A stretch of DNA of 57,800 nucleotides from Cyclobacteriaceae bacterium (GTDB lineage: Bacteria > Bacteroidota > Bacteroidia > Cytophagales > Cyclobacteriaceae), in NCBI GenBank assembly GCA_020832375.1, contig JAFIEW010000010.1, forward strand, positions 1 to 57,800, written 5' to 3'. The translations under genes were made by a program, and so were the position numbers. Positions 1-57,800 of the stretch are shown in pieces. Positions within the stretch are counted from its first letter, which is position 1. Each line of letters opens with the position of its first letter. The notes beneath the pieces are model-generated. The model saw only the letters and a program-made list of their open reading frames with translations, ran no database searches and had not been told where the DNA came from.

Positions 1-30
1 AAAACTTAGTACTCCCTTTGAAATTTAAGA

Positions 31-53
31 TGCAAACAAGCGGATATGCATAT
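31..53 (+). repeat. End of a dispersed inverted-repeat element, rest off-window
   Basis: These 23 bases recur exactly, in reverse complement, at 53392-53414. That site is the left end of a 204-bp hairpin-rich element. The 17 bases inside the 23-mer (14-30) also match the corresponding bases of that element at about 13 of 17 positions, so homology runs into the window edge. I read this as the right end of a second copy whose body lies before base 1. No gene is visible in bases 1-174. Confidence 0.55.
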
Positions 54-174
54 AACATAATAGCAATCATCTAGAATAATCTTTAGTAATATCTTATAGT
101 GTGAACCTTGCTTCTTCCTTTAAAATATTTCGCAAGGTAGATTTACTTTTTGTTACTTTCCAATATTAATAACG

Positions 175-1275
175 ATGGAATCAAAACTACCTACTTGGAA
201 ATATATTCTCATTGCAATTTTTCAGGCACCGATAAGAATTGCGCTAGGTCTACTGATCTTATCGACGACCTTTTATTTATCGAATTGCACAGAAAATCAT
301 GGCACTTCCAATTACCGATGGTTGAGGATGTATGAAAGCGAAGTGATTGAGTTAGAACAGGCAGAAATACAAGCTGAGAATGAAGGGAAACTTATATTCA
401 TTAAGGGTTTGCTTAGAGGGGTAAAACCTTTACGGGACAATGAATTTAGCTTTGAAATTGAGGCGGCCGCATACCACAGGAAAGTAGAGATGTATCAATG
501 GAACGCTTTTAAAAGAGATGAAAGGACTATTTATCGCGCTGACTGGTATGAGTATATTATCAATTCTGAGCTTTTTAAGGATGACCGCCAAAACCCTAAA
601 AGCATCCCATTTGAATCGAAGTCAGAATGGACAGACACTGTAATGCTTGGCGAGTTTCATCTGGGCTATAATTTTCCTACAGTACCTATTAATGACAAAC
701 TATATTTAATACCAGAATCGGTACAGCTACCACAAGGATATACAAAAAATGGGCACTATATACTATCGAAAGACGCCAATCCGGATGATCCAAAAGTCGG
801 GGATGTAAGAATTAGTTATCGCTATACTCAAAATGAAATTGCAAGTGCTTTAGGTGGACAACAGAACAATCTGTTAATGAGCTATAAAAATCCGGAAATG
901 TCAATTCCGATAAGAGGTATAATGCTAGGTGAGCACAACCCAGAGGACTTGATGCAAAGGAACTTAAGCGACAACACTGCCTTATTGTGGATGGCTCGAC
1001 TTGGCTTGATCATTCCTTTGTATATTGGCCTAAGGATATTTTTGCGAGCTTTTTTACCGTATAATGACAAAATACCTATCTTTCGTTTTTACTTACAAGC
1101 GGGATTTTGGCCATTTACTGCGCTTCTAAGTTGGATAGCCTACCTATTATTCATCTTTTACAAATGGGTCAACGTGGCAACAGTAATACCCAATGCACTA
1201 CTAGCTTGGGCTTTGGCACTAATGATGCTATTACATTTTTTAGCAAAAAAATCAGGAAAAACACGTACAATTTAA
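175..1275 (+). CDS. TMEM43-family membrane protein
   Basis: A 366-residue membrane protein resembling the TMEM43 (DUF1625) family. It has one N-terminal membrane segment (about residues 18-38), a large soluble middle part, and three hydrophobic segments in the last 100 residues, which is the TMEM43 layout. Family-like motifs are VEMYQW (about 104-109) and GDVRISY in the second half of the loop. The function of bacterial members is unknown; roles in membrane organisation have been proposed for the eukaryotic protein. The ATG at 175 is used because the membrane segment follows it directly. The gene stands alone; the next gene starts 146 bases on with its own promoter. Identification rests on motif memory and topology, so fairly sure of family and unsure of role. 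Confidence 0.75.
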   Translation: MESKLPTWKYILIAIFQAPIRIALGLLILSTTFYLSNCTENHGTSNYRWLRMYESEVIELEQAEIQAENEGKLIFIKGLLRGVKPLRDNEFSFEIEAAAYHRKVEMYQWNAFKRDERTIYRADWYEYIINSELFKDDRQNPKSIPFESKSEWTDTVMLGEFHLGYNFPTVPINDKLYLIPESVQLPQGYTKNGHYILSKDANPDDPKVGDVRISYRYTQNEIASALGGQQNNLLMSYKNPEMSIPIRGIMLGEHNPEDLMQRNLSDNTALLWMARLGLIIPLYIGLRIFLRAFLPYNDKIPIFRFYLQAGFWPFTALLSWIAYLLFIFYKWVNVATVIPNALLAWALALMMLLHFLAKKSGKTRTI

Positions 1276-1327
1276 AAGTCAACGGAATGCATGAGCAAAC
1301 AATAATGAAATAAGCATGGGCGTTTAA

Positions 1328-1360
1328 GTGAGGGCAACAAAATGAAGCTTAAGCTCTCAC
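1328..1360 (+). terminator. Possible stem-loop terminator after the TMEM43-like gene
   Basis: GTGAGGGC (1328-1335) can pair with GCTCTCAC (1353-1360), allowing one G-T pair, across a 17-base loop that holds the palindrome AGCTTAAGCT. No T-run follows, so it may be a factor-dependent stop or a plain hairpin. Confidence 0.3.
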
Positions 1361-1385
1361 CGATCTAATTGATTATCAGCATCTG

Positions 1386-1416
1386 TTTGATTTTAATACT
1401 TAGCGAAGTATCTTTG
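1386..1416 (+). promoter_or_regulatory. Bacteroidota-type promoter of the bamD operon
   Basis: TTTG (1386-1389), 19-base spacer, TATCTTTG (1409-1416): an exact match to the TTTG / TAnnTTTG pattern recognised by the primary sigma factor of Bacteroidota. The box ends only five bases before the ATG at 1422, so the transcript should start at or beside that codon. Confidence 0.75.
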
Positions 1417-1421
1417 CACCA

Positions 1422-2267
1422 ATGATTACAAAAAGAACCTCTATTACATTCATGTTCAGCCGTTTACACATTACTCTCTATTTATTGGTAGGTTTGATAT
1501 TTCTCAGCGGCTGTGGGGAGTTTCAAAAACTACGTAAAAGTACCGACTGGAAGAAGCAGTATGATGCGGCCTTTCGCTACTACGAAAAGGAAGACTATTT
1601 CAAAGCCGCTGAATTATTTGAAATCGTTTTACCTATTATCAAGGGCTCACAAGAAGAGGAAAAGGCAAAGTTTTATTATGCCATGTGCGAGTACAATCAA
1701 AAAAACTATCTCTTGGCAGCACACGAGTTTAAAAAGTTTTTCGATGCTTTTAATAGGAGCGAATATGCAGAGGAGGCATTTTTTATGAGAGCCTACTCTT
1801 TGTATCGAGCATCACCGCCACACCCTCTAGATCAAACAAGCACAATAGAGGCGATTCAGATTATGCAAACTTATCTAAATACTTTCCCTAATACCGACCG
1901 TAAGGAACGTACCACGGAGCTTTTAGATGAAATGCAGGAAAAGTTAGAATTAAAAGCTTTTGAAAATGCGAAACTATATTATACTCTAGGGCGTTATAAA
2001 TCGGCCTTAATAGCCTTTGATAACTTTGCAGAAGATTATCCTGACTCGGACTACAATGAGGAACTAAGATTTCTTAAAGTAGAGACAGAATATATATTAG
2101 CTCGAAAGTCTATTGCATCTTTACAAGAAGAAAGGTATCGTCAAACTATTGAGTTCTATCAGGACTTTATTGATCGATATCCTGAGAGTAGATTTGCTAG
2201 GAAAGCTGGCTCATACTATGAGAACAGTATTGAGTTTTTAAGTAGTAATAAAAAACAAGAAAATTAA
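1422..2267 (+). CDS. bamD: BamD outer-membrane assembly lipoprotein
   Basis: A TPR lipoprotein of the BAM complex, which inserts beta-barrel proteins into the outer membrane from the periplasmic face. The signal sequence ends in a lipobox LSGC (Cys 31 counting from 1422), followed by GEFQKL and a run of TPR-like helical pairs (YYEKEDYFKAAELFE, then AHEFKKFF and QIMQTYL) across about residues 40-260. Length fits the family. A second in-frame ATG at 1452 would give a more ordinary 20-residue signal peptide. Because the promoter box ends at 1416, either a leaderless start at 1422 or a start at 1452 with a short leader is possible. It is first in an apparent operon with rpoZ (12-base gap), coaBC and the DUF4835 gene, an order typical of Bacteroidota. 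Confidence 0.9.
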   Translation: MITKRTSITFMFSRLHITLYLLVGLIFLSGCGEFQKLRKSTDWKKQYDAAFRYYEKEDYFKAAELFEIVLPIIKGSQEEEKAKFYYAMCEYNQKNYLLAAHEFKKFFDAFNRSEYAEEAFFMRAYSLYRASPPHPLDQTSTIEAIQIMQTYLNTFPNTDRKERTTELLDEMQEKLELKAFENAKLYYTLGRYKSALIAFDNFAEDYPDSDYNEELRFLKVETEYILARKSIASLQEERYRQTIEFYQDFIDRYPESRFARKAGSYYENSIEFLSSNKKQEN

Positions 2268-2279
2268 TTATACAAAATT

Positions 2280-2597
2280 ATGGCAGTAAATACATCCATC
2301 ATTCCAAGAGAGATTGACAAACTTTCTGAGCCTACAGGCAATATTTATGAGTCTATCTCTATCATTTCTCAGCGAGCTCGCCAAATTTCAAATAATATGA
2401 AAGAAGAGCTTAATAACAAGCTTTCTGAGTTTGCTACTACCGTGGATAATTTGGAAGAGGTATTCGAGAACAGAGAGCAAATTGAGATTTCTAAGTTTTA
2501 CGAGAGAATGCCAAAGCCTACGCTACAAGCCACAGAGGAATTCTTAAGCGGGGAAATCAATTTTAGACATCCGAATGAGAGTGATAATGCTTTCTAG
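2280..2597 (+). CDS. rpoZ: Bacteroidota omega-like subunit of RNA polymerase
   Basis: A 105-residue small protein of the Rpb6/omega type that helps RNA polymerase assemble around beta prime. Evidence is the size, the conserved stretch NIYESISIISQRARQI at about 20-35 (the omega pattern of an early aromatic/Ser run followed by a basic RARQI element), and its fixed place between bamD and coaBC in Bacteroidota. The remainder is helical and acidic. It starts 12 bases after bamD stops and ends 30 bases before coaBC, so it is probably transcribed with them. It is more diverged than E. coli RpoZ; the call leans on gene order. Confidence 0.8.
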   Translation: MAVNTSIIPREIDKLSEPTGNIYESISIISQRARQISNNMKEELNNKLSEFATTVDNLEEVFENREQIEISKFYERMPKPTLQATEEFLSGEINFRHPNESDNAF

Positions 2598-2627
2598 AAA
2601 AGATCTTGTAGTAAAGAAGACTTTCTA

Positions 2628-3833
2628 ATGAGTATTAAAGACAAAAACATTTTACTAGGCGTATCAGGAAGTATTGCAGCTTATAAAGCCGCGCTCTTGG
2701 TACGCCTTTTTGTTAAAGCAGGTGCAAATGTACAGGTAATCATGAGTGAGGACGCCACCCAGTTTATAACTCCTCTCACCTTATCTACCTTATCGAAAAA
2801 TCCTGTCTACACGAAGTTCATAAAGAATAATGCTGGCGAATGGGTCAACCATGTTGAGCTTGGACTTTGGGCGGATCTTATGATCATAGCGCCAGCAACA
2901 GGCAAGACGCTTTCTTCTCTTGCTCATGGCTATTCTGACAATCTCCTAGTTGCCACCTACTTGTCTGCCCGATGTCCGGTCTATATAGCTCCGGCAATGG
3001 ACCTAGACATGTATCTTCATCCCTCGCAAAAAAGAAATCTTGAGATTTTAAGTAGCTATGGTAATCATATCATAGAGCCAGAGAGTGGGGAGCTGGCTAG
3101 TGGGCTAGATGGGAAAGGCAGACTTGCTGAGCCCGAAAATATACTTGAAGCGGTAGCCAATTTTTTTAAAACGGCATCCTCATGGTCTGACAAAAAAGTA
3201 TTGATCACCGCAGGGCCAACTCATGAAGCTATTGATCCTGTAAGATTTATTGGTAACCATAGCAGCGGAAAGATGGGCTATGCACTTGCTGAAGAAGCGC
3301 TCAGCCGAGGTGCAACCGTACACTTAGTATCTGGACCTACAAGTCTCTCAATTGCTCATCCCAACTTAAAGATCACCAAAGTACAGGCCGCCCAGGAGAT
3401 GTACAATGCTGCCAGCGAGCATTTCGATGATTATGATTGTATGATCTACGCTGCAGCTGTAGCTGATTATCGCCCCAGTACAGTAGCCACAGAAAAGATC
3501 AAAAAGAAGGGGGCTGATATGCAAATCGCCATGACACCCAATGTAGACATTGCACTTAGCCTTGGTAAGATAAAAAAGCCACATCAGTATGCCGTTGGCT
3601 TTGCCCTAGAAACGGAAAATGAAGCGTTAAACGCCCAGTCTAAACTTGAAAGAAAGAATTTTGACTGTATCGTATTAAATTCACTACGTACAGAAGGAGC
3701 GGGCTTTCAACATGATACGAATCAAGTGACACTTTATTTCAAAAGCAATAAAAAGCTAGAATTAGAGTTAAAATCAAAAAGAGAAATAGCAAAAGATATT
3801 TTCGATGCAATTGAGCAAAGTATACATTCTTAG
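2628..3833 (+). CDS. coaBC: CoaBC, phosphopantothenoylcysteine synthetase/decarboxylase
   Basis: A bifunctional coenzyme A enzyme. The C-terminal CoaB half joins cysteine to 4'-phosphopantothenate using CTP, and the N-terminal FMN-dependent CoaC half decarboxylates the product. The CoaC half starts with GVSGSIAAYKA (about 9-19) and carries APAMDLDMY near 120, the substrate-clamp motif in the PAMD form. The CoaB half starts near 187 with LITAGPTHEAIDPVRFIGN, then NHSSGKMG, AAAVADYRP (about 280) and AVGFALETE. The segment matching the PASANT motif reads PATGKT, so the usual Asn is Lys; other Bacteroidota may also vary here, which I could not check. Full length at 401 residues. Its end overlaps the next gene by 29 bases. 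Confidence 0.95.
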   Translation: MSIKDKNILLGVSGSIAAYKAALLVRLFVKAGANVQVIMSEDATQFITPLTLSTLSKNPVYTKFIKNNAGEWVNHVELGLWADLMIIAPATGKTLSSLAHGYSDNLLVATYLSARCPVYIAPAMDLDMYLHPSQKRNLEILSSYGNHIIEPESGELASGLDGKGRLAEPENILEAVANFFKTASSWSDKKVLITAGPTHEAIDPVRFIGNHSSGKMGYALAEEALSRGATVHLVSGPTSLSIAHPNLKITKVQAAQEMYNAASEHFDDYDCMIYAAAVADYRPSTVATEKIKKKGADMQIAMTPNVDIALSLGKIKKPHQYAVGFALETENEALNAQSKLERKNFDCIVLNSLRTEGAGFQHDTNQVTLYFKSNKKLELELKSKREIAKDIFDAIEQSIHS

Positions 3834-4719
3834 TGGTTTGGCCTTCTTGCTATGTTTTGTACCACAAAAGATATGCTGGGGACAGGAGCTATTTGCAGAG
3901 GTAATTGTCAACGATATGGCTGTGAGAACTCAAGATAAAAGGGTCTTTAGAGATATGGAGACAGCTTTTTCAAGATTTCTCAATGAAAGAAAATGGGGCG
4001 ACGATGAGTTCGCACCACAAGAGAGAATACAATGCGCATTTAACATTACCATATCTGAAATGCCATCTATAGGACAGTTTAGGGCTGATGTACAAATCAT
4101 TGCAAGCAGGCCTGTATATAACTCTTCCTACTACACACCTACCTTTAATTTTGCGGATCGAAATTTCAACTTTTCATACGTAGAAGCACAACCTATTGAA
4201 TTCAATGAAAATAGCTGGATGAGTAATCTAGCCTCGATGCTGGCCTACTATGCTTACGTCATTCTAGCGATAGATTTTGATACTTTTGAAGAGTTTGGTG
4301 GAGAGCCCTATGTGAGAAAAGCCTTCAACATAGTCAATCTTGCCCAGTCTGAAAACGCACAGGGGTGGCAGCAAATGGAGTCTAATAGAAATCGATACTG
4401 GCTTATTGAAAATATGCTTAACGATCAGTTGCAAGCGGTAAGAAAAGCGAATTATATTTATCACAGAGAAGTACTTGATCAGTTTGCTGAAAATCCAGAA
4501 AAAGCTCAAGAAAGAGCACTTGTAGTAATAGAAGAACTTTCGAAAGCCAATCGAATACGCCCTAACTCTATCCTAGTAATTACATTTTTGGATGCTAAAG
4601 GGAGAGAAATAGCCAACATGTTCTCCGAAGGCGACCCTAGTTTGCGCAGAAAAGCACACGAGCTACTGGTTAAAATTGATCCTTCGAAGTCCGATCGATA
4701 CGATAAAATGCTGCCTTAG
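3805..4719 (+). CDS. DUF4835 family protein (PorD-type, T9SS-associated)
   Basis: A 304-residue exported protein with a signal peptide (MQLSKVYILSGLAFLLCFVP, cleavage probably near the GQE at about 26-28) and a conserved body: FAEVIVND, DKRVFRDMETAF, FLNERKW, the tyrosine-rich SSYYTPTFNFADRNFNFSY region, and ASMLAYYAYVILAIDFDTF. These fit DUF4835, which sits after coaBC throughout Bacteroidota and is named PorD in some T9SS work. Its start lies 29 bases inside coaBC, which implies translational coupling. A direct function is not established. The recN gene that often follows in related genomes is absent here; a minus-strand MORN gene follows instead. Confidence 0.85.
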   Translation: MQLSKVYILSGLAFLLCFVPQKICWGQELFAEVIVNDMAVRTQDKRVFRDMETAFSRFLNERKWGDDEFAPQERIQCAFNITISEMPSIGQFRADVQIIASRPVYNSSYYTPTFNFADRNFNFSYVEAQPIEFNENSWMSNLASMLAYYAYVILAIDFDTFEEFGGEPYVRKAFNIVNLAQSENAQGWQQMESNRNRYWLIENMLNDQLQAVRKANYIYHREVLDQFAENPEKAQERALVVIEELSKANRIRPNSILVITFLDAKGREIANMFSEGDPSLRRKAHELLVKIDPSKSDRYDKMLP

Positions 4720-4883
4720 TGCATATAGAAAGGACAAGGGGTTAATATTCTACAGATTTACCCAATAATTTTTACGCCAATATATTCTTTAGCAAGGGGT
4801 AGGTGAAATTATTAAGTTATGAGCACCAGTCACCCCAATAGCACTAAACGAAATCGCCCCGTAAGATATTAATCTTCTGAGCT

Positions 4884-5531
4884 CTAAAGCTCATCATTAC
4901 TTTCACTTTTTACTTCATTATAATTAACCCATGGCTTTTTTTTACCTAACCAATTGAATCGATACCACTGACCTACAGGTTCATCATCTTTGTAATCTCC
5001 AACGTATTTCGGCTTTTCCCTTTTATTGTATAGGGTCCATTTGCCTTGAGCCACACCATCTTCATATTTTCCTTTTTGGTCGAGTTTACCCTTTTCATCG
5101 TACAATAGCCAAGTGCCGTTGGGCATGCCTTCTTTATAGTGACCTATTTGCTGCAGCTTACCATTATCATGGTAGTACACCCATTCGCCATCATATAAAC
5201 CATCTTTATAAACTCCTTCCTTCTCAAGCATTCCATTTTCATGATAATAAAAAGCACTATCGCTGATTACCCCTCTATCATACTTTTCAATTGCTTTTAT
5301 CAACCCATTGGCGTGATAATATATAATCTCACCGTGAAGCTCACCATTTTCATAGCGCTCGTCAGCAATTAAATTACCTTCGGGAGTAAACCATTCAATT
5401 CTCTCATGAATACTACCTTCGGTAAACCTCAAACTACGCAACTCACCAGTATCATAAAAGGTACTATCTTGAGCAAGAGCATGATGTAAAATCAAACCAG
5501 AAAAAATAAAAAAGAAGACATATCTAATCAT
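4884..5531 (-). CDS. Exported MORN-repeat protein (YwqK-like)
   Basis: A 215-residue secreted or periplasmic protein built of six to seven MORN-like units of about 23 residues. Each has the pattern G-x-W-x-x-Y-x-x-x-G-x-L, for example GEWVYYHDNGKLQQIGHYKEG and GTWLLYDEKGKLDQKGKYEDG. The start at 5531 (MIRYVFFFIFSGLILHHALA) gives a clean signal peptide; the 36 residues possible upstream do not look coding. Such proteins are often labelled YwqK-family antitoxin, but nothing here suggests a toxin partner. It lies tail to tail with the DUF4835 gene and head to head with the PorV/PorQ-like gene. Role unknown; a surface or protein-binding role is a guess. Confidence 0.8.
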   Translation of the reverse strand: MIRYVFFFIFSGLILHHALAQDSTFYDTGELRSLRFTEGSIHERIEWFTPEGNLIADERYENGELHGEIIYYHANGLIKAIEKYDRGVISDSAFYYHENGMLEKEGVYKDGLYDGEWVYYHDNGKLQQIGHYKEGMPNGTWLLYDEKGKLDQKGKYEDGVAQGKWTLYNKREKPKYVGDYKDDEPVGQWYRFNWLGKKKPWVNYNEVKSESNDEL

Positions 5532-5738
5532 GATGAAAAAGTTGACAGTTAAATTTTTTTTATAAATACACTGATAATAAAATTGCTTTGCAAAATAAGC
5601 ATTTATATATACGAAATTCATACAATCTGTTCCGCACAAACCATAATAAATACTTCGCTAATTTGTCAGGCCTTCTACGACTCGCAGTAGACTTAGTTTC
5701 ATTTTTTTCAACAATTAACCTTAAAGTAACTTTAAAAA

Positions 5739-5771
5739 TTTGCGTCAATGATTGTCTTTCTACTACATTTG
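5739..5771 (+). promoter_or_regulatory. Promoter of the PorV/PorQ-like gene
   Basis: TTTG (5739-5742), 21-base spacer, TACATTTG (5764-5771), an exact TAnnTTTG box. Only four bases separate it from the likely GTG start at 5776, predicting a leaderless or nearly leaderless mRNA. Confidence 0.65.
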
Positions 5772-5775
5772 CTTC

Positions 5776-6597
5776 GTGAAAAAAATATTATTTGCCTATA
5801 CGATAACTTTACTATTTTCCTTTACCGCATCCGCTTCTGAAAACTTACCCATAGGTGCTAGGGCACGAGCCGTGGGAAATGCCTCTTCCACCATTGTGGA
5901 TCCTTGGGCGGCTTTTTTTAATGTCGGAGCTACTGGTAGACTAACAGATGCGTCTGTCATCTTTGGATATGAAAATAGATTTGGATTTGCTGCCTTCAAT
6001 ACGGTCGCCGCAGGTTTAGTATATCCTATTAGTGATCGAATTGGGGTTGCTTCCATTACGCTATCTACCTTCGGTGACGAACTTTATAGCGAGTCCATGC
6101 TGGGCTTTGGCTTCAGCAACCAATTTGGTATCGTAAGCCTTGGCGCGAAAATCAACTATGCGCAATACAGTATAGATTACTTTGGAAATACAGGCTCATT
6201 TCTTTTCGAATTTGGTGGAGTAGCAGAACTAACCCCTCAGCTTTTCATTGGAGCACATATTTTCAACTTACATCAAGCTCAAGTTCTTGAGTTCAATGAT
6301 GAGCGACTACCTACCATCATGAAATCGGGTATATCTTATCGCCCTACAGGCAATGTGATGTTTAACCTTGAAGCCGAAAAAGACATTGACAGACCAGCGA
6401 CTGTCAAAGCCGGTATCGAATATCAGGTCATAGAAAACTTATTTATCCGCACAGGAATCAACACTGAGCCTTTCAACAACTTTTTCGGTATTGGATTTAA
6501 TATGCGAGGCATCACCATAGACTATAGCTACGGCAACAACACCTATCTCGGTGATGTGCATAATTTCAGTCTCAATTACAGATTCAAGAAAAATTAA
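5776..6597 (+). CDS. PorV/PorQ-like outer-membrane beta-barrel protein
   Basis: A 273-residue predicted outer-membrane barrel. After a signal peptide (KKILFAYTITLLFSFTASAS) comes GARARAVGNASSTIVDPWAAFFNVG, the same Ala/Gly-rich N-terminal arrangement as in PorV and PorQ (compare ARAAGMGDAGVATSADAASA in porV of this window). Amphipathic strands follow, ending in NYRFKKN. It is shorter than typical PorQ (over 300 residues), so I do not assign that symbol. A TTG at 5752 would lengthen it by eight residues, but the signal peptide points to the GTG at 5776. The next gene starts 68 bases on, or 5 bases on if its longest frame is used, so the two are probably one transcript. Confidence 0.7.
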   Translation: MKKILFAYTITLLFSFTASASENLPIGARARAVGNASSTIVDPWAAFFNVGATGRLTDASVIFGYENRFGFAAFNTVAAGLVYPISDRIGVASITLSTFGDELYSESMLGFGFSNQFGIVSLGAKINYAQYSIDYFGNTGSFLFEFGGVAELTPQLFIGAHIFNLHQAQVLEFNDERLPTIMKSGISYRPTGNVMFNLEAEKDIDRPATVKAGIEYQVIENLFIRTGINTEPFNNFFGIGFNMRGITIDYSYGNNTYLGDVHNFSLNYRFKKN

Positions 6598-6643
6598 AGC
6601 CTTTGAAACAGATCTACTTTCTACTTTTTTCTTGGGTCATTGA

Positions 6644-6683
6644 CTTTTTTTATTTTTTGCGTGGGATGAAAACGCTGTTCATC
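6644..6683 (+). repeat. T-run/GGGATGA dispersed repeat, copy a
   Basis: T-rich tract, then GCGTGGGATGA, then a small inverted repeat GATGAA-7 bases-TTCATC. It is shared with copies near 17741 and 34677 and looser copies at 53001, 53701 and 32312. This copy supplies the start codon and first signal-peptide codons of the next gene. Confidence 0.45.
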
Positions 6684-8792
6684 TTCATTGGTGCGTTGAC
6701 CTTCCTGTCGTTCTCAGTCGGCGCTCAAAATTACCCCCGACCAGACATAGACATAGAAAGCTTTATAGAGGAACTCTTTGCTGTGCAAGATGAGGACTTA
6801 GAGTATGAAGACATATATGAAGCGATGTTCCAGCTCTACCGTAACCCAATAGACCTCAACCGCACTGATAGAGAAGAGCTGCGTTCATTTTTCGTACTCT
6901 CAGAAAAGCAAATCAACAGCTTACTCAACTATTTGGATAAAAATGGCAAGCTACTAACAATATATGAGCTACAAGCCGTACCTGAATTCGATCTATTTAC
7001 CATCGAGCGTATGTTACCTTTTGTAACAGTGCGTGACTCAGGCTTTGAAGGAGATACAAGACCTCTATTTCGACGTATAATATCAGAACCAAATAACTAT
7101 CTGATTGTGAGGCACGAACGAATAATGGAGGAGCAAAGAGGCTTTACCGCACCAGACACCCTGTCAGATGGTAGGTTAAGCTCTCGCTTTCTAGGCTCAC
7201 CGAATAAAATTTACTCCCGCTTCCGCACCAGTCATGTACGCGATTTTAGTTTTGGTTTTACCACTGAAAAGGATCCTGGTGAACAAATTATATGGGACCC
7301 CGAAACCAACCGATATGGTATGGATTTTTACTCGATACACCTGTATTTGGAAAACAAGGGTCGCTTTAAGAAAATAGCATTAGGCGACTATCAACTTCAA
7401 TTTGGTCAGAGTTTACTATTAGGAGCTGGTTTCAATATTGGTAAAGGTGCTGAAACAATCAATACCGTAAGAAGAAACAACCTAGGAATAAGGCCTTATA
7501 CCTCAGTACTAGAAACAGGGTTTTTCAGAGGAGCTGCTTTTACCTACGAGCTAGACGAACGTTGGGATCTTACCACATTTTATTCAAACCTCAATCAAGA
7601 TGGTCGCATACAAGAAAGGCAGGATTCACTTGAGTTTGGGATCGTAGATGACTTTATAACGGCCATACAAATAACAGGCTTTCACCGAACACCCGCAGAA
7701 ATAGAAGCAAAAAATGCTATCAATGAGCAGACAGCAGGAGCCAATCTGTTATATACCAGTAAAGAAGGGAGTTTTCAAGGAGGTTTTACTGCAATGGGCA
7801 CTCAATTTAGCACACCTATTCAGCGAACCCCTAACAATTTTAACCAATATGAATTTAACGGCAGCCAAAATTATAACCTTGGCGCCTTTTTCAACTACAA
7901 TTGGCAGAATTTTGCATTTTTTGGCGAAGGAGCCATTAGCCAAAGTGGAGGAAAGGGTGCCATTGCAGGATTCGCCGCTAATATGAGCCGATACCTAGAA
8001 ATGAGCATGGTGCTAAGAAGCTACGACCGTGATTTTCACACTTTCTATGGGTTGGCATTTGGTGAAGGTACTAGAAACATCAACGAACAGGGAGCCTACT
8101 TTGGGGTGAAATTTTCACCCAACAGACAATGGACACTAACCGCCTATTATGACCGATTCCGATTTCCATGGCTTAGATTCCGTATCAATGAACCTTCTAG
8201 TGGCTTCGAATACCTGAGCCGATTAAGCTATAGACCTAAAAGGGGAATGATCATATTTGCACAATTCAGGCAGGAAAATAAGGCACTAAATGTATCTCAG
8301 TCTGATCTTACAGAAGAAGATATGGACTTATTTTTCTTACCTGTAGCTGAAGGCATACGCAGAAACTGGATCGTCAATACTGACTATGGTGTGGGTAGAA
8401 GAGTGACTTTTAAGTCAAGAGTACAAGGAAGCTCATTTGATCACTATCAAACTTTTAATACTGGTTATGCGATCATGCAAGATGCCAATGTAGATTTTGG
8501 TAAAGTTAGAATAAGCACTCGACTTGCACTTTTCGATACCGAAGGCTTTCAAAACAGACAGTATGCATTCGAAAAAGATGTGCTTTATGCGTTTTCAGTA
8601 CCAGCCTATAATGGTCAGGGCGTAAGAAACATGTTTCTAATACAATGGAAACCTACAAAAAAATATCACTTCTGGTTTAGATACGCCCGTACAAGATATA
8701 CTGACGGTAGAGAGGCTATTGGCACTGGTCTTCAAACTATAGAAGGGTCAAGCAGGTCTGATATCAAGGTGCAGACCAGAATTAGGTTTTAA
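6666..8792 (+). CDS. Helix-hairpin-helix plus outer-membrane barrel protein
   Basis: A 708-residue exported protein. Signal peptide MKTLFIFIGALTFLSFSVGA at the chosen ATG (6666); the frame is open back to a TTG at 6603, but that extension would bury the signal peptide. Residues about 55-120 hold a ComEA-like helix-hairpin-helix region (NPIDLNRTDREELRSF, then TIYELQAVPEFDLFTIERML), followed by 550 residues of alternating polar/hydrophobic strands with many aromatic residues, ending in IKVQTRIRF as outer-membrane barrels do. Proteins of this build are common in Bacteroidota, often beside PorV-like barrels, and have no proven role. A DNA-uptake or secretion link is only suggested by the HhH domain. 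Confidence 0.7.
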   Translation: MKTLFIFIGALTFLSFSVGAQNYPRPDIDIESFIEELFAVQDEDLEYEDIYEAMFQLYRNPIDLNRTDREELRSFFVLSEKQINSLLNYLDKNGKLLTIYELQAVPEFDLFTIERMLPFVTVRDSGFEGDTRPLFRRIISEPNNYLIVRHERIMEEQRGFTAPDTLSDGRLSSRFLGSPNKIYSRFRTSHVRDFSFGFTTEKDPGEQIIWDPETNRYGMDFYSIHLYLENKGRFKKIALGDYQLQFGQSLLLGAGFNIGKGAETINTVRRNNLGIRPYTSVLETGFFRGAAFTYELDERWDLTTFYSNLNQDGRIQERQDSLEFGIVDDFITAIQITGFHRTPAEIEAKNAINEQTAGANLLYTSKEGSFQGGFTAMGTQFSTPIQRTPNNFNQYEFNGSQNYNLGAFFNYNWQNFAFFGEGAISQSGGKGAIAGFAANMSRYLEMSMVLRSYDRDFHTFYGLAFGEGTRNINEQGAYFGVKFSPNRQWTLTAYYDRFRFPWLRFRINEPSSGFEYLSRLSYRPKRGMIIFAQFRQENKALNVSQSDLTEEDMDLFFLPVAEGIRRNWIVNTDYGVGRRVTFKSRVQGSSFDHYQTFNTGYAIMQDANVDFGKVRISTRLALFDTEGFQNRQYAFEKDVLYAFSVPAYNGQGVRNMFLIQWKPTKKYHFWFRYARTRYTDGREAIGTGLQTIEGSSRSDIKVQTRIRF

Positions 8793-8831
8793 GTAATCTT
8801 TTTTAAAGATAAGAATGCTTAAAACCTAATT
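8780..8831. terminator. Long stem-loop between convergent genes
   Basis: A perfect 14-bp inverted repeat, AATTAGGTTTTAAG (8780-8793) and CTTAAAACCTAATT (8818-8831). The 24-base loop itself contains ATCTT/AAGAT around a T-run. The left arm covers the stop codon of the gene ending at 8792, and the right arm lies 12 bases past the end of the minus-strand M16 gene. It could act as a two-way terminator. Confidence 0.6.
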
Positions 8832-8842
8832 AACCCTAGCTA

Positions 8843-10123
8843 TCATGACCAACCACCACACACACTTATCAGATATTCCTCCTCATTAGAGGGGTAATAC
8901 TCTTTAAATATATGCCTTAATCTATCTGAATCGATTCGACGCAAAGCATCAAAATAATCAGTGAAATAGCTAGATGGAAGCTCTTGAAGGATTCTGTTCT
9001 TGTGGATATCCATTAAGGCAAAGCCATGACTCAACTGACTTTGAAAGACTCCAGAAATGTATGATTTCAAACTGTCAAGCTCTTCTTGGTCACAAGCATC
9101 GTTCTGTAATCGGTGAATTTCAGTGAGAATTTCTTTGATGGTATGTTCTGTAAATTCTCTTTTTACTTCAGCCTGAATTCCAAGGTATGCAGCTTTTTGT
9201 AGATAATGAATTCTTGAACTGATGCCGTAAGTATAACCTTTTTCTTCACGAATATTTTGCATGAGCCGAGAACCAAAGTATCCTCCAAACAAGGTGTTTG
9301 CGATCTTCAGATCATGATGATCCGGATGCTGAATACCAGGCATGGGCACACCCATCACAATGCTCGACTGCGTACCTTCCTGACGATCTATAAGCAATCG
9401 ACCCTTGTAGTAAGCATCAGGACTCACCTCCTTCTGGTGCTCTTTTTTACCAAATACCGATACCTGACCTAAAAAATTTATCCATTCTTGTAATTGTCTG
9501 CTTTCACCCTGACCTGACAAAAAGACCTTGGGCTTAGAGCTTAAAAATTGAGCTTCATAAAAATCCCTAATGTCTTCAAGGCTAAGCTCATCATAATCTT
9601 CAGGCTCTAAAACTTGACCTAATACATTCCCATCACCTACTATATGCTTTTTAAACTGACGGCTCGCCAACACATTACTTTTCTCAAGACTCAATAGCAA
9701 TTTACTTTTGCTAACAGCCTTCATTTTCTTCCACTCATCTTCTGGGAAGTCCGCATGATAGATCACATCCAAAAGCAATTCCACAGCCTGAATGAAATAG
9801 TCAGCATGACAATAGATACCAACGGTAGCGGAAAACTTATCAGTAGAAAGATCTAGAAACGCACCTAGTTGATCGAACTGATCAGCAATCTCATCAGCAC
9901 TTCGCCCTTTGCTACCCTCAGTAAGCATTTGGAACATACCTTTTGCCTGTCCTTTTTTATTTTGAAAAATATCGCCCAAAGGATAAATCAGTTCCAAACG
10001 AACAGCGCGAGTCCCTGGTGAATCTTGCTGATAAAATTCTATACCATTGGGCAATCTACCATACTTAGGTTCTTGTAAATTCAAGTCAGGAATGGGCTGT
10101 ATACTTGGTGCGGATTGCGACAT
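8843..10123 (-). CDS. M16 (pitrilysin) family protein, non-catalytic
   Basis: A 426-residue M16-fold protein without signal peptide. The zinc motif HxxEH is missing: the aligned stretch GQAKGMFQM (58-66) has Lys, Phe and Gln in place of His, Glu and His. The C-terminal half keeps family features: NTLFGGYFGSRLMQNIREEKGYTYGISS and a final strand/helix set. In M16 pairs (mitochondrial MPP, bacterial two-subunit forms) one member is inactive and grips substrate while an active partner cuts. Such pairs are usually adjacent, but no active M16 gene lies in this window. The ATG at 10123 is the only sensible start. The gene converges with the HhH/barrel gene across a long stem-loop. Confidence 0.85.
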   Translation of the reverse strand: MSQSAPSIQPIPDLNLQEPKYGRLPNGIEFYQQDSPGTRAVRLELIYPLGDIFQNKKGQAKGMFQMLTEGSKGRSADEIADQFDQLGAFLDLSTDKFSATVGIYCHADYFIQAVELLLDVIYHADFPEDEWKKMKAVSKSKLLLSLEKSNVLASRQFKKHIVGDGNVLGQVLEPEDYDELSLEDIRDFYEAQFLSSKPKVFLSGQGESRQLQEWINFLGQVSVFGKKEHQKEVSPDAYYKGRLLIDRQEGTQSSIVMGVPMPGIQHPDHHDLKIANTLFGGYFGSRLMQNIREEKGYTYGISSRIHYLQKAAYLGIQAEVKREFTEHTIKEILTEIHRLQNDACDQEELDSLKSYISGVFQSQLSHGFALMDIHKNRILQELPSSYFTDYFDALRRIDSDRLRHIFKEYYPSNEEEYLISVCGGWS

Positions 10124-10302
10124 ATAATAAGATAATTTAAGGATTTGAACTTAAAGTACACAAGGAATAAGGTACCGATATAAATAACAATTTGTTTTTG
10201 AAGACCACCCCCTGAAGTTAACCTACAGAGAGATTCAAACTGAAAAACCTTCGCATTAGTAAAGGCATGTATTGGTCGACATCATTGCTTTTGACTTGCA
10301 AA

Positions 10303-10342
10303 ATACAAAAAAGAGGACACCTTTCCATAAGACGTCCTCTTT
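10303..10342 (-). terminator. Terminator of porV
   Basis: On the minus strand AAAGAGGAC (10342-10334) pairs perfectly with GTCCTCTTT (10318-10310) around a 15-base loop, then runs into TTTTTTGTA. It lies 28 bases past the porV stop codon: a classic intrinsic terminator. Confidence 0.8.
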
Positions 10343-10369
10343 ACATGATCAAGCGACCGTTAATTTTAA

Positions 10370-11620
10370 TTAATCTTCTGTGATGGATCTTCGTCTAGTA
10401 TCACTATTAAAATTAAAATGAAGTGTAAACCTCATGGTTTCAGCTAAAGGGTGTTCTCTTCTTTGGGGAACAAGGTATGCAAAATCAACACCGAAAAGCT
10501 GATATCTGAAACCGACACCAAAAGTAAAGAATTTTCTACCTCCCTTGGTATCATGTTCCCAGAAGTAGCCCGTTCTTGCTGCAAACACATTGTTATACCA
10601 ATACTCTACCCCCGCAGCAATCATTACTTCTCTCAACTCTTCACTAAAGCCATCAGGCGCATCAGCAAAAGAACCAAACATACCAGAAAGTAAGCTTCTA
10701 TCCGGATCCCTACCTCTGGCAATCACCGGGTCCCCTTGATTGTCTCTTAATTGAACCCCAGTATCTGGGTCGACCGCAAAGACTGGCGGACTAGGCACCA
10801 TCAACTTGTTGAAATCAAGCGCAAAGGTAAATGAATTATATAAGTCCAAATTAGCAGTGAGAGCCGTACCTACTCTCAGCATGGTGGGAATGAAGTTTTC
10901 AATCTCCGAACCATAGCTGATCTTATTTCCTATATTAGTAATAGAAGCACCAAAAGCTAATCTACCATCGGTGCTTCCAAAATCAACTTCTCTATCATAA
11001 AGTGCACCAATATCAGCGGCTACGGATATACCCGGTTGAGGGTCATCAGCATTCCCGACGGTAGTATTACCCATCAAATTAGAGTAGATAAATTTACCTG
11101 TAAGACCGAGACTAAAGTGTTCAGTAAGCTTTCTAGAATAAGTACCATCAAAAGAAAACTCACGCGGTCGGAATTGATTCAAATCTTGGCCAAATTCATC
11201 AGTCAGCTGAATATCACCCATATCAAAATACCTCATTCCAAATGAAGCAACGGATTGCTGGTTGATTTTATAGTACCCCGTTAAGTAGGATAATGACATA
11301 TCATTCACCAGCTTAGCCAACCAGGGTGCATATGATACCTGAAAACCATAGTCATTTTCTACATTGACGAGTTTACCAGGATTCCAGTGCGCACTCGCTG
11401 CATCGGCCGAGGTGGCTACACCCGCATCACCCATACCCGCAGCACGAGCGTCGGGAGTAAATTGTAGAAAAGGAACAGCTGTATTGATCGGCCGAAAATT
11501 ATTACCGTCACCTTCGGTACCATCTAGTGATCCAATATTGACATTGCTATTTTGAGCTTTTATGGATGCTACACTGTAAAAAATAACACCGGCTACTAGT
11601 AAAATATGTTTTATATTCAC
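10370..11620 (-). CDS. porV: PorV, T9SS outer-membrane channel-shuttle protein
   Basis: A 416-residue outer-membrane barrel of the type IX secretion system. In studied Bacteroidota, PorV takes folded cargo from the SprA translocon and hands it to the PorU sortase. Signal peptide NIKHILLVAGVIFYSVASIKAQ, then the family signature TPDARAAGMGDAGVATSADA (about 55-75) and NPGKLVNVENDYGFQVSYAPWL; long loops and strands end in RFTLHFNFN near the C-terminus. The start codon is GTG (11620). The porU gene lies 173 bases upstream on the same strand, a common T9SS pairing. Its own terminator follows, and a promoter-like TATATTTG sits about 70 bases before the start, so it can also be expressed alone. Confidence 0.95.
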   Translation of the reverse strand: MNIKHILLVAGVIFYSVASIKAQNSNVNIGSLDGTEGDGNNFRPINTAVPFLQFTPDARAAGMGDAGVATSADAASAHWNPGKLVNVENDYGFQVSYAPWLAKLVNDMSLSYLTGYYKINQQSVASFGMRYFDMGDIQLTDEFGQDLNQFRPREFSFDGTYSRKLTEHFSLGLTGKFIYSNLMGNTTVGNADDPQPGISVAADIGALYDREVDFGSTDGRLAFGASITNIGNKISYGSEIENFIPTMLRVGTALTANLDLYNSFTFALDFNKLMVPSPPVFAVDPDTGVQLRDNQGDPVIARGRDPDRSLLSGMFGSFADAPDGFSEELREVMIAAGVEYWYNNVFAARTGYFWEHDTKGGRKFFTFGVGFRYQLFGVDFAYLVPQRREHPLAETMRFTLHFNFNSDTRRRSITED

Positions 11621-11688
11621 TTCTTAATTTTGTTAACTTCTTAATGAACGCAACCTATCTGAATAAATTACGTTTTCCCACAGTTTTT

Positions 11689-11716
11689 CAAATATAATAT
11701 AAATCCATAAACCCAA
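11689..11716 (-). promoter_or_regulatory. Possible porV promoter
   Basis: On the minus strand TATATTTG (11696-11689) fits TAnnTTTG; TTG (11716-11714) lies 17 bases upstream, shorter than the usual spacer. It would leave a leader of about 65 bases before the GTG start. Confidence 0.4.
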
Positions 11717-11793
11717 GACAGATTATAAGATCAAAATCACGAAAACAGCTTAAACGAATTAAAAGTTGATTACGCTCGCTGAAATATCAAATG

Positions 11794-14700
11794 TCAATTT
11801 ACCACTATCATTCTAGAAAAACGCTGTCCATATCTACCGTCGATAGCCGACTTAAGATAAACTTTATAAATGTACACCCCCTCTTTCATCTGATTAGAGG
11901 CACCCAATTCTCCCCAAGCAATGGGTAATTCTATGATACCACTAGGCCGTTGAAGCCTATCCTCATGCCGGTGGATCAACTCTCCACTCATACTATACAA
12001 TTCAAGTACCCACTCCAACGAATGATTAATAGGCTCATGCTCTACAACGATCTTGGTATGCGTACTACTTGGGTTCGGATAATTATAAAGCCTGTTGATA
12101 GCAATTTCTAGACCACTTTTTACTTCAAAGCTAATAAAAGTTGTGGTTTCATTGCCTATATTATCTCTTGCTGTAATGCTCAGCTCATTTCGACCTTCGG
12201 GAAGGTCATTGAGAGGATAGTGCAAACTACCACTTTGATAGCTATCCTTATCAGCAAGATAGAAGTCATTCAATACTACTGGCGGATCCTGATTGAGCGT
12301 CATTCTAATTTCATTCCCTAGGCCTCTTCTAGAAAGGTTGATACCACTTTCATCGAAAAAGTCGGCTATGAGCAGCGTATTAGAACTTACCACTCCCCCA
12401 TCTTGAAAGTCTCTAGAGCCAAAATAAATCTGAATCTCAGGCCCCAACACATCATCAATTCGCTGATCATTTGTACCTGATACTTGAAGATCAAGCAAGC
12501 CTGCATGAGCGTCGAGGCCGTCTTCAGACTGTGCATATAAACTTACTTTTGCACTCCCAGGCCGATAATCTAAATTAGCTGGCACTCTAAATTGAAGCCT
12601 AAATCGACCAGAATCCACCGTGGCAGTACCTTTGAACAAGAAATTACTTCTTTCTTGAAAAGGCATAACTGGACCAAAAGCACCCAAAGTTTGCCTTTCT
12701 ACCGCTTGATCGTAGATCGTGGCTTGCAGTTCACCCTTGAAATTATTTTGCCTTAGCTCACTCCCAAATGCTTTTATGCTGCCACTCAACTCAATTCGTT
12801 GAAAAGCACCTATTGTATTTTCAGTACTATCAAGTGCTTGTCCATTTACTTCTTCAATTGTAAGCTCATGCTTAGGGTAATTAATCCCCATAGATGGATC
12901 TCCCAAAAGTGAGAAATTCCTATTCCTTACCCCACGCAAAGAATTATTTTTAGTAATCATAAACACATCTCCAAGCGTACGAATGGGTTGATCTCTTGAC
13001 CTGCGAAAAACCTCTCGATAAAGCGCATCATTGAGTAAGAAATTGGAAGATGACAAGACCAAGCGCGTGCTAGTAATAAAAGCAATTACACCCCCATTTT
13101 CCTTAAGAAGAAGTAACTCCGCACCACTAGGCCTACCACCATCATTTTTACCAAAATCACAGGTAGCCGTCACCATTATTGGTAGGCGGTCAAATTGATT
13201 AAACTCCTCATTGATATGCCTTGTGGTAAGAATACCCTCGTCGGTGAGTTGACTCGTACTGCCATGACCAGTATAATTGATCATAAATACCCCCTTATCA
13301 ATCCTATCATAAAGTTCCTCTTCTAGATCAGGGATTTGAATTCCGGAACTAGTTCTCGATTGCTCGAAAGCATCTAAATAAATTCTACGGGGGTTATATG
13401 CAGGATACTCACTTTCTAAAAAGCGTGACATTAACTCAGCATCACGCATATGAATGTTGTTATCACCATCATCAGCAATAAAAAGTAATTCATTTTTCCA
13501 AGGTCCAAAAGTACGATCCGACAGATCATAATGAATAATTTTATCAACTATGGCTCTAGCCTCTGCCCTCGTACGCACAGGTAGCCTACCGACACCCAAA
13601 TCTAGCAGGTGATCAGAGTGCTGAGGTCCCTCAAGCCAATCTCCCTCATTATCATCTAAAAAACCATAATAATCATCAGAAGCATAGCTATCTACCAAAT
13701 GAAGACTATTGCGCGATTGGTAAATCGGCACCTGAGGTTGTACATTCTCTTGGATGCCTTTATAATCAAAACTTCCTCTACCGAAAAGTAAAAGATACTT
13801 TAACTTAGCACCACCTTCCTGATACAAAAAGCGAGCATAATCTCTTATAGCAGTAAGATCTTGAGATCCTCCACTAAATTCATTGTAGATCTCATCTACA
13901 GTTACCACAGCAACAGCCAAGCCGGAGTGAGCACTGCGGTGCGCAGCAAGCCGTTGTGCTTGCCCTCGAAGTGATGGCGCTGTAACGATAAGTAGTTCAA
14001 CAGAAGTATTTTGTCTAATATTTTGAGGCCGCACCCTCTGGACTCGTGATACCGACTTTAGCTGATCAGGACTCCAGGCGTATAAATGAATCGCCGATTG
14101 ATGAGGCCGAATGTGTTGAAATCCACCCTTATCAGCAGGTACGTAAATTGCACTTAATTCGGTTACATCCCATAGCTGAATGCCGTTTTGGAAGCTTGAG
14201 CTCGGCAAGCGAAGCCCACTACTCCCCTCATCCCCCGAAAAAAATAAAGACCTACCCGATAGTAGGGAAGAGAACCGAGCTCGGGTTTGGACTACGAGAT
14301 ATTCTACATAACCTACCGACACTCCCCCTCCAGGATTATATTGTATCTGTAAGCTTAAGTCGGCAGCTTGGTTTAATAGTGAATTTGGAAGGCTGTACAA
14401 CTCCTGGTTTTCGCTGCCTGCAAAGGAAAAAGTTTGTGGTGAACGCACAGCAAATGCTTGAGTACCCAGTTGTAGCTGATTGAGCCTCAGATCAGCAGAA
14501 GCTGGTGCGTCATTTCTAGACATTAAGGCACTCGTGACATAGGTCATCCCCTGATCGGAAAGGTGCAATTGTGGCCATTTGAAACTTCTTTGCGCCGAAC
14601 CACTCTGCATCGGAAGTCCGTACCATTTACGACCACTATTGATCACATTGATTTCTTCGGATCGCTCATATGCCAGAAAAATGAAGCCTTCGCTTGGGCT

Positions 14701-15624
14701 TGCCGTTGACTCTTCGCTTGCTACCGATATGCGCTTCCCTGGCTTTTCACTATCTACGGTTAAGAAAAAATGTACGCTATCCGTATAGTAATGTGGAAGG
14801 AAATCAAAGCGATCGGTCACCTCATTGTACTGAAAAGCGTCAGCACTTCTTGAGTAAAATAAGATCTCTGTCAGGCGTCCCTGAGCATTGCGATTCACCT
14901 GAATAGGGTTTTCTATTGCTTTAGACCGCCTAGGAGCTGCATTTGACTGAGGTAAAATTTGACCCCCATTGCTAAATAACCTGATGCGATCGGCATCTCT
15001 TTCCAAATCTATCCCTAGCGCCTCCAGCTCCGATCTACCTAGTCGATAGACACCTTCTTCTAAGGTGGAGATCTTCCACCAATTGCCTTTGGAAAAGTCA
15101 GCATATAAGTCACTCCCGCTGGTAGTATTTATACTACGAGTAGCGCTAGCATGCACCTTATTGGCTTTGGTGAAACTGGCTTCAATTTTTTCCACCATCA
15201 TCCACTGATCAGTGAGCGAATCCCAACGGTAAGGATGATATAATAGATAACTAACCGCCTTCTCTCTAAAAGTGGCTATTTTCGTATTGGGTGGAATGAG
15301 AGACTCAGGATAGTTGGATTGCTCAATCAGCTCCCTTTCTCTACTAGAGGCTACACGCTCCTCGAGTATGCGTAGTTCGGATATTTGTAGGGATGATGAA
15401 TCAACAAAAAGTTCATACTGACTGATACCCTTAAAATTATAAGAAGGAATACCTTTTTGACCAGACAATACACTGATAAAAACCTCATGCTCATAGCTTT
15501 CTTCTGTAAAGCGATGATCAATGCGCCATTCCCTTTTTAAAGCACCTTCTTCAGAGTTTGCAACAACCGTAAATGATTGAAGAAAGCACAGCATAAAAAA
15601 ATATATCCCTAAAGGTAGCTTCAT
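11794..15624 (-). CDS. porU: PorU, T9SS C-terminal signal peptidase/sortase
   Basis: A 1276-residue surface cysteine protease of the gingipain (C25) family. It removes the C-terminal sorting domain from type IX cargo and attaches cargo to the surface. The signal peptide MKLPLGIYFFMLCFLQSFTVVA sets the start at 15624; the frame is open 25 codons upstream without coding character. The catalytic dyad is visible: His 787 in YTGHGST and Cys 822 in ATCDFGK, 35 residues apart as expected. An N-terminal propeptide-like region with beta strands precedes the C25 domain (about 540-960). The end carries FlgD-like features (NYPNPSSTHTKIVV and GVYIYKVYL), normal for PorU. Works with PorV encoded next door, and its likely cargo includes the 2777-residue protein in this window. 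Confidence 0.95.
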   Translation of the reverse strand: MKLPLGIYFFMLCFLQSFTVVANSEEGALKREWRIDHRFTEESYEHEVFISVLSGQKGIPSYNFKGISQYELFVDSSSLQISELRILEERVASSRERELIEQSNYPESLIPPNTKIATFREKAVSYLLYHPYRWDSLTDQWMMVEKIEASFTKANKVHASATRSINTTSGSDLYADFSKGNWWKISTLEEGVYRLGRSELEALGIDLERDADRIRLFSNGGQILPQSNAAPRRSKAIENPIQVNRNAQGRLTEILFYSRSADAFQYNEVTDRFDFLPHYYTDSVHFFLTVDSEKPGKRISVASEESTASPSEGFIFLAYERSEEINVINSGRKWYGLPMQSGSAQRSFKWPQLHLSDQGMTYVTSALMSRNDAPASADLRLNQLQLGTQAFAVRSPQTFSFAGSENQELYSLPNSLLNQAADLSLQIQYNPGGGVSVGYVEYLVVQTRARFSSLLSGRSLFFSGDEGSSGLRLPSSSFQNGIQLWDVTELSAIYVPADKGGFQHIRPHQSAIHLYAWSPDQLKSVSRVQRVRPQNIRQNTSVELLIVTAPSLRGQAQRLAAHRSAHSGLAVAVVTVDEIYNEFSGGSQDLTAIRDYARFLYQEGGAKLKYLLLFGRGSFDYKGIQENVQPQVPIYQSRNSLHLVDSYASDDYYGFLDDNEGDWLEGPQHSDHLLDLGVGRLPVRTRAEARAIVDKIIHYDLSDRTFGPWKNELLFIADDGDNNIHMRDAELMSRFLESEYPAYNPRRIYLDAFEQSRTSSGIQIPDLEEELYDRIDKGVFMINYTGHGSTSQLTDEGILTTRHINEEFNQFDRLPIMVTATCDFGKNDGGRPSGAELLLLKENGGVIAFITSTRLVLSSSNFLLNDALYREVFRRSRDQPIRTLGDVFMITKNNSLRGVRNRNFSLLGDPSMGINYPKHELTIEEVNGQALDSTENTIGAFQRIELSGSIKAFGSELRQNNFKGELQATIYDQAVERQTLGAFGPVMPFQERSNFLFKGTATVDSGRFRLQFRVPANLDYRPGSAKVSLYAQSEDGLDAHAGLLDLQVSGTNDQRIDDVLGPEIQIYFGSRDFQDGGVVSSNTLLIADFFDESGINLSRRGLGNEIRMTLNQDPPVVLNDFYLADKDSYQSGSLHYPLNDLPEGRNELSITARDNIGNETTTFISFEVKSGLEIAINRLYNYPNPSSTHTKIVVEHEPINHSLEWVLELYSMSGELIHRHEDRLQRPSGIIELPIAWGELGASNQMKEGVYIYKVYLKSAIDGRYGQRFSRMIVVN

Positions 15625-15798
15625 AAGCGACTTAAAATGATAATCAAAGCATGAAAATGATAGTCTGCTCGATACATAGGTAGTAAGATGATATATCAAT
15701 TAATGATTCATCACCTCCACTTTGGATAGCGAGCGGAAAATCAATAACGCAAAGTACTGATTTTTAGTGCAATAAATTCACTCACTCCAGAACATATT

Positions 15799-15831
15799 GC
15801 ATAACATTCCAAAAAGATTGGAATGCTATGC
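15799..15831. other. Stem-loop between purS and porU
   Basis: GCATA-A-CATTCCA pairs with TGGAATG-C-TATGC (one mismatch) across a 7-base loop. It is followed by TTTT on the plus strand but not on the minus strand, where both neighbouring genes lie. It is therefore not a normal terminator for purS; it could be an attenuator or mRNA-stabilising hairpin. Confidence 0.45.
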
Positions 15832-15892
15832 TTTTAATGATTTGCTTATCAAAACTGAATTACTTTTGTAAAATAATACCTAGCAAAACAGC

Positions 15893-16150
15893 CTATGAAG
15901 GCATTTGCTCAATGGTAAACTCGTAATTTTCCATGACCACGTTGGCCAAAAGTTTTTTACAAGCAGTATCAATAGCTTCTTTAGCGGCCTCCTCAGAATC
16001 GGCCTCGAGTGTCATTTCTATTCTTTTCCCGATTCGAACATCATTTACGCCCTTCACTCCCAAGTTTTGCAAGCCTAATTTTACCGCTTTACCTTGAGGG
16101 TCGAGGATTTCTGAATGAGTCATTACATTGATTTTTGCCAAATACTGCAT
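15893..16150 (-). CDS. purS: PurS, FGAM synthase small subunit
   Basis: An 85-residue protein that bridges PurL and PurQ in the multi-subunit formylglycinamidine ribonucleotide synthase of purine synthesis. The family pattern is clear: YLAKINVM near the start, then DPQGKAVKLGLQNLG, VKGVNDVRIGKRIEM, and the C-terminal helix ACKKLLANVVMENYEF. Typical length. The matching purQ lies about 7 kb away (23065-23760, same strand) and purL is not in the window, so the pathway genes are scattered here. It is 55 bases downstream of pssA and may share its transcript. Confidence 0.93.
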   Translation of the reverse strand: MQYLAKINVMTHSEILDPQGKAVKLGLQNLGVKGVNDVRIGKRIEMTLEADSEEAAKEAIDTACKKLLANVVMENYEFTIEQMPS

Positions 16151-16205
16151 CTGTTGTGCTGGTTTTTATGTGGTTGAAATAAATTCTTTACAAAGTAACT
16201 ACTTT

Positions 16206-16901
16206 TCAAGCCTTTGAAGAAGTAGTATTAACGATATTTTCTACTACTGATAAGAGCAAATAAAACAAAACTATCAAGCTCAATCCTTTGGCTTGAAAGA
16301 TCAACAAAATCAGTACAGAACCTAACAATAGGATGTACCTAAAAAGATTATCACCAAAAGCCATTGACTTAAATTTCAAAGCTATCAGCGGTAAAGGTGC
16401 CACAAGGAGTACCGAAAACACAAAAGTAATCACTACTAAGTTATTTGACTCAAGTACAACGCCTAAGCTAGGGTGAAGCTGTGAAAACAGGGCTAGTCCT
16501 ACAATAAAGATAGCATTTGCAGGAGTCGGCAATCCGATAAATCGATCTTCCTGTCCCTCATCTACATTAAACTTTGCCAATCGTAATGCTGAAAATACCG
16601 CAATTACAAAAGCTGCGTATTTTAAAATCCCCTCTGGCGCTTGTGCGCCAATCAGATCATACATGACTACAGCGGGCAAAAATCCAAAGCTTACCACATC
16701 AGCCAATGAATCAAGCTCTTTACCCTCAGGTGAGCTTACCTTAAGCAGACGTGCAGCAAAACCATCAAGAAAATCAAAACCCGCAGCGATGAGTACCATA
16801 AGCGGTGCAAGATCTGCTCTCCCTTCAAATACAAATACAACAGCCAAGCAGCCGGTAAACAAATTACAAGAGGTCAAAAAATTAGGAATATACTTTTTCA
16901 T
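16206..16901 (-). CDS. pssA: CDP-diacylglycerol--serine O-phosphatidyltransferase
   Basis: A 231-residue integral membrane enzyme that makes phosphatidylserine, the precursor of phosphatidylethanolamine. The CDP-alcohol phosphotransferase signature is complete: D46-G47-x2-A50-R51-x8-G60-x3-D64-x3-D68, within DFLDGFAARLL and GKELDSLADVVSFG. About six to seven hydrophobic segments. The start MKKYIPNFLT at 16901 is chosen because the family begins just so; 13 extra codons upstream are unlikely. It is 90 bases downstream of the hydrolase gene and 55 bases upstream of purS, all on the minus strand. Confidence 0.92.
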   Translation of the reverse strand: MKKYIPNFLTSCNLFTGCLAVVFVFEGRADLAPLMVLIAAGFDFLDGFAARLLKVSSPEGKELDSLADVVSFGFLPAVVMYDLIGAQAPEGILKYAAFVIAVFSALRLAKFNVDEGQEDRFIGLPTPANAIFIVGLALFSQLHPSLGVVLESNNLVVITFVFSVLLVAPLPLIALKFKSMAFGDNLFRYILLLGSVLILLIFQAKGLSLIVLFYLLLSVVENIVNTTSSKA

Positions 16902-16991
16902 TATGAATTGATTGTGACGATAGATCGATTTATACTGCACTTAATTGTTTTAGGTGCGATAATTAAATATTAAACATGAATACTTTCAAAT

Positions 16992-17642
16992 TTAATTTCT
17001 CAACGCACAAAATGGATTGGATTTTTTCTCAATACCCATTTGAGTAGCAGGCCCATGACCACAATATACTTTCACTTCATCACCAAGGGGAAAAAATTCT
17101 GTATGGATGCTTTTTATCAAAGTGGCCATATCTCCACCAGGCAGGTCTGTACGACCCACACTCCCTTGAAAGAGTACATCTCCCCCAATTACAAAGCGTT
17201 CATTTTCTGCATAAAATGCCATATGCGCGGGCGAGTGACCGGGTACATAAAGTACTTTTAGCTCACTGCCATTACCAAATTTGATCACTTCCCCTTTTTC
17301 CAAATAGCGATTGGCGGTAGCTGGCTCATATGCACTAAAGCCATAATTGGAAGCATAACTACTTACCGCCAAAAGACCTTCCTCCTCACCTTGCGGTATC
17401 TCCAAGTCCAAATTGTATTGTCTTTTCACCCATGCATTACCCAGCACATGATCAATATGACAGTGCGTATTCAACAGTCTCACTGGCTTCAAACCTCCCT
17501 TTTCTATGAATTCTATGAGTTTTTCACGCTCATGCGCCTCATAACATCCTGGGTCAATAATGATACATTCTTTACTCTCATCGTAAAGTAGGTAGGTATT
17601 TTCTGAAAATGCATTAAAAGCGAATCCCTGTACTTGAATCAT
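16992..17642 (-). CDS. Metallo-beta-lactamase-fold hydrolase (glyoxalase II-like)
   Basis: A 216-residue soluble hydrolase with the binuclear metal motif T-H60-x-H62-x-D64-H65 in NTHCHIDHVLGN, then VPGHSPAHM (His near 143), GGDVLFQGSVGRTDLPGG and CGHGPAT (His near 201). The short length, the LPGGD segment and the absence of the C-terminal substrate domain of true glyoxalase II place it with YcbL-type enzymes, which act on glutathione- or bacillithiol-like thioesters. The actual substrate is unknown. It starts a minus-strand run into pssA and purS. Confidence 0.85.
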   Translation of the reverse strand: MIQVQGFAFNAFSENTYLLYDESKECIIIDPGCYEAHEREKLIEFIEKGGLKPVRLLNTHCHIDHVLGNAWVKRQYNLDLEIPQGEEEGLLAVSSYASNYGFSAYEPATANRYLEKGEVIKFGNGSELKVLYVPGHSPAHMAFYAENERFVIGGDVLFQGSVGRTDLPGGDMATLIKSIHTEFFPLGDEVKVYCGHGPATQMGIEKKSNPFCALRN

Positions 17643-18058
17643 AACTTCGGTTTAAAAAGATCTAATATGACTCAAATATAATTGAATTTTCATTTCTCAT
17701 TGGCAGAAAGCACTTGATATATCGTGATAGAAAGCTAGGGTTTCTTTTTCTTTTGCGTGGGATGATAACACAGTCCCGTGTTTTGTTATCTTTTTCTCCT
17801 TCTCGCAAGCAAAGGGCTCACGGCCTATTCCATTCAAAAACAGCCTGGTGTCCAAAAGCATTGGTAGTCATCAAAATGCTGACTTTATCATCAATGCTTA
17901 AAGTTGATGACCTTTCACAATGCTTAGCACCTAGAAAGCTTATTCTTTTTCTTCATGTCGCATTATGGCACTATCAGCTCAGTTAAATCAGCGACTTATG
18001 ATTAACTTGCGGCCGTGATAGTCACTCATGCGTTAAAAGCTAGTAGTAAAGCAAACCT
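17643..18058. other. Gene-free divergent interval with hairpins
   Basis: A 416-base gap between two divergent genes. An open frame of 90 codons here has no coding look. It contains dispersed repeat copy b at 17741-17790 and a perfect 7-bp stem TCATCAA/TTGATGA with 9-base loop at 17888-17910. Another pair, AGCATT/AATGCT, lies just before it. Promoters for both flanking genes should be here, but I see no convincing box. Confidence 0.5.
17741..17790 (+). repeat. T-run/GGGATGA dispersed repeat, copy b
   Basis: TTTCTTTTTCTTTT followed by GCGTGGGATGA, then GATAACA paired with TGTTATC across 13 bases, where AGTCCCGTG forms the loop. It is identical to copy a over TTTTGCGTGGGATGA. Confidence 0.5.
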
Positions 18059-19156
18059 ATGGAAAACACTCAAAGCACCTCACAAGCAACCTTAGATGCA
18101 CTCATCATTGGTCAAGGGATTGCAGGCTCTATTTTAGCACATGAATTGCTAGAAGCAGGCCTTCAAGTTCGTATTATTGACAAGCCTCAACCGCGGAGCT
18201 CTTCTCGCATCGCAGGCGGCTTGTATAATCCTATCACGGGTAGAACAATGGTAAAAACATGGCGTGCAGATGAGCTTTTCCCACACCTGGAAGACTATTA
18301 CCGTAATCTTGAGCAAAAACTCAAAGCGCGCTTTTTAAGGGATTGCAAAATTTTCCGCCCTTTTTTCACCCAAGAAGAGCAAAACGAATGGCTTGCCCAG
18401 TGGGATGATGATCGCTACCGGCACGCAATCGAGCGCATAGACACCGGACAGATGGACCTCAACAAGCACCTGAAAGCTACCCTTGGTGGCTTATATCTGA
18501 AAAATGCAGGAACAGTAGAAACCCTCACCTTGGTAGAAGCTTTCACTCGACACTTTATCAACTTAGGCATCTATAAAGAAGCTAGTTTCGATGAGCATGC
18601 AATGGAACTAACCTCCGAAGGCTTGATTTATGAGGGCGTTCATTATCGCCGATTGATTTTCGCCAATGGCTACCAAGCTGGTAACAGCCAATATTTTGGA
18701 TGGCTTCCCTTCAGGCCTGTTAGCGGTGATATTTTAGAGTTGGAATGTGAACAAGAGCCATATTGTATTTATAATCGAGGTATTTTTCTCACGCCTAAAG
18801 GCGATCGAGGCACTTCTCGCTGCGGCTCAACTTACAGACACAAACCACTAGATGAGCAGGTAAATGATGAAGGAGTCATGCAAATAGAATCAAAATTACA
18901 AAAGCTCGTCAACTTCAATTATAAAATCGTCAACGCTGTGGCCGGGATCAGGCCTGCCACTTATGACAGAAAACCGTTTTTGGGTCGCCATCCCAAGCAT
19001 AATCAATTGTATATTTTTAATGGCTTAGGGGCTAAAGGGGTAAGCTTAGCGCCTTTTTTTGCAACCCAATTAAAAAATCACCTTTTAAATAAAAACTATT
19101 TGATAGATAGCGAAGTAAATATAACTAGATGTGAGAAAAAATTTTTCAACCATTAG
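18059..19156 (+). CDS. FAD-dependent amino-acid-oxidase-type oxidoreductase
   Basis: A 365-residue flavoprotein of the DAO superfamily (glycine/D-amino-acid oxidase fold). The FAD dinucleotide site is at the N-terminus: ALIIGQGIAGSILAHELL (about 14-31) and the acidic end of strand 2, RIIDKPQ. A second FAD element is AGIRPATYDRKPFLGRHP near 300, followed by IFNGLGAKGVSLAPFFA. No membrane segment or signal. The substrate cannot be told from sequence; related proteins include the MnmC oxidase domain, but there is no methyltransferase half. Starts at ATG 18059. The next gene follows after 53 bases. Confidence 0.82.
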   Translation: MENTQSTSQATLDALIIGQGIAGSILAHELLEAGLQVRIIDKPQPRSSSRIAGGLYNPITGRTMVKTWRADELFPHLEDYYRNLEQKLKARFLRDCKIFRPFFTQEEQNEWLAQWDDDRYRHAIERIDTGQMDLNKHLKATLGGLYLKNAGTVETLTLVEAFTRHFINLGIYKEASFDEHAMELTSEGLIYEGVHYRRLIFANGYQAGNSQYFGWLPFRPVSGDILELECEQEPYCIYNRGIFLTPKGDRGTSRCGSTYRHKPLDEQVNDEGVMQIESKLQKLVNFNYKIVNAVAGIRPATYDRKPFLGRHPKHNQLYIFNGLGAKGVSLAPFFATQLKNHLLNKNYLIDSEVNITRCEKKFFNH

Positions 19157-19209
19157 ATTATTTACTACATTCACTCTTAGCGATTTACCAAAGTTTACCA
19201 AGACACCTC

Positions 19210-22200
19210 ATGCAGAGAATTTTATTTATTTTTTTGATTTTGTGCTGCACATTTGAGCCACTTTATAGTCAACAAGCAGATGATACTTTCGGCAAGTCGA
19301 GGTTGCGCTATAAGACATTCAATTGGCTTCACTACAGCACTGAAAATTTTGAAGTTTATTTTTATCAAAATGGTAAAGATAATGCCAAAATGGTAGCCAA
19401 ATTTTTAGAGGTAGAATATGAAAGAATCAGTGACTTGATTGGTTACTCGCCATATGGCAAAAGCAGAATTTTCCTTTATAACTCGAAAGCAGATCTTCAG
19501 CAGTCCAATGTGGGCCTAGAACGGGAAGAATTTAATAATGGCGGACAGACCGTATTTGTACGCTTACAAACTGAAGTTGCTAACCCCGGCACTAAAGATG
19601 AATTCAGGCGCGATATCCGAAGGGCACTAGCGGAAATGCTGGTTAAAGACATGATGTACGGCGGTAGCTTGACAGACGTTTTCCAGTCCTCTTATCTTCT
19701 CAATTTACCTGAGTGGTTCATTTCAGGAGTATCAGCTTATGTTGCTGAAGGTTGGAGCATAGAGATGGATGACGAAATTCGAGATCTCATGTCGCAAGAA
19801 AGCATCGAAAGACTCAATAAATATAGCGGGAAAGAGGCTGAATTGATCGGTCATTCGATTTGGAATTACATTTCAAAAAACTACGGCAGAAGAAATATTT
19901 CTAATATTCTCAACCTCACCCGTATCATCAGAAATGAAGAAAATAGCATTGCTAACACTTTAGGAATAAGTTTCCGCAGGTTCATGTATGGCTGGAGAGC
20001 TTTTTATTTGCAAGATTTAGACCAAGTAAAAAGTAGTTTTGATGAAATCGACCATGATCTGAGAATCAGTAAAAATAAAAATAGGAAAGATCATATACAC
20101 CGCCAAGTAAGGTTCAGTCCAAGCGGTGAATTTGTTGCTTATACAAGCTACTACAATGGTCAATACTCAGTATGGGTAAAAAACATAGCCACAGGGAAAA
20201 AGAAAAAAGTGTTTTCTGGTGGTGCTGCATTAATACAGCAAAAGCCAAATGAGGATATCCCCATTATTGCTTGGCAAGAAAACACAAGGTTAGGAATAGT
20301 ACACATCAAGAACGGAGAGAATAGGCTCACCATCGTCAATACAAGAGGTAAGAAATTTGATGAGTTTAGTCTTGATCGATTTGAGCAGATACAAAGCATT
20401 TCCTTTGCTGATGGTGGTGCACTAGCGGTTATTTCAGCATCGGATAATAGAAATACCGACATTTATCTTTTTAGTTTAAGAAGAAATGCAGTAAAAAGAC
20501 TCACCAACGACCCCTTCGATAATATTGATGCTACTTTTATACCAAACACGGGCACCATACTCTTTAGCTCCAATCGTAGTACAGACTCTTTAGCTGTTAA
20601 AGATAGGCCAGACCTATTTGAGTACAGTGAAGATTATAATATTTTTACTTTTAATATTGACACCACAAAAACTGTGGTCAATCGCATCATTAATATGCAG
20701 AGCAATAATGTCCGGCCTGTACCTATAGACAATCAATCCTTTTATTACCTCAGCGATCAAAAAGGTATTGTCAACTTGGTAAATTATGACTTTAATACAA
20801 AGACGACTAAAGAAGTCAGCCAATTCCGTTCGTCCATTCGTGATTTCGATATTCATGAAGATATGCTTGCCTTTATCAGCTATAACAAAGGTGGGGAGTA
20901 TGTTTATTTATATCCTGAGTTCGACTTCAGCAAAGGAGTTTTTCCTCCTCAAACAAGACGTCAGCAAGAGCGTCAACTTGCCTTCCTTAAGAATCGGATA
21001 GAAAGAAGGAATACAGAAAATATTAACAAGGCTTCAGAATTGAGTGTCGAACCCGATAAGGTGGTGAAATTGAGTGAAAGAGACAGAAGGGAGTTTCAAG
21101 AGCAGCAACGCAAAGCAAGTTCAAAAGATGAACAAGATGAGTCCTCAGAGAATGGTAGTGATACTCCCCCATCCCTCATAGATGATTTCCTAGGCCTAGA
21201 AGATCTGGAAGAAGAAAATGATGATATCGCCATTGAGGATAGTCCACAAGATACTACTCCTAAAGTACCAGAAGAAGAAGTAGATAGACCCAGCATTGAA
21301 GAAGAAGAAGAAACAGAAGGCGGGTTTCCTGAACCTTTGTCGATAGAGGAAATAGAATCTATTGAACGACAGGACGAACTAAGCCTGATAGATTCTCGCT
21401 TTTCTAGGGTAGATAGTATTCCTAATACTTCAGCTTCTAGCACTACGAAAGAAGAAAAGGGAGAGGATTGGATAAACCCAGAGGAGTACACCTTTGATTA
21501 TACCTCAAGGCCCTCTCAGAGCAACAGAGACCTTCAGCAAGCTATCGATAACCGAGTAGGAGGAGATGAGGATATGACCGGCTATATAGATACAGAGAGC
21601 TTTCTATTTGACCGAGAAAATCTACAAAGCACACAAGCCCAGCGTAGTTCGGAAACACTCCTTCGCTATAGGCAGATCGAAAAGCAAAGAAGTATTTATG
21701 GGCCTACAGCCTATGAAAGGAGCTTTATGGCCGATAACCTTACCACAGGGATTTACATACATCCTATCATGGGGCTTGGTTTGAATCTACAAGTCGACAT
21801 GAATGATATGCTTGAACAACACCGATTTAGTGGTGGTATTCTTGGTTTTTTTGACTTGAGAAGTGGCATTATAAATGCTAATTATCGGTATCAAAAGGAG
21901 CGAGTGGAATGGCTGGCTTCTTACAATAGAAAGGCATTTCACTTAACGGTACAAGAGCAGAACTTCAACATACCGGAACGCTATACTTTTGATGAATTTG
22001 AAATAGGAGTCTCAGTACCTATTACCAATGCTTCTCGCATTGAATTAAAACCATTTTTTGCCGCCCTTACTTATCAGGATCAAGATCTTTCTACTATACC
22101 TTCAGGCATAGAATCTGTGAGTTTATCACAAAACTATATTGGGGGTAGAGCGGAGTATATCTTTGACAACAGTAAAATGCTTGGACTCAACATTATGAGC

Positions 22201-22890
22201 GGCAGCAGAGGAAGAATAGGGTTTGAACATTATAATGGTATCAATGAGGAGGCATTTACCTTCAGCAGGTTTACTGTAGACTTAAGACACTATCAGCCGG
22301 TACACAAAGAAATCATTTTTGCAACCCGAGCCTTTTATGGTGTCTCATTTGGTCAGAATCCTCAAGACTTTGCTCTTGGTGGTATGGATAATTGGTACTT
22401 TAATCATACTGACAATCGGCAAACTAACGATCCGCTAATGCCTCAAAGAGGAGTAGCTAATCCCGAAATAATGTTTACTCGATTTGTTACCAATTTGAGA
22501 GGCTATAATTACAATCGACTCAACGGTCACAATAGCTTACTTTTTAATGCGGAATTAAGAGTACCTATAGTAAAGTATCTGTACAGTGGTCCTTTGGCTA
22601 GTAACTTCGTTCGTAATTTAAAATTAGTCACCTTTTTTGATATGGGTTCAGCATGGACAGGAGGAAGTCCATTCGACGAAGAAAACGATATCAATACGGA
22701 GTTTTTTGAACCAGGGGGCAACTTTACCTACGAATTGCGTAATTTTAGTAGCCCATGGCTCATGAGTTATGGTTTAGGCATGAGAACAGTAGCCTTAGGA
22801 TATTACGGCAAACTAGATGTAGCTTGGCCGCTTGAAGACTTTAGCTTTTCAGGTCCAACTTTTCAACTCACCTTGGGATTTGACTTCTAA
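19210..22890 (+). CDS. Degenerate peptidase-MA / TolB-propeller / outer-membrane barrel protein
   Basis: A 1226-residue exported protein. Signal peptide (MQRILFIFLILCCTFEPLYS). Residues about 30-280 resemble the peptidase-MA-like domain, but the zinc motif is gone: the HExxH position reads RALAEM, and the distal EGxxEY reads SGVSAYV in LPEWFISGVSAYVAEGW. Residues about 295-590 form a TolB/WD-like propeller (RFSPSGEFVAYTSY, ISASDNRNTDIYLFSL, ILFSSNRSTDSL). Residues about 610-790 are a highly acidic, Ser/Glu-rich, probably disordered linker. The rest is a BamA-like beta barrel (YIFDNSKMLGLNI, RAFYGVSFG, FQLTLGFDF at the end). Such fusions are common in Bacteroidota with unknown role; the barrel suggests outer-membrane residence. 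Confidence 0.7.
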   Translation: MQRILFIFLILCCTFEPLYSQQADDTFGKSRLRYKTFNWLHYSTENFEVYFYQNGKDNAKMVAKFLEVEYERISDLIGYSPYGKSRIFLYNSKADLQQSNVGLEREEFNNGGQTVFVRLQTEVANPGTKDEFRRDIRRALAEMLVKDMMYGGSLTDVFQSSYLLNLPEWFISGVSAYVAEGWSIEMDDEIRDLMSQESIERLNKYSGKEAELIGHSIWNYISKNYGRRNISNILNLTRIIRNEENSIANTLGISFRRFMYGWRAFYLQDLDQVKSSFDEIDHDLRISKNKNRKDHIHRQVRFSPSGEFVAYTSYYNGQYSVWVKNIATGKKKKVFSGGAALIQQKPNEDIPIIAWQENTRLGIVHIKNGENRLTIVNTRGKKFDEFSLDRFEQIQSISFADGGALAVISASDNRNTDIYLFSLRRNAVKRLTNDPFDNIDATFIPNTGTILFSSNRSTDSLAVKDRPDLFEYSEDYNIFTFNIDTTKTVVNRIINMQSNNVRPVPIDNQSFYYLSDQKGIVNLVNYDFNTKTTKEVSQFRSSIRDFDIHEDMLAFISYNKGGEYVYLYPEFDFSKGVFPPQTRRQQERQLAFLKNRIERRNTENINKASELSVEPDKVVKLSERDRREFQEQQRKASSKDEQDESSENGSDTPPSLIDDFLGLEDLEEENDDIAIEDSPQDTTPKVPEEEVDRPSIEEEEETEGGFPEPLSIEEIESIERQDELSLIDSRFSRVDSIPNTSASSTTKEEKGEDWINPEEYTFDYTSRPSQSNRDLQQAIDNRVGGDEDMTGYIDTESFLFDRENLQSTQAQRSSETLLRYRQIEKQRSIYGPTAYERSFMADNLTTGIYIHPIMGLGLNLQVDMNDMLEQHRFSGGILGFFDLRSGIINANYRYQKERVEWLASYNRKAFHLTVQEQNFNIPERYTFDEFEIGVSVPITNASRIELKPFFAALTYQDQDLSTIPSGIESVSLSQNYIGGRAEYIFDNSKMLGLNIMSGSRGRIGFEHYNGINEEAFTFSRFTVDLRHYQPVHKEIIFATRAFYGVSFGQNPQDFALGGMDNWYFNHTDNRQTNDPLMPQRGVANPEIMFTRFVTNLRGYNYNRLNGHNSLLFNAELRVPIVKYLYSGPLASNFVRNLKLVTFFDMGSAWTGGSPFDEENDINTEFFEPGGNFTYELRNFSSPWLMSYGLGMRTVALGYYGKLDVAWPLEDFSFSGPTFQLTLGFDF

Positions 22891-23064
22891 AATTCCATAT
22901 TATGAAGGACACCTAGCTTAAAAGAAATTTTGAATGGCCTAAGCCGTTATTTACAAGATCGATACATTAATCTATAAATTGGCAAACAATAAAAAAGTGT
23001 GTCGAAGGCCTATAACATGCTTCTTCATTTATATTCAAAGTTTTTTTGCAAGCTAACAAAACTC

Positions 23065-23760
23065 CTATTTTACAGTGACGCTCGATAACATCGCTTGTAA
23101 AATTTTAAGGCCATCTGTATTTCCTAGAACTTGCTCAGCAGCTCTCTCTGGATGAGGCATCATTCCAATCACATTACCGGCTTTATTGCAAATGCCTGCT
23201 ATATTATCAATTGACCCATTTAAGTTAGTATCTGCATTTACATCCCCATTTTCATCGGAGTATCTGAAAAGGATTTGATCATTGGCTTGAAGATCCTCTA
23301 AGCCTTTCGCATCAATAAAATATCTACCTTCAGCATGAGCGACAGGAATTCGCAGTACCTCATCTGCATCTAGCGCAGAGGAGATAGAATAAGTAGTACT
23401 TGCTGGCTTCAGGAAGGTGTTTTTACAAATAAATCTTTGATTATCATTATGAAGAAGAGCCCCCGGAAGAAGTCTCGACTCTGTCAATACCTGAAAGCCG
23501 TTACAAATCCCTAAAACTAAGCCACCCTTTTTTGCATGCTCTCTAACCTGGTCCATAATCGGTGATAAACCTGATATAGCACCGCTTCGAAGATAATCAC
23601 CATAAGAAAATCCACCAGGTAACACGACAAGGTCTACACCCTTAAGGTCTGCAGATTTATGCCAAAGACGCTCAACATCAAACCCCATTACATTGGACAT
23701 GACGTGCACCATGTCTTCATCACAATTAGAACCCGGAAATATGACTACTCCAACTTTCAT
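23065..23760 (-). CDS. purQ: PurQ, glutaminase subunit of FGAM synthase
   Basis: A 231-residue class I glutamine amidotransferase that supplies ammonia to PurL in the fourth step of purine synthesis. The nucleophile Cys 86 sits in GICNGFQVL, and the His/Glu pair in PHPERA (H203, E205). The N-terminus has FPGSNCDEDM, the typical PurQ start, and the oxyanion segment PGGFSYGDYLRSG. Full length. A TAGTTTTG box (23852-23845, minus strand) about 85 bases upstream fits the -7 consensus, but I see no good upstream partner. It functions with PurS, encoded 7 kb away. Confidence 0.95.
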   Translation of the reverse strand: MKVGVVIFPGSNCDEDMVHVMSNVMGFDVERLWHKSADLKGVDLVVLPGGFSYGDYLRSGAISGLSPIMDQVREHAKKGGLVLGICNGFQVLTESRLLPGALLHNDNQRFICKNTFLKPASTTYSISSALDADEVLRIPVAHAEGRYFIDAKGLEDLQANDQILFRYSDENGDVNADTNLNGSIDNIAGICNKAGNVIGMMPHPERAAEQVLGNTDGLKILQAMLSSVTVK

Positions 23761-23955
23761 TTATTTGCTATTAATATTTTCATGTTAAGACCGGTGCTGA
23801 AGAGCTCTGAACGGAGAAAGAACAATAAACCCGCAGCATTTCCGCAAAACTAAGACGAAAAGCACCATCTAAAAAGTAAATTTGTGAAATTTTCAGTCTT
23901 GCGTAAAAATGTTTTAATGAAAATCAAATCAAGAGATTCTGATAGTCAAACAATC

Positions 23956-26900
23956 CTATTTAATGACTGATAATTTCATCACTTTTGATTCACCATTTTC
24001 GCTTAATAAATTCACAAAGTACATTCCTTGCTTCAAGTGGCTGATATCGATATGCCATTTATCAATTCCAGCAGGAAGCCTCTCCTTCATGAGCGTTCTT
24101 CCATTACTATCAATAATCAAATATTCACTACCTGCAAAGGTGAGTCCTCCTAATGCTATAGTTGCTTGTTTTGATGTAGGATTTGGATAAAGTTTAACTT
24201 GATCAAATTGAGTATCACCTACCGAGGTGATTAGTTGAGGTGTCAAATCAAGACCGAATACTTCAGACTGTAATATTTCTTTAGTATTATTATTTTGAAC
24301 CCACATTACAACCTTTGCATTTTCTGATCTGCTCAAAAGAGATTCTCGCCAAATCACCTGATGTGATGCTGTGCTACCACTGAACCATTCAGTAGACAAA
24401 GCAGTACCCGCAGCATCCGGAAGCAGTTGTCTTAGCACGTGACTAACCACGGCAGAGGAGGCGTCGCTTTCTTGCTCACTGACATTGTCCTCAACAATAG
24501 CAAGATAAAGCCGATAGTCAGCCTGTGGAAGGTTTGTTTCTGCGGTAATGCCACAAGTAAATATAACCGACTGATCTTCTTGAAGTTCAATTTGCAAGGA
24601 AAGATCTACAGATGCTTCTATCAACTTACGAAGCTCAAATTGAGCTCGAGTTTCATTACCAAAAGCTAGACCATCAAAACTACCATCGAGGCTTACTCTT
24701 GGCGCAGCTTCTACTCCATAAACCAAGGCTCTGGCACCTGGGTCCGCACGATTCACCAAATGAATCTCATCGGGTTCTGGCTCTGCAATATGATAGCGTA
24801 CTAATAGCAATTCTTCTGCTGACTCTTCAATAAAATCATCTACGGTCTGCATATCAGAAAGAAAATTATTAGAAGAAGTATTAGTAAAATGTTCTAGCAG
24901 CACCTTTCTAGTTCGCTCACCAATAAATATATCATCGAAAGCAAACCCCTGTGCCTCAGGACTAGGTGTATCCGCATTACTACCAAAAACAATCCTTATT
25001 TTCACCTGCTCATCCCCTGCAAATTGATCTAAGGCTATACGAGCGGTTTGGAAGCCGTCTTCATCCCTAAGGCCTGTCCATCCGAGTTGGCCTATTGCCT
25101 GTTGACCAGGATTTCCGGCTATATTGGCTTGGTTGTACCAGTTGATTCCAGATTGTAGGTTACCTAATAGCTGGTAATCGGTCATCTCACCGCTTTTCAC
25201 CATTACAGCCGCTCCATCCAGACCTTGATCTGTAGAAACAAAGACTTTTAGAGACATTACCGGACGTTCGAGCTCCGAGAAGTCAAAACATGGGCTTTCG
25301 ACATAGGATCGTTCATTAGAGCTGTAAGCTGTATTACCACTTGCAGCTGTGCGCCAAACTTGTCCTTGTTCGCCGTGTAAGTCAAAAGGCGCTAGTGTCC
25401 AACTCGAATTACGAGTATTTTCATTGTCTAAGCTTGAAATCCAGCCTCCTGATCCATTTTCGAAATCCTCAAAATATGGAAACTGTCTTTTTTGAGGATA
25501 AACACCCACTTGCCGGGTAAGGGTAATACCGCAACCTAACTCAGCAATAGCGCCATCTTCAGCGACACCTTCCCCGCTAATAGCGGTAACAGTAATTGTT
25601 TTAATACCAGCAGTTTGATAACGATGGATAGGTCTTTTAAAAGTACCACTTGTAGATTCCATCCCTACTACAGGATTATCTTGGTTGGCTTGAGTTAATC
25701 CTGGTCCTTGAATGATCGTGCCATCCCCAAAATCCCAGATCCAAAGATCCGGTTCACTACCTATCGTTTGTTGGAAGTCGGTAATGAAAGAAACCCCTTG
25801 TTCAAGACAAGTACTTTCTTCAAAAAGCGTAAGCCTAGGAGCATCAGCAATCGTGATGTTTTTACTGGTAGAGACCGAGCAACTTGACCCATCTTCGTTG
25901 GTAGAAGTAGCTGTAAGAGTAACCGTTAAATTATTGGCTGGGTTAACATAACGATGCGTTGGATTTTCCTCACCTGGAAGTACGGTACGGTCACCAAAAT
26001 CCCATGTATAGAAAAGATCCCCATCACCTTCGAATGATGTCATATTGACAAACCTAGTCTCATCTCCGAAGCATATATTTTCAACTTCAAAATCTGGCAC
26101 AGGAATCGGATTTACAATAATTTGTACCAATTCCCCCACGCTTTCACAGCCAGCTACTGTTTGTGTCGCGAAGAAAGTATATACACCAACGATATCACTA
26201 TCAATTTGAGAAATTAAGTTACCCGATAGTGTAGCAGGTAACTGTTGAGTCAACTCGCTATCAGCGTACCACCTAATGTTCACCCCTTCTGCGCTGATAT
26301 TTGGAATATTTGCTCCTTGACAAAAGATGGGTGGTTCATTTACAGAAGGTGCTTTTGGAATCGGCTCTAATCGAACGTTAAGTATGGCACTTTGCGGTGA
26401 ACAAACATTGTCAATTGGCTGGTCAGATACAAATTCAAAGCGAAGGTCAGCGCCATTACTCATTTCTTCTTCTGTTGGGATGTAGATAGTAGACACAGCC
26501 TGAGTGTTCTCGATTTGTCCCCCTCCCTCGATAATGCTCCAATTACCCGATTGTCCTTCAAGAGATGCTTCTAAAGTAGCAATAAGCGGAATTTCACTAC
26601 CTGCACAAATATCAAAGTCATCGATTAAATTCAATATTGGTGCTTGATCTATGACTAATGTTAAATCATCAATCTGGGAAGAACATGGCCCTACGGGTTC
26701 AGCTGAGGTTAAAGTCAAAATAATTTCGGCTCCATTCAAAATCTCATCGGCACTAGGCGCGTATCGAGCATTAAGCGCGTCGGCTGAAGGGTTGAAAGTC
26801 CCATTTCCATTGGATGTCCACAGACCAGATGTAACAGCCCCAGTAACCGAACCAAATAGCTGCACCTCATTGGCTTCGGAAGCACAAACGCGGATGTCAT

Positions 26901-29900
26901 CGCCAGCTACTACCCTAGCTATCTGATTCATGCGAACCACAGCATCTGCAAATACAGCACCGCAAGTCTGATCTGAATCAGCAGATGGATCAGAAGAAAG
27001 TAAGCGGAAAATGATATTGATACCAGAAGTGATTTCTTCTGCTGTTGGTATGTATCTGCCGATCACCTCATTCCCCACCACCTCATTGGTCAAAGCGCCT
27101 TGAGGCTCTAGGTCAGATGGATTATTAGGAGAAATTTCCCAAGCCGCATTCGTAGCGGTACCACCAAAACTCCCTCGAAATTCAATCTGATCATCTGCAC
27201 AGAATATATATTCATCTTGCTCCAAGGTTATGGTTGGCTCTTGATCAATGATCAAGGTAAAACTTTTAGATACTTCGCCACACTGGCCAGATATATCCAC
27301 AGCGGTAGCGGTAATTTCTATAATCCCCCCATCACTCAATAAAGTAGCACTAGGCTCATAGCTTGGGCTTATCTGATCATTGTCGGAAGTAGCAAATCGA
27401 AACTGTCCTCCTCCACCATTATCTGTCCACACAAAAGACTCAGCGACACCCTCTCTACTTACCAAAAATGAGATCTCTTCAGGTGAACATAATCTCATAA
27501 ATGGATTGTCATCACCATCGATCAATAAACCTTCTTGCACAAATTCAAAATCAGCAATTGGATCCACTTGAATCGTGACCAAGTCACTTTCAGCTCCGCA
27601 GACATTATCATTGGGGTCGTCGGTAGTCACTTTAAATTGATAGGTAATTCCTGTCAATTGTTCTTCTCGCGTTAGTTCGAAGGTGGCCGTTACCTCACCA
27701 TTATTTACTTCTGAACTAGAGAGACGATCCAATATTGCTTGTTCTTCCTCACTACTCAACTCATCATCCAGTACAACTTCCCAACTAGCTGCGCTAGCCG
27801 CACCATTTAGGTTTGCTCTGAGTAAAATAGGGTTTTGATCTGCACAAATCAGCTCGTCGACACTTGCTGATATCAGTGCTCTTTGATCAATTTGTAGATT
27901 TTGAATCTTTACATCAGAGTCACAAAGACCATTGATATCAAAGACCGAAATTTCAAATTGAATATCACTACTGCCCTCTGCTAACTCAGAAGCTGAGGGT
28001 AAATAAATAGGATCTATTACTGGTGCGATAGTACCTTTCTCCTCATCGCCATTTTCATCAAGCCATAAGAACTCTCCATCACCAGTGATGATCTCCCAAT
28101 TAAAACGAGCATCATTTAAGTTGCCGTTTGCAAGACTAGTCGACAATTGCACCTCCTCTTGCGAACAAACCTCTATAATTTCGGCATCAATTAAGATCAA
28201 TTGTGGCCTTAACTCTGAAAAAGCTTGGGCAGAGGCCTCAGCACTTAAGTTGTTTTGATTGAGATTATTGACAGCCTGAAAGTCAGCGGTGATTCGGTAT
28301 TCCTCACCGGATATACTTTCACCTTCCGTTGGAATGTATTCAAGCTCAAGCGTAGTCGGCTGTGCAAATGATTCACCAATACCCTCTGCATTGTATGCAA
28401 TCTGAAGATCATTGATTAAAAGCTCGCTAGTATTATTATTCCCTCCAATAAGGCGAAGACTTCCTTCTGCAGGATCACCTGAGGTACTTTGCAGCACTTT
28501 TAAGGCTAAGGTATTGCTCCAACGCTCCTCATTAGGCCCGCTAATTTCAATAGTGATACCTACAGGATCATCATCACAAACCGCTTCAGTCAGGCCACTA
28601 AAGTTAAGTGCAGGTGGTCGTTGCACACTCCACACAAAAGGATGTCGATCACTGGAAAAACCATTGATAATTCTTTCAACAAAAAATAGCGTATTCCCTT
28701 CTGCTCCTGTCAAGGCATTGGAAGCCTCAAAATCGCTGACAGGTGCTCCTGTAACTCGAATGCCTTCTGCATTAAAAAAATGGTAAAATACTAGATCAGT
28801 ATTTTCAGCTTGAGAGGGCCTAAAAATTGCAGGTGCTTGATTTTGAATGGTGAAAAAACCATTGAAGCTACCTAAGGAAAGGCCGTCGATTGTTATCTCT
28901 TGGTCGGGTGTAGGCGGCTTTCTAAACATAGTTATCTCGGAGGTAGCGCTACTACTACAAAAATTATCCACACTAAACTCCAAGTAGATAGGTGTTCCGT
29001 TTTCAAGATCGATTTGATTAGCTGCTGAAAATAAATTTCGCAATACATTAGCATTAGCCTGAGGACTTGTAAGTGGTAAATTTAACACCTGACCGCTAAA
29101 GTCACTCTGCCTTGATGCTCTTACAGACAGTGTAGATCCCTTAAGATCGTTTGCAACTGAAAACTCATTTCCTATAGTACTCAGAAATGGTAGATCACAA
29201 TCAAAACATAAGGCTTGAGGATGAATAGGCTCAACATCTATGAATTTATCAAAAAAGAAGTCTTGGGTTGCCTCACTTTCATTTGCGCCTATTACCCTAA
29301 TTCCAAACTGACCTAACCCTCGCTGATCAACCTCCAAGGGAAAATCACTCTTTGAAAATGAAACGCGGATATTACCTGACTCCCCCTCAGTAAAATTTTC
29401 TAATACAACAAAAGTGCCCGGCAGCGGGGAAGCACTACTATAATTCACAGATAAGAGATTGACAAGATTTCTACTAACAGTAATGGAAAATAGTACCCTT
29501 TCGGTATTATTTGAAAAATACGAAACTGTAATTTGATTACTAGCAAAAGGAATAGCAGGCGGCACGAGTTGTACATTGTTGATCTCAAATTCGATCTCGT
29601 AATCCTCATCTAAACACACTCCTTCTTGCAAACCCTCAAAAATCAACTCCCCATTAAATGCTCTTACCTCAATGGTGACTGCCTCCGATACGCAGCCCTC
29701 ATCGGTAACGAATGTTGCAATGATCGGTATGGTTTTAATTTCGTCTTCATCTGTAAACGCTACCTCTTCAGGGAAAAAACGATTGCCAATCACACCTTCC
29801 CCTGAAAACTGAAAACTTCCCGCTACGCTTACACCATCAGCCAGTGATGCATCAATTACAACCCCAGTGGGGAAGTCTGAACTAGGATTTCCTGAGCCGT

Positions 29901-32289
29901 CAGTAATAACATTAAAAAAGGTGGGACTGATACTTACTTCAAGATCTGCTGCATCAAGGTTTGGGTTGACCTGAAAAAAGAAGGAAGTTTCTTCAAAGCA
30001 TGAAGAAGAAGCAAAATTACTTGAGCTCCCCCCTTCTAAAAATATCCGATAAACTACTCCAGCCTCGAGTGGATTGGTATTGATTGAAAAAGTATTACCT
30101 ACCACATTGATATTTGTTTCGGTAGCTACTTCGTATTCACCCGGAGAAGTCTGTCGCTGTAAACTTACATTGTAGGACTGCGCGCCACTAAATTCACCTT
30201 CAAGCGCTGTGCCTCCACAAATATTTCTGGGACTTACCTCAGAGCTTGTATTACCAATCTCAGTAAACACTCTTGGGTTGGGTAGTTGAATTTTTGTGAT
30301 CACTACCTCTTCGCTATCGAGGCTACAGCTGCTTCCCTGCTCTTGCGTACGCACGAACAATCGATCATTGCTGGCCACCATACTCGAAGAAATGGCCGCA
30401 AATTCAGTTGCTGAGCTACTAGCTGCTATGGTAGCTAAGACCGTCTCAGTAGCATTTCTTCTCCGCACCAATCTATAAGAAACTGCAATACCCGCATTGC
30501 TATCAAAACTCACAATAAAGTTATCACCATCACAGATTTCATCTGGAATAGTGATGCCTGTCGGTGTGGAAACATCGGCGATACTTACCGAACCACCAAA
30601 ATAATTAATCCCCCTCGCAATGCTCAATCCAGGGAAATTAGCGGTACCACCGCTTCTTCTCAATACTAAGTTCGTACCGGTAGTAAACCCAGCCTCCGGA
30701 CGGACGAACAAATCAGTCAGCGTGATGACATCTTGTGCATTAGTAGCTGATACCGTCAATAAAAGTGTGACTCTCTTACGCTGTACGATCAGCTCTACAT
30801 TAGATATATCTGAAATTCCTCCACCTTGACTGCTTACAGATGCCGAACCTCTATTCGTATCAAATTCAAAACCATCCTCAAGCTCAAGTACAAAAGATTT
30901 ATTTACCCCAACTTGAAAAAGTCCTGTGCTTTGGCTATTGGTTTCAAGAATTTGAACATCTCCTAATGACTCAAAATCGCTAGTATTGGGACATAAATTA
31001 AGTGTAGCCGAAGAAGCAATCACTCCTACGCGAGAAAAATTAACTGCTCTTGAAGTAGTGACTGACCCCTGTGTAAATTGTAAGTCCCCAGTTTGAGATA
31101 GTGGGGTACCATGAATCAGACCCTCGTCAATTTCTAGGCGTAGATTAGCTTGCCCTACTCCCTGATTTACAATAATTTGACTCGGTGAAATAGTACCGTT
31201 GGCAATACTTGCTAAGCTTATATTAGCGGTTGCATCATAGGTTCTATCAAGATTCCCTCTACTGTCCACTGCTCTTAACTCTACCTGAAAAGTACGATTG
31301 ATGGCCTGATTATTTCCGCTAGGAATGAGTATGTCAAAAGCTGTAGCCACCACATTGAGTGTCTTTACGCCGGATAGCGGGTTCACTATCGGGTCGGCTT
31401 CTCTCAATTGGGTAAAATCATCTTCCTGATTTACTCTGAAAGAAAGTAATTCGGCTTGCACCAGCGTTTGATCTTCCACCTGGTTGACAAAGGTGGCTGC
31501 TATACGAAAGCTAGTAGTGGCACCATCTGCCGTTGTACCCAAATTAGCATTTTGAAACTGTACAAAGGGATTATCACTGCCTTCCAAATCACGCGTTAAA
31601 ACCCTCACAAATCCACTACCATCATTCCTAAATAAAACCAGTTGAGAAATAGCGGCCGTATTTTGAACTCGAAAGTTCAACTCTGTTAATCGAGTTTGCA
31701 GTCCATCAACTCCACCATCATTAAGGACAAACTCATAAATGGTAGCTGTATTCCCCTCATTCAATTGACCGACAGGTGTTCGCCTAGGGAAATCAATAAA
31801 ATTAATGGTTTCATCTGGGTTGTCTGCGGCACTGGCAGTGATAAATGCATTTCTTCGGCTTTGTATGGTAAATGGTTCTGATAATGATGCTGCCGATAGG
31901 GTCGTATTCGGTGCGACCACTCTAATATTGTACTGACCACTTGCCGAGATGCTCAAATCGCTAAAATTGATACTTGTACTACCTGGGGAAATCGTACCTA
32001 CCGTGGTACCTTGTAATGAACCTGTAGCACCATCAAGGCGAACTAACTCTAAATTTACCGTCAGCGGATCAGTAGGTGCATCATCAACAGTAACCCTCAA
32101 GGTGCCTATATTTTGATTTTTAAGCCTAATATTTGGCTCTGGTCCAAAAAAAGAAATACTGATATCGCTCGGCAACAGCAAATCTTCAGAAGAACTTTCC
32201 TCAAATAAAGAAAAATGCTCTTCAGCTCGTACGCCAACAATAGAGAAAACTACCGCCAGCACAAAGACCAATGTGTAAACTATTTTCAT
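23956..32289 (-). CDS. Giant T9SS-secreted Ig-like/PKD protein with type A sorting domain
   Basis: A 2777-residue secreted protein. Signal peptide MKIVYTLVFVLAVVFSIVGVRA. Residues about 30-1340 are mixed beta-sandwich modules. Residues about 1350-1975 hold six tandem units of 95-110 residues, each with an early Cys (for example IFCADDQIEF, RVCASEANEV, DICAGSEIPL), a YxPTxxE element, and a late Cys (QTCGAV, GPCSSQ, NVCSPQ), implying one disulfide per unit. Two PKD domains follow (YTWDFGDRT, WIWDFGDGT; about 2060-2220), then a jelly-roll-like domain (YFEDFENGSGGW; 2270-2463), and an Omp28/thioredoxin-like stretch (VLLEHFTNTSSNNF) lacking the CxxC. The last 80 residues are a type A sorting domain (VKLYPNPTSKQATI, GMYFVNLL). 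Likely a surface adhesin or appendage exported through SprA/PorV and cut by PorU. No partner genes for binding are recognised. Confidence 0.85.
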   Translation of the reverse strand: MKIVYTLVFVLAVVFSIVGVRAEEHFSLFEESSSEDLLLPSDISISFFGPEPNIRLKNQNIGTLRVTVDDAPTDPLTVNLELVRLDGATGSLQGTTVGTISPGSTSINFSDLSISASGQYNIRVVAPNTTLSAASLSEPFTIQSRRNAFITASAADNPDETINFIDFPRRTPVGQLNEGNTATIYEFVLNDGGVDGLQTRLTELNFRVQNTAAISQLVLFRNDGSGFVRVLTRDLEGSDNPFVQFQNANLGTTADGATTSFRIAATFVNQVEDQTLVQAELLSFRVNQEDDFTQLREADPIVNPLSGVKTLNVVATAFDILIPSGNNQAINRTFQVELRAVDSRGNLDRTYDATANISLASIANGTISPSQIIVNQGVGQANLRLEIDEGLIHGTPLSQTGDLQFTQGSVTTSRAVNFSRVGVIASSATLNLCPNTSDFESLGDVQILETNSQSTGLFQVGVNKSFVLELEDGFEFDTNRGSASVSSQGGGISDISNVELIVQRKRVTLLLTVSATNAQDVITLTDLFVRPEAGFTTGTNLVLRRSGGTANFPGLSIARGINYFGGSVSIADVSTPTGITIPDEICDGDNFIVSFDSNAGIAVSYRLVRRRNATETVLATIAASSSATEFAAISSSMVASNDRLFVRTQEQGSSCSLDSEEVVITKIQLPNPRVFTEIGNTSSEVSPRNICGGTALEGEFSGAQSYNVSLQRQTSPGEYEVATETNINVVGNTFSINTNPLEAGVVYRIFLEGGSSSNFASSSCFEETSFFFQVNPNLDAADLEVSISPTFFNVITDGSGNPSSDFPTGVVIDASLADGVSVAGSFQFSGEGVIGNRFFPEEVAFTDEDEIKTIPIIATFVTDEGCVSEAVTIEVRAFNGELIFEGLQEGVCLDEDYEIEFEINNVQLVPPAIPFASNQITVSYFSNNTERVLFSITVSRNLVNLLSVNYSSASPLPGTFVVLENFTEGESGNIRVSFSKSDFPLEVDQRGLGQFGIRVIGANESEATQDFFFDKFIDVEPIHPQALCFDCDLPFLSTIGNEFSVANDLKGSTLSVRASRQSDFSGQVLNLPLTSPQANANVLRNLFSAANQIDLENGTPIYLEFSVDNFCSSSATSEITMFRKPPTPDQEITIDGLSLGSFNGFFTIQNQAPAIFRPSQAENTDLVFYHFFNAEGIRVTGAPVSDFEASNALTGAEGNTLFFVERIINGFSSDRHPFVWSVQRPPALNFSGLTEAVCDDDPVGITIEISGPNEERWSNTLALKVLQSTSGDPAEGSLRLIGGNNNTSELLINDLQIAYNAEGIGESFAQPTTLELEYIPTEGESISGEEYRITADFQAVNNLNQNNLSAEASAQAFSELRPQLILIDAEIIEVCSQEEVQLSTSLANGNLNDARFNWEIITGDGEFLWLDENGDEEKGTIAPVIDPIYLPSASELAEGSSDIQFEISVFDINGLCDSDVKIQNLQIDQRALISASVDELICADQNPILLRANLNGAASAASWEVVLDDELSSEEEQAILDRLSSSEVNNGEVTATFELTREEQLTGITYQFKVTTDDPNDNVCGAESDLVTIQVDPIADFEFVQEGLLIDGDDNPFMRLCSPEEISFLVSREGVAESFVWTDNGGGGQFRFATSDNDQISPSYEPSATLLSDGGIIEITATAVDISGQCGEVSKSFTLIIDQEPTITLEQDEYIFCADDQIEFRGSFGGTATNAAWEISPNNPSDLEPQGALTNEVVGNEVIGRYIPTAEEITSGINIIFRLLSSDPSADSDQTCGAVFADAVVRMNQIARVVAGDDIRVCASEANEVQLFGSVTGAVTSGLWTSNGNGTFNPSADALNARYAPSADEILNGAEIILTLTSAEPVGPCSSQIDDLTLVIDQAPILNLIDDFDICAGSEIPLIATLEASLEGQSGNWSIIEGGGQIENTQAVSTIYIPTEEEMSNGADLRFEFVSDQPIDNVCSPQSAILNVRLEPIPKAPSVNEPPIFCQGANIPNISAEGVNIRWYADSELTQQLPATLSGNLISQIDSDIVGVYTFFATQTVAGCESVGELVQIIVNPIPVPDFEVENICFGDETRFVNMTSFEGDGDLFYTWDFGDRTVLPGEENPTHRYVNPANNLTVTLTATSTNEDGSSCSVSTSKNITIADAPRLTLFEESTCLEQGVSFITDFQQTIGSEPDLWIWDFGDGTIIQGPGLTQANQDNPVVGMESTSGTFKRPIHRYQTAGIKTITVTAISGEGVAEDGAIAELGCGITLTRQVGVYPQKRQFPYFEDFENGSGGWISSLDNENTRNSSWTLAPFDLHGEQGQVWRTAASGNTAYSSNERSYVESPCFDFSELERPVMSLKVFVSTDQGLDGAAVMVKSGEMTDYQLLGNLQSGINWYNQANIAGNPGQQAIGQLGWTGLRDEDGFQTARIALDQFAGDEQVKIRIVFGSNADTPSPEAQGFAFDDIFIGERTRKVLLEHFTNTSSNNFLSDMQTVDDFIEESAEELLLVRYHIAEPEPDEIHLVNRADPGARALVYGVEAAPRVSLDGSFDGLAFGNETRAQFELRKLIEASVDLSLQIELQEDQSVIFTCGITAETNLPQADYRLYLAIVEDNVSEQESDASSAVVSHVLRQLLPDAAGTALSTEWFSGSTASHQVIWRESLLSRSENAKVVMWVQNNNTKEILQSEVFGLDLTPQLITSVGDTQFDQVKLYPNPTSKQATIALGGLTFAGSEYLIIDSNGRTLMKERLPAGIDKWHIDISHLKQGMYFVNLLSENGESKVMKLSVIK

Positions 32290-32311
32290 ATTCTTATCTG
32301 TAATAACGCAT

Positions 32312-32345
32312 CATGTCACATCCTCATCCCACTAAAAAAACAACT
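32312..32345 (-). repeat. T-run/GGGATGA dispersed repeat, loose copy, upstream of the giant gene
   Basis: On the minus strand TTTTTTTAGTGGGATGAGGA, similar to the core of the other copies. It falls in the leader region of the 2777-residue protein gene, 23 bases before its start codon. Fewer flanking bases match than in copies a-c. Confidence 0.35.
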
Positions 32346-32370
32346 ATACTCACCTAAACTTATAAAATGA

Positions 32371-32384
32371 TGTCAACTTTGACA
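32371..32384. promoter_or_regulatory. Near-palindrome upstream of the giant gene, possible operator
   Basis: TGTCAA-CT-TTGACA, a 6-2-6 inverted repeat about 80 bases before the start codon. Its size suits a dimeric regulator site. No regulator is identified, so this is only a candidate. Confidence 0.3.
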
Positions 32385-32399
32385 TTTAAACCTTTCTTT

Positions 32400-33581
32400 T
32401 CAAAACTCACCTGATTGATCAATTCTCATCAAAGCTACCATCCGGTCATTTTCAAAGGCAATGTTTGCCAGTAGCAAGGCTCCTCCATCAGATTGCGGAT
32501 AAATCGCTTCGATACTATTGACATTATTTTGCCCATAGGTGGATCTCCAAATTACTTCTCCTCTGCTATCTAATTTATAAAGCACTGCAAGTGCATTGGC
32601 CTGAACAACTCCTTGCTCTCTACCTCCAAGAAATAATTCCCCTCGACTATTCTCTGCAATTGCATTGGCTGTTTCACCTATATCTAGCCGAACAGTAAGC
32701 TGCTCATTTCCAAAGGCGTCAAGGCTAACTAAAAACATCCGCTGACTCAACCCCGTGCCCACACCACCAGCCAGAAAAAAGCCTCCTGAACGTGATGCTA
32801 ACAACTGTCTAACTCTTGCACCCTCATTCCCTCCAAAAAATAAATCAGCTACTGGAAGCCCTTCTCTATTCGTTCGCACCCACCGCATGCTCTCTCGATT
32901 GTCTCCAGAACGTACTGCAACACCAGAGAAAACAAAGCCACCACGATTGTCTTGAAAAAAGCCACTAGCTAGCGAGTTGCGATTGTTGATCAAGCCAAAA
33001 GATCGCTCCCACAGTCGGTCGCCATCGAGTCCATTTTCAAAAAGATACATTTCTGAAAAGCCATTGCTGTAAATGATTTCTCCAAGCACCACCAGCCTAC
33101 CTTGCTCAAGCTGTAAAACTCCGTAGCCCGCAAGATCATTGTCCTCTGATTCGTATAGCTTACTGACCACCATTTGATAGGAATTAGCATCAAAGGACCT
33201 GACAAAAATTTTCTGTCTACCTCCCTCTGAAGCTGCCTGATGACCTACCACCCACAACTGATCATTTTGTACTGATAAGTGAGTCGCTTTGTATCGACCA
33301 GAGTCTGCCAAATGTAATTTCATCATTTCATTACCCCTATCATCCAAGAAATAAATCACGGGAATGCCAAAGCCCTGATCATCTACAGAAGAATTGATCA
33401 ATACGGCTGTTTTGCCTTCATCAGTTTGTTTAAGTCCTACCGCTTGGTCGACGCCAGCTGTTCCTAAAAACTTGATATAGGTGTTTTCTTCACCCATGAT
33501 AGGTTCAAACTCTTGTGTACACTCCACAAAGCACAAAAGCATGAATAAACTAAAAGAAATACGAATCCCTATATGCATCAT
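32400..33581 (-). CDS. Exported propeller-like protein, possible lipoprotein
   Basis: A 393-residue exported protein of unknown function. An N-terminal hydrophobic segment ends in CFVEC (Cys about 20), which is a poor lipobox but could be lipidated. The body is made of roughly seven beta-propeller-like blades with repeats such as GGFVFSGVAVRSGD, GGFFLAGGVGTG, RGELFLGGREQG and GGALLLANIAFEND, each beginning with Gly-rich strands. Such proteins usually occur as secreted or surface binding modules. The ATG overlaps the stop of the upstream TPR/barrel gene (ATGA at 33578-33581), so the two are translationally coupled. The 110 bases to the giant secreted protein gene contain repeat and palindrome sequences. 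Confidence 0.65.
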   Translation of the reverse strand: MMHIGIRISFSLFMLLCFVECTQEFEPIMGEENTYIKFLGTAGVDQAVGLKQTDEGKTAVLINSSVDDQGFGIPVIYFLDDRGNEMMKLHLADSGRYKATHLSVQNDQLWVVGHQAASEGGRQKIFVRSFDANSYQMVVSKLYESEDNDLAGYGVLQLEQGRLVVLGEIIYSNGFSEMYLFENGLDGDRLWERSFGLINNRNSLASGFFQDNRGGFVFSGVAVRSGDNRESMRWVRTNREGLPVADLFFGGNEGARVRQLLASRSGGFFLAGGVGTGLSQRMFLVSLDAFGNEQLTVRLDIGETANAIAENSRGELFLGGREQGVVQANALAVLYKLDSRGEVIWRSTYGQNNVNSIEAIYPQSDGGALLLANIAFENDRMVALMRIDQSGEF

Positions 33582-34615
33582 TTGATAATTTTAGGAAGAT
33601 AAATAGGCATAACATACCCTACTTGAAGGCTTAAAAGATCTTTGCGTACATCCGAATCGATATAGGCATAATTAAAAAGCAACTCTTCATTACTCAGCCT
33701 ATTTTCAGGATTGTTAATCAATCCCAAAGCATACAAATATCTCACTTCCGACCGCAGATACCCCTTCCCTATTTTGTAATCAACCCCAAATGCAAAGTTT
33801 GCATGTGGGATGAGGCGACTTCTTTGATCCATTAAATTAATGCTAGGCCCGGTTACATCTCGACCATCTAACCTCGTGCGCTCCATATCGGCCGATGCAG
33901 CAAGTACAAAACTCATACTTGGACCAGTCGCCGCATAGACCTTTAATTTAGAACTTAGTTCTTGTTGGTATTTAATTAATAAAGGCAGATCAACTTGAAC
34001 CCTACTTTCAATCATAGCCACGCTCGTAAATTCATTAAGCTCCCTTCGGTACTCATCAAAAATACCATGAAAGCCAGGGTCGGAGTAGAGGCTCCATGTT
34101 TTAGAAAGTGGGTATTCTACCAGCATCCCAACTGAAAAACCTGGGTTTGACTGAAAGACATGCCTTCCAGAATTTAGATTTTCTAGGCCAAAGCTTTGCA
34201 CAAGCCTAGTATTGGTAGCATTTACCCCAGCTTTAGCGCCGTAGTAAAGCACAGGTCGCGTGCGAAACCGCTCATAAAGCTGCTCAAATTCCTTGGGGTC
34301 AGCATCTTCTCTTAGTCGATACTCTGGGTCGGACTTTAAAAGTTTCGCCATAGCAATCTCTGCCTTCTGCGGCTCATCCAAATACAAAAAACTCAAGGTC
34401 AATAGGCGATAAGCCTGTGCTTTTTCCTCATCACTATACTGACCAGACTCCAAGCAATCATTAAGCAAGTCCTCCAAGGTATTAATCCTACCCTCCTCAT
34501 ATGCGGTTTGAGCTTGTCGTAACCGCAACTCACAACTTTGCTGCGCACACAAAAAGTCACTCCCCACAAGAGGGAAAAGCATGAGCCAGCACAGCATATA
34601 TTTCTTTTTTACCAT
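33578..34615 (-). CDS. TPR plus outer-membrane barrel protein
   Basis: A 345-residue exported protein. Signal peptide (MVKKKYMLCWLMLFPLVGSDFLCA), then two to three TPR-like helix pairs at about 28-110 (LRQAQTAYEEGRINTLEDLL, AEIAMAKLLKSDPEYRL), then a small PorT/OmpX-like beta barrel (YYGAKAGVNATNT, FSVGMLVEYPLS, LLSLQVGYVMPIYLP). Similar TPR-barrel proteins occur near surface-protein genes in Bacteroidota, where they may help assembly. Four bases overlap with the downstream propeller gene. It lies 142 bases downstream of the STAND NTPase gene on the same strand, with a hairpin repeat between, so read-through from that operon is possible but unproven. Confidence 0.65.
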   Translation of the reverse strand: MVKKKYMLCWLMLFPLVGSDFLCAQQSCELRLRQAQTAYEEGRINTLEDLLNDCLESGQYSDEEKAQAYRLLTLSFLYLDEPQKAEIAMAKLLKSDPEYRLREDADPKEFEQLYERFRTRPVLYYGAKAGVNATNTRLVQSFGLENLNSGRHVFQSNPGFSVGMLVEYPLSKTWSLYSDPGFHGIFDEYRRELNEFTSVAMIESRVQVDLPLLIKYQQELSSKLKVYAATGPSMSFVLAASADMERTRLDGRDVTGPSINLMDQRSRLIPHANFAFGVDYKIGKGYLRSEVRYLYALGLINNPENRLSNEELLFNYAYIDSDVRKDLLSLQVGYVMPIYLPKIIK

Positions 34616-34667
34616 CGGCTTACAGTTTGGTGCATTCGTATGAAAAAATAATCTTCATCTTATTGAT

Positions 34668-34741
34668 TTAGCTTCGCTTTTTTTGTTTTTCATTTTCGTG
34701 GGATGCTGACACGAGTCGTCATCCCTACTTTATTAGCTTCG
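34668..34741 (+). repeat. T-run/GGGATGA dispersed repeat, copy c, with direct repeats
   Basis: The core TTTTCGTGGGATG continues into an inverted repeat GGGATG (34700-34705)/CATCCC (34720-34725). The block is flanked by the 9-base direct repeat TTAGCTTCG at 34668-34676 and 34733-34741. Direct repeats of this length could be a target duplication from insertion of a small element. It lies between the STAND NTPase and TPR/barrel genes. Confidence 0.45.
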
Positions 34742-34757
34742 TTTTCAGCGCTACGAT

Positions 34758-37700
34758 TTACGGTTCACAGGTTGCCTCAAAAGGAACATCAGCACCGATA
34801 TACCGATCCCACTCGAGCAGTGAGAGCTTATTTTGCTCTATTTCGCTACAAATAATATCTCCCATAAATGCAGCTCGAGTAGGCCACTTTCTGATAATTC
34901 TATCCCTGCAGCCAGCCAGCAAAAACTTGCTATCTTGACTAAAAGCAATACTCCACACCCAGTCGTCGTGGTCGCTCAATACAATTGGCTGATCGTTTAA
35001 ATTATCCATTTTCCAAAGGCGCACTGTCCTATCAAAGCTAGCGGTTGCCATCTGCATCCTATCAGGACTAAAGGTGATCTGATTGATGAGTGCGCCGTGG
35101 CCTTCAAGGTTTTGCTCTATTTTACCCTCTTTAATATTGTAAACCAATAAATTGCCCCTATCATTACCAAAAATGAGCTCGCCCGCTTTAGGATGAAAAG
35201 CCAAGGCATGTAAGGCATCGCCTTTCTCTGAGGTATAAATGGTTTCTTTATTGAAGTTATCTTTCAAATGAATCAAGATCGCCTCTCCGTTATTTTGACT
35301 CAACGCAAGATATTGCTCGGTAGGATCTACAGTAAATTGATTGACTTTATGATTTGCTTCATAAATGAGTTGTTGCTCTCCTTGATCGATAAGGTAGATC
35401 TTGCGACTGTCACCCAAAAGAAATAACCGATCATTTTTTTGTCCCGCTACAAGCTGTTGAATGTTTTTAACTGGTGGTGATGATAGGGTTTGAACAGTAC
35501 CTTTCTCAAAATTAAAGGCAATAAGTATTGACCCACTGCCAGCTAGAAATATTTTATCTCCATTTTTAGAAAGAGCACCACTTCTGAAGATTCCTTCTTG
35601 GTTGAGCAGTTCTTCAGCTATTATGTTTTGCTCTGATAAATCCCATCGAATCATCTTACCATCACTACCTAAGCTGTAAATTATATTTGCTTGATTTGAG
35701 CTTAGAATAGATCGTACATTATCCGTATGCCCAATCAGCTGATTATACCCTTCTTCTTTTACAGCCTTTACGGCATAGTACAATCCATCGTAGATATCAT
35801 TATCATAAATGTTACCATCATACCGCTGGTGAAAGATGAATGCCTGCTGCGCAAGTAGCGCTTTTCGAGTACTTTGAGAAATTTGGGTAGATTTTATTGC
35901 CAAAGATTTAGCAATAGAAATCATTCGCTCTCTTTCTGCTTGTAAAGCGTTTCTTTCAGCTTCTTCTGCTTTCAGGATAGCAAAATCTTGAGCGGCTTCA
36001 GCCTCTGCCTTTCTATCCTCAGCGATTTTAGTTTGGGATTTAGCCTCTTGCTCCGCCTTTTGCGCGAGTTCCTTTTGAAAATCAGCGGCACGTCTTTGCT
36101 CCTCTGCGCGCTGAGCCTCAAAAATCGCTTGCTCTTGAGCCCTCTCCGCATCGACACGTGCTTCATTTGCTCTCTCGCTTTCTTCTTTTGCTCGTTCACT
36201 TTCTCGTTCCGCACGGCGCTCATTTTCGATTGCTATTTGTGTTTGCTGAGCTGCAATTTCAGCTTCACGCTCCGCTTTCACCTGCTGAGTAAAGGCATAA
36301 ATCAAAAATAAAATCGATACTACCGTGGCTGCAGTCATGACAAGCACAGTAATTCGAGCTCTTTGAAGTGCTTTTTTCTGCATGAGCTCTTTGATGCGCT
36401 GCTCCTTCTCGTACTCTTCGCGGCAAAACTCCAAAAACCCCATAGTACGCTCAAAAGCACTGTCAAATCTTACCCCCCAATCAAGGGTAGGACGCTGCTT
36501 CTCCTGCCAGTTGAGTGCTATTTGTAGATCTGGTGGCCTCCATAGTCCAGCCTTTCCTATTTGATACATAGATGCTGCCTCAGCAAGGCGCAAATACATT
36601 TGTACAGATTCAGCCTCCTCGTTGACCCAGTTTCTTAATCTCACCCATATACGCATCAAGCTTTCATGAGAAATATCGATAATAGAATCTTCTGTAAGCT
36701 TCTGTGGCTCCGCTGGGATCAGCAATGATCTACCAGACTTTCTAAAGACATGAATCACTTCGCTGATTTGTTCTAGATCAGCATTTGCGATCTGGGCGAT
36801 CTTCCTAAGTGGTGTTGGTCTTCTTATTCCATCTTTATCGCCTCTTTTCTCCGTGATAGTTTTAAATATGATGGCACAAAGCTCCTTTTGTCTTTCATTG
36901 AGTTCATGGTAGGCCTCATTGGCATGCTGAGAAAGTGCCTCCGCCATACCACCAATCGACTCGTAGTGATGAATGTCAAGTGGCTCATTTACCTCCCTAT
37001 TTTTTGTCCAATAGTTCCAGGTTCTCATCAGCGAGTGTTGCAAAATTGGCAGCTGATCTGTACGATTACCAAGGTCGTTGAGCAGTTGCTGTATGAGCCG
37101 TTCTGTAATCATTCCACCACCAACCGCCACAGGTCCAAGGATAGCGTCTTTCTTTTGCTCACGGGTCATCTGAGGAATAAGGTAGTGACTGTCGTTGATG
37201 TACTTGGTAAGCAAAGGAAAGTGTGCGCAATCTCCGATGAAATCTGATCTCATGGTAATCGCCACATATATAGGCACCTCTTCTTGTCTTACCGCCTCTA
37301 GTAACAAATTGACGTAGGCCATAGCACTATTCTCACCACTACGATCAGCATCTTCACTTTTGTAGCGAAATAACTCCTCAAATTGGTCTACTAAGATCAA
37401 AAAGTTTTTCTTACCGAAGTCAGGACTACGCTTGATTGCCTGCACAAGACCATGAGAAGTAGACTTTAATAAAGCTCCCGCTATGGTTGTACGGATCAGC
37501 TGCTCTTCCTCCTCCGCATTTCCATATGAATTGAATTCTTTGGCAATAGAATGAGACAGACTTTGAATAGGCTTTGCGCCAGGTCGGGTTACGATAACCT
37601 TCCAGCCATTCATCTTGTCGGCGATAAATCCTCCATGAAGATTAGGTAGCACACCGCAATATACAAAGGATGACTTACCACTGCCAGAGGGACCTATCAC

Positions 37701-37880
37701 ACCCACAAATCTATTCTTGGCTAACTTATCGAGTACCTCATCGCTTTGACCTTCTCTACCAAAAAACAGGTGACTTTCTTCTGGCTTGAATGGCCTCAAC
37801 CCAGGGAACGGGTTGAAAAAAGGGCTCATCTGCTCTGTTATCTGTGAGGGTCTAAAAGGATAATTTCGCTCTTCTTTCAT
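34758..37880 (-). CDS. Membrane-anchored STAND NTPase (nSTAND1) with coiled coil and WD40 repeats
   Basis: A 1040-residue signal-transduction ATPase. The N-terminus reads NPFPGLRPFKPEESHLFFGRE, diagnostic of the nSTAND1 family, then Walker A GPSGSGKS (63-70) and Walker B LILVDQFEE (161-169). A winged-helix region follows to about 480. One membrane segment (about 508-528) has the basic run KKALQRAR on its N-side. Then comes an Ala/Glu/Arg-rich coiled coil (about 530-640), and WD40 repeats from about 713 (IGHTDNVRSIL, GHGALINQITFSPDRMQMATASFDRTVRLW without long gaps, SDHDDWVWSIAFS). The positive-inside rule puts the NTPase in the cytoplasm and the WD40 sensor in the periplasm. The start overlaps the stop of the TIR-like gene by ATGA. 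STAND proteins act as switches in defence and signalling; the trigger and output here are unknown. Confidence 0.85.
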   Translation of the reverse strand: MKEERNYPFRPSQITEQMSPFFNPFPGLRPFKPEESHLFFGREGQSDEVLDKLAKNRFVGVIGPSGSGKSSFVYCGVLPNLHGGFIADKMNGWKVIVTRPGAKPIQSLSHSIAKEFNSYGNAEEEEQLIRTTIAGALLKSTSHGLVQAIKRSPDFGKKNFLILVDQFEELFRYKSEDADRSGENSAMAYVNLLLEAVRQEEVPIYVAITMRSDFIGDCAHFPLLTKYINDSHYLIPQMTREQKKDAILGPVAVGGGMITERLIQQLLNDLGNRTDQLPILQHSLMRTWNYWTKNREVNEPLDIHHYESIGGMAEALSQHANEAYHELNERQKELCAIIFKTITEKRGDKDGIRRPTPLRKIAQIANADLEQISEVIHVFRKSGRSLLIPAEPQKLTEDSIIDISHESLMRIWVRLRNWVNEEAESVQMYLRLAEAASMYQIGKAGLWRPPDLQIALNWQEKQRPTLDWGVRFDSAFERTMGFLEFCREEYEKEQRIKELMQKKALQRARITVLVMTAATVVSILFLIYAFTQQVKAEREAEIAAQQTQIAIENERRAERESERAKEESERANEARVDAERAQEQAIFEAQRAEEQRRAADFQKELAQKAEQEAKSQTKIAEDRKAEAEAAQDFAILKAEEAERNALQAERERMISIAKSLAIKSTQISQSTRKALLAQQAFIFHQRYDGNIYDNDIYDGLYYAVKAVKEEGYNQLIGHTDNVRSILSSNQANIIYSLGSDGKMIRWDLSEQNIIAEELLNQEGIFRSGALSKNGDKIFLAGSGSILIAFNFEKGTVQTLSSPPVKNIQQLVAGQKNDRLFLLGDSRKIYLIDQGEQQLIYEANHKVNQFTVDPTEQYLALSQNNGEAILIHLKDNFNKETIYTSEKGDALHALAFHPKAGELIFGNDRGNLLVYNIKEGKIEQNLEGHGALINQITFSPDRMQMATASFDRTVRLWKMDNLNDQPIVLSDHDDWVWSIAFSQDSKFLLAGCRDRIIRKWPTRAAFMGDIICSEIEQNKLSLLEWDRYIGADVPFEATCEP

Positions 37881-39325
37881 AGTACTCCTGAATTAGTTTG
37901 AAGCAATGATAATAACTGCTTATGTGCTTTTTGATCGGCTAAGTCGATTATATTTAGGCTTTGATACTGTACCTCCGTTTGAAATTGCTTAGATGCTTCC
38001 TCTGGATGATGACAGGCTAAAATTCGGCTTTTCACAGGTTTCAGCCTCCCTAGTCCAGGCGCCTTTACTGTATCTAAAACCTTCATTTTTACCCATTCTT
38101 TATCGGTATTTCCACAAATGACGATTGCGTGATCAAAGCTTCTCAATCGATCAATATGACGCTTACGAATATCCATCAACTCCCCAGAAAACTCAGGAAC
38201 TTCAACTTTTAGCCCACTGCTCTCAAGTTGTAGTTTGATATTGACTGCCTCCTCCTCATCTTCCTTATTAAAAATGAGGTAAACACTATCACCAATATCT
38301 TTCTTCTCTAAGCTGTTATCTTTGAAAGAATCAATGTGAGCCTGCTTGTATTTTTGTATGCATATACCCTTAAATTGCTCAATAGGCTCATTGAATATCT
38401 CTGTTCGAAAGAGGTACTTTGGATCTCTTTTAATATTATTGATTTGAAGAAGCAGCTCTTCACTTGCTCTTTCGGTACTTTTAGGTATCCACAAGACTCT
38501 AGAAATATTAAGTTTTTTTCTTTCAATCAGATCGGTCACTATTCGATTTTTCTCCAGAGCAATACCTAGCTTACTTCCTTTCACCTTTCTACCAGGTAGA
38601 GACCCGATTAGGTGTATGCTTAGGTTACAATGATCTAAGCACTTTTCAACCTCTGTTTCTAATTTCTCAAGATCGTCACTCAACTCGCCAAGCGGAAGCA
38701 CATTGACCCCGATTCGATGAAACTCCCTTTTGATAATATTTCTATCAACACTCAAGTCGTGACCTGTTTCCGCCAAAAAGACCGAAGGAAGTGGCCTTGT
38801 AGGGTCTAACGCGGGGATCGGACGGTGAGAGATTTCATAAATATCAAAACAAAGATCAAGTAGGTTCATCCAAAAATAGGCGTCACTATCGGAAGAGAAA
38901 AAATCCTTAATGTTTTTAGGTTTGTTCTCGGCATCTCGAGTATAAAAGTTATAAGAACTTGAACCTTTCAATATGTGCGGCACCTCAATACCCTCGTAAG
39001 GGTACTTGACAATTTTTATAATTCTTTTCTTCTGGTAATTCTCAGAGTCTTGATTATCAGCAAAAGAATGAAGATCGCGCTCATACTGCTTACTTTGTAG
39101 GTATTCAGGACTTACCACCACCAATACCACATCCACAATTTCTCTGAGTTTATAATCATTGGTATAGTCCACCTTACGAAGCACATTCAGCTTTTCCCCT
39201 ATAGATTGCTCGTATGCCATTTCTAGAAAGGATAAAAATCGACTTACCCAGCCTGCTCCTTCAAGCTTTGAAGATGTATTGTCGAAGTCGTGGTAGGAAA
39301 TATATACATTAGACAGCTTACTCAT
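37877..39325 (-). CDS. Protein with three tandem TIR-like domains
   Basis: A 482-residue soluble protein with three TIR-like flavodoxin-fold units. Unit 1 (about 5-150) starts NVYISYHDFDN, has GWVSRFLSFLE, and VVVSPEYLQSKQYERDL (70-85). Unit 2 (about 180-330) starts SVFLAETGHDLSVDRNIIK and has GVNVLPLGEL. Unit 3 (about 345-475) starts SVYLIFNKEDEEEA and has DHAIVICGNTDKEWVKMK. In NADase TIRs the helix after the Ser-rich strand carries WCxxE; here it reads QYERD (80-84) in unit 1 and WVKMK in unit 3, so the catalytic Glu is Asp or Lys. Scaffold or adaptor function is therefore more likely than NAD cleavage. Thirteen bases separate it from the transporter-like gene upstream, and it overlaps the STAND gene downstream, so the three form one operon. 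Confidence 0.75.
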   Translation of the reverse strand: MSKLSNVYISYHDFDNTSSKLEGAGWVSRFLSFLEMAYEQSIGEKLNVLRKVDYTNDYKLREIVDVVLVVVSPEYLQSKQYERDLHSFADNQDSENYQKKRIIKIVKYPYEGIEVPHILKGSSSYNFYTRDAENKPKNIKDFFSSDSDAYFWMNLLDLCFDIYEISHRPIPALDPTRPLPSVFLAETGHDLSVDRNIIKREFHRIGVNVLPLGELSDDLEKLETEVEKCLDHCNLSIHLIGSLPGRKVKGSKLGIALEKNRIVTDLIERKKLNISRVLWIPKSTERASEELLLQINNIKRDPKYLFRTEIFNEPIEQFKGICIQKYKQAHIDSFKDNSLEKKDIGDSVYLIFNKEDEEEAVNIKLQLESSGLKVEVPEFSGELMDIRKRHIDRLRSFDHAIVICGNTDKEWVKMKVLDTVKAPGLGRLKPVKSRILACHHPEEASKQFQTEVQYQSLNIIDLADQKAHKQLLSLLQTNSGVL

Positions 39326-39338
39326 AATTAATAAATTT

Positions 39339-42300
39339 TTAACGACCGATCAACTCCACCTGAAACTGATTTGACTTCATAAAATCTAGGAAGGCAGCAT
39401 ACAAATCACTATCTAAACCCATCAAGTTAATCAATTTGCCATCGTCTAAAGCTAAAATCGTTGTATTTGGCTTAGCTGTTGCGCTAATAAGTTTTGGATG
39501 AAAAAAGTTGGAATAACCTTCAGCACGAACTATTTTTTTTAAGTTTCCTTCACCAAAATTGAGTTCAAGCTCTCCCTTTATTACAATAAATGTCCCTAAA
39601 GAACTGCTTATCTCTTCACTTTCATTGATTGTATGTAGCCCGCTGATACTTGCTATGCTTACAAGAAGCTGACTGTTGAGTTGAGAAAAACTAGATACCT
39701 TCTTTAAGAAAACTACCGTTTCAAAAACAGAAGGAATTGACTTTTCGGGTTTTTCTTTAATACCACTATTCTCCATTAGTGTATCAAGCTCACTATAATC
39801 CTCTTTTGGTAGCCTCAGTAGAAGTTTCTGACAGCTGTCGGGATCCCTTTTGAATATAAGCCAAGCGGCCATGGATCGAATTAAGATATCTGGATGGAAG
39901 ATTTGACCTTCGAGATAATGAGTGATATCCATGTTTTGTGTATAAGAAAAGGCATAAATCGCACAAGCCTTCGTCCACCTATCGGTCAATTTATTTTCAC
40001 GCATAATCAGGTGATGATATACCGTTCTTAAACCAATTGTTTCTGTAGGATAAATACTCTGTAAGCGATTAATCTTTTCGTCTAGACTAATATCATCGAG
40101 CAAAGGAAGTAGTTTATCTTTAATCTCCGGCTCTAAGAATATATCCAACATCTCAATGGCATAGGCAAGACTCTCTGAGTCTTCAGAGTCCATATTTTCC
40201 TTAACTAGCATAACTGTTTTTGCATCGTAAAGAAAAGAGAGGTAGCTATAAATTTTATTGTAATTACCCGCAAGCTCTTCTTCAAGTGCACTTCTTAGGT
40301 GACCCGTAATCTTGGTCTTAGGAATCGCTTTAATAGCCACTAAATTCCATAATGTTTTCCCAATTTCATTTTCTAAGAGCGTTACTACTTTAGAGTAATC
40401 CTTACCCTGAGCTTTAAATTCATACTGAGTTAAAAAATAAAGAATATGCCGATGAACATCTGCATCGGGGTATTCTAATTTTCCTACTAAAAAGGCTAGG
40501 CTAAGGGGCGAACCTATTCTTCCGACCACATCGATCATTCTGAGCATAGCAAAATTCACAGATTTTCTCTTCTGAAAAACTTGGTCTATGTAGGGGATGA
40601 TATCATCACCAATCTTAATCAGGGTTGAGGCAGTATACTCACTGATGGAGCTTTGATCAAGAAAATCAACTAAAAGGCTGTAAGTTTCATTTCTTTTCAA
40701 AAAACCTGCTGCAAGAATAGCCGCCTTTCGGATTTCTGCATCGTTATCGCGCAAAAGCTCCGGCAAAATAAAAATATTCTCATCTTTCAAATGCTTACAA
40801 AGTATTTGAAGTGCAAGCATTCTTTCAGCTGCATGAATAGAGCCTGCAAGCTGATTTAATTCAGAAACACCCAAATCATCTTTAAGACCATAACCTGACC
40901 CCAAAGTCTCAGTAAGCATTTTGTTAATTTTTTCTATACTCAAGGGATGAAGACTCTCGCTATCTGAATCACTCAATCGAGGTGCCATGCGGTATATTCT
41001 CATTTGATTTTGGATAAAATCATGAGCTTCTTCTGATAAACCTTCCAGCACAGTAGGGGTTTTTGCGATTTGTTCAAAAGTGAAAGGATCTACCTTTTCA
41101 ATCAATTTAAATACCGATATTTGATATTCTTGATTTACATCTACAAGATTATTTAGCGTAATAGTTTCTTTAATATGTGCTTTTTCTGATGCCTCTATCA
41201 AGCTGTTTTCTGAGCTCGAGGCCTCTTGCAAATTTGACTTGATAGTAGTCCGGTACTTTTCATATAGCTTGACTACAAGTACTCCCCAAAAAAATACTAG
41301 AGGGATGAGGATAAGGAAAGTGTTTACAAAGCTTAGCAGTTCAAATGTCTCAATGACGAAAAGTAAAAGACCTGCAGCAAAACCAGCAAACACAGTAAAA
41401 GTCCCTTCTACTTTTGTTTGAGCGTCAAGTCGCACAGCACTTTTCAGCGGCATGAAGTACAGTTTAAAAGCAGGTTCATCGAGCGCATCTCTGAGAGACT
41501 CGCCAAAAAGCTTAGTACCAGCCACGATGATAAAAAAGAAAATATAAGTATCTGCCTGTGATGAGTCACCAAAAAATGTACCCATGGCCAAGGCAAGTAC
41601 AACCATGATGCCTAAAAGCACAGGTGTGATGAAAAGAGACACTTTTAAACCATAGTTGGCAATGAGGTTATCAGTAACGAAAGTTTGAAATAAAAATGCG
41701 AAAATGACAATGGTAGCCTCAAAGAGCGATAAAAAGGAAGCAAGGTCTTTTTCATTGGGGAATTGATTTTCCGCCACAATCAAGAAAGCATAGTCTACAA
41801 ATTCCAATACTAAAACAGCCATTACCACAAAAAGCACCATATAAAGAAGGTACTGACTCTTCAGCATGTCTTTAATAGAAAGGGTTTTTGCCTCCTTGTA
41901 TGAGGTGGTTTTTCCTTCTGGTGTATCAATTTTAAATTTTTTACTGATTACAAACACCGTAATCATCATGAAAATCGCACTCGCTGCGGAAATCAAAAGC
42001 AAATTTGGAACATTGCCCAAAACAGGAAGAAGAAAGGGAATAGAAAACAGGGCGACTAAAGTGGCAATAAGGGTTCCCGTATCAATGCCGCCTATAATTC
42101 TTTTGGCTTGACGTAGGTCGTAGATACGATTGAACAAACCCCAAAAGATTAAAACTGCAATCACTTCAAAAGGAGTAGCAATGACAAAAAACATGAAAAT
42201 AGCAATGGATGGATCTTCCATTGAAAAATAAAGACTGTATAAAAACAAAATAGATACCACCATCAGGGCGATAAGAAAAGTAGCTACCCAACCAAAAGGA

Positions 42301-42533
42301 AAACGTGTCTGCAAAAAAGACATCAAAAAAGTAAGACCGATACCTAAGAGTCCTGCGCCGGTGATACCTAAGGCAAGTAAGTTTCCCCCAAAGAAATCGA
42401 GAAATAATGCTGTAGAACCTACAGATAATGTCGCTAAGAAGATGCCCATAGAAAAACCATTACTCAAAAGCCATAAGGCCTCGGCTTGTTCGTCTTCTTT
42501 GACATTGAGTATCTGTAGTAATTTGGAAATCAT
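39339..42533 (-). CDS. MFS nucleotide-transporter-like/HEAT/cNMP-binding-like fusion
   Basis: A 1064-residue membrane protein. Residues about 15-425 hold around twelve hydrophobic segments resembling the ATP/ADP translocase (Npt/TLC) branch of MFS, including IFWGLFNRIYDLRQAKRIIGG and GTKLFGESLRDALDEPAFKLYF. Residues about 440-900 are helical HEAT-like repeats (LRDNDAEIRKAAILAAGFLK, DVHRHILYFLTQYEFKAQGK). The final 110 residues resemble a cyclic-nucleotide-binding domain (LKKVSSFSQLNSQLLVSIA, FIVIKGELEL), but the phosphate-binding GE...RxA cassette is not recognisable. It starts the operon with the triple-TIR and STAND genes. A membrane receptor or scaffold reading a nucleotide is a reasonable guess; true transport is not shown. 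Confidence 0.72.
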   Translation of the reverse strand: MISKLLQILNVKEDEQAEALWLLSNGFSMGIFLATLSVGSTALFLDFFGGNLLALGITGAGLLGIGLTFLMSFLQTRFPFGWVATFLIALMVVSILFLYSLYFSMEDPSIAIFMFFVIATPFEVIAVLIFWGLFNRIYDLRQAKRIIGGIDTGTLIATLVALFSIPFLLPVLGNVPNLLLISAASAIFMMITVFVISKKFKIDTPEGKTTSYKEAKTLSIKDMLKSQYLLYMVLFVVMAVLVLEFVDYAFLIVAENQFPNEKDLASFLSLFEATIVIFAFLFQTFVTDNLIANYGLKVSLFITPVLLGIMVVLALAMGTFFGDSSQADTYIFFFIIVAGTKLFGESLRDALDEPAFKLYFMPLKSAVRLDAQTKVEGTFTVFAGFAAGLLLFVIETFELLSFVNTFLILIPLVFFWGVLVVKLYEKYRTTIKSNLQEASSSENSLIEASEKAHIKETITLNNLVDVNQEYQISVFKLIEKVDPFTFEQIAKTPTVLEGLSEEAHDFIQNQMRIYRMAPRLSDSDSESLHPLSIEKINKMLTETLGSGYGLKDDLGVSELNQLAGSIHAAERMLALQILCKHLKDENIFILPELLRDNDAEIRKAAILAAGFLKRNETYSLLVDFLDQSSISEYTASTLIKIGDDIIPYIDQVFQKRKSVNFAMLRMIDVVGRIGSPLSLAFLVGKLEYPDADVHRHILYFLTQYEFKAQGKDYSKVVTLLENEIGKTLWNLVAIKAIPKTKITGHLRSALEEELAGNYNKIYSYLSFLYDAKTVMLVKENMDSEDSESLAYAIEMLDIFLEPEIKDKLLPLLDDISLDEKINRLQSIYPTETIGLRTVYHHLIMRENKLTDRWTKACAIYAFSYTQNMDITHYLEGQIFHPDILIRSMAAWLIFKRDPDSCQKLLLRLPKEDYSELDTLMENSGIKEKPEKSIPSVFETVVFLKKVSSFSQLNSQLLVSIASISGLHTINESEEISSSLGTFIVIKGELELNFGEGNLKKIVRAEGYSNFFHPKLISATAKPNTTILALDDGKLINLMGLDSDLYAAFLDFMKSNQFQVELIGR

Positions 42534-42970
42534 TATAATAGAAATTTTATTTAGCCATCAGCTAACAACTTCAAATGTAATGATTTTTCATTTATATTGA
42601 ATAAAATAATGATTATTTTGTAGTTTCGAAAGACGGCTAGATCAAAAGAACCTTACGTAAGCTTTCATGAATAAAATGACAGATAAAAGCCAAAACCACC
42701 TTTTTATGACCAATACCAACCCAAAAAACTACTTGAATTTAAGAATAATTTAACCTTAGAGTGATGATTGAGTTTATAAATATTGTCTTATATACCTACG
42801 TTAGCCGAATATATATACACCACGATGATAGTTCTTATATCCTGTTCTTTTAAAATTTAGCCAAAAATGAATGTGCAAATGGAAGACACTTGTTATTTGG
42901 ACTAGTCGGCATATAACCAATCAAATGGAATTGAAAAGATTGTCTATTTAAAACACCAAAACTTAAACCT
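42534..42970. other. Divergent intergenic region between the TIR/STAND operon and the hybrid kinase
   Basis: A 437-base AT-rich gap without a credible gene. It should carry promoters in both directions. The minus-strand box at 42579-42572 is convincing. For the plus-strand kinase only AACCTTTG directly at the TTG start resembles a -7 box, and its nearest upstream TTG is 23 bases away. No strong hairpin seen. Confidence 0.5.
42572..42579 (-). promoter_or_regulatory. -7 promoter box for the transporter-like/TIR/STAND operon
   Basis: On the minus strand TACATTTG, an exact TAnnTTTG match identical to the box of the PorV/PorQ-like gene. It lies 38 bases before the ATG at 42533. The expected TTTG about 19-20 bases upstream is weak (TTTATTC), which might mean an activator is needed. 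Confidence 0.5.
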
Positions 42971-45900
42971 TTGAAAGTTAATTTTAAATATAAAGCGTTT
43001 GCATATACAATACCTTGTGATCCAGATTCCTCTAATCTAGCATACACCTCATGTAGTGTGCTTACTAGAAAGAGTGAAGCGTTTGAACAGTTTTTGAAAG
43101 CCCACGGATTGGAAAGAGCCGAACTCACCCATGTATTTCTGATGCCTCAACTCAATAACAGAGAAATTCAAAACCTTTCAGTTTATTGCCCTATACTTGA
43201 ATCAAGCTATCAATGCCACCTCATTCCAATATCGAAAACAGAGGTACAAGTAAGTATGCTTCTCGCTGAAGATAAAAAATTAGCAGATGAATTGCCTTTT
43301 GCTTATTTTTCTTATAGTGTGAATAAGAAAGAATTTCAAGTGATCAACAAAGCGGCGCTTTCCTTTTTAGGGATGACAAATAAACCTGATCGCCCTATCA
43401 AAATTGAAGAAATAAACATTTTCAATGAGGAAACAATAAAAAAAATAAACCGACAGTTATCCAGCAAAGCTAATTCTAGCAATAGAGTTTATGAAATACA
43501 AATCGAAAGTGAGCAAACACTACTTTTCAACTCGTACAAACTAACAGATGCTAGCGGTGAGATAAGATGGTCTGCAACCATTGAAGATATCAGTCATAAA
43601 AAAAGACGAGACGCATACCACGAATTAGAAAAAGAACTACCTGAAATTATTAGTCATTTAATTAGTGATGGATTACTTATCGTCAATGAAAGATTTAATG
43701 TAGAATATTGTTCAAAGTACATGAACGAGCTAGTTGGATGGCATGATAAAACCAAGAATATCAATTTTAATGAAAAAATACACCCTGAAGATCTCCCTTT
43801 TTTCCTGAAAGAATGTCAAGCTCATTTACACCAAAAAAGCTCTTTGCCCTCAGCAATTAGATTACGAATAAGATCAGAAACTGGCGACTATCAATCTATT
43901 GAGTGTAAAATGTCTTATTTAGGCGATGGCAAAAACCATCGTTTAGTTTTATTGTGCAGGGCTGATGATAGTCTTGTTCGTACTTTTAAGAGCTTGAAGC
44001 AAAGTGAAGCAGATAAAAATGCAATCCTCAACTCTCTGCCTTACTTATTTTTCATACTGGATGATGATGGTAAAATTATAAGCAGTCATTCTCACAAAAG
44101 TCATTCATCTTATTTTGATAAATATCCTTTGATAGGAAATTCAATCCATCATATAGCGAAAGGTAATTTTAAAAAAGAATTTCAGAAATTATTAGAAGAG
44201 TTAAAAACACAAACTAAAAGCAAACCCATAGCGTTTCAGATACCTGACAATGAAGGGAAGGAAGTCTATTATGAGGGTTATTTCTCTCGCCTAATCGGAA
44301 GTAAAAACATTTTGTTCACTGCTCATGATATTTCTTCAAGAGTATTTTTAGACAATCGAATAAAAATTGAAAGAAAAAGACTTCGCCGACTAATTGATTT
44401 GATTCCACACAGAATCTACCTGTTAGATGAAAACTATCAGTTTATCTTGGCCAATAAGCAAACAGCGAAGGATTTTGGATTCTCTAAGGTAAAAGATTTA
44501 ATCGGTAAACATGAAAAAGATGTGCGCCTTATAAATCCATTTGACAGTTACTATAAGAAGATCGAAAAACGAAATCGATTGATACTTAAAGAAGATAAAG
44601 ACTTATCAATCGATGGAAAGAAAAAATTATATCATACCTCTCGATTACCATTTACCTATGGAGGAAGTAATCAAAATCTGGGCTTACTGAATGTGTCACT
44701 TGATGTTACCGAAACTAAAGAGTTAACTCATTCGCTTAGTCGAAAGTCGGACTTACAAAACCTTATATTAAACCTTGCAGGAACTCTTTTAGGTCTCAAT
44801 TTGAACCAAAGTAAATACACTGTAACCAATATTCTAGCTTCCATTGGCCATTTCGCCAAGCTTTGTAGAGCTTACATTTACATAAAAAATGAAGAAACTA
44901 GAAAATTAGAGAAACTATACTATTGGAAAAATATCAATGTAAAAGCGGATGTCTCTTCTGTATTCGATAAGGAATATGAATCTGGAAAATGGCATAAAGA
45001 TTTTCTTTCTGGAGGAACTTTAATTCTAAATGATATTAATTTTATACCAGACTCAAATCCTGCCAAGGAAATACTTACTCGTCATCATGTCAAGTCCATT
45101 TTAACCATACCTATACTCAATGAAAGTAAATATCTAGGCTTCATAGGCTTTGAAAGAACTTTCAATAGTGCTCCATGGACATCAGATGAACTGTCTCTTT
45201 TAGGGATTATGTCAGAATTATTTAAAAGTGCTCATCTACGCTTGCTTTATGAAAAAGACCTCATGAATGCAAAACAAAGTGCGGAGAAAGCTAATCAAAC
45301 CAAATCTAATTTCTTAGCAAATATGAGTCTTGAGATTCGTACCCCTATGAATTCAATTTTAGGGATGAATCAATTGTTATTAGATTCCAAATTATCAGAG
45401 AAGCAAAGAAACTTTGCCGAGGCGATTGAAAAATCAGGTAAAAACTTATTAGAAATTATTAATGACATCCTCGACTTATCGAAATTGAACAATGATAAGA
45501 TCATAATCAAGGCTACTAGTGTCGACCTAATAGAATTGATGGATAGAATCATGAATACCACAGGCATCAAATCTTCCGAGAAAAACCTAGACATAGGGTA
45601 CATCATTCATCCAAATTGTCCACAATATATAAAGACGGACCAGTATCGTTTGCACCAAGTACTTATAAACCTTTATTCGAATGCGGTGAAATTCACGAGT
45701 GAAGGCTTTGTTTTTGGAAGGTTTTACCTTAGGAAAGATTTGAAAAAACAAAACTTCCTTTATTTTGAGTTGAAAGATACTGGCTGCGGCATAAAAAGAT
45801 CTGATCAAAAGCGCATCTTCAATCAATTTGAACAGGTAGATAATGAAAGGAATCGTCAATACGAAGGCACAGGTTTAGGCTTAGCTATATGCAAGCAAAT

Positions 45901-47113
45901 TATTGAGATGATGGGTGGTAAAATTGGTTTAAGCAGTGAATTAGGAGTAGGTTCGATGTTTTGGTTTCAGGTACCAGTTACGCTCATGCAAGATAAACCA
46001 GCAGAGTCTAGCATCACTCAACTTCAAGATAGTGATTTAAAAATAACCTATGAGGGACAATCACAAGTACACTCTTTAGTAATAGAAAATATCGCAGAAA
46101 GATTAAAAATACCATTTGGAAAGGATGTAAAAAATAATGACAACATAAAATTTAAAACGCTAGACCAAAAATCAACTCAAGCTGAAATTAATCAAGTAGG
46201 GAAAAATACATACTTCATATACTCTAATTGGAATCAAGCAAAATTCAATATAGCAAGCAATCGTAGTGTTAATAACCCAATTCAAATTCAACAAATAATA
46301 GAAAAAATCAATCCAACTTTACAAAGGGAAAAGCAGGAAGAAGTAGATAACCAAAATAACAATTCATTTGATTATCTTTCTTCTGTGAAACTACTAGTAG
46401 CTGAAGACAATAAGATGAACAGAATTCTTATTGATAATTTGTTAAGAGATATTGGAATAGTGGCTGACTTTGCTCTAAACGGTATTGAAGTAATTGAAAA
46501 GTATAACGAAAGTAAGCAATATGACATCATACTTATGGACTGTCAAATGCCTAAGATGGATGGTTTTGAAGCTACCGCTCGTCTCAGAGAAATATATGAG
46601 GAAAATAGCCCCGTGATTATCGCAGTTACAGCACATGCTCTTGAAGGTGATCGAGAAAAATGTATTGCTGCAGGCATGGACGATTATATTGCAAAACCTT
46701 ATAACAAAAAGAGCATTGAAAACTTACTAATCAAATGGATGAAACAAAAGATCGACACTAGAGAAAGCAAAAAATATCAAAGTATAAACTATGAAGGCTT
46801 TTTGGAAGAACTAGATCAGAACGAAGAATTAGCGAAGGAGCTTCTTAAAGAACTGGCTAATGAACTAAAAAATAAGCGGGAAAAAATTACTGATGCTGAA
46901 AATGCGGGTGCTACGGCAGATTTTTATCAAGAAATTCATGCGCTAAAAGGAATCGCTTTAAATTTTCAAGCCCACTTAATTGAAAGTAAGTGTAATAGTA
47001 TTGAGAAGGCTCAATTAGCCATTAATCATCCTGATATATTGACACTTCTAGAAGATTTAAATGAGGCTTTGTCTGTAACAATTCAAGAACTTGAAGAAAA
47101 GGGAGCCCTTTGA
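42971..47113 (+). CDS. Soluble hybrid histidine kinase with altered H-box
   Basis: A 1380-residue cytosolic sensor with no membrane segments. Order: unassigned N-terminus, PAS units at about 105-205, 218-335, 345-455 and 465-585, GAF about 595-755, HisKA about 770-840, HATPase about 880-1000, receiver about 1133-1253, Hpt about 1265-1375. The ATPase boxes are intact ([26 protein letters not shown]). The receiver phospho-site Asp 1190 ([11 protein letters not shown]) and Hpt His 1323 (IHALKG) are present. The H-box reads MSLEIRTP instead of MSHEIRTP: Leu 787 (codon CTT, 45329-45331) replaces the autophosphorylated His. The TTG start at 42971 is uncertain; the first ATG is 43142. It diverges from the TIR/STAND operon, so a functional link is possible but unproven. 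Confidence 0.88.
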
Positions 47114-47134
47114 AAATATTTTTTCACAAATAAG

Positions 47135-47165
47135 TTTGAAATTAATATTCCGCTAATTACCTTTG
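47135..47165 (+). promoter_or_regulatory. Promoter of tRNA-Leu
   Basis: TTTG (47135-47138), 19-base spacer, TACCTTTG (47158-47165). This is an exact consensus pair, ending 18 bases before the mature tRNA. Confidence 0.8.
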
Positions 47166-47183
47166 CAATCGCAAATACGAAAT

Positions 47184-47265
47184 GCGGATGTGGCGAAATT
47201 GGTAGACGCACTAGACTTAGGATCTAGCGCCGCGAGGCATGGGGGTTCGAGTCCCTCCATCCGCA
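47184..47265 (+). tRNA. tRNA-Leu (anticodon TAG)
   Basis: Cloverleaf read by eye. Acceptor GCGGATG (47184-47190) pairs with CATCCGC (47258-47264), and the discriminator is A. D-arm with TTGGTAGACGC. Anticodon stem CTAGA/TCTAG encloses loop CTTAGGA with TAG at 47218-47220, reading CUN leucine codons. A long variable arm is typical of tRNA-Leu, and the T-loop is TTCGAGT. The CCA end is not encoded (CTA follows). A promoter precedes and a terminator follows, so it is a single-gene unit. Confidence 0.95.
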
Positions 47266-47268
47266 CTA

Positions 47269-47297
47269 CGTGAACACCCTTGGTCACGATTTTTTTT
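47269..47297 (+). terminator. Terminator of tRNA-Leu
   Basis: CGTGA (47269-47273) pairs with TCACG (47284-47288) around a 10-base loop, followed by A and eight Ts. It sits three bases after the tRNA. Confidence 0.7.
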
Positions 47298-47352
47298 GAA
47301 ATCGAGATTAAGGGTTTTCTTATTAATACATGGTCATTTAAAAACAGAGGTT

Positions 47353-48708
47353 TTGGATACTAGCTTAGAGAAAAAGAGTGAATTAGAGGCAGTCTTAACC
47401 GTAAAGTTGACGGAGGAAGACTATAAAGATCGCGTACAGGCAAAGCTTAAAGATTATGCTAAAAAAGCAAATATCAAAGGCTTCCGTCCTGGAAAGGTTC
47501 CTGTCGGCATGATTAAAAACATGTACGGTACATCCGTGGTGATGGAAGAAGTAAATCATCTACTTACTCATGCAATCAACGATTATATCAAAGATAACAA
47601 ACTCAATACAGTAGGTGAACCACTGCCTGTTGAAGAAAGCTTTGAGAAGATTAACTGGGATACAGACAAAGACTTTGAATTTAGCTATGAACTGGGTTTA
47701 GTATCTGAATTTGAAGCCAACATCGATGATTCAATAGCCGTCGAGAAACTCGTGATCAAAATTGATGATGAGCATCTTAACGAGACCATTGAAAACTTAC
47801 AAAACGACATGGGTGAAACTGAGGTCGTTGAAGAAAGTCAAGAGGGTGACACTCTAAAGGGTGACCTTGAAGTAAGTATCGACGATGACAAACTCGAGAA
47901 AGAAATCCACATTCCAATAGAGCTTTTAGAAGGCAAAACCCTAATTAAAAAGTTGGTGGGAATTTCTGAAGGCAAAAAGGTTAGCTTGAAAATCAAAGAC
48001 CTTTTGAAAAGCGAGAAAGTAACACCAGTTAGTTTGGGGCTTACTCAAGAAGAAGCTGATAAATTTAATGAAGCAAGCGCTAGTTTCACGGTAAAGCAAG
48101 TACGTAGACCAAAAGCCGCCGAACTTAACCAAGAGTTTTTTGATAGAGTAATTGGTAAAGACAAGGCTACTACCGAAGAAGAGTTCAGAACAGAATTGAG
48201 AAGATTAATCTCTGAAAATCACGATAAAGAAGCTGACAAATATTTCAGCTACAAAGTGAAAGAGCAACTACTTCAAGATATCAAGATAGATACGCCTGAT
48301 GAGTTTTTGAAGCGCTGGTTAAAAACAACCAATGACGAAAAAATCACAGACGAAGTCATTGAGAAAGAATTTCACCTTTTCTTAAAAGACATGAAGTGGG
48401 GTATCATCCGCAGAAAAATTGCTGACGCTCACAAAATTGAGGTAGGTCATGAGGAAGTAGTGGAAAGAACGAAGGAGTTGATCGGTGAATACTTCAGCAA
48501 TAGTGGAATGCCAGCAGACATGCTTGGTGGACAAATGGATCAATTGGTTCAAAACTACCTAACAGCTGAAAATGGTAAAAATTACCAAAACACTCAGGCT
48601 GAAGTTTTCAATGAAAAAGTACTTACAGAAGTTAAGTCAAAAATCAAGGTGAATGAGAAAGAGGTCTCACCAAAAGAATTTAGTGAGGAAGTCTCAAACT
48701 TAACATAA
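47353..48708 (+). CDS. tig: Trigger factor
   Basis: A 451-residue ribosome-bound chaperone with peptidyl-prolyl isomerase fold that shields nascent chains. The ribosome-binding signature is clear: KANIKGFRPGKVPVGMIKNMYG (about residues 36-57), matching GFRxGKxP. A middle FKBP-like part and a long helical C-terminal arm follow, with the usual Gly/Met-rich segment (NSGMPADMLGG) near the end. I place the start at TTG 47353 (DTSLEKKSELEAVLTVKLTE follows), since the longer frame runs back into the tRNA and no ATG lies in frame between. An intrinsic terminator follows immediately, and clpP, a frequent neighbour of tig, comes next. Confidence 0.92.
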   Translation: MDTSLEKKSELEAVLTVKLTEEDYKDRVQAKLKDYAKKANIKGFRPGKVPVGMIKNMYGTSVVMEEVNHLLTHAINDYIKDNKLNTVGEPLPVEESFEKINWDTDKDFEFSYELGLVSEFEANIDDSIAVEKLVIKIDDEHLNETIENLQNDMGETEVVEESQEGDTLKGDLEVSIDDDKLEKEIHIPIELLEGKTLIKKLVGISEGKKVSLKIKDLLKSEKVTPVSLGLTQEEADKFNEASASFTVKQVRRPKAAELNQEFFDRVIGKDKATTEEEFRTELRRLISENHDKEADKYFSYKVKEQLLQDIKIDTPDEFLKRWLKTTNDEKITDEVIEKEFHLFLKDMKWGIIRRKIADAHKIEVGHEEVVERTKELIGEYFSNSGMPADMLGGQMDQLVQNYLTAENGKNYQNTQAEVFNEKVLTEVKSKIKVNEKEVSPKEFSEEVSNLT

Positions 48709-48724
48709 GCCAAATCGTTATTTA

Positions 48725-48754
48725 AAAGTCCTTTGTTTAAAGGACTTTTTTTTT
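48725..48754 (+). terminator. Terminator of trigger factor, overlapping the clpP promoter
   Basis: Perfect 10-bp stem AAAGTCCTTT (48725-48734) / AAAGGACTTT (48739-48748) with loop GTTT, then a nine-base T-run to 48754. The clpP -33 TTTG spans the end of the left arm and the loop. Confidence 0.85.
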
Positions 48755-48761
48755 AGATTTG
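48732..48761 (+). promoter_or_regulatory. Promoter of clpP
   Basis: TTTG (48732-48735), 18-base spacer, TAGATTTG (48754-48761). Transcription should start near 48767, leaving about 13 bases before the ATG at 48780. It is nested in the tig terminator hairpin. Confidence 0.7.
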
Positions 48762-48779
48762 TACCAAAACAAAGCATTT

Positions 48780-49454
48780 ATGATTAATAAAGACGAGTTC
48801 AGAAAATTTGCTATCAAAAATCAAGGAATTGGTAGCCATGTGGTAGACCCATACATTCAGCAATTTGAAAACATGACTAGAGCTGTGATCGAAGAGCGTC
48901 CAACCAATTTCAGAGAAATTGACGTATTTAGTCGCTTGATCATGGATAGAATTATCTTCTTAGGCACACAAGTTGATGATCAGATTTCAAATATCATCAT
49001 TGCTCAATTACTTTTCTTAGAATCAGTAGACGCTAAGAAAGATGTGCTACTTTATATCAATAGCCCTGGCGGTAGTGTTACCGCAGGTTTGGGTATGTAC
49101 GACACCATGCAATACATCGCACCAGATGTGGCTACTATTTGTACAGGTATTTCCGCCTCTATGGGTGCTGTACTTCTAGCAGGTGGTGCTGCGGGAAAAA
49201 GATCAGCTTTGCCACACTCAAGAGTGATGATTCACCAGCCTTCAGGCGGTATGCAGGGTCAATCTAAAGATATGGAAATCTCTTATAAATTGATCATGAA
49301 AATGAGAGATGAACTATATACTATCTTAGCAAAGCACAGCGGAAAAACCTTTGAAGATATCGAAAGAGATTCTGACCGTGACTTCTGGCTAAGCGCTCCT
49401 GAGGCAAAAGAATATGGCCTTATCGACGAGGTATTAGAAAGAAAGACGAAATAG
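48780..49454 (+). CDS. clpP: ClpP protease proteolytic subunit
   Basis: A 224-residue serine protease subunit that forms the tetradecameric barrel used by ClpX or ClpA-type unfoldases. The triad is visible: Ser 127 in ISASMGAVLLAGG, His 152 in RVMIHQPSGG, Asp 201 in RDSDRDFWLSAPEAKEYGLID. YINSPGGSVTAGLGMYD forms the substrate strand and oxyanion region. The ATG at 48780 is chosen; a TTG at 48759 belongs to the promoter box. Own promoter and strong terminator. clpX, often next in other bacteria, does not follow here. Confidence 0.96.
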   Translation: MINKDEFRKFAIKNQGIGSHVVDPYIQQFENMTRAVIEERPTNFREIDVFSRLIMDRIIFLGTQVDDQISNIIIAQLLFLESVDAKKDVLLYINSPGGSVTAGLGMYDTMQYIAPDVATICTGISASMGAVLLAGGAAGKRSALPHSRVMIHQPSGGMQGQSKDMEISYKLIMKMRDELYTILAKHSGKTFEDIERDSDRDFWLSAPEAKEYGLIDEVLERKTK

Positions 49455-49473
49455 CATTTTAATGGCTACTCTT

Positions 49474-49504
49474 AAAGCCCACTATCGACATAGTGGGCTT
49501 TTTT
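49474..49504 (+). terminator. Terminator of clpP
   Basis: Perfect 12-bp stem AAAGCCCACTAT (49474-49485) / ATAGTGGGCTTT (49490-49501) with CGAC loop and a T-run to 49504; 19 bases after the stop codon. Confidence 0.9.
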
Positions 49505-49594
49505 GTAAATATACAACAGCAGGCCTGCAGGAATCTTTATAAACTATTATTGAAAAACAGCTCCGCTTAAAGATGATTAATAATACCCCCGCTA

Positions 49595-50344
49595 TTACTC
49601 TTTTATGATGCGGTATAAATTATAAAAAACTCCAATTTGAGCACTATTTAAATGTTTGAGTTCTCTATCAGGCATATGAATTTGCTGGCGTAAAAACCCT
49701 AATTGAATACTCATCTCAGCATTGAACTGATATCCAAATGCAAAATAAACTCTATTTCGGTCAAAAAAATTAAGCTCAGAAGAAGGGATAATAAAGACTT
49801 CATTATAGCCAAAGAGAAAACTTCGAGAAGCAATCGGTAAAATATTGCTCAAAGGCACTTTCAGGCCCAGTCGATACCTAAGCCTCCAAGAAAAAGATTG
49901 ATCAAGGCCATTCATTGTTTCGAATTGTTGCATCCGTTGCTCTAATCTGAGGCGATGATTATGCACAAAAATCTTTCTTGCATGACGTTGATAATACTCC
50001 TGCCATATCCTATGCTCTCTTAGCTCTACCGCATCAAGCCCTTTAGAAAGAGGCTCTGCAGTATGCACATAAGCGTAACCCATACGGACAGAATGAATAT
50101 CGTCTATCAAATAGCGAGCACCCGTACGTATAAGTAATTGATTATTTAATTGCTGGTGAAAGTAATCCCGAATCTGTACTTCAGAGTAAATACTCCACTT
50201 ATCGTCAATAGGACTATCACCAAAATACATTAACCATCCACCAGTCGCTGACTGAGCAAAGCTATTTTTATTGGGTACACCTAGTATCAAAAGCGTCACC
50301 AAAATATACAAGAATACTCGGCGAATACAACACAAAATCTGCAT
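49595..50344 (-). CDS. DUF2490 family outer-membrane protein
   Basis: A 249-residue exported beta-rich protein. Signal peptide with hydrophobic core YILVTLLILGV and cleavage near FAQ (about 31). Motifs match DUF2490: GGWLMYFGD, KWSIYSEVQIRDY, LLIRTGARYLIDD, MGYAYV, EHRIWQEYYQRH, HRLRLEQRM. Amphipathic strands run to a final aromatic residue region (GVFYNLYRII). Function unknown; porin-like. It converges with clpP, and the next barrel gene lies 79 bases upstream on the same strand, so the two may be cotranscribed. Confidence 0.8.
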   Translation of the reverse strand: MQILCCIRRVFLYILVTLLILGVPNKNSFAQSATGGWLMYFGDSPIDDKWSIYSEVQIRDYFHQQLNNQLLIRTGARYLIDDIHSVRMGYAYVHTAEPLSKGLDAVELREHRIWQEYYQRHARKIFVHNHRLRLEQRMQQFETMNGLDQSFSWRLRYRLGLKVPLSNILPIASRSFLFGYNEVFIIPSSELNFFDRNRVYFAFGYQFNAEMSIQLGFLRQQIHMPDRELKHLNSAQIGVFYNLYRIIKE

Positions 50345-50423
50345 AGCTTACTATTTCTAGCAGCTTTTATGCTTGAGAGAAGTAACTATAATCACTATCA
50401 AAATCAACCGTAATCTAGGTCAC

Positions 50424-51146
50424 CTAAAAAAACCAGTAATAGCCTGCCTTGATTACCGTCCTCTCATTTCTTAGAGTAGTTTCATGTTGATATATTTCCT
50501 CTCCCCCTCTAAATGCAATGCTCTGTATCGTCACTACCGTTGCTGAGCCTGGATTGAACTCAGCACCAATAAAGCCTAAAATCTCTGGAGTAAAGCGATA
50601 ATGTAATGAGATACCCAAAGACGCATTGACGACGGGTAGGGTTGGACCCTGATTGACCCTATTGATAGAAAAACTACCGACCGTCCCTTCTTGAGCGGTC
50701 ATCGACTCCTCGATAGAAAAGAACTGAATAAAATGTAGACCAGCAGTAGGCTGAAGATAAACTCTCGGTGATATCGGAAAGTGATACCCTATCTCTATTG
50801 GAACCCCTAAATAAGTACCAATTTGAGGTCGAGCAACCACCCTGTCTCGCTCTCTAAGTGTTACTCCTAGTACCCCAAATAAAACGCCTGTTTTAACCGA
50901 AAAATTTCTAAAAAAATACCTGAAATTCACCTCAGGCTCTACAAAAGTCCTCGTACTTAATTCAAAGTCTTCTGAAAAAGGCCCATCGATACCCACCCTA
51001 TTAAAAGAGGACACCCCAAAGCTCACCCCCAAGGTATATCTATCACTCCTAGTTCCTCTTTCTTGCACGGCCAACGGTGCCAATTCTTGCCCATAACTTA
51101 AAAAAGCATAAATAAGTAAGCCTAAAAAGATTATTGCCTTTTTCAT
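50424..51146 (-). CDS. Small outer-membrane beta-barrel protein
   Basis: A 240-residue predicted barrel of the PorT/OmpX-like class. Start at 51146 (MKKAIIFLGLLIYAFLSYGQ) gives a standard signal peptide; three codons more are possible. Strands include YTLGVSFGVSSFNRVG, VNFRYFFRNFSVKTGVLFG, LGVPIEIGYHFPIS and HYRFTPEILGFIGAEF, ending in AGYYWFF with a terminal Phe as required for BAM insertion. No specific function is recognised. It lies between asnS and the DUF2490 gene on the same strand. Confidence 0.7.
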   Translation of the reverse strand: MKKAIIFLGLLIYAFLSYGQELAPLAVQERGTRSDRYTLGVSFGVSSFNRVGIDGPFSEDFELSTRTFVEPEVNFRYFFRNFSVKTGVLFGVLGVTLRERDRVVARPQIGTYLGVPIEIGYHFPISPRVYLQPTAGLHFIQFFSIEESMTAQEGTVGSFSINRVNQGPTLPVVNASLGISLHYRFTPEILGFIGAEFNPGSATVVTIQSIAFRGGEEIYQHETTLRNERTVIKAGYYWFF

Positions 51147-51373
51147 TAATGTCAACTATTACGCTTGTGGTAATTGCGACAAATATAATACAATCATTGA
51201 GCCAATAACATAACTTAACAATTGATTAATATCGGAATATATAGCATTCTTAGCCAATCATGACTTGAGAATATAAAATGAAGAAAACACTCATCAAAAA
51301 ACGTTTTAAAACTCTGCGAATTCACCAAAAATAATAGCAGTCTGTCTATTTAAAAGTATGAATTGCAAAACAC

Positions 51374-51400
51374 AAAAAAAGCGAGATCAACTCGCTTTTT
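51374..51400 (-). terminator. Terminator of asnS
   Basis: AAAAAGCGAG (51376-51385) and CTCGCTTTTT (51391-51400) form a 10-bp stem with a 5-base loop. Read on the minus strand, it ends in a run of Ts 25 bases after the asnS stop. It is symmetric enough to work both ways. Confidence 0.8.
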
Positions 51401-51424
51401 ATCTTATCCTCAAAACAAAGTACA

Positions 51425-52891
51425 TTAAAACTCTGCATGATCAGGAAACCTTGGGAAAGGTATCACATCCCGAATGTTGGTCATTCCGGTCACAAAAAGC
51501 ATCAAGCGCTCAAAGCCCAACCCAAAACCAGCGTGTGGCACAGTACCAAACTTTCTTGTTTCCAAAAACCACCATAGCTCCTCTTGGCTTACATCCATCT
51601 CTTCCATTCGTCGAGTAAGCTTATCTAACCTTTCCTCTCTTTGTGACCCACCAATGATCTCTCCAATTCCAGGAAACAAAACGTCCATAGCAGCGACCGT
51701 TTTACCATCATCATTTTGACGCATATAGAACGCCTTGATATCTTTAGGGTAATCTTTCAAGACAACAGGCATCTTAAAATGCTTCTCTACCAAGTATCGC
51801 TCATGCTCAGACTGCAAATCAGCTCCCCACTCATCAATTAGGTAATTGAATTGCTTCTTTTTATTAGGCTTAGAATTTCTCAAGATCTCAATCGCCTCAG
51901 TATAAGTGAGCACCTTAAAGTCATTATTAGCCACAAACTCCAGCTTCTCGATCAAGCCCATCTCACTTTTTTCTTCCTTTTTCTTATTTTTCTCTTCATC
52001 AGCGAGTCGTTGATCTAAGAATGCTAGGTCTTCTCTACAATTGTCCAATGCATAATTGACCAAGTATTGTAAGAATTCTTGAGCTAGTGCAATATTATCC
52101 GAAAGCTCGGCAAATGCCATTTCAGGTTCAATCATCCAAAACTCAGCCAAGTGGCGGCTTGTATTGGAGTTTTCCGCTCTGAAGGTAGGTCCAAAAGTAT
52201 AAACTTCGCCTAAGCCAAGCGCCAATAGTTCGGCCTCCAACTGACCCGAAACCGTCAAATTAGTAGGACGACCAAAAAAATCTTGCGAGTAATCAATTTC
52301 TCCATCATCAGTACGCGGCAAATCCTTGAGATTTAGGTTGGTAACACGAAACATTTCACCTGCCCCCTCAGCATCAGTAGCCGTCAAAATAGGACTATGC
52401 ACATTAAAAAAGCCTTTTGAATTGAAAAAATGATGAACTGCGTAGCTCATCGCATGCCTTATTCTGAATACCGCACCAAAAGTACTAGTCCGCACACGAA
52501 GGTGAGCCTGCTCCCTCAAAAACTCCAAAGAATGCTTCTTCGGCTGAATCGGATATTTCTCTGCATCTGCACCTCCCAAAACACGCACTTCTTCAGCAAC
52601 AACCTCCACTTGCTGCCCTTTACCAGCGGAAGCTACTAATTGTCCTTTTACCCAAATAGCGCTACCCACAGTCACCTCCTTGAGCAAGTCCTCACCGATT
52701 TTCTCTACATCGGCCACCACCTGTATGCCCGACAGACAAGAGCCGTCGTTAGCCGATATGAATGCAACATGCTTATTACCGCGCTTATTTCGAACCCACG
52801 CCCTTAATATCACTTCTCTATCAAGCGCAGTAGCACTTAGAAGCGCCTTAATTTTTTCTCCTACCTGATACACTCGTTTTTCAGCACTCAT
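51425..52891 (-). CDS. asnS: Asparaginyl-tRNA synthetase
   Basis: A 488-residue class IIb synthetase charging tRNA-Asn. An N-terminal OB-fold anticodon domain (ILRAWVRNKRGNKHVAFISANDGS) precedes the catalytic core: FFNVHSPILTATDAEGAGEMF, FFGRPTNLTVSGQLEAE, motif 2 TFRAENSNTSRHLAEFWMIE, and motif 3 GFGLGFERLMLFVTG. The Asn-enzyme features (SGQLEAE, GAGEMF) separate it from AspS. Length and ending (IPFPRFPDHAEF) are typical. A promoter and a terminator bracket it as a single-gene unit. Confidence 0.97.
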   Translation of the reverse strand: MSAEKRVYQVGEKIKALLSATALDREVILRAWVRNKRGNKHVAFISANDGSCLSGIQVVADVEKIGEDLLKEVTVGSAIWVKGQLVASAGKGQQVEVVAEEVRVLGGADAEKYPIQPKKHSLEFLREQAHLRVRTSTFGAVFRIRHAMSYAVHHFFNSKGFFNVHSPILTATDAEGAGEMFRVTNLNLKDLPRTDDGEIDYSQDFFGRPTNLTVSGQLEAELLALGLGEVYTFGPTFRAENSNTSRHLAEFWMIEPEMAFAELSDNIALAQEFLQYLVNYALDNCREDLAFLDQRLADEEKNKKKEEKSEMGLIEKLEFVANNDFKVLTYTEAIEILRNSKPNKKKQFNYLIDEWGADLQSEHERYLVEKHFKMPVVLKDYPKDIKAFYMRQNDDGKTVAAMDVLFPGIGEIIGGSQREERLDKLTRRMEEMDVSQEELWWFLETRKFGTVPHAGFGLGFERLMLFVTGMTNIRDVIPFPRFPDHAEF

Positions 52892-52930
52892 CTGTATTTA
52901 TTTAATCTTTATTGCCAAATTTTCAACTAG

Positions 52931-52962
52931 CAAAAATACAATTTTATTCCACCCACTGCCAA
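52931..52962 (-). promoter_or_regulatory. Promoter of asnS
   Basis: On the minus strand TTG (52962-52960), 21-base spacer, TATTTTTG (52938-52931). It leaves a leader of about 35 bases before the ATG at 52891. Confidence 0.6.
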
Positions 52963-53000
52963 CAATCCCTCTAAGAAAAATTTGCCTTACGCTATCACCT

Positions 53001-53040
53001 TCTTTCTTTTTTAGGGTGGAATGAAAACACTGTCGATAGA
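53001..53040 (+). repeat. T-run/GGGATGA dispersed repeat, copy d (one mismatch in core)
   Basis: TCTTTCTTTTTTAGGGTGGAATGA continuing AAACACTGTC: the spacing and the GATGA(A)AAC-CTGT stretch follow copies a and b, but the core is GGAATGA. No strong inverted repeat follows. Confidence 0.35.
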
Positions 53041-53391
53041 TCTTCTATAACTTTAAAACTTCCTACCTTCTTCATAGCTCAAGTCATGCTTTAATGGAAC
53101 AAAAGATCTCATGACCTTTGGCTGTTTCCTCAAAAAAGGAATAGCTATTAAGCATAAGTATTTAAAACTCCTAAATTAACACATCTAAGACCTACCTTTT
53201 ATCATAGCCCGATTTAAAGGTCTTTAAATTACTTTACTAACCAAATTTTCTACCCTTCTGACCGATCCGAGATGGAGAAAAAGCGATGATGAGTTGATAC
53301 CTTACTGCTCATCTAAAAGATGAATACCATGATGGATAGTCTAATTTTGAAAGGCCATGCTTTTTACTAATAAAATCTAGTTAAAAAAATA

Positions 53392-53595
53392 ATATGCATA
53401 TCCGCTTGTTTGCACCTTAAGTTTTAAAGGACTATTATCCCTTAAAAGTGCTGAAGGCGCAATATTGCATAGCACAGGGTGAAGCCCTGTGAAAATTAGA
53501 AGGCATGCACTCAGCCCTGAAAGGGTGTCACAAACTAAGGATTTGTGTCTTTTCAAAACGTAAATCTATTGATGTAATTATGCGGATAAGCATAT
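53392..53595. repeat. 204-bp element with inverted ends and three hairpins
   Basis: The left end ATATGCATATCCGC (53392-53405) and the right end, read in reverse complement, ATATGCTTATCCGC (53595-53582), match at 13 of 14 bases. Inside are three hairpins: CACAGGG/CCCTGTG (53473-53491), CCCT/AGGG (53515-53525) and CACAAA/TTTGTG (53529-53547). There is no coding frame. The first 23 bases recur at the left window edge in the opposite orientation. It resembles a small non-autonomous (MITE- or REP-like) element. Confidence 0.6.
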
Positions 53596-53700
53596 AGAAT
53601 AACGATAACTCAAGAAAGTTCAAGCTAAAAGAGATCGTGTAATAGTTGATCCCTCAGGCTGAACGATGTTCAGTTACTTTGTAACAAAAGTAAGCCCTAA

Positions 53701-53728
53701 ATCCCCCCTCATCCCAAGAAAAAATAAT
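53701..53728 (-). repeat. T-run/GGGATGA dispersed repeat, copy e
   Basis: On the minus strand TTATTTTTTCTTGGGATGA followed by GGGGGGAT. It shares the T-run and GGGATGA core and the downstream G-run seen in the copies inside porU (14221-14246) and the MaoC fusion (56412-56446). Confidence 0.35.
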
Positions 53729-53864
53729 TGATGAAGAAGGAATTTTTTCACCTTCAATCAAATTGAAGTATATTGTCAACGTCTTAAAACAATAAAAAGA
53801 CAAAAACTCTGTTGAAAAAACAGAAATACAACCTTTGATGCCTGCGATTATTACCGATTCTCAT

Positions 53865-54821
53865 ATGCGCTTACTATCTTTTTTCTTTCTTTTAGCATTT
53901 TCCTCCTTTACGCTGCAAAGCGTTCATGCTCAGACTATAGAAGAAGATAATTGGTTCAAAAAGACCTTCTTCCCAAAAACCATTGATCCTAATTACGACA
54001 TTTTCAAAGAGCTCGATGGCAAAGAGGTTGGTCCTGACGAAGTACTTGTACAAGCAGATACCCTACTGGGAGGTGCACCGCTTACCATCGATTTTGATGA
54101 AGAGGAGGAAGATGATGAGCGCATAGACCCCATCATTAAGAAAAAACGAAAGGTATTTTTTGGGATTAAGACACGTAAAAGATTTGCTAAAACCGGATTT
54201 GGTGATAAAATGGTGCTAGAGCTTTTCTACACGATCAAGAAAAAAGAGATGCCTAAAGCCAATCCCGATGCTTATGTTCGGGATATACATTGGTTTGATC
54301 GAAAAGAACGAAAGATTAAAATAAGCTCCAATCCCAACGAAAAGGATATGGAACTGATGCATGGCCCATATCAGAAGCTTTTAGGTGACCAAGTAATCGA
54401 AGAAGGTGTTTTCTACCATGGTATGAAGCATCAACGATGGATGACCTACAACCGGCGTGACATACTTCTCCATAAACTTTCCTACCATAAAGGATGGCCC
54501 AAGGAGTCTAAAATCACCTATTTCGATACTAACAAGAAGTTGGTCAAAGAAGTAATTCCTATCGAATACGGAAAGCGAGAGGGGAATTACTATCACTTCC
54601 ATAGAAATGGAGCCATTGCAGTAAGAGGTGAATTTAAGAATGACCAACCAGTAGGTAAATGGATGGAATATTATAAACTTCGCCAAAAGCGCAAGAAGGA
54701 AATCATCTATCCTAATGATCCCTACCGAAAGAATAAGGGAGATGCCTACATTTCAAAAGAATGGGATAGAAATGGCCGTTTGATTTACGATAGAGAGCGC
54801 ATCGCTGCCGAGCGATGGTAG
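53865..54821 (+). CDS. Exported MORN-like protein
   Basis: A 318-residue exported protein of unknown function. The start at 53865 (MRLLSFFFLLAFSSFTLQSV) gives a signal peptide ending near VHAQ; ATG 53838 is an in-frame alternative. After an acidic segment (DFDEEEEDDERIDP) and a basic one (KKKRKVFFGIKTRKR), the C-terminal half shows MORN-like strands: GVFYHGMKHQRWMTYNRR, GNYYHFHRNGAIAVRGEFKN, QPVGKWMEYYKL. It is less regular than the MORN protein at 4884-5531. The gene ends three bases before the convergent DUF4174 gene. Confidence 0.7.
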   Translation: MRLLSFFFLLAFSSFTLQSVHAQTIEEDNWFKKTFFPKTIDPNYDIFKELDGKEVGPDEVLVQADTLLGGAPLTIDFDEEEEDDERIDPIIKKKRKVFFGIKTRKRFAKTGFGDKMVLELFYTIKKKEMPKANPDAYVRDIHWFDRKERKIKISSNPNEKDMELMHGPYQKLLGDQVIEEGVFYHGMKHQRWMTYNRRDILLHKLSYHKGWPKESKITYFDTNKKLVKEVIPIEYGKREGNYYHFHRNGAIAVRGEFKNDQPVGKWMEYYKLRQKRKKEIIYPNDPYRKNKGDAYISKEWDRNGRLIYDRERIAAERW

Positions 54822-54824
54822 ATG

Positions 54825-55226
54825 TTATTTTTTCCTGCGCCTTATTTCTTGTTGCCTCATAGGCATTTGATCGATGAGCTCATAGATATCATCGAGCTGG
54901 GTAAAACCTTGAAATCTACGCTTTACTTGACCATCAAGACCAATAAGTATAAGTTCTGGATCAGAAGAAGCTTGTACTTGATCAGGTACTTCACCTCTAA
55001 GCGGAAGTAAAAAACTAAAGTACTTTAATTTTCTATCTGCCATGCCATTTTTGTCTTTTTGAAGGGACTCAACTTGCGCCTCAATCGCTTCCTCAGAAGA
55101 AGCATACACTAAAAGAACACGGTTTTCCCACCGATACTCACCTAATGAAAGATTCCATACTTGACTTTGTCCTTGGCAAATATTGAAAAAAGATACAAGC
55201 ATCAATGTGAAAATAGATCGTTTCAT
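54825..55226 (-). CDS. DUF4174 family exported protein
   Basis: A 133-residue exported protein. Start at 55226 (MKRSIFTLMLVSFFNICQG) gives a signal peptide; the frame extends 15 codons upstream without support. The body fits DUF4174: SLGEYRWENRVLLVYASSEE, FSFLLPLRGEV and LILIGLDGQVKRRFQGFTQLDDIYELIDQMP, a small thioredoxin-like fold without CxxC. Function unknown. The ending IRRRKK is basic. It converges with the MORN-like gene three bases away, leaving no room for a separate terminator. Confidence 0.8.
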   Translation of the reverse strand: MKRSIFTLMLVSFFNICQGQSQVWNLSLGEYRWENRVLLVYASSEEAIEAQVESLQKDKNGMADRKLKYFSFLLPLRGEVPDQVQASSDPELILIGLDGQVKRRFQGFTQLDDIYELIDQMPMRQQEIRRRKK

Positions 55227-55343
55227 GGTAAATAAGCTTTCTGTTGTTATGGTTGAGCAATAAGCAAGCAAAGTGTTTTTATCATAAAGGCTGTCTTAAG
55301 AAGGTTCTTTATCTTGATTAGGTATCAAAGACTTAAAAAGACA

Positions 55344-55375
55344 AACCCGAAGTAAGTAAAAACTAACTTCGGGTT
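55344..55375 (-). terminator. Terminator downstream of the DUF3817 gene
   Basis: AACCCGAAGT (55344-55353) and ACTTCGGGTT (55366-55375) form a perfect 10-bp stem that extends inward by AGT/ACT past an A-A mismatch. On the minus strand it is followed by TTTGTCTTTTT. It lies about 75 bases past the DUF3817 stop. Confidence 0.75.
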
Positions 55376-55450
55376 CACATGATTAGCAATCTTACAACTG
55401 AGCGAATAGTGTGAGTAATTTGTGACTATTGTTCATAGACTCAAAAAGTT

Positions 55451-55774
55451 TTATATCTTCGCCTCCTGCCCAGGAACTTGGTTTTCATATTTTTTGAAAA
55501 TTTTATGATCCGCTACGAAAGTTCCCACAGGAATGATAGAGGCAAGCCCTGCATAAAATATTTCCATTTTAGACCATTTATAAGGTATTGCTACCATAAG
55601 CACGAGCAGCAAGTAAAAGATGAAGAAAACCCCATGCGTCATACCCACCCAATAGTTGGGTGCAGGCATATCCGCCATGTATTTCAGTGGCATGGTTACG
55701 AATAATAATAAATACGTCGTACCCTCCACATAGGCTACTATGCGCAATATCTTCAATAAAGTTTGTGGTTTCAT
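55451..55774 (-). CDS. DUF3817 family small membrane protein
   Basis: A 107-residue integral membrane protein with three hydrophobic segments. It matches DUF3817: LRIVAYVEGTTYLLLFVTMPLKY (read in two parts, residues about 11-33), GMTHGVFFIFYLLLV (about 44-58), and PVGTFVADHKIFK near the end. The conserved HG in the second segment and the final DHK are typical. Function unknown. Single-gene unit with a terminator behind it. Confidence 0.85.
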   Translation of the reverse strand: MKPQTLLKILRIVAYVEGTTYLLLFVTMPLKYMADMPAPNYWVGMTHGVFFIFYLLLVLMVAIPYKWSKMEIFYAGLASIIPVGTFVADHKIFKKYENQVPGQEAKI

Positions 55775-55922
55775 CGAGTTTTAGGATTTATCAATTAGGT
55801 TCTGTGATTCATTTATCTTGTTGGTTTACGGACACTTATCCTTAATTGTTTGACTGTATTGGAAAATTCATTCGTTAAAATACTACCAACGTTTCCCTAT
55901 CACAATTGAAACGCGTAAAACA

Positions 55923-57419
55923 CTAGTGTGGAAATTGCACCATCACCAACAGTTCGGCCGCGCAATATGGCTTATCGACCTTCTCCCCTCTGATTTCGCA
56001 ATTGAAAGTGAGCAAGGCTGTTCTTTCCGAACGCTTATCAACTTTTACATCATTGATCTTCAATTGGATCTGAGAATCAACAGGCACTGGCTCAGGAAAA
56101 CGAACCTTATTAGTACCATAGTTGAGCAAAATTACCCCCTCATCCCACACCATCAACTCAGAAATAAAGCCTGCCGATGCAGATAACGAGAGATATCCAT
56201 GAGCTAAAGTTTTCCCCCCAGGCAACATATCCTTGGCGCGCTTGGGGTCTACATGAATCCACTGAAAATCGCCCGTTGCCTCAGCGAATTGATTGATTTT
56301 ATCTTGGCTCAGCACTAAGGTCGGCTGAAGGTCGAAGTCATGTTCTGTAAGTAAGTCAAGATCTTCCATTTTACTCAAATGAAACTTACCCTTGGTAGGC
56401 TGTGCTTTAGCCTTTTCTTTTTTTGCGGGGGATGAGGGACGCTCAACCTCCTTGACCAAGACAACGGCCTTGCCTTTGATGGTCCGTTCTTCGATGGCTT
56501 TAAGCGCTTCTTTCGCACACTCTAGTGGATAAACCGCATGATAGTGCTGCCTTAGCTGTCCTATTGCCATTAACTTCATGATTGCTGAGAAGTTATGTAG
56601 ATTTTTTTGCGGTTCTTTTTCTGCGAAACTACCCCAAAACACACCCATAACGGCACTTCCCTTCAGCAAAGTTAAGTTAAGGGGGATTTCCGGAATGCTT
56701 CCTGCGGCAAAACCAATAACCAAGTGCTTTCCTCCCCAAGCCATGCAACGATGCGCTAAAATAGAATAATCGCCGCCCACAGGGTCAACAATAACATCCA
56801 CCTCACCAACCAACTCCTTGATTTTATCTTTCCAATCAGGCTTAGAGTAATCTATAAGATGTTGCGCACCTTTATGCTTGCAGGTTTCTAGCTTATCTTC
56901 TGAAGATGCAGCAGCGATCACCTCAGCACCTAAAACATTGGCCAGTTCTACTGCAGCCAATCCAACACCACCAGAAGCACCTAAAACAAGAACTTTAGCA
57001 CCCTTCTGCAATTGAGCTCGATCGACCAAGGCGTGATAAACAGTTCCATAGGTGTATAAAGTGGAGGCTGCGGTAATATCATCAAGCGCATCGGGAATAG
57101 GAAATACGCGACTAGCATCCACTACTACCTCTTCAGCAAAACCACCCCAACCACAAAGCGCAAGCACTCGCATACCTTCTTTTAGATGAGATACTTTTGA
57201 ACCTTTTTCGATAATGACGCCTGAAACCTCACCCCCAGGCGAAAAGGGTAGCTCAGGCTTAAATTGGTACTTGCCTTGTATAATGAGTATATCAGGAAAG
57301 TTAACCCCACAGGCGTGAATTTGAATTTTCACTTGGCGCTCACCGCAAACTGGAGACGCTACTTCCTTTAAATTCAGGCTATCGGCTGGCCCAAGTTGAT
57401 CACAGATCATTGCTTTCAT
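55923..57419 (-). CDS. Quinone-oxidoreductase / MaoC-like hydratase fusion
   Basis: A 498-residue two-domain enzyme. Residues about 1-325 are a zinc-independent medium-chain dehydrogenase (QOR/acryloyl-CoA-reductase type): MKAMICDQLGPADSL, ACGVNFPDILIIQGKYQ, and the NADPH site VLGASGGVGLAAVELA (about 145-160). A short Lys/Pro linker (PSSPAKKEKAKAQPTKGK) joins a NodN/MaoC hot-dog domain with GDFQWIHVDPKRAKD and GGKTLAHGYLSLSA, whose Asp/His positions fit R-hydratases. Together these could reduce and hydrate enoyl-CoA-like substrates. The start at 57419 (MKAMI) is family-typical; 40 further codons upstream are rejected. The linker DNA contains a T-run/GGGATGA sequence. Confidence 0.85.
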   Translation of the reverse strand: MKAMICDQLGPADSLNLKEVASPVCGERQVKIQIHACGVNFPDILIIQGKYQFKPELPFSPGGEVSGVIIEKGSKVSHLKEGMRVLALCGWGGFAEEVVVDASRVFPIPDALDDITAASTLYTYGTVYHALVDRAQLQKGAKVLVLGASGGVGLAAVELANVLGAEVIAAASSEDKLETCKHKGAQHLIDYSKPDWKDKIKELVGEVDVIVDPVGGDYSILAHRCMAWGGKHLVIGFAAGSIPEIPLNLTLLKGSAVMGVFWGSFAEKEPQKNLHNFSAIMKLMAIGQLRQHYHAVYPLECAKEALKAIEERTIKGKAVVLVKEVERPSSPAKKEKAKAQPTKGKFHLSKMEDLDLLTEHDFDLQPTLVLSQDKINQFAEATGDFQWIHVDPKRAKDMLPGGKTLAHGYLSLSASAGFISELMVWDEGVILLNYGTNKVRFPEPVPVDSQIQLKINDVKVDKRSERTALLTFNCEIRGEKVDKPYCAAELLVMVQFPH

Positions 57420-57725
57420 AATCAGATAATGTTGGTTAGTGGCTTTAAAGTTAAAGGAATCTATTTGATATGATTCAAAAATGCATCTATTGATTACTCT
57501 TGAATACAACAAAAAGCCAATGAAGACTATTTTATTCATTCATTTCAAAGAAGAAGAATTGAATCAGTTATAATGCCTGAGAAATGACAACAGCAAATAA
57601 TAGTGCGCAACAAAAATCTATAAAATGAGTGTGGATTGAGTTTTTATACTTAGGATATACATAAAATAAAATTTTAAATTTGTAGAGTAATGGAAGCTTA
57701 TCAGGCTTCATCAACTTTTTAATAT

Positions 57726-57800
57726 ATGAATATCTACAAAAAACTCAATCCTTACATTGCAAAGGGTAAAATACAGTGGTACTTCATTTTTATATTAGGT
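57726..57800 (+). CDS. Start of an unidentified gene, cut by window end
   Basis: The first 25 codons of a plus-strand frame: ATG, then NIYKKLNPYIAKGKI, then a hydrophobic run YFIFILG that reads like the start of a membrane segment. A TAAATTTG box (57675-57682) lies 43 bases upstream. Basic N-terminus followed by hydrophobic residues suits a membrane protein such as an ABC exporter or sensor, but too little is visible to name it. Confidence 0.5.
   Translation, partial: MNIYKKLNPYIAKGKIQWYFIFILG

Follow-up and report, generated by a model that had tools for sequence, protein, structure and literature searches.

A conserved six-gene cluster of Bacteroidota with a predicted transmembrane STAND NTPase, a triple-TIR protein and an outer-membrane barrel: a possible trans-envelope receptor system

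Gene order and conservation of the cluster

The window analysed here is a stretch of 57,800 nucleotides from a Cyclobacteriaceae bacterium. Our coordinate check verified a trio of genes on its minus strand at 39339–42533 (gene 1, MFSH), 37877–39325 (gene 2, TIR3) and 34758–37880 (gene 3, the STAND gene). Genes 1 and 2 are spaced by 13 bases (39326–39338), and genes 2 and 3 share 4 bases (37877–37880). An earlier note on this DNA had described this trio, with a 13-base gap and an ATGA overlap, and its coordinates, strand and spacing were all correct. Three further conserved genes on the same strand lie downstream of the trio, and the cluster ends at 23956. The trio is genuine, but it is the front half of a conserved cluster of six genes and not the whole unit as the note had taken it to be. 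The note did not cover the proposed sensor side, for which the outer-membrane barrel, the lipoprotein and the protein secreted by type IX are encoded downstream.

In the named genomes, the best 80 of 180 loci were considered, mostly from one clade, and 79 of these were counted after L252, whose TIR gene is masked by an antisense ORF, was dropped. Gene 1 lay within two ORFs upstream in 77/77 testable cases. The STAND gene, the barrel and the lipoprotein were in the expected place in 78/78, 69/69 and 66/66 testable cases, and the lipoprotein was followed in 57/57 by an ORF of 600 aa or more on the same strand. The intergenic medians along the cluster in these relatives were 13, 5, 3 and −4 bases. 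Adjacency by chance was rejected on this fixed order. A broader sample comprised 40 same-order loci (40 of the 46 non-window matches; six, L158 among them, were left out). In it the STAND gene was found in 38/40, the barrel in 37/38, and the lipoprotein in 32/36, being missing from the other 4 (L055 excluded). Gene 1 was present in 28/38 (L061 and L071, at contig ends, excluded), one further locus had a HEAT-cNMP-only variant, and 9 lacked the gene. Gene 1 is thus not obligatory for the system. The proposal that these genes are kept together was borne out: every named locus that could be tested shows the order, and homologues were not mostly apart.

The gap between the STAND gene and the barrel gene (34616–34757, minus strand) is 142 bases in the window versus a median of 3 bases in 70 named relatives, and contains a hairpin at 34700–34725 that is not followed by a T-run. 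Co-transcription across this gap in the window is therefore suggested by the relatives, and the gap counts against the receptor reading below. Genes encoding SpoIIE sit between genes 1 and 2 in L050, L060 and L032. Full-text searching of open-licence PMC papers, which is weak evidence, turned up no account of these genes as a set, in agreement with the note, which knew of no such system.

The NTT-HEAT-cNMP protein

Gene 1 encodes a protein of 1064 aa with an NTT part (ATP/ADP carrier-like), HEAT repeats and a C-terminal cNMP-binding-like domain in one chain. The window copy itself matched the Pfam families TLC (4.2e-8) and HEAT_2 (1.7e-9), and our hydropathy scan gave 11 TM segments in the NTT part. 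When the family profile was compared with the PDB, it matched an ADP/ATP carrier (9j3n, 7.7e-22), HEAT-type alphaRep structures, and the cNMP domains of cGMP kinases (2e-30). The cNMP domain claimed in the note is assigned from this family profile only, as the Pfam search of the window copy did not match it, and by eye the pocket of the window copy looks degenerate. NTT-HEAT-cNBD fusion proteins with the same three-part architecture have been described (Major et al. 2017, PMC5381601); in the part available to us, that paper does not connect them with genes for TIR, STAND or outer-membrane proteins, such as those beside gene 1. The phylum tallies with this family profile (A3), 283 of 395, and with another profile (A2), 189 of 395, are inflated by Crp-like domains and generic barrels, and were not taken as counts of the system.

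The carrier and cNMP matches would fit a cluster for nucleotide uptake or nucleotide-gated signalling, with gene 1 as the sensor and the other genes regulating. We consider this very improbable. Gene 1 is absent from the nine loci above, the second copy in the same genome (L032) has its NTT part replaced by an unrelated membrane region of 5 TM segments (hydropathy scan), while the HEAT-cNMP part is kept, and the pocket of the window copy looks degenerate. Of the nucleotide or envelope signal that had been suggested, envelope sensing is supported, but a nucleotide signal has nothing behind it beyond the names of the folds.

The triple-TIR protein

Gene 2 encodes 482 aa with three TIR-like domains. 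Its AlphaFold2 model has three Rossmann-like units with a mean pLDDT of 79.3. By VIA-align, unit one matched MyD88 best (Z 13.3, 136 residues, 2.8 Å); unit two matched the CMP N-glycosidase BcmB (Z 10.8) and the RPP1 TIR domain (Z 10.3); and unit three scored about equally with TIR-STING (Z 11.6) and with CheY-like receivers (Z 11.4). Pfam TIR_2 matched the third domain (1.4e-6). A Foldseek search with the whole model returned nothing at E < 0.001. From the matches of each unit, the triple TIR claimed in the note is well supported for units one and three, but less firmly for unit two.

We then aligned 117 TIR3 sequences (3 of 120, outside 430–530 aa, were removed) and read the presumed catalytic Glu positions, which we placed by motif spacing. 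Glu is not conserved in the third TIR, where 115/117 sequences have Lys, nor in the first, where position 84 is variable (Asn 26, Thr 20, Leu 17 and Glu 8 of 117). In the second, 106/117 have an acidic residue (Asp 84, Glu 22), with Leu in the window copy; this domain may be active. TIR3 looks more like a scaffold than a NADase, and a TIR NADase effector was rejected as the main reading on the pattern of the first and third TIRs. Scaffolds such as MyD88 provide the closest structural match to its first TIR; gene 2, in contrast, has three tandem TIR-like units in a bacterial operon.

The STAND NTPase

Gene 3 encodes 1040 aa, with an nSTAND1 NTPase at residues 24–440 (PF20703, 5.4e-94), a sole TM segment at about residues 512–530 (36291–36347, minus strand), an alanine-heptad helix at about residues 531–690 and a WD40 propeller, also matched by Pfam. 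The window copy has the Walker motifs GPSGSGKSS and LVDQFEELF, which are conserved across the family alignment. The transporter-like HEAT and STAND-WD40 parts named in the note were all recovered (TLC, HEAT_2, nSTAND1, WD40 and one TM segment).

Our topology set held 105 STAND homologues (15 of 120, outside 980–1120 aa, were removed). All 105 have a TM helix at residues 470–560, the flank on the NTPase side is positive in 104/105, and behind the TM segment come an alanine-heptad helix of some 160 residues and then WD40. This indicates a predicted topology with the NTPase inside the cell and the propeller in the periplasm. STAND proteins are mostly regarded as sensing invaders or danger in the cytoplasm. 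Gene 3 shares a Walker-motif NTPase and C-terminal WD40 with nSTAND1-WD40 NTPases (NLR-like; Apaf-1 by analogy), but the TM segment and the long helix are predicted to put its propeller in the periplasm, and its neighbours in the cluster include a barrel of the outer membrane and a type IX protein.

As STAND and TIR are conflict-system domains in the parts available to us of two sources (PMC8195603, PMC10907252), the cluster could serve anti-phage or inter-bacterial defence, with the outer-membrane parts sensing attack and the STAND/TIR pair triggering a cell response. The recurrence of pairs of TIR3-like and transmembrane nSTAND1 proteins with other extracytoplasmic parts also speaks for it. 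Defence is nevertheless quite unlikely, and less likely than a trans-envelope receptor. Against PADLOC (2023), the best E value for genes 1–3 was 0.0013, with none below 1e-3, and ten other window proteins, including the barrel, had no match at 1e-5. One gene family is found within three genes upstream in 54/68 loci of named relatives, indicating a stable chromosomal site. A mobile defence island was rejected on the PADLOC results and this stable site. The catalytic Glu is also unconserved in two of the three TIRs.

The barrel, the lipoprotein and the giant type IX protein

Gene 4 (OMPb; 33578–34615, minus strand) encodes 345 aa with a signal peptide, a periplasmic helical TPR-like domain at residues 28–114 and an outer-membrane barrel. 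Pfam matched OMP_b-brl_2 (2.7e-9) and two sub-threshold families, with neither TPR nor PorP/SprF among the matches. Its AlphaFold2 model (pLDDT 90.5) has helices at 28–114 followed by strands; the barrel has 8 long strands and is small, without a plug, and it matches OmpA and OmpW. The TPR-like label rests on the modelled helices, a Pfam TPR match being sub-threshold in one relative only (L157). The possibility that gene 4 is a relative of BamG was dropped: the match was local (3.9e-4), and the BamG barrel is FadL-like in the part of the report available to us (PMC12611786).

Gene 5 (32400–33581, minus strand) encodes a putative lipoprotein of 393 aa from a propeller-like family. A lipobox-like site was found in 83/95 family members, 60 of which have an acidic residue within six positions after the Cys; this site and the surface-export signal were judged by loose patterns, and some matched sites are plainly wrong. 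The relative in L150 matched a DUF5122 beta-propeller, and the Pfam search of the window copy matched nothing. Gene 6 (23956–32289, minus strand) encodes a giant of 2777 aa with PKD (PKD_4) and Omp28 domains and a C-terminal type IX sorting domain (Por_Secre_tail) at residues 2700–2771 (23977–24192, minus strand; PF18962, 5.1e-10, or 1.2e-11 on the last 150 aa). The SprA model TIGR04189 scored above its cut-off in the genome. By its sorting domain and this SprA, gene 6 qualifies as a predicted type IX secretion substrate.

Giants elsewhere have partner barrels, e.g. SprF/SprB. The cluster might be an export or surface-assembly machine dedicated to the giant, in which the barrel and lipoprotein would chaperone or anchor it and the STAND protein would be a regulated ATPase or serve quality control. 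By Pfam, the next protein carries the type IX tail in the window and in 17/20 extended stretches, the giant being missing from the other 3. The weak resemblance of gene 4 to the type IX component PorT/SprT in NCBIfam (1.6e-7; 30.9 bits, below the cut-off of 125) is also compatible with a secretion role. We regard such a machine as unlikely, however. A barrel of 8 strands, as modelled here, is too narrow for export; Pfam did not match gene 4 to PorP/SprF; the STAND protein is kept also where a TonB-dependent receptor, or just a short TPR-like protein, is encoded; and the TIR and cNMP parts have no obvious need in export.

Partner exchange in other loci

Two candidates per genome were scored in the phylum sample. 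Among the matches listed, which are no census, all 14 to the helix-propeller half had an exported TPR-like domain next door, and TIR was missing from 9 of these 14 loci. The six strong matches to the NTPase half had a TIR3-profile match in 6/6 and a TPR-like domain in 0/6. These swaps fit the predicted topology and putative contacts matched by domain, WD40 with TPR-like and NTPase with TIR. The pattern has exceptions. L279, though placed with the NTPase half, also matches WD40 weakly and adjoins an OMP_b-brl_2 barrel that lacks the TPR-like part. L281 and L282, which match the NTPase alone and less strongly, show neither a TM segment nor TIR, and no TIR3 match was found in G471. TIR was also not matched in stretches L150–L152, L140, L141, L142 and L144, and is thus not obligatory.

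In L140, L141, L142, L144 and L148, the TPR-like domain is the N-terminus of a protein of 863–895 aa. In L140 and L144, the two scanned, this protein is a TonB-dependent receptor, with plug and barrel found and STN not matched. Of 24 N-terminal matches listed, L264 and L273 lacked a TPR-like match; in the remaining 22 loci, the domain adjoins transmembrane Ser/Thr kinases in 7 and has no adjoining STAND or kinase in 9.

A possible trans-envelope receptor

We favour, with moderate confidence, a trans-envelope receptor system running from surface protein to STAND switch to the TIR and HEAT-cNMP proteins; the note's membrane complex with STAND as the likely switch is supported. The order of the genes, the domains of their products, the signals of membrane topology and the partner-swap pattern are observed. 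From them we infer the physical contacts, signal direction, NTPase switching and output. The giant and the lipoprotein at the cell surface would report a surface state (contact, a ligand or successful surface assembly) to the barrel. The periplasmic TPR-like domain of the barrel would then dock on the WD40 propeller, held across the periplasm on its helix of about 160 residues (about 24 nm if fully helical). Docking may lift WD40 autoinhibition, upon which the cytoplasmic NTPase would take ATP and multimerise. The scaffold-like TIR3 might join this oligomer, and the signal would pass onward to gene 1 and, in some genomes, also to a SpoIIE-type phosphatase or histidine kinase from the same cluster.

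More tentatively, this may be an altogether new kind of trans-envelope signalling, in which NLR-like STANDs extend over the periplasm to a receptor in the outer membrane and read it via an exported TPR-like domain. Bacteroidota would combine the same interchangeable module with transmembrane Ser/Thr kinases and with TonB-dependent receptors, and tandem pseudo-TIR proteins would relay the signal in the cytoplasm. If a STAND ATPase does have its sensor at the outer membrane and is tied to a protein secreted by type IX, two-membrane bacteria would thereby have a route for converting what happens at their surface into an NLR-type switch.

Among known systems, TonB-dependent transducers with a FecR-type relay likewise have, in the outer membrane, a protein whose N-terminal domain is periplasmic, encoded beside an inner-membrane partner, and the TonB receptor in L140 and L144 is their counterpart. 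They use STN and an anti-sigma factor, whereas the present loci have the TPR-like domain and the STAND ATPase. In the PorA-PorXY-SigP system of P. gingivalis, a surface type IX CTD protein is likewise proposed to signal inward, but through a two-component system and a sigma factor, with STAND or TIR not mentioned in the part of the paper available to us (PMC7712824). The proposed pairs TPR-like with WD40 and TIR with NTPase would be testable in genera including Fulvivirga, Marivirga and Chryseolinea.

Organization of the gene cluster

The earlier note had described a three-gene operon at 34758-42533, and our analysis reproduced the coordinates of genes 1-3, their minus strand, the 13-base gap and the 4-base overlap. 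However, the cluster does not end at 34758, since genes 4-6 continue downstream of gene 3: a barrel gene (gene 4, 33578-34615), a lipoprotein gene overlapping it by 4 bases (gene 5, 32400-33581) and the gene of a giant 2777-aa protein (gene 6, 23956-32289). The gap between gene 3 (STAND) and the barrel gene is 142 bases in the window, where it contains a hairpin without a T-run, versus a median of 3 bases in 70 named relatives.

Divergent from the operon lies a gene for a large PAS-GAF hybrid histidine kinase with a receiver domain (42971-47113), which could share the operon's control region. A tRNA-Leu (47184-47266) overlaps the start of ORF 47239-48708; therefore, the mechanical start of this ORF is probably too early.

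Encoded proteins

Gene 1 (1064 aa) matched Pfam TLC and HEAT, and its family profile matched solved structures of ADP/ATP carriers (7.7e-22), cGMP-kinase cNMP domains (2e-30) and HEAT-type repeats. Judged by these profiles, it is an NTT-HEAT-cNMP protein, an architecture already known from Major et al. (PMC5381601). A reading of the cluster as nucleotide signalling is considered very unlikely.

The AlphaFold2 model of gene 2 (TIR3, 482 aa) has three Rossmann-like units. The first matched MyD88 (Z 13.3, 136 residues, 2.8 A) and is, according to this model, a TIR. The second matched BcmB (Z 10.8) and the RPP1 TIR (Z 10.3), and the third matched Pfam TIR_2 (1.4e-6), with TIR-STING (Z 11.6) level with CheY-like receivers (11.4) in structural matching. 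At the position that the NADase motif assigns to the catalytic Glu, the third TIR has Lys in 115 of 117 sequences and the first a variable residue, while the second has Asp/Glu in 106 of the 117 but Leu in the window copy. Because this Glu is replaced in the third and variable in the first TIR, gene 2 is read as a putative scaffold, a reading that is less firm for the second TIR. A role of the cluster in defence seems unlikely.

Gene 3 (1040 aa) consists of nSTAND1, a transmembrane segment (TM), a helix and WD40. The TM was found at residues 470-560 in all 105 normal-length homologues and was the sole one in 101. Its flanks have a mean net charge of +4.2 before and −0.15 after, the N side being more positive in 104/105. 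In the 98 homologues where a pre-propeller motif was found, it lies 156-178 residues from the TM, and Ala is kept about every seven residues along the post-TM stretch. Together, the TM, flank charge and Ala-rich stretch predict an NTPase inside and a periplasmic propeller on a long helix, which, at about 24 nm, would be long enough for the outer membrane.

The gene 4 model (pLDDT 90.5) shows helices at 28-114, hereafter the TPR-like domain, followed by an OmpA/OmpW-type barrel with eight long strands counted. Gene 5 is probably a member of a propeller-like lipoprotein family, as suggested by a DUF5122 match in one relative (L150) and a loose lipobox pattern. Gene 6 contains PKD, Omp28 and a type IX secretion tail, and SprA is encoded in its genome.

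Conservation of the cluster

A gene 2 relative was found in 37 of 148 genomes of the same order, spread over 22 of 80 genera. In a sample of 40 of the 46 non-window matches (L032-L071), STAND directly follows gene 2 in 38 loci (exceptions L045 and L053), the barrel follows STAND in 37 of these 38 (exception L071), and the lipoprotein follows the barrel in 32 of 36 testable loci (exceptions L054, L057, L067 and L068). Gene 1 lies at most two genes upstream in 28 of 38 testable loci, is absent in nine, and is a HEAT-cNMP-only variant in L032. Among 20 stretches that were extended further (19 around these loci, one around the TIR-less L152), 17 encode next a protein of 1525-4304 aa with a Pfam type IX tail; the other three (L176-L178) lack such a large tailed protein next.

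Among the best 80 of 180 loci in named genomes (79 parsed), gene 1 was at most two ORFs upstream in 77/77, followed by gene 3 (78/78), gene 4 (69/69), gene 5 (66/66) and, on the same strand, an ORF of 600 aa or more (57/57), which is usually truncated at the locus boundary, so that its tail is not visible. Median gaps along the cluster were 13, 5, 3 and −4 bases. As these loci are mainly from one clade, they indicate stability, not 77 independent events.

The second copy in the same genome (L032) begins with a gene 1 counterpart, a membrane protein carrying an unrelated N-terminus (five TMs by hydropathy) before HEAT-cNMP. After it come a TM-SpoIIE gene that weakly matches a propeller, the genes for TIR3, STAND, barrel and lipoprotein, and a last ORF that is truncated where the stretch ends. 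On the presumed output side, genes 1 and 2 are separated by HAMP-SpoIIE phosphatases in L050 and L060, and in L140, L141 and L144 gene 1 is followed by propeller-type histidine kinases. A second, TIR-less cluster carried by relatives (L150-L152) comprises NTT-HEAT-cNMP, STAND, barrel, lipoprotein and a long next ORF, with a type IX tail in L152, the one checked. In L053, a gene 2 relative (6271-7764) that is not accompanied by STAND follows an HtrA-like trypsin-PDZ gene. In L055, a GH18 gene occupies the expected gene 1 place directly upstream of the TIR gene, and a contractile injection system tape measure protein (PF19268, 1171-3897) is encoded four ORFs upstream on the other strand.

Partner exchange and proposed function

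The STAND profile was searched against 395 genomes of the phylum, with two candidates scored per genome. The matches listed include 12 full-length proteins and two with the TM-helix-WD40 half only (L148, L263), and an exported TPR-like-domain protein adjoins STAND in all 14. In the window's family this neighbour is the small barrel, in L263 a protein of 164 aa, and in L140, L141, L142, L144 and L148 an 863-895-aa protein that carries the domain N-terminally; Pfam identifies the latter as a TonB-dependent receptor in the two scanned, L140 and L144. Gene 2 is present in just five of these 14 loci. Six other strong matches among those listed (L153, L276-L280) have NTPase and TM only; none of them is flanked by a TPR-like domain, and a match to the TIR3 profile adjoins each one, in L279 to the last TIR only. 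Thus, by gene neighbourhood, the NTPase half tends to occur with gene 2 and the periplasmic half with the TPR-like domain, as would be expected if they were contact partners on either side of the membrane. The split is not a sharp one: L279 additionally matches WD40 weakly and adjoins a barrel that lacks the TPR-like part, two weaker NTPase-only matches (L281, L282) have neither TM nor TIR, and genome G471 gave no TIR3 match.

A trans-envelope STAND receptor is the best-supported reading and somewhat favoured overall, with binding, signal and output inferred. It is slightly weakened by L279 and by the weak resemblance of gene 4 to PorT/SprT; a secretion helper is unlikely. A precedent is PorA (PMC7712824), a CTD protein at the surface for which an inward signal relay has been proposed.

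The pair of TIR and transmembrane nSTAND1 recurs in L158, L159 and L283. The L148 STAND gene seems, by eye, interrupted by a transposase-like ORF; the L280 NTPase gene lacks a TM, and a gene close to it encodes both a TM and TPR repeats. The short nSTAND1 genes of L281 and L282, which have no TM, adjoin PAAR-like genes by eye and may be connected with a contractile injection system.

Of 24 listed matches to the N-terminal part only of gene 4, 22 kept the TPR-like match on re-check: six adjoin STAND, seven adjoin a transmembrane Ser/Thr kinase, three more have a kinase nearby, and six have neither. The loci where an exported TPR-like protein adjoins such a kinase are L147, L149, L157, L260, L265, L270 and L271; they possibly represent a kinase-based form of this receptor scheme. 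PEGA domains were found in the three kinases scanned, and a PP2C match is also close by in L147, L149, L157 and L260.
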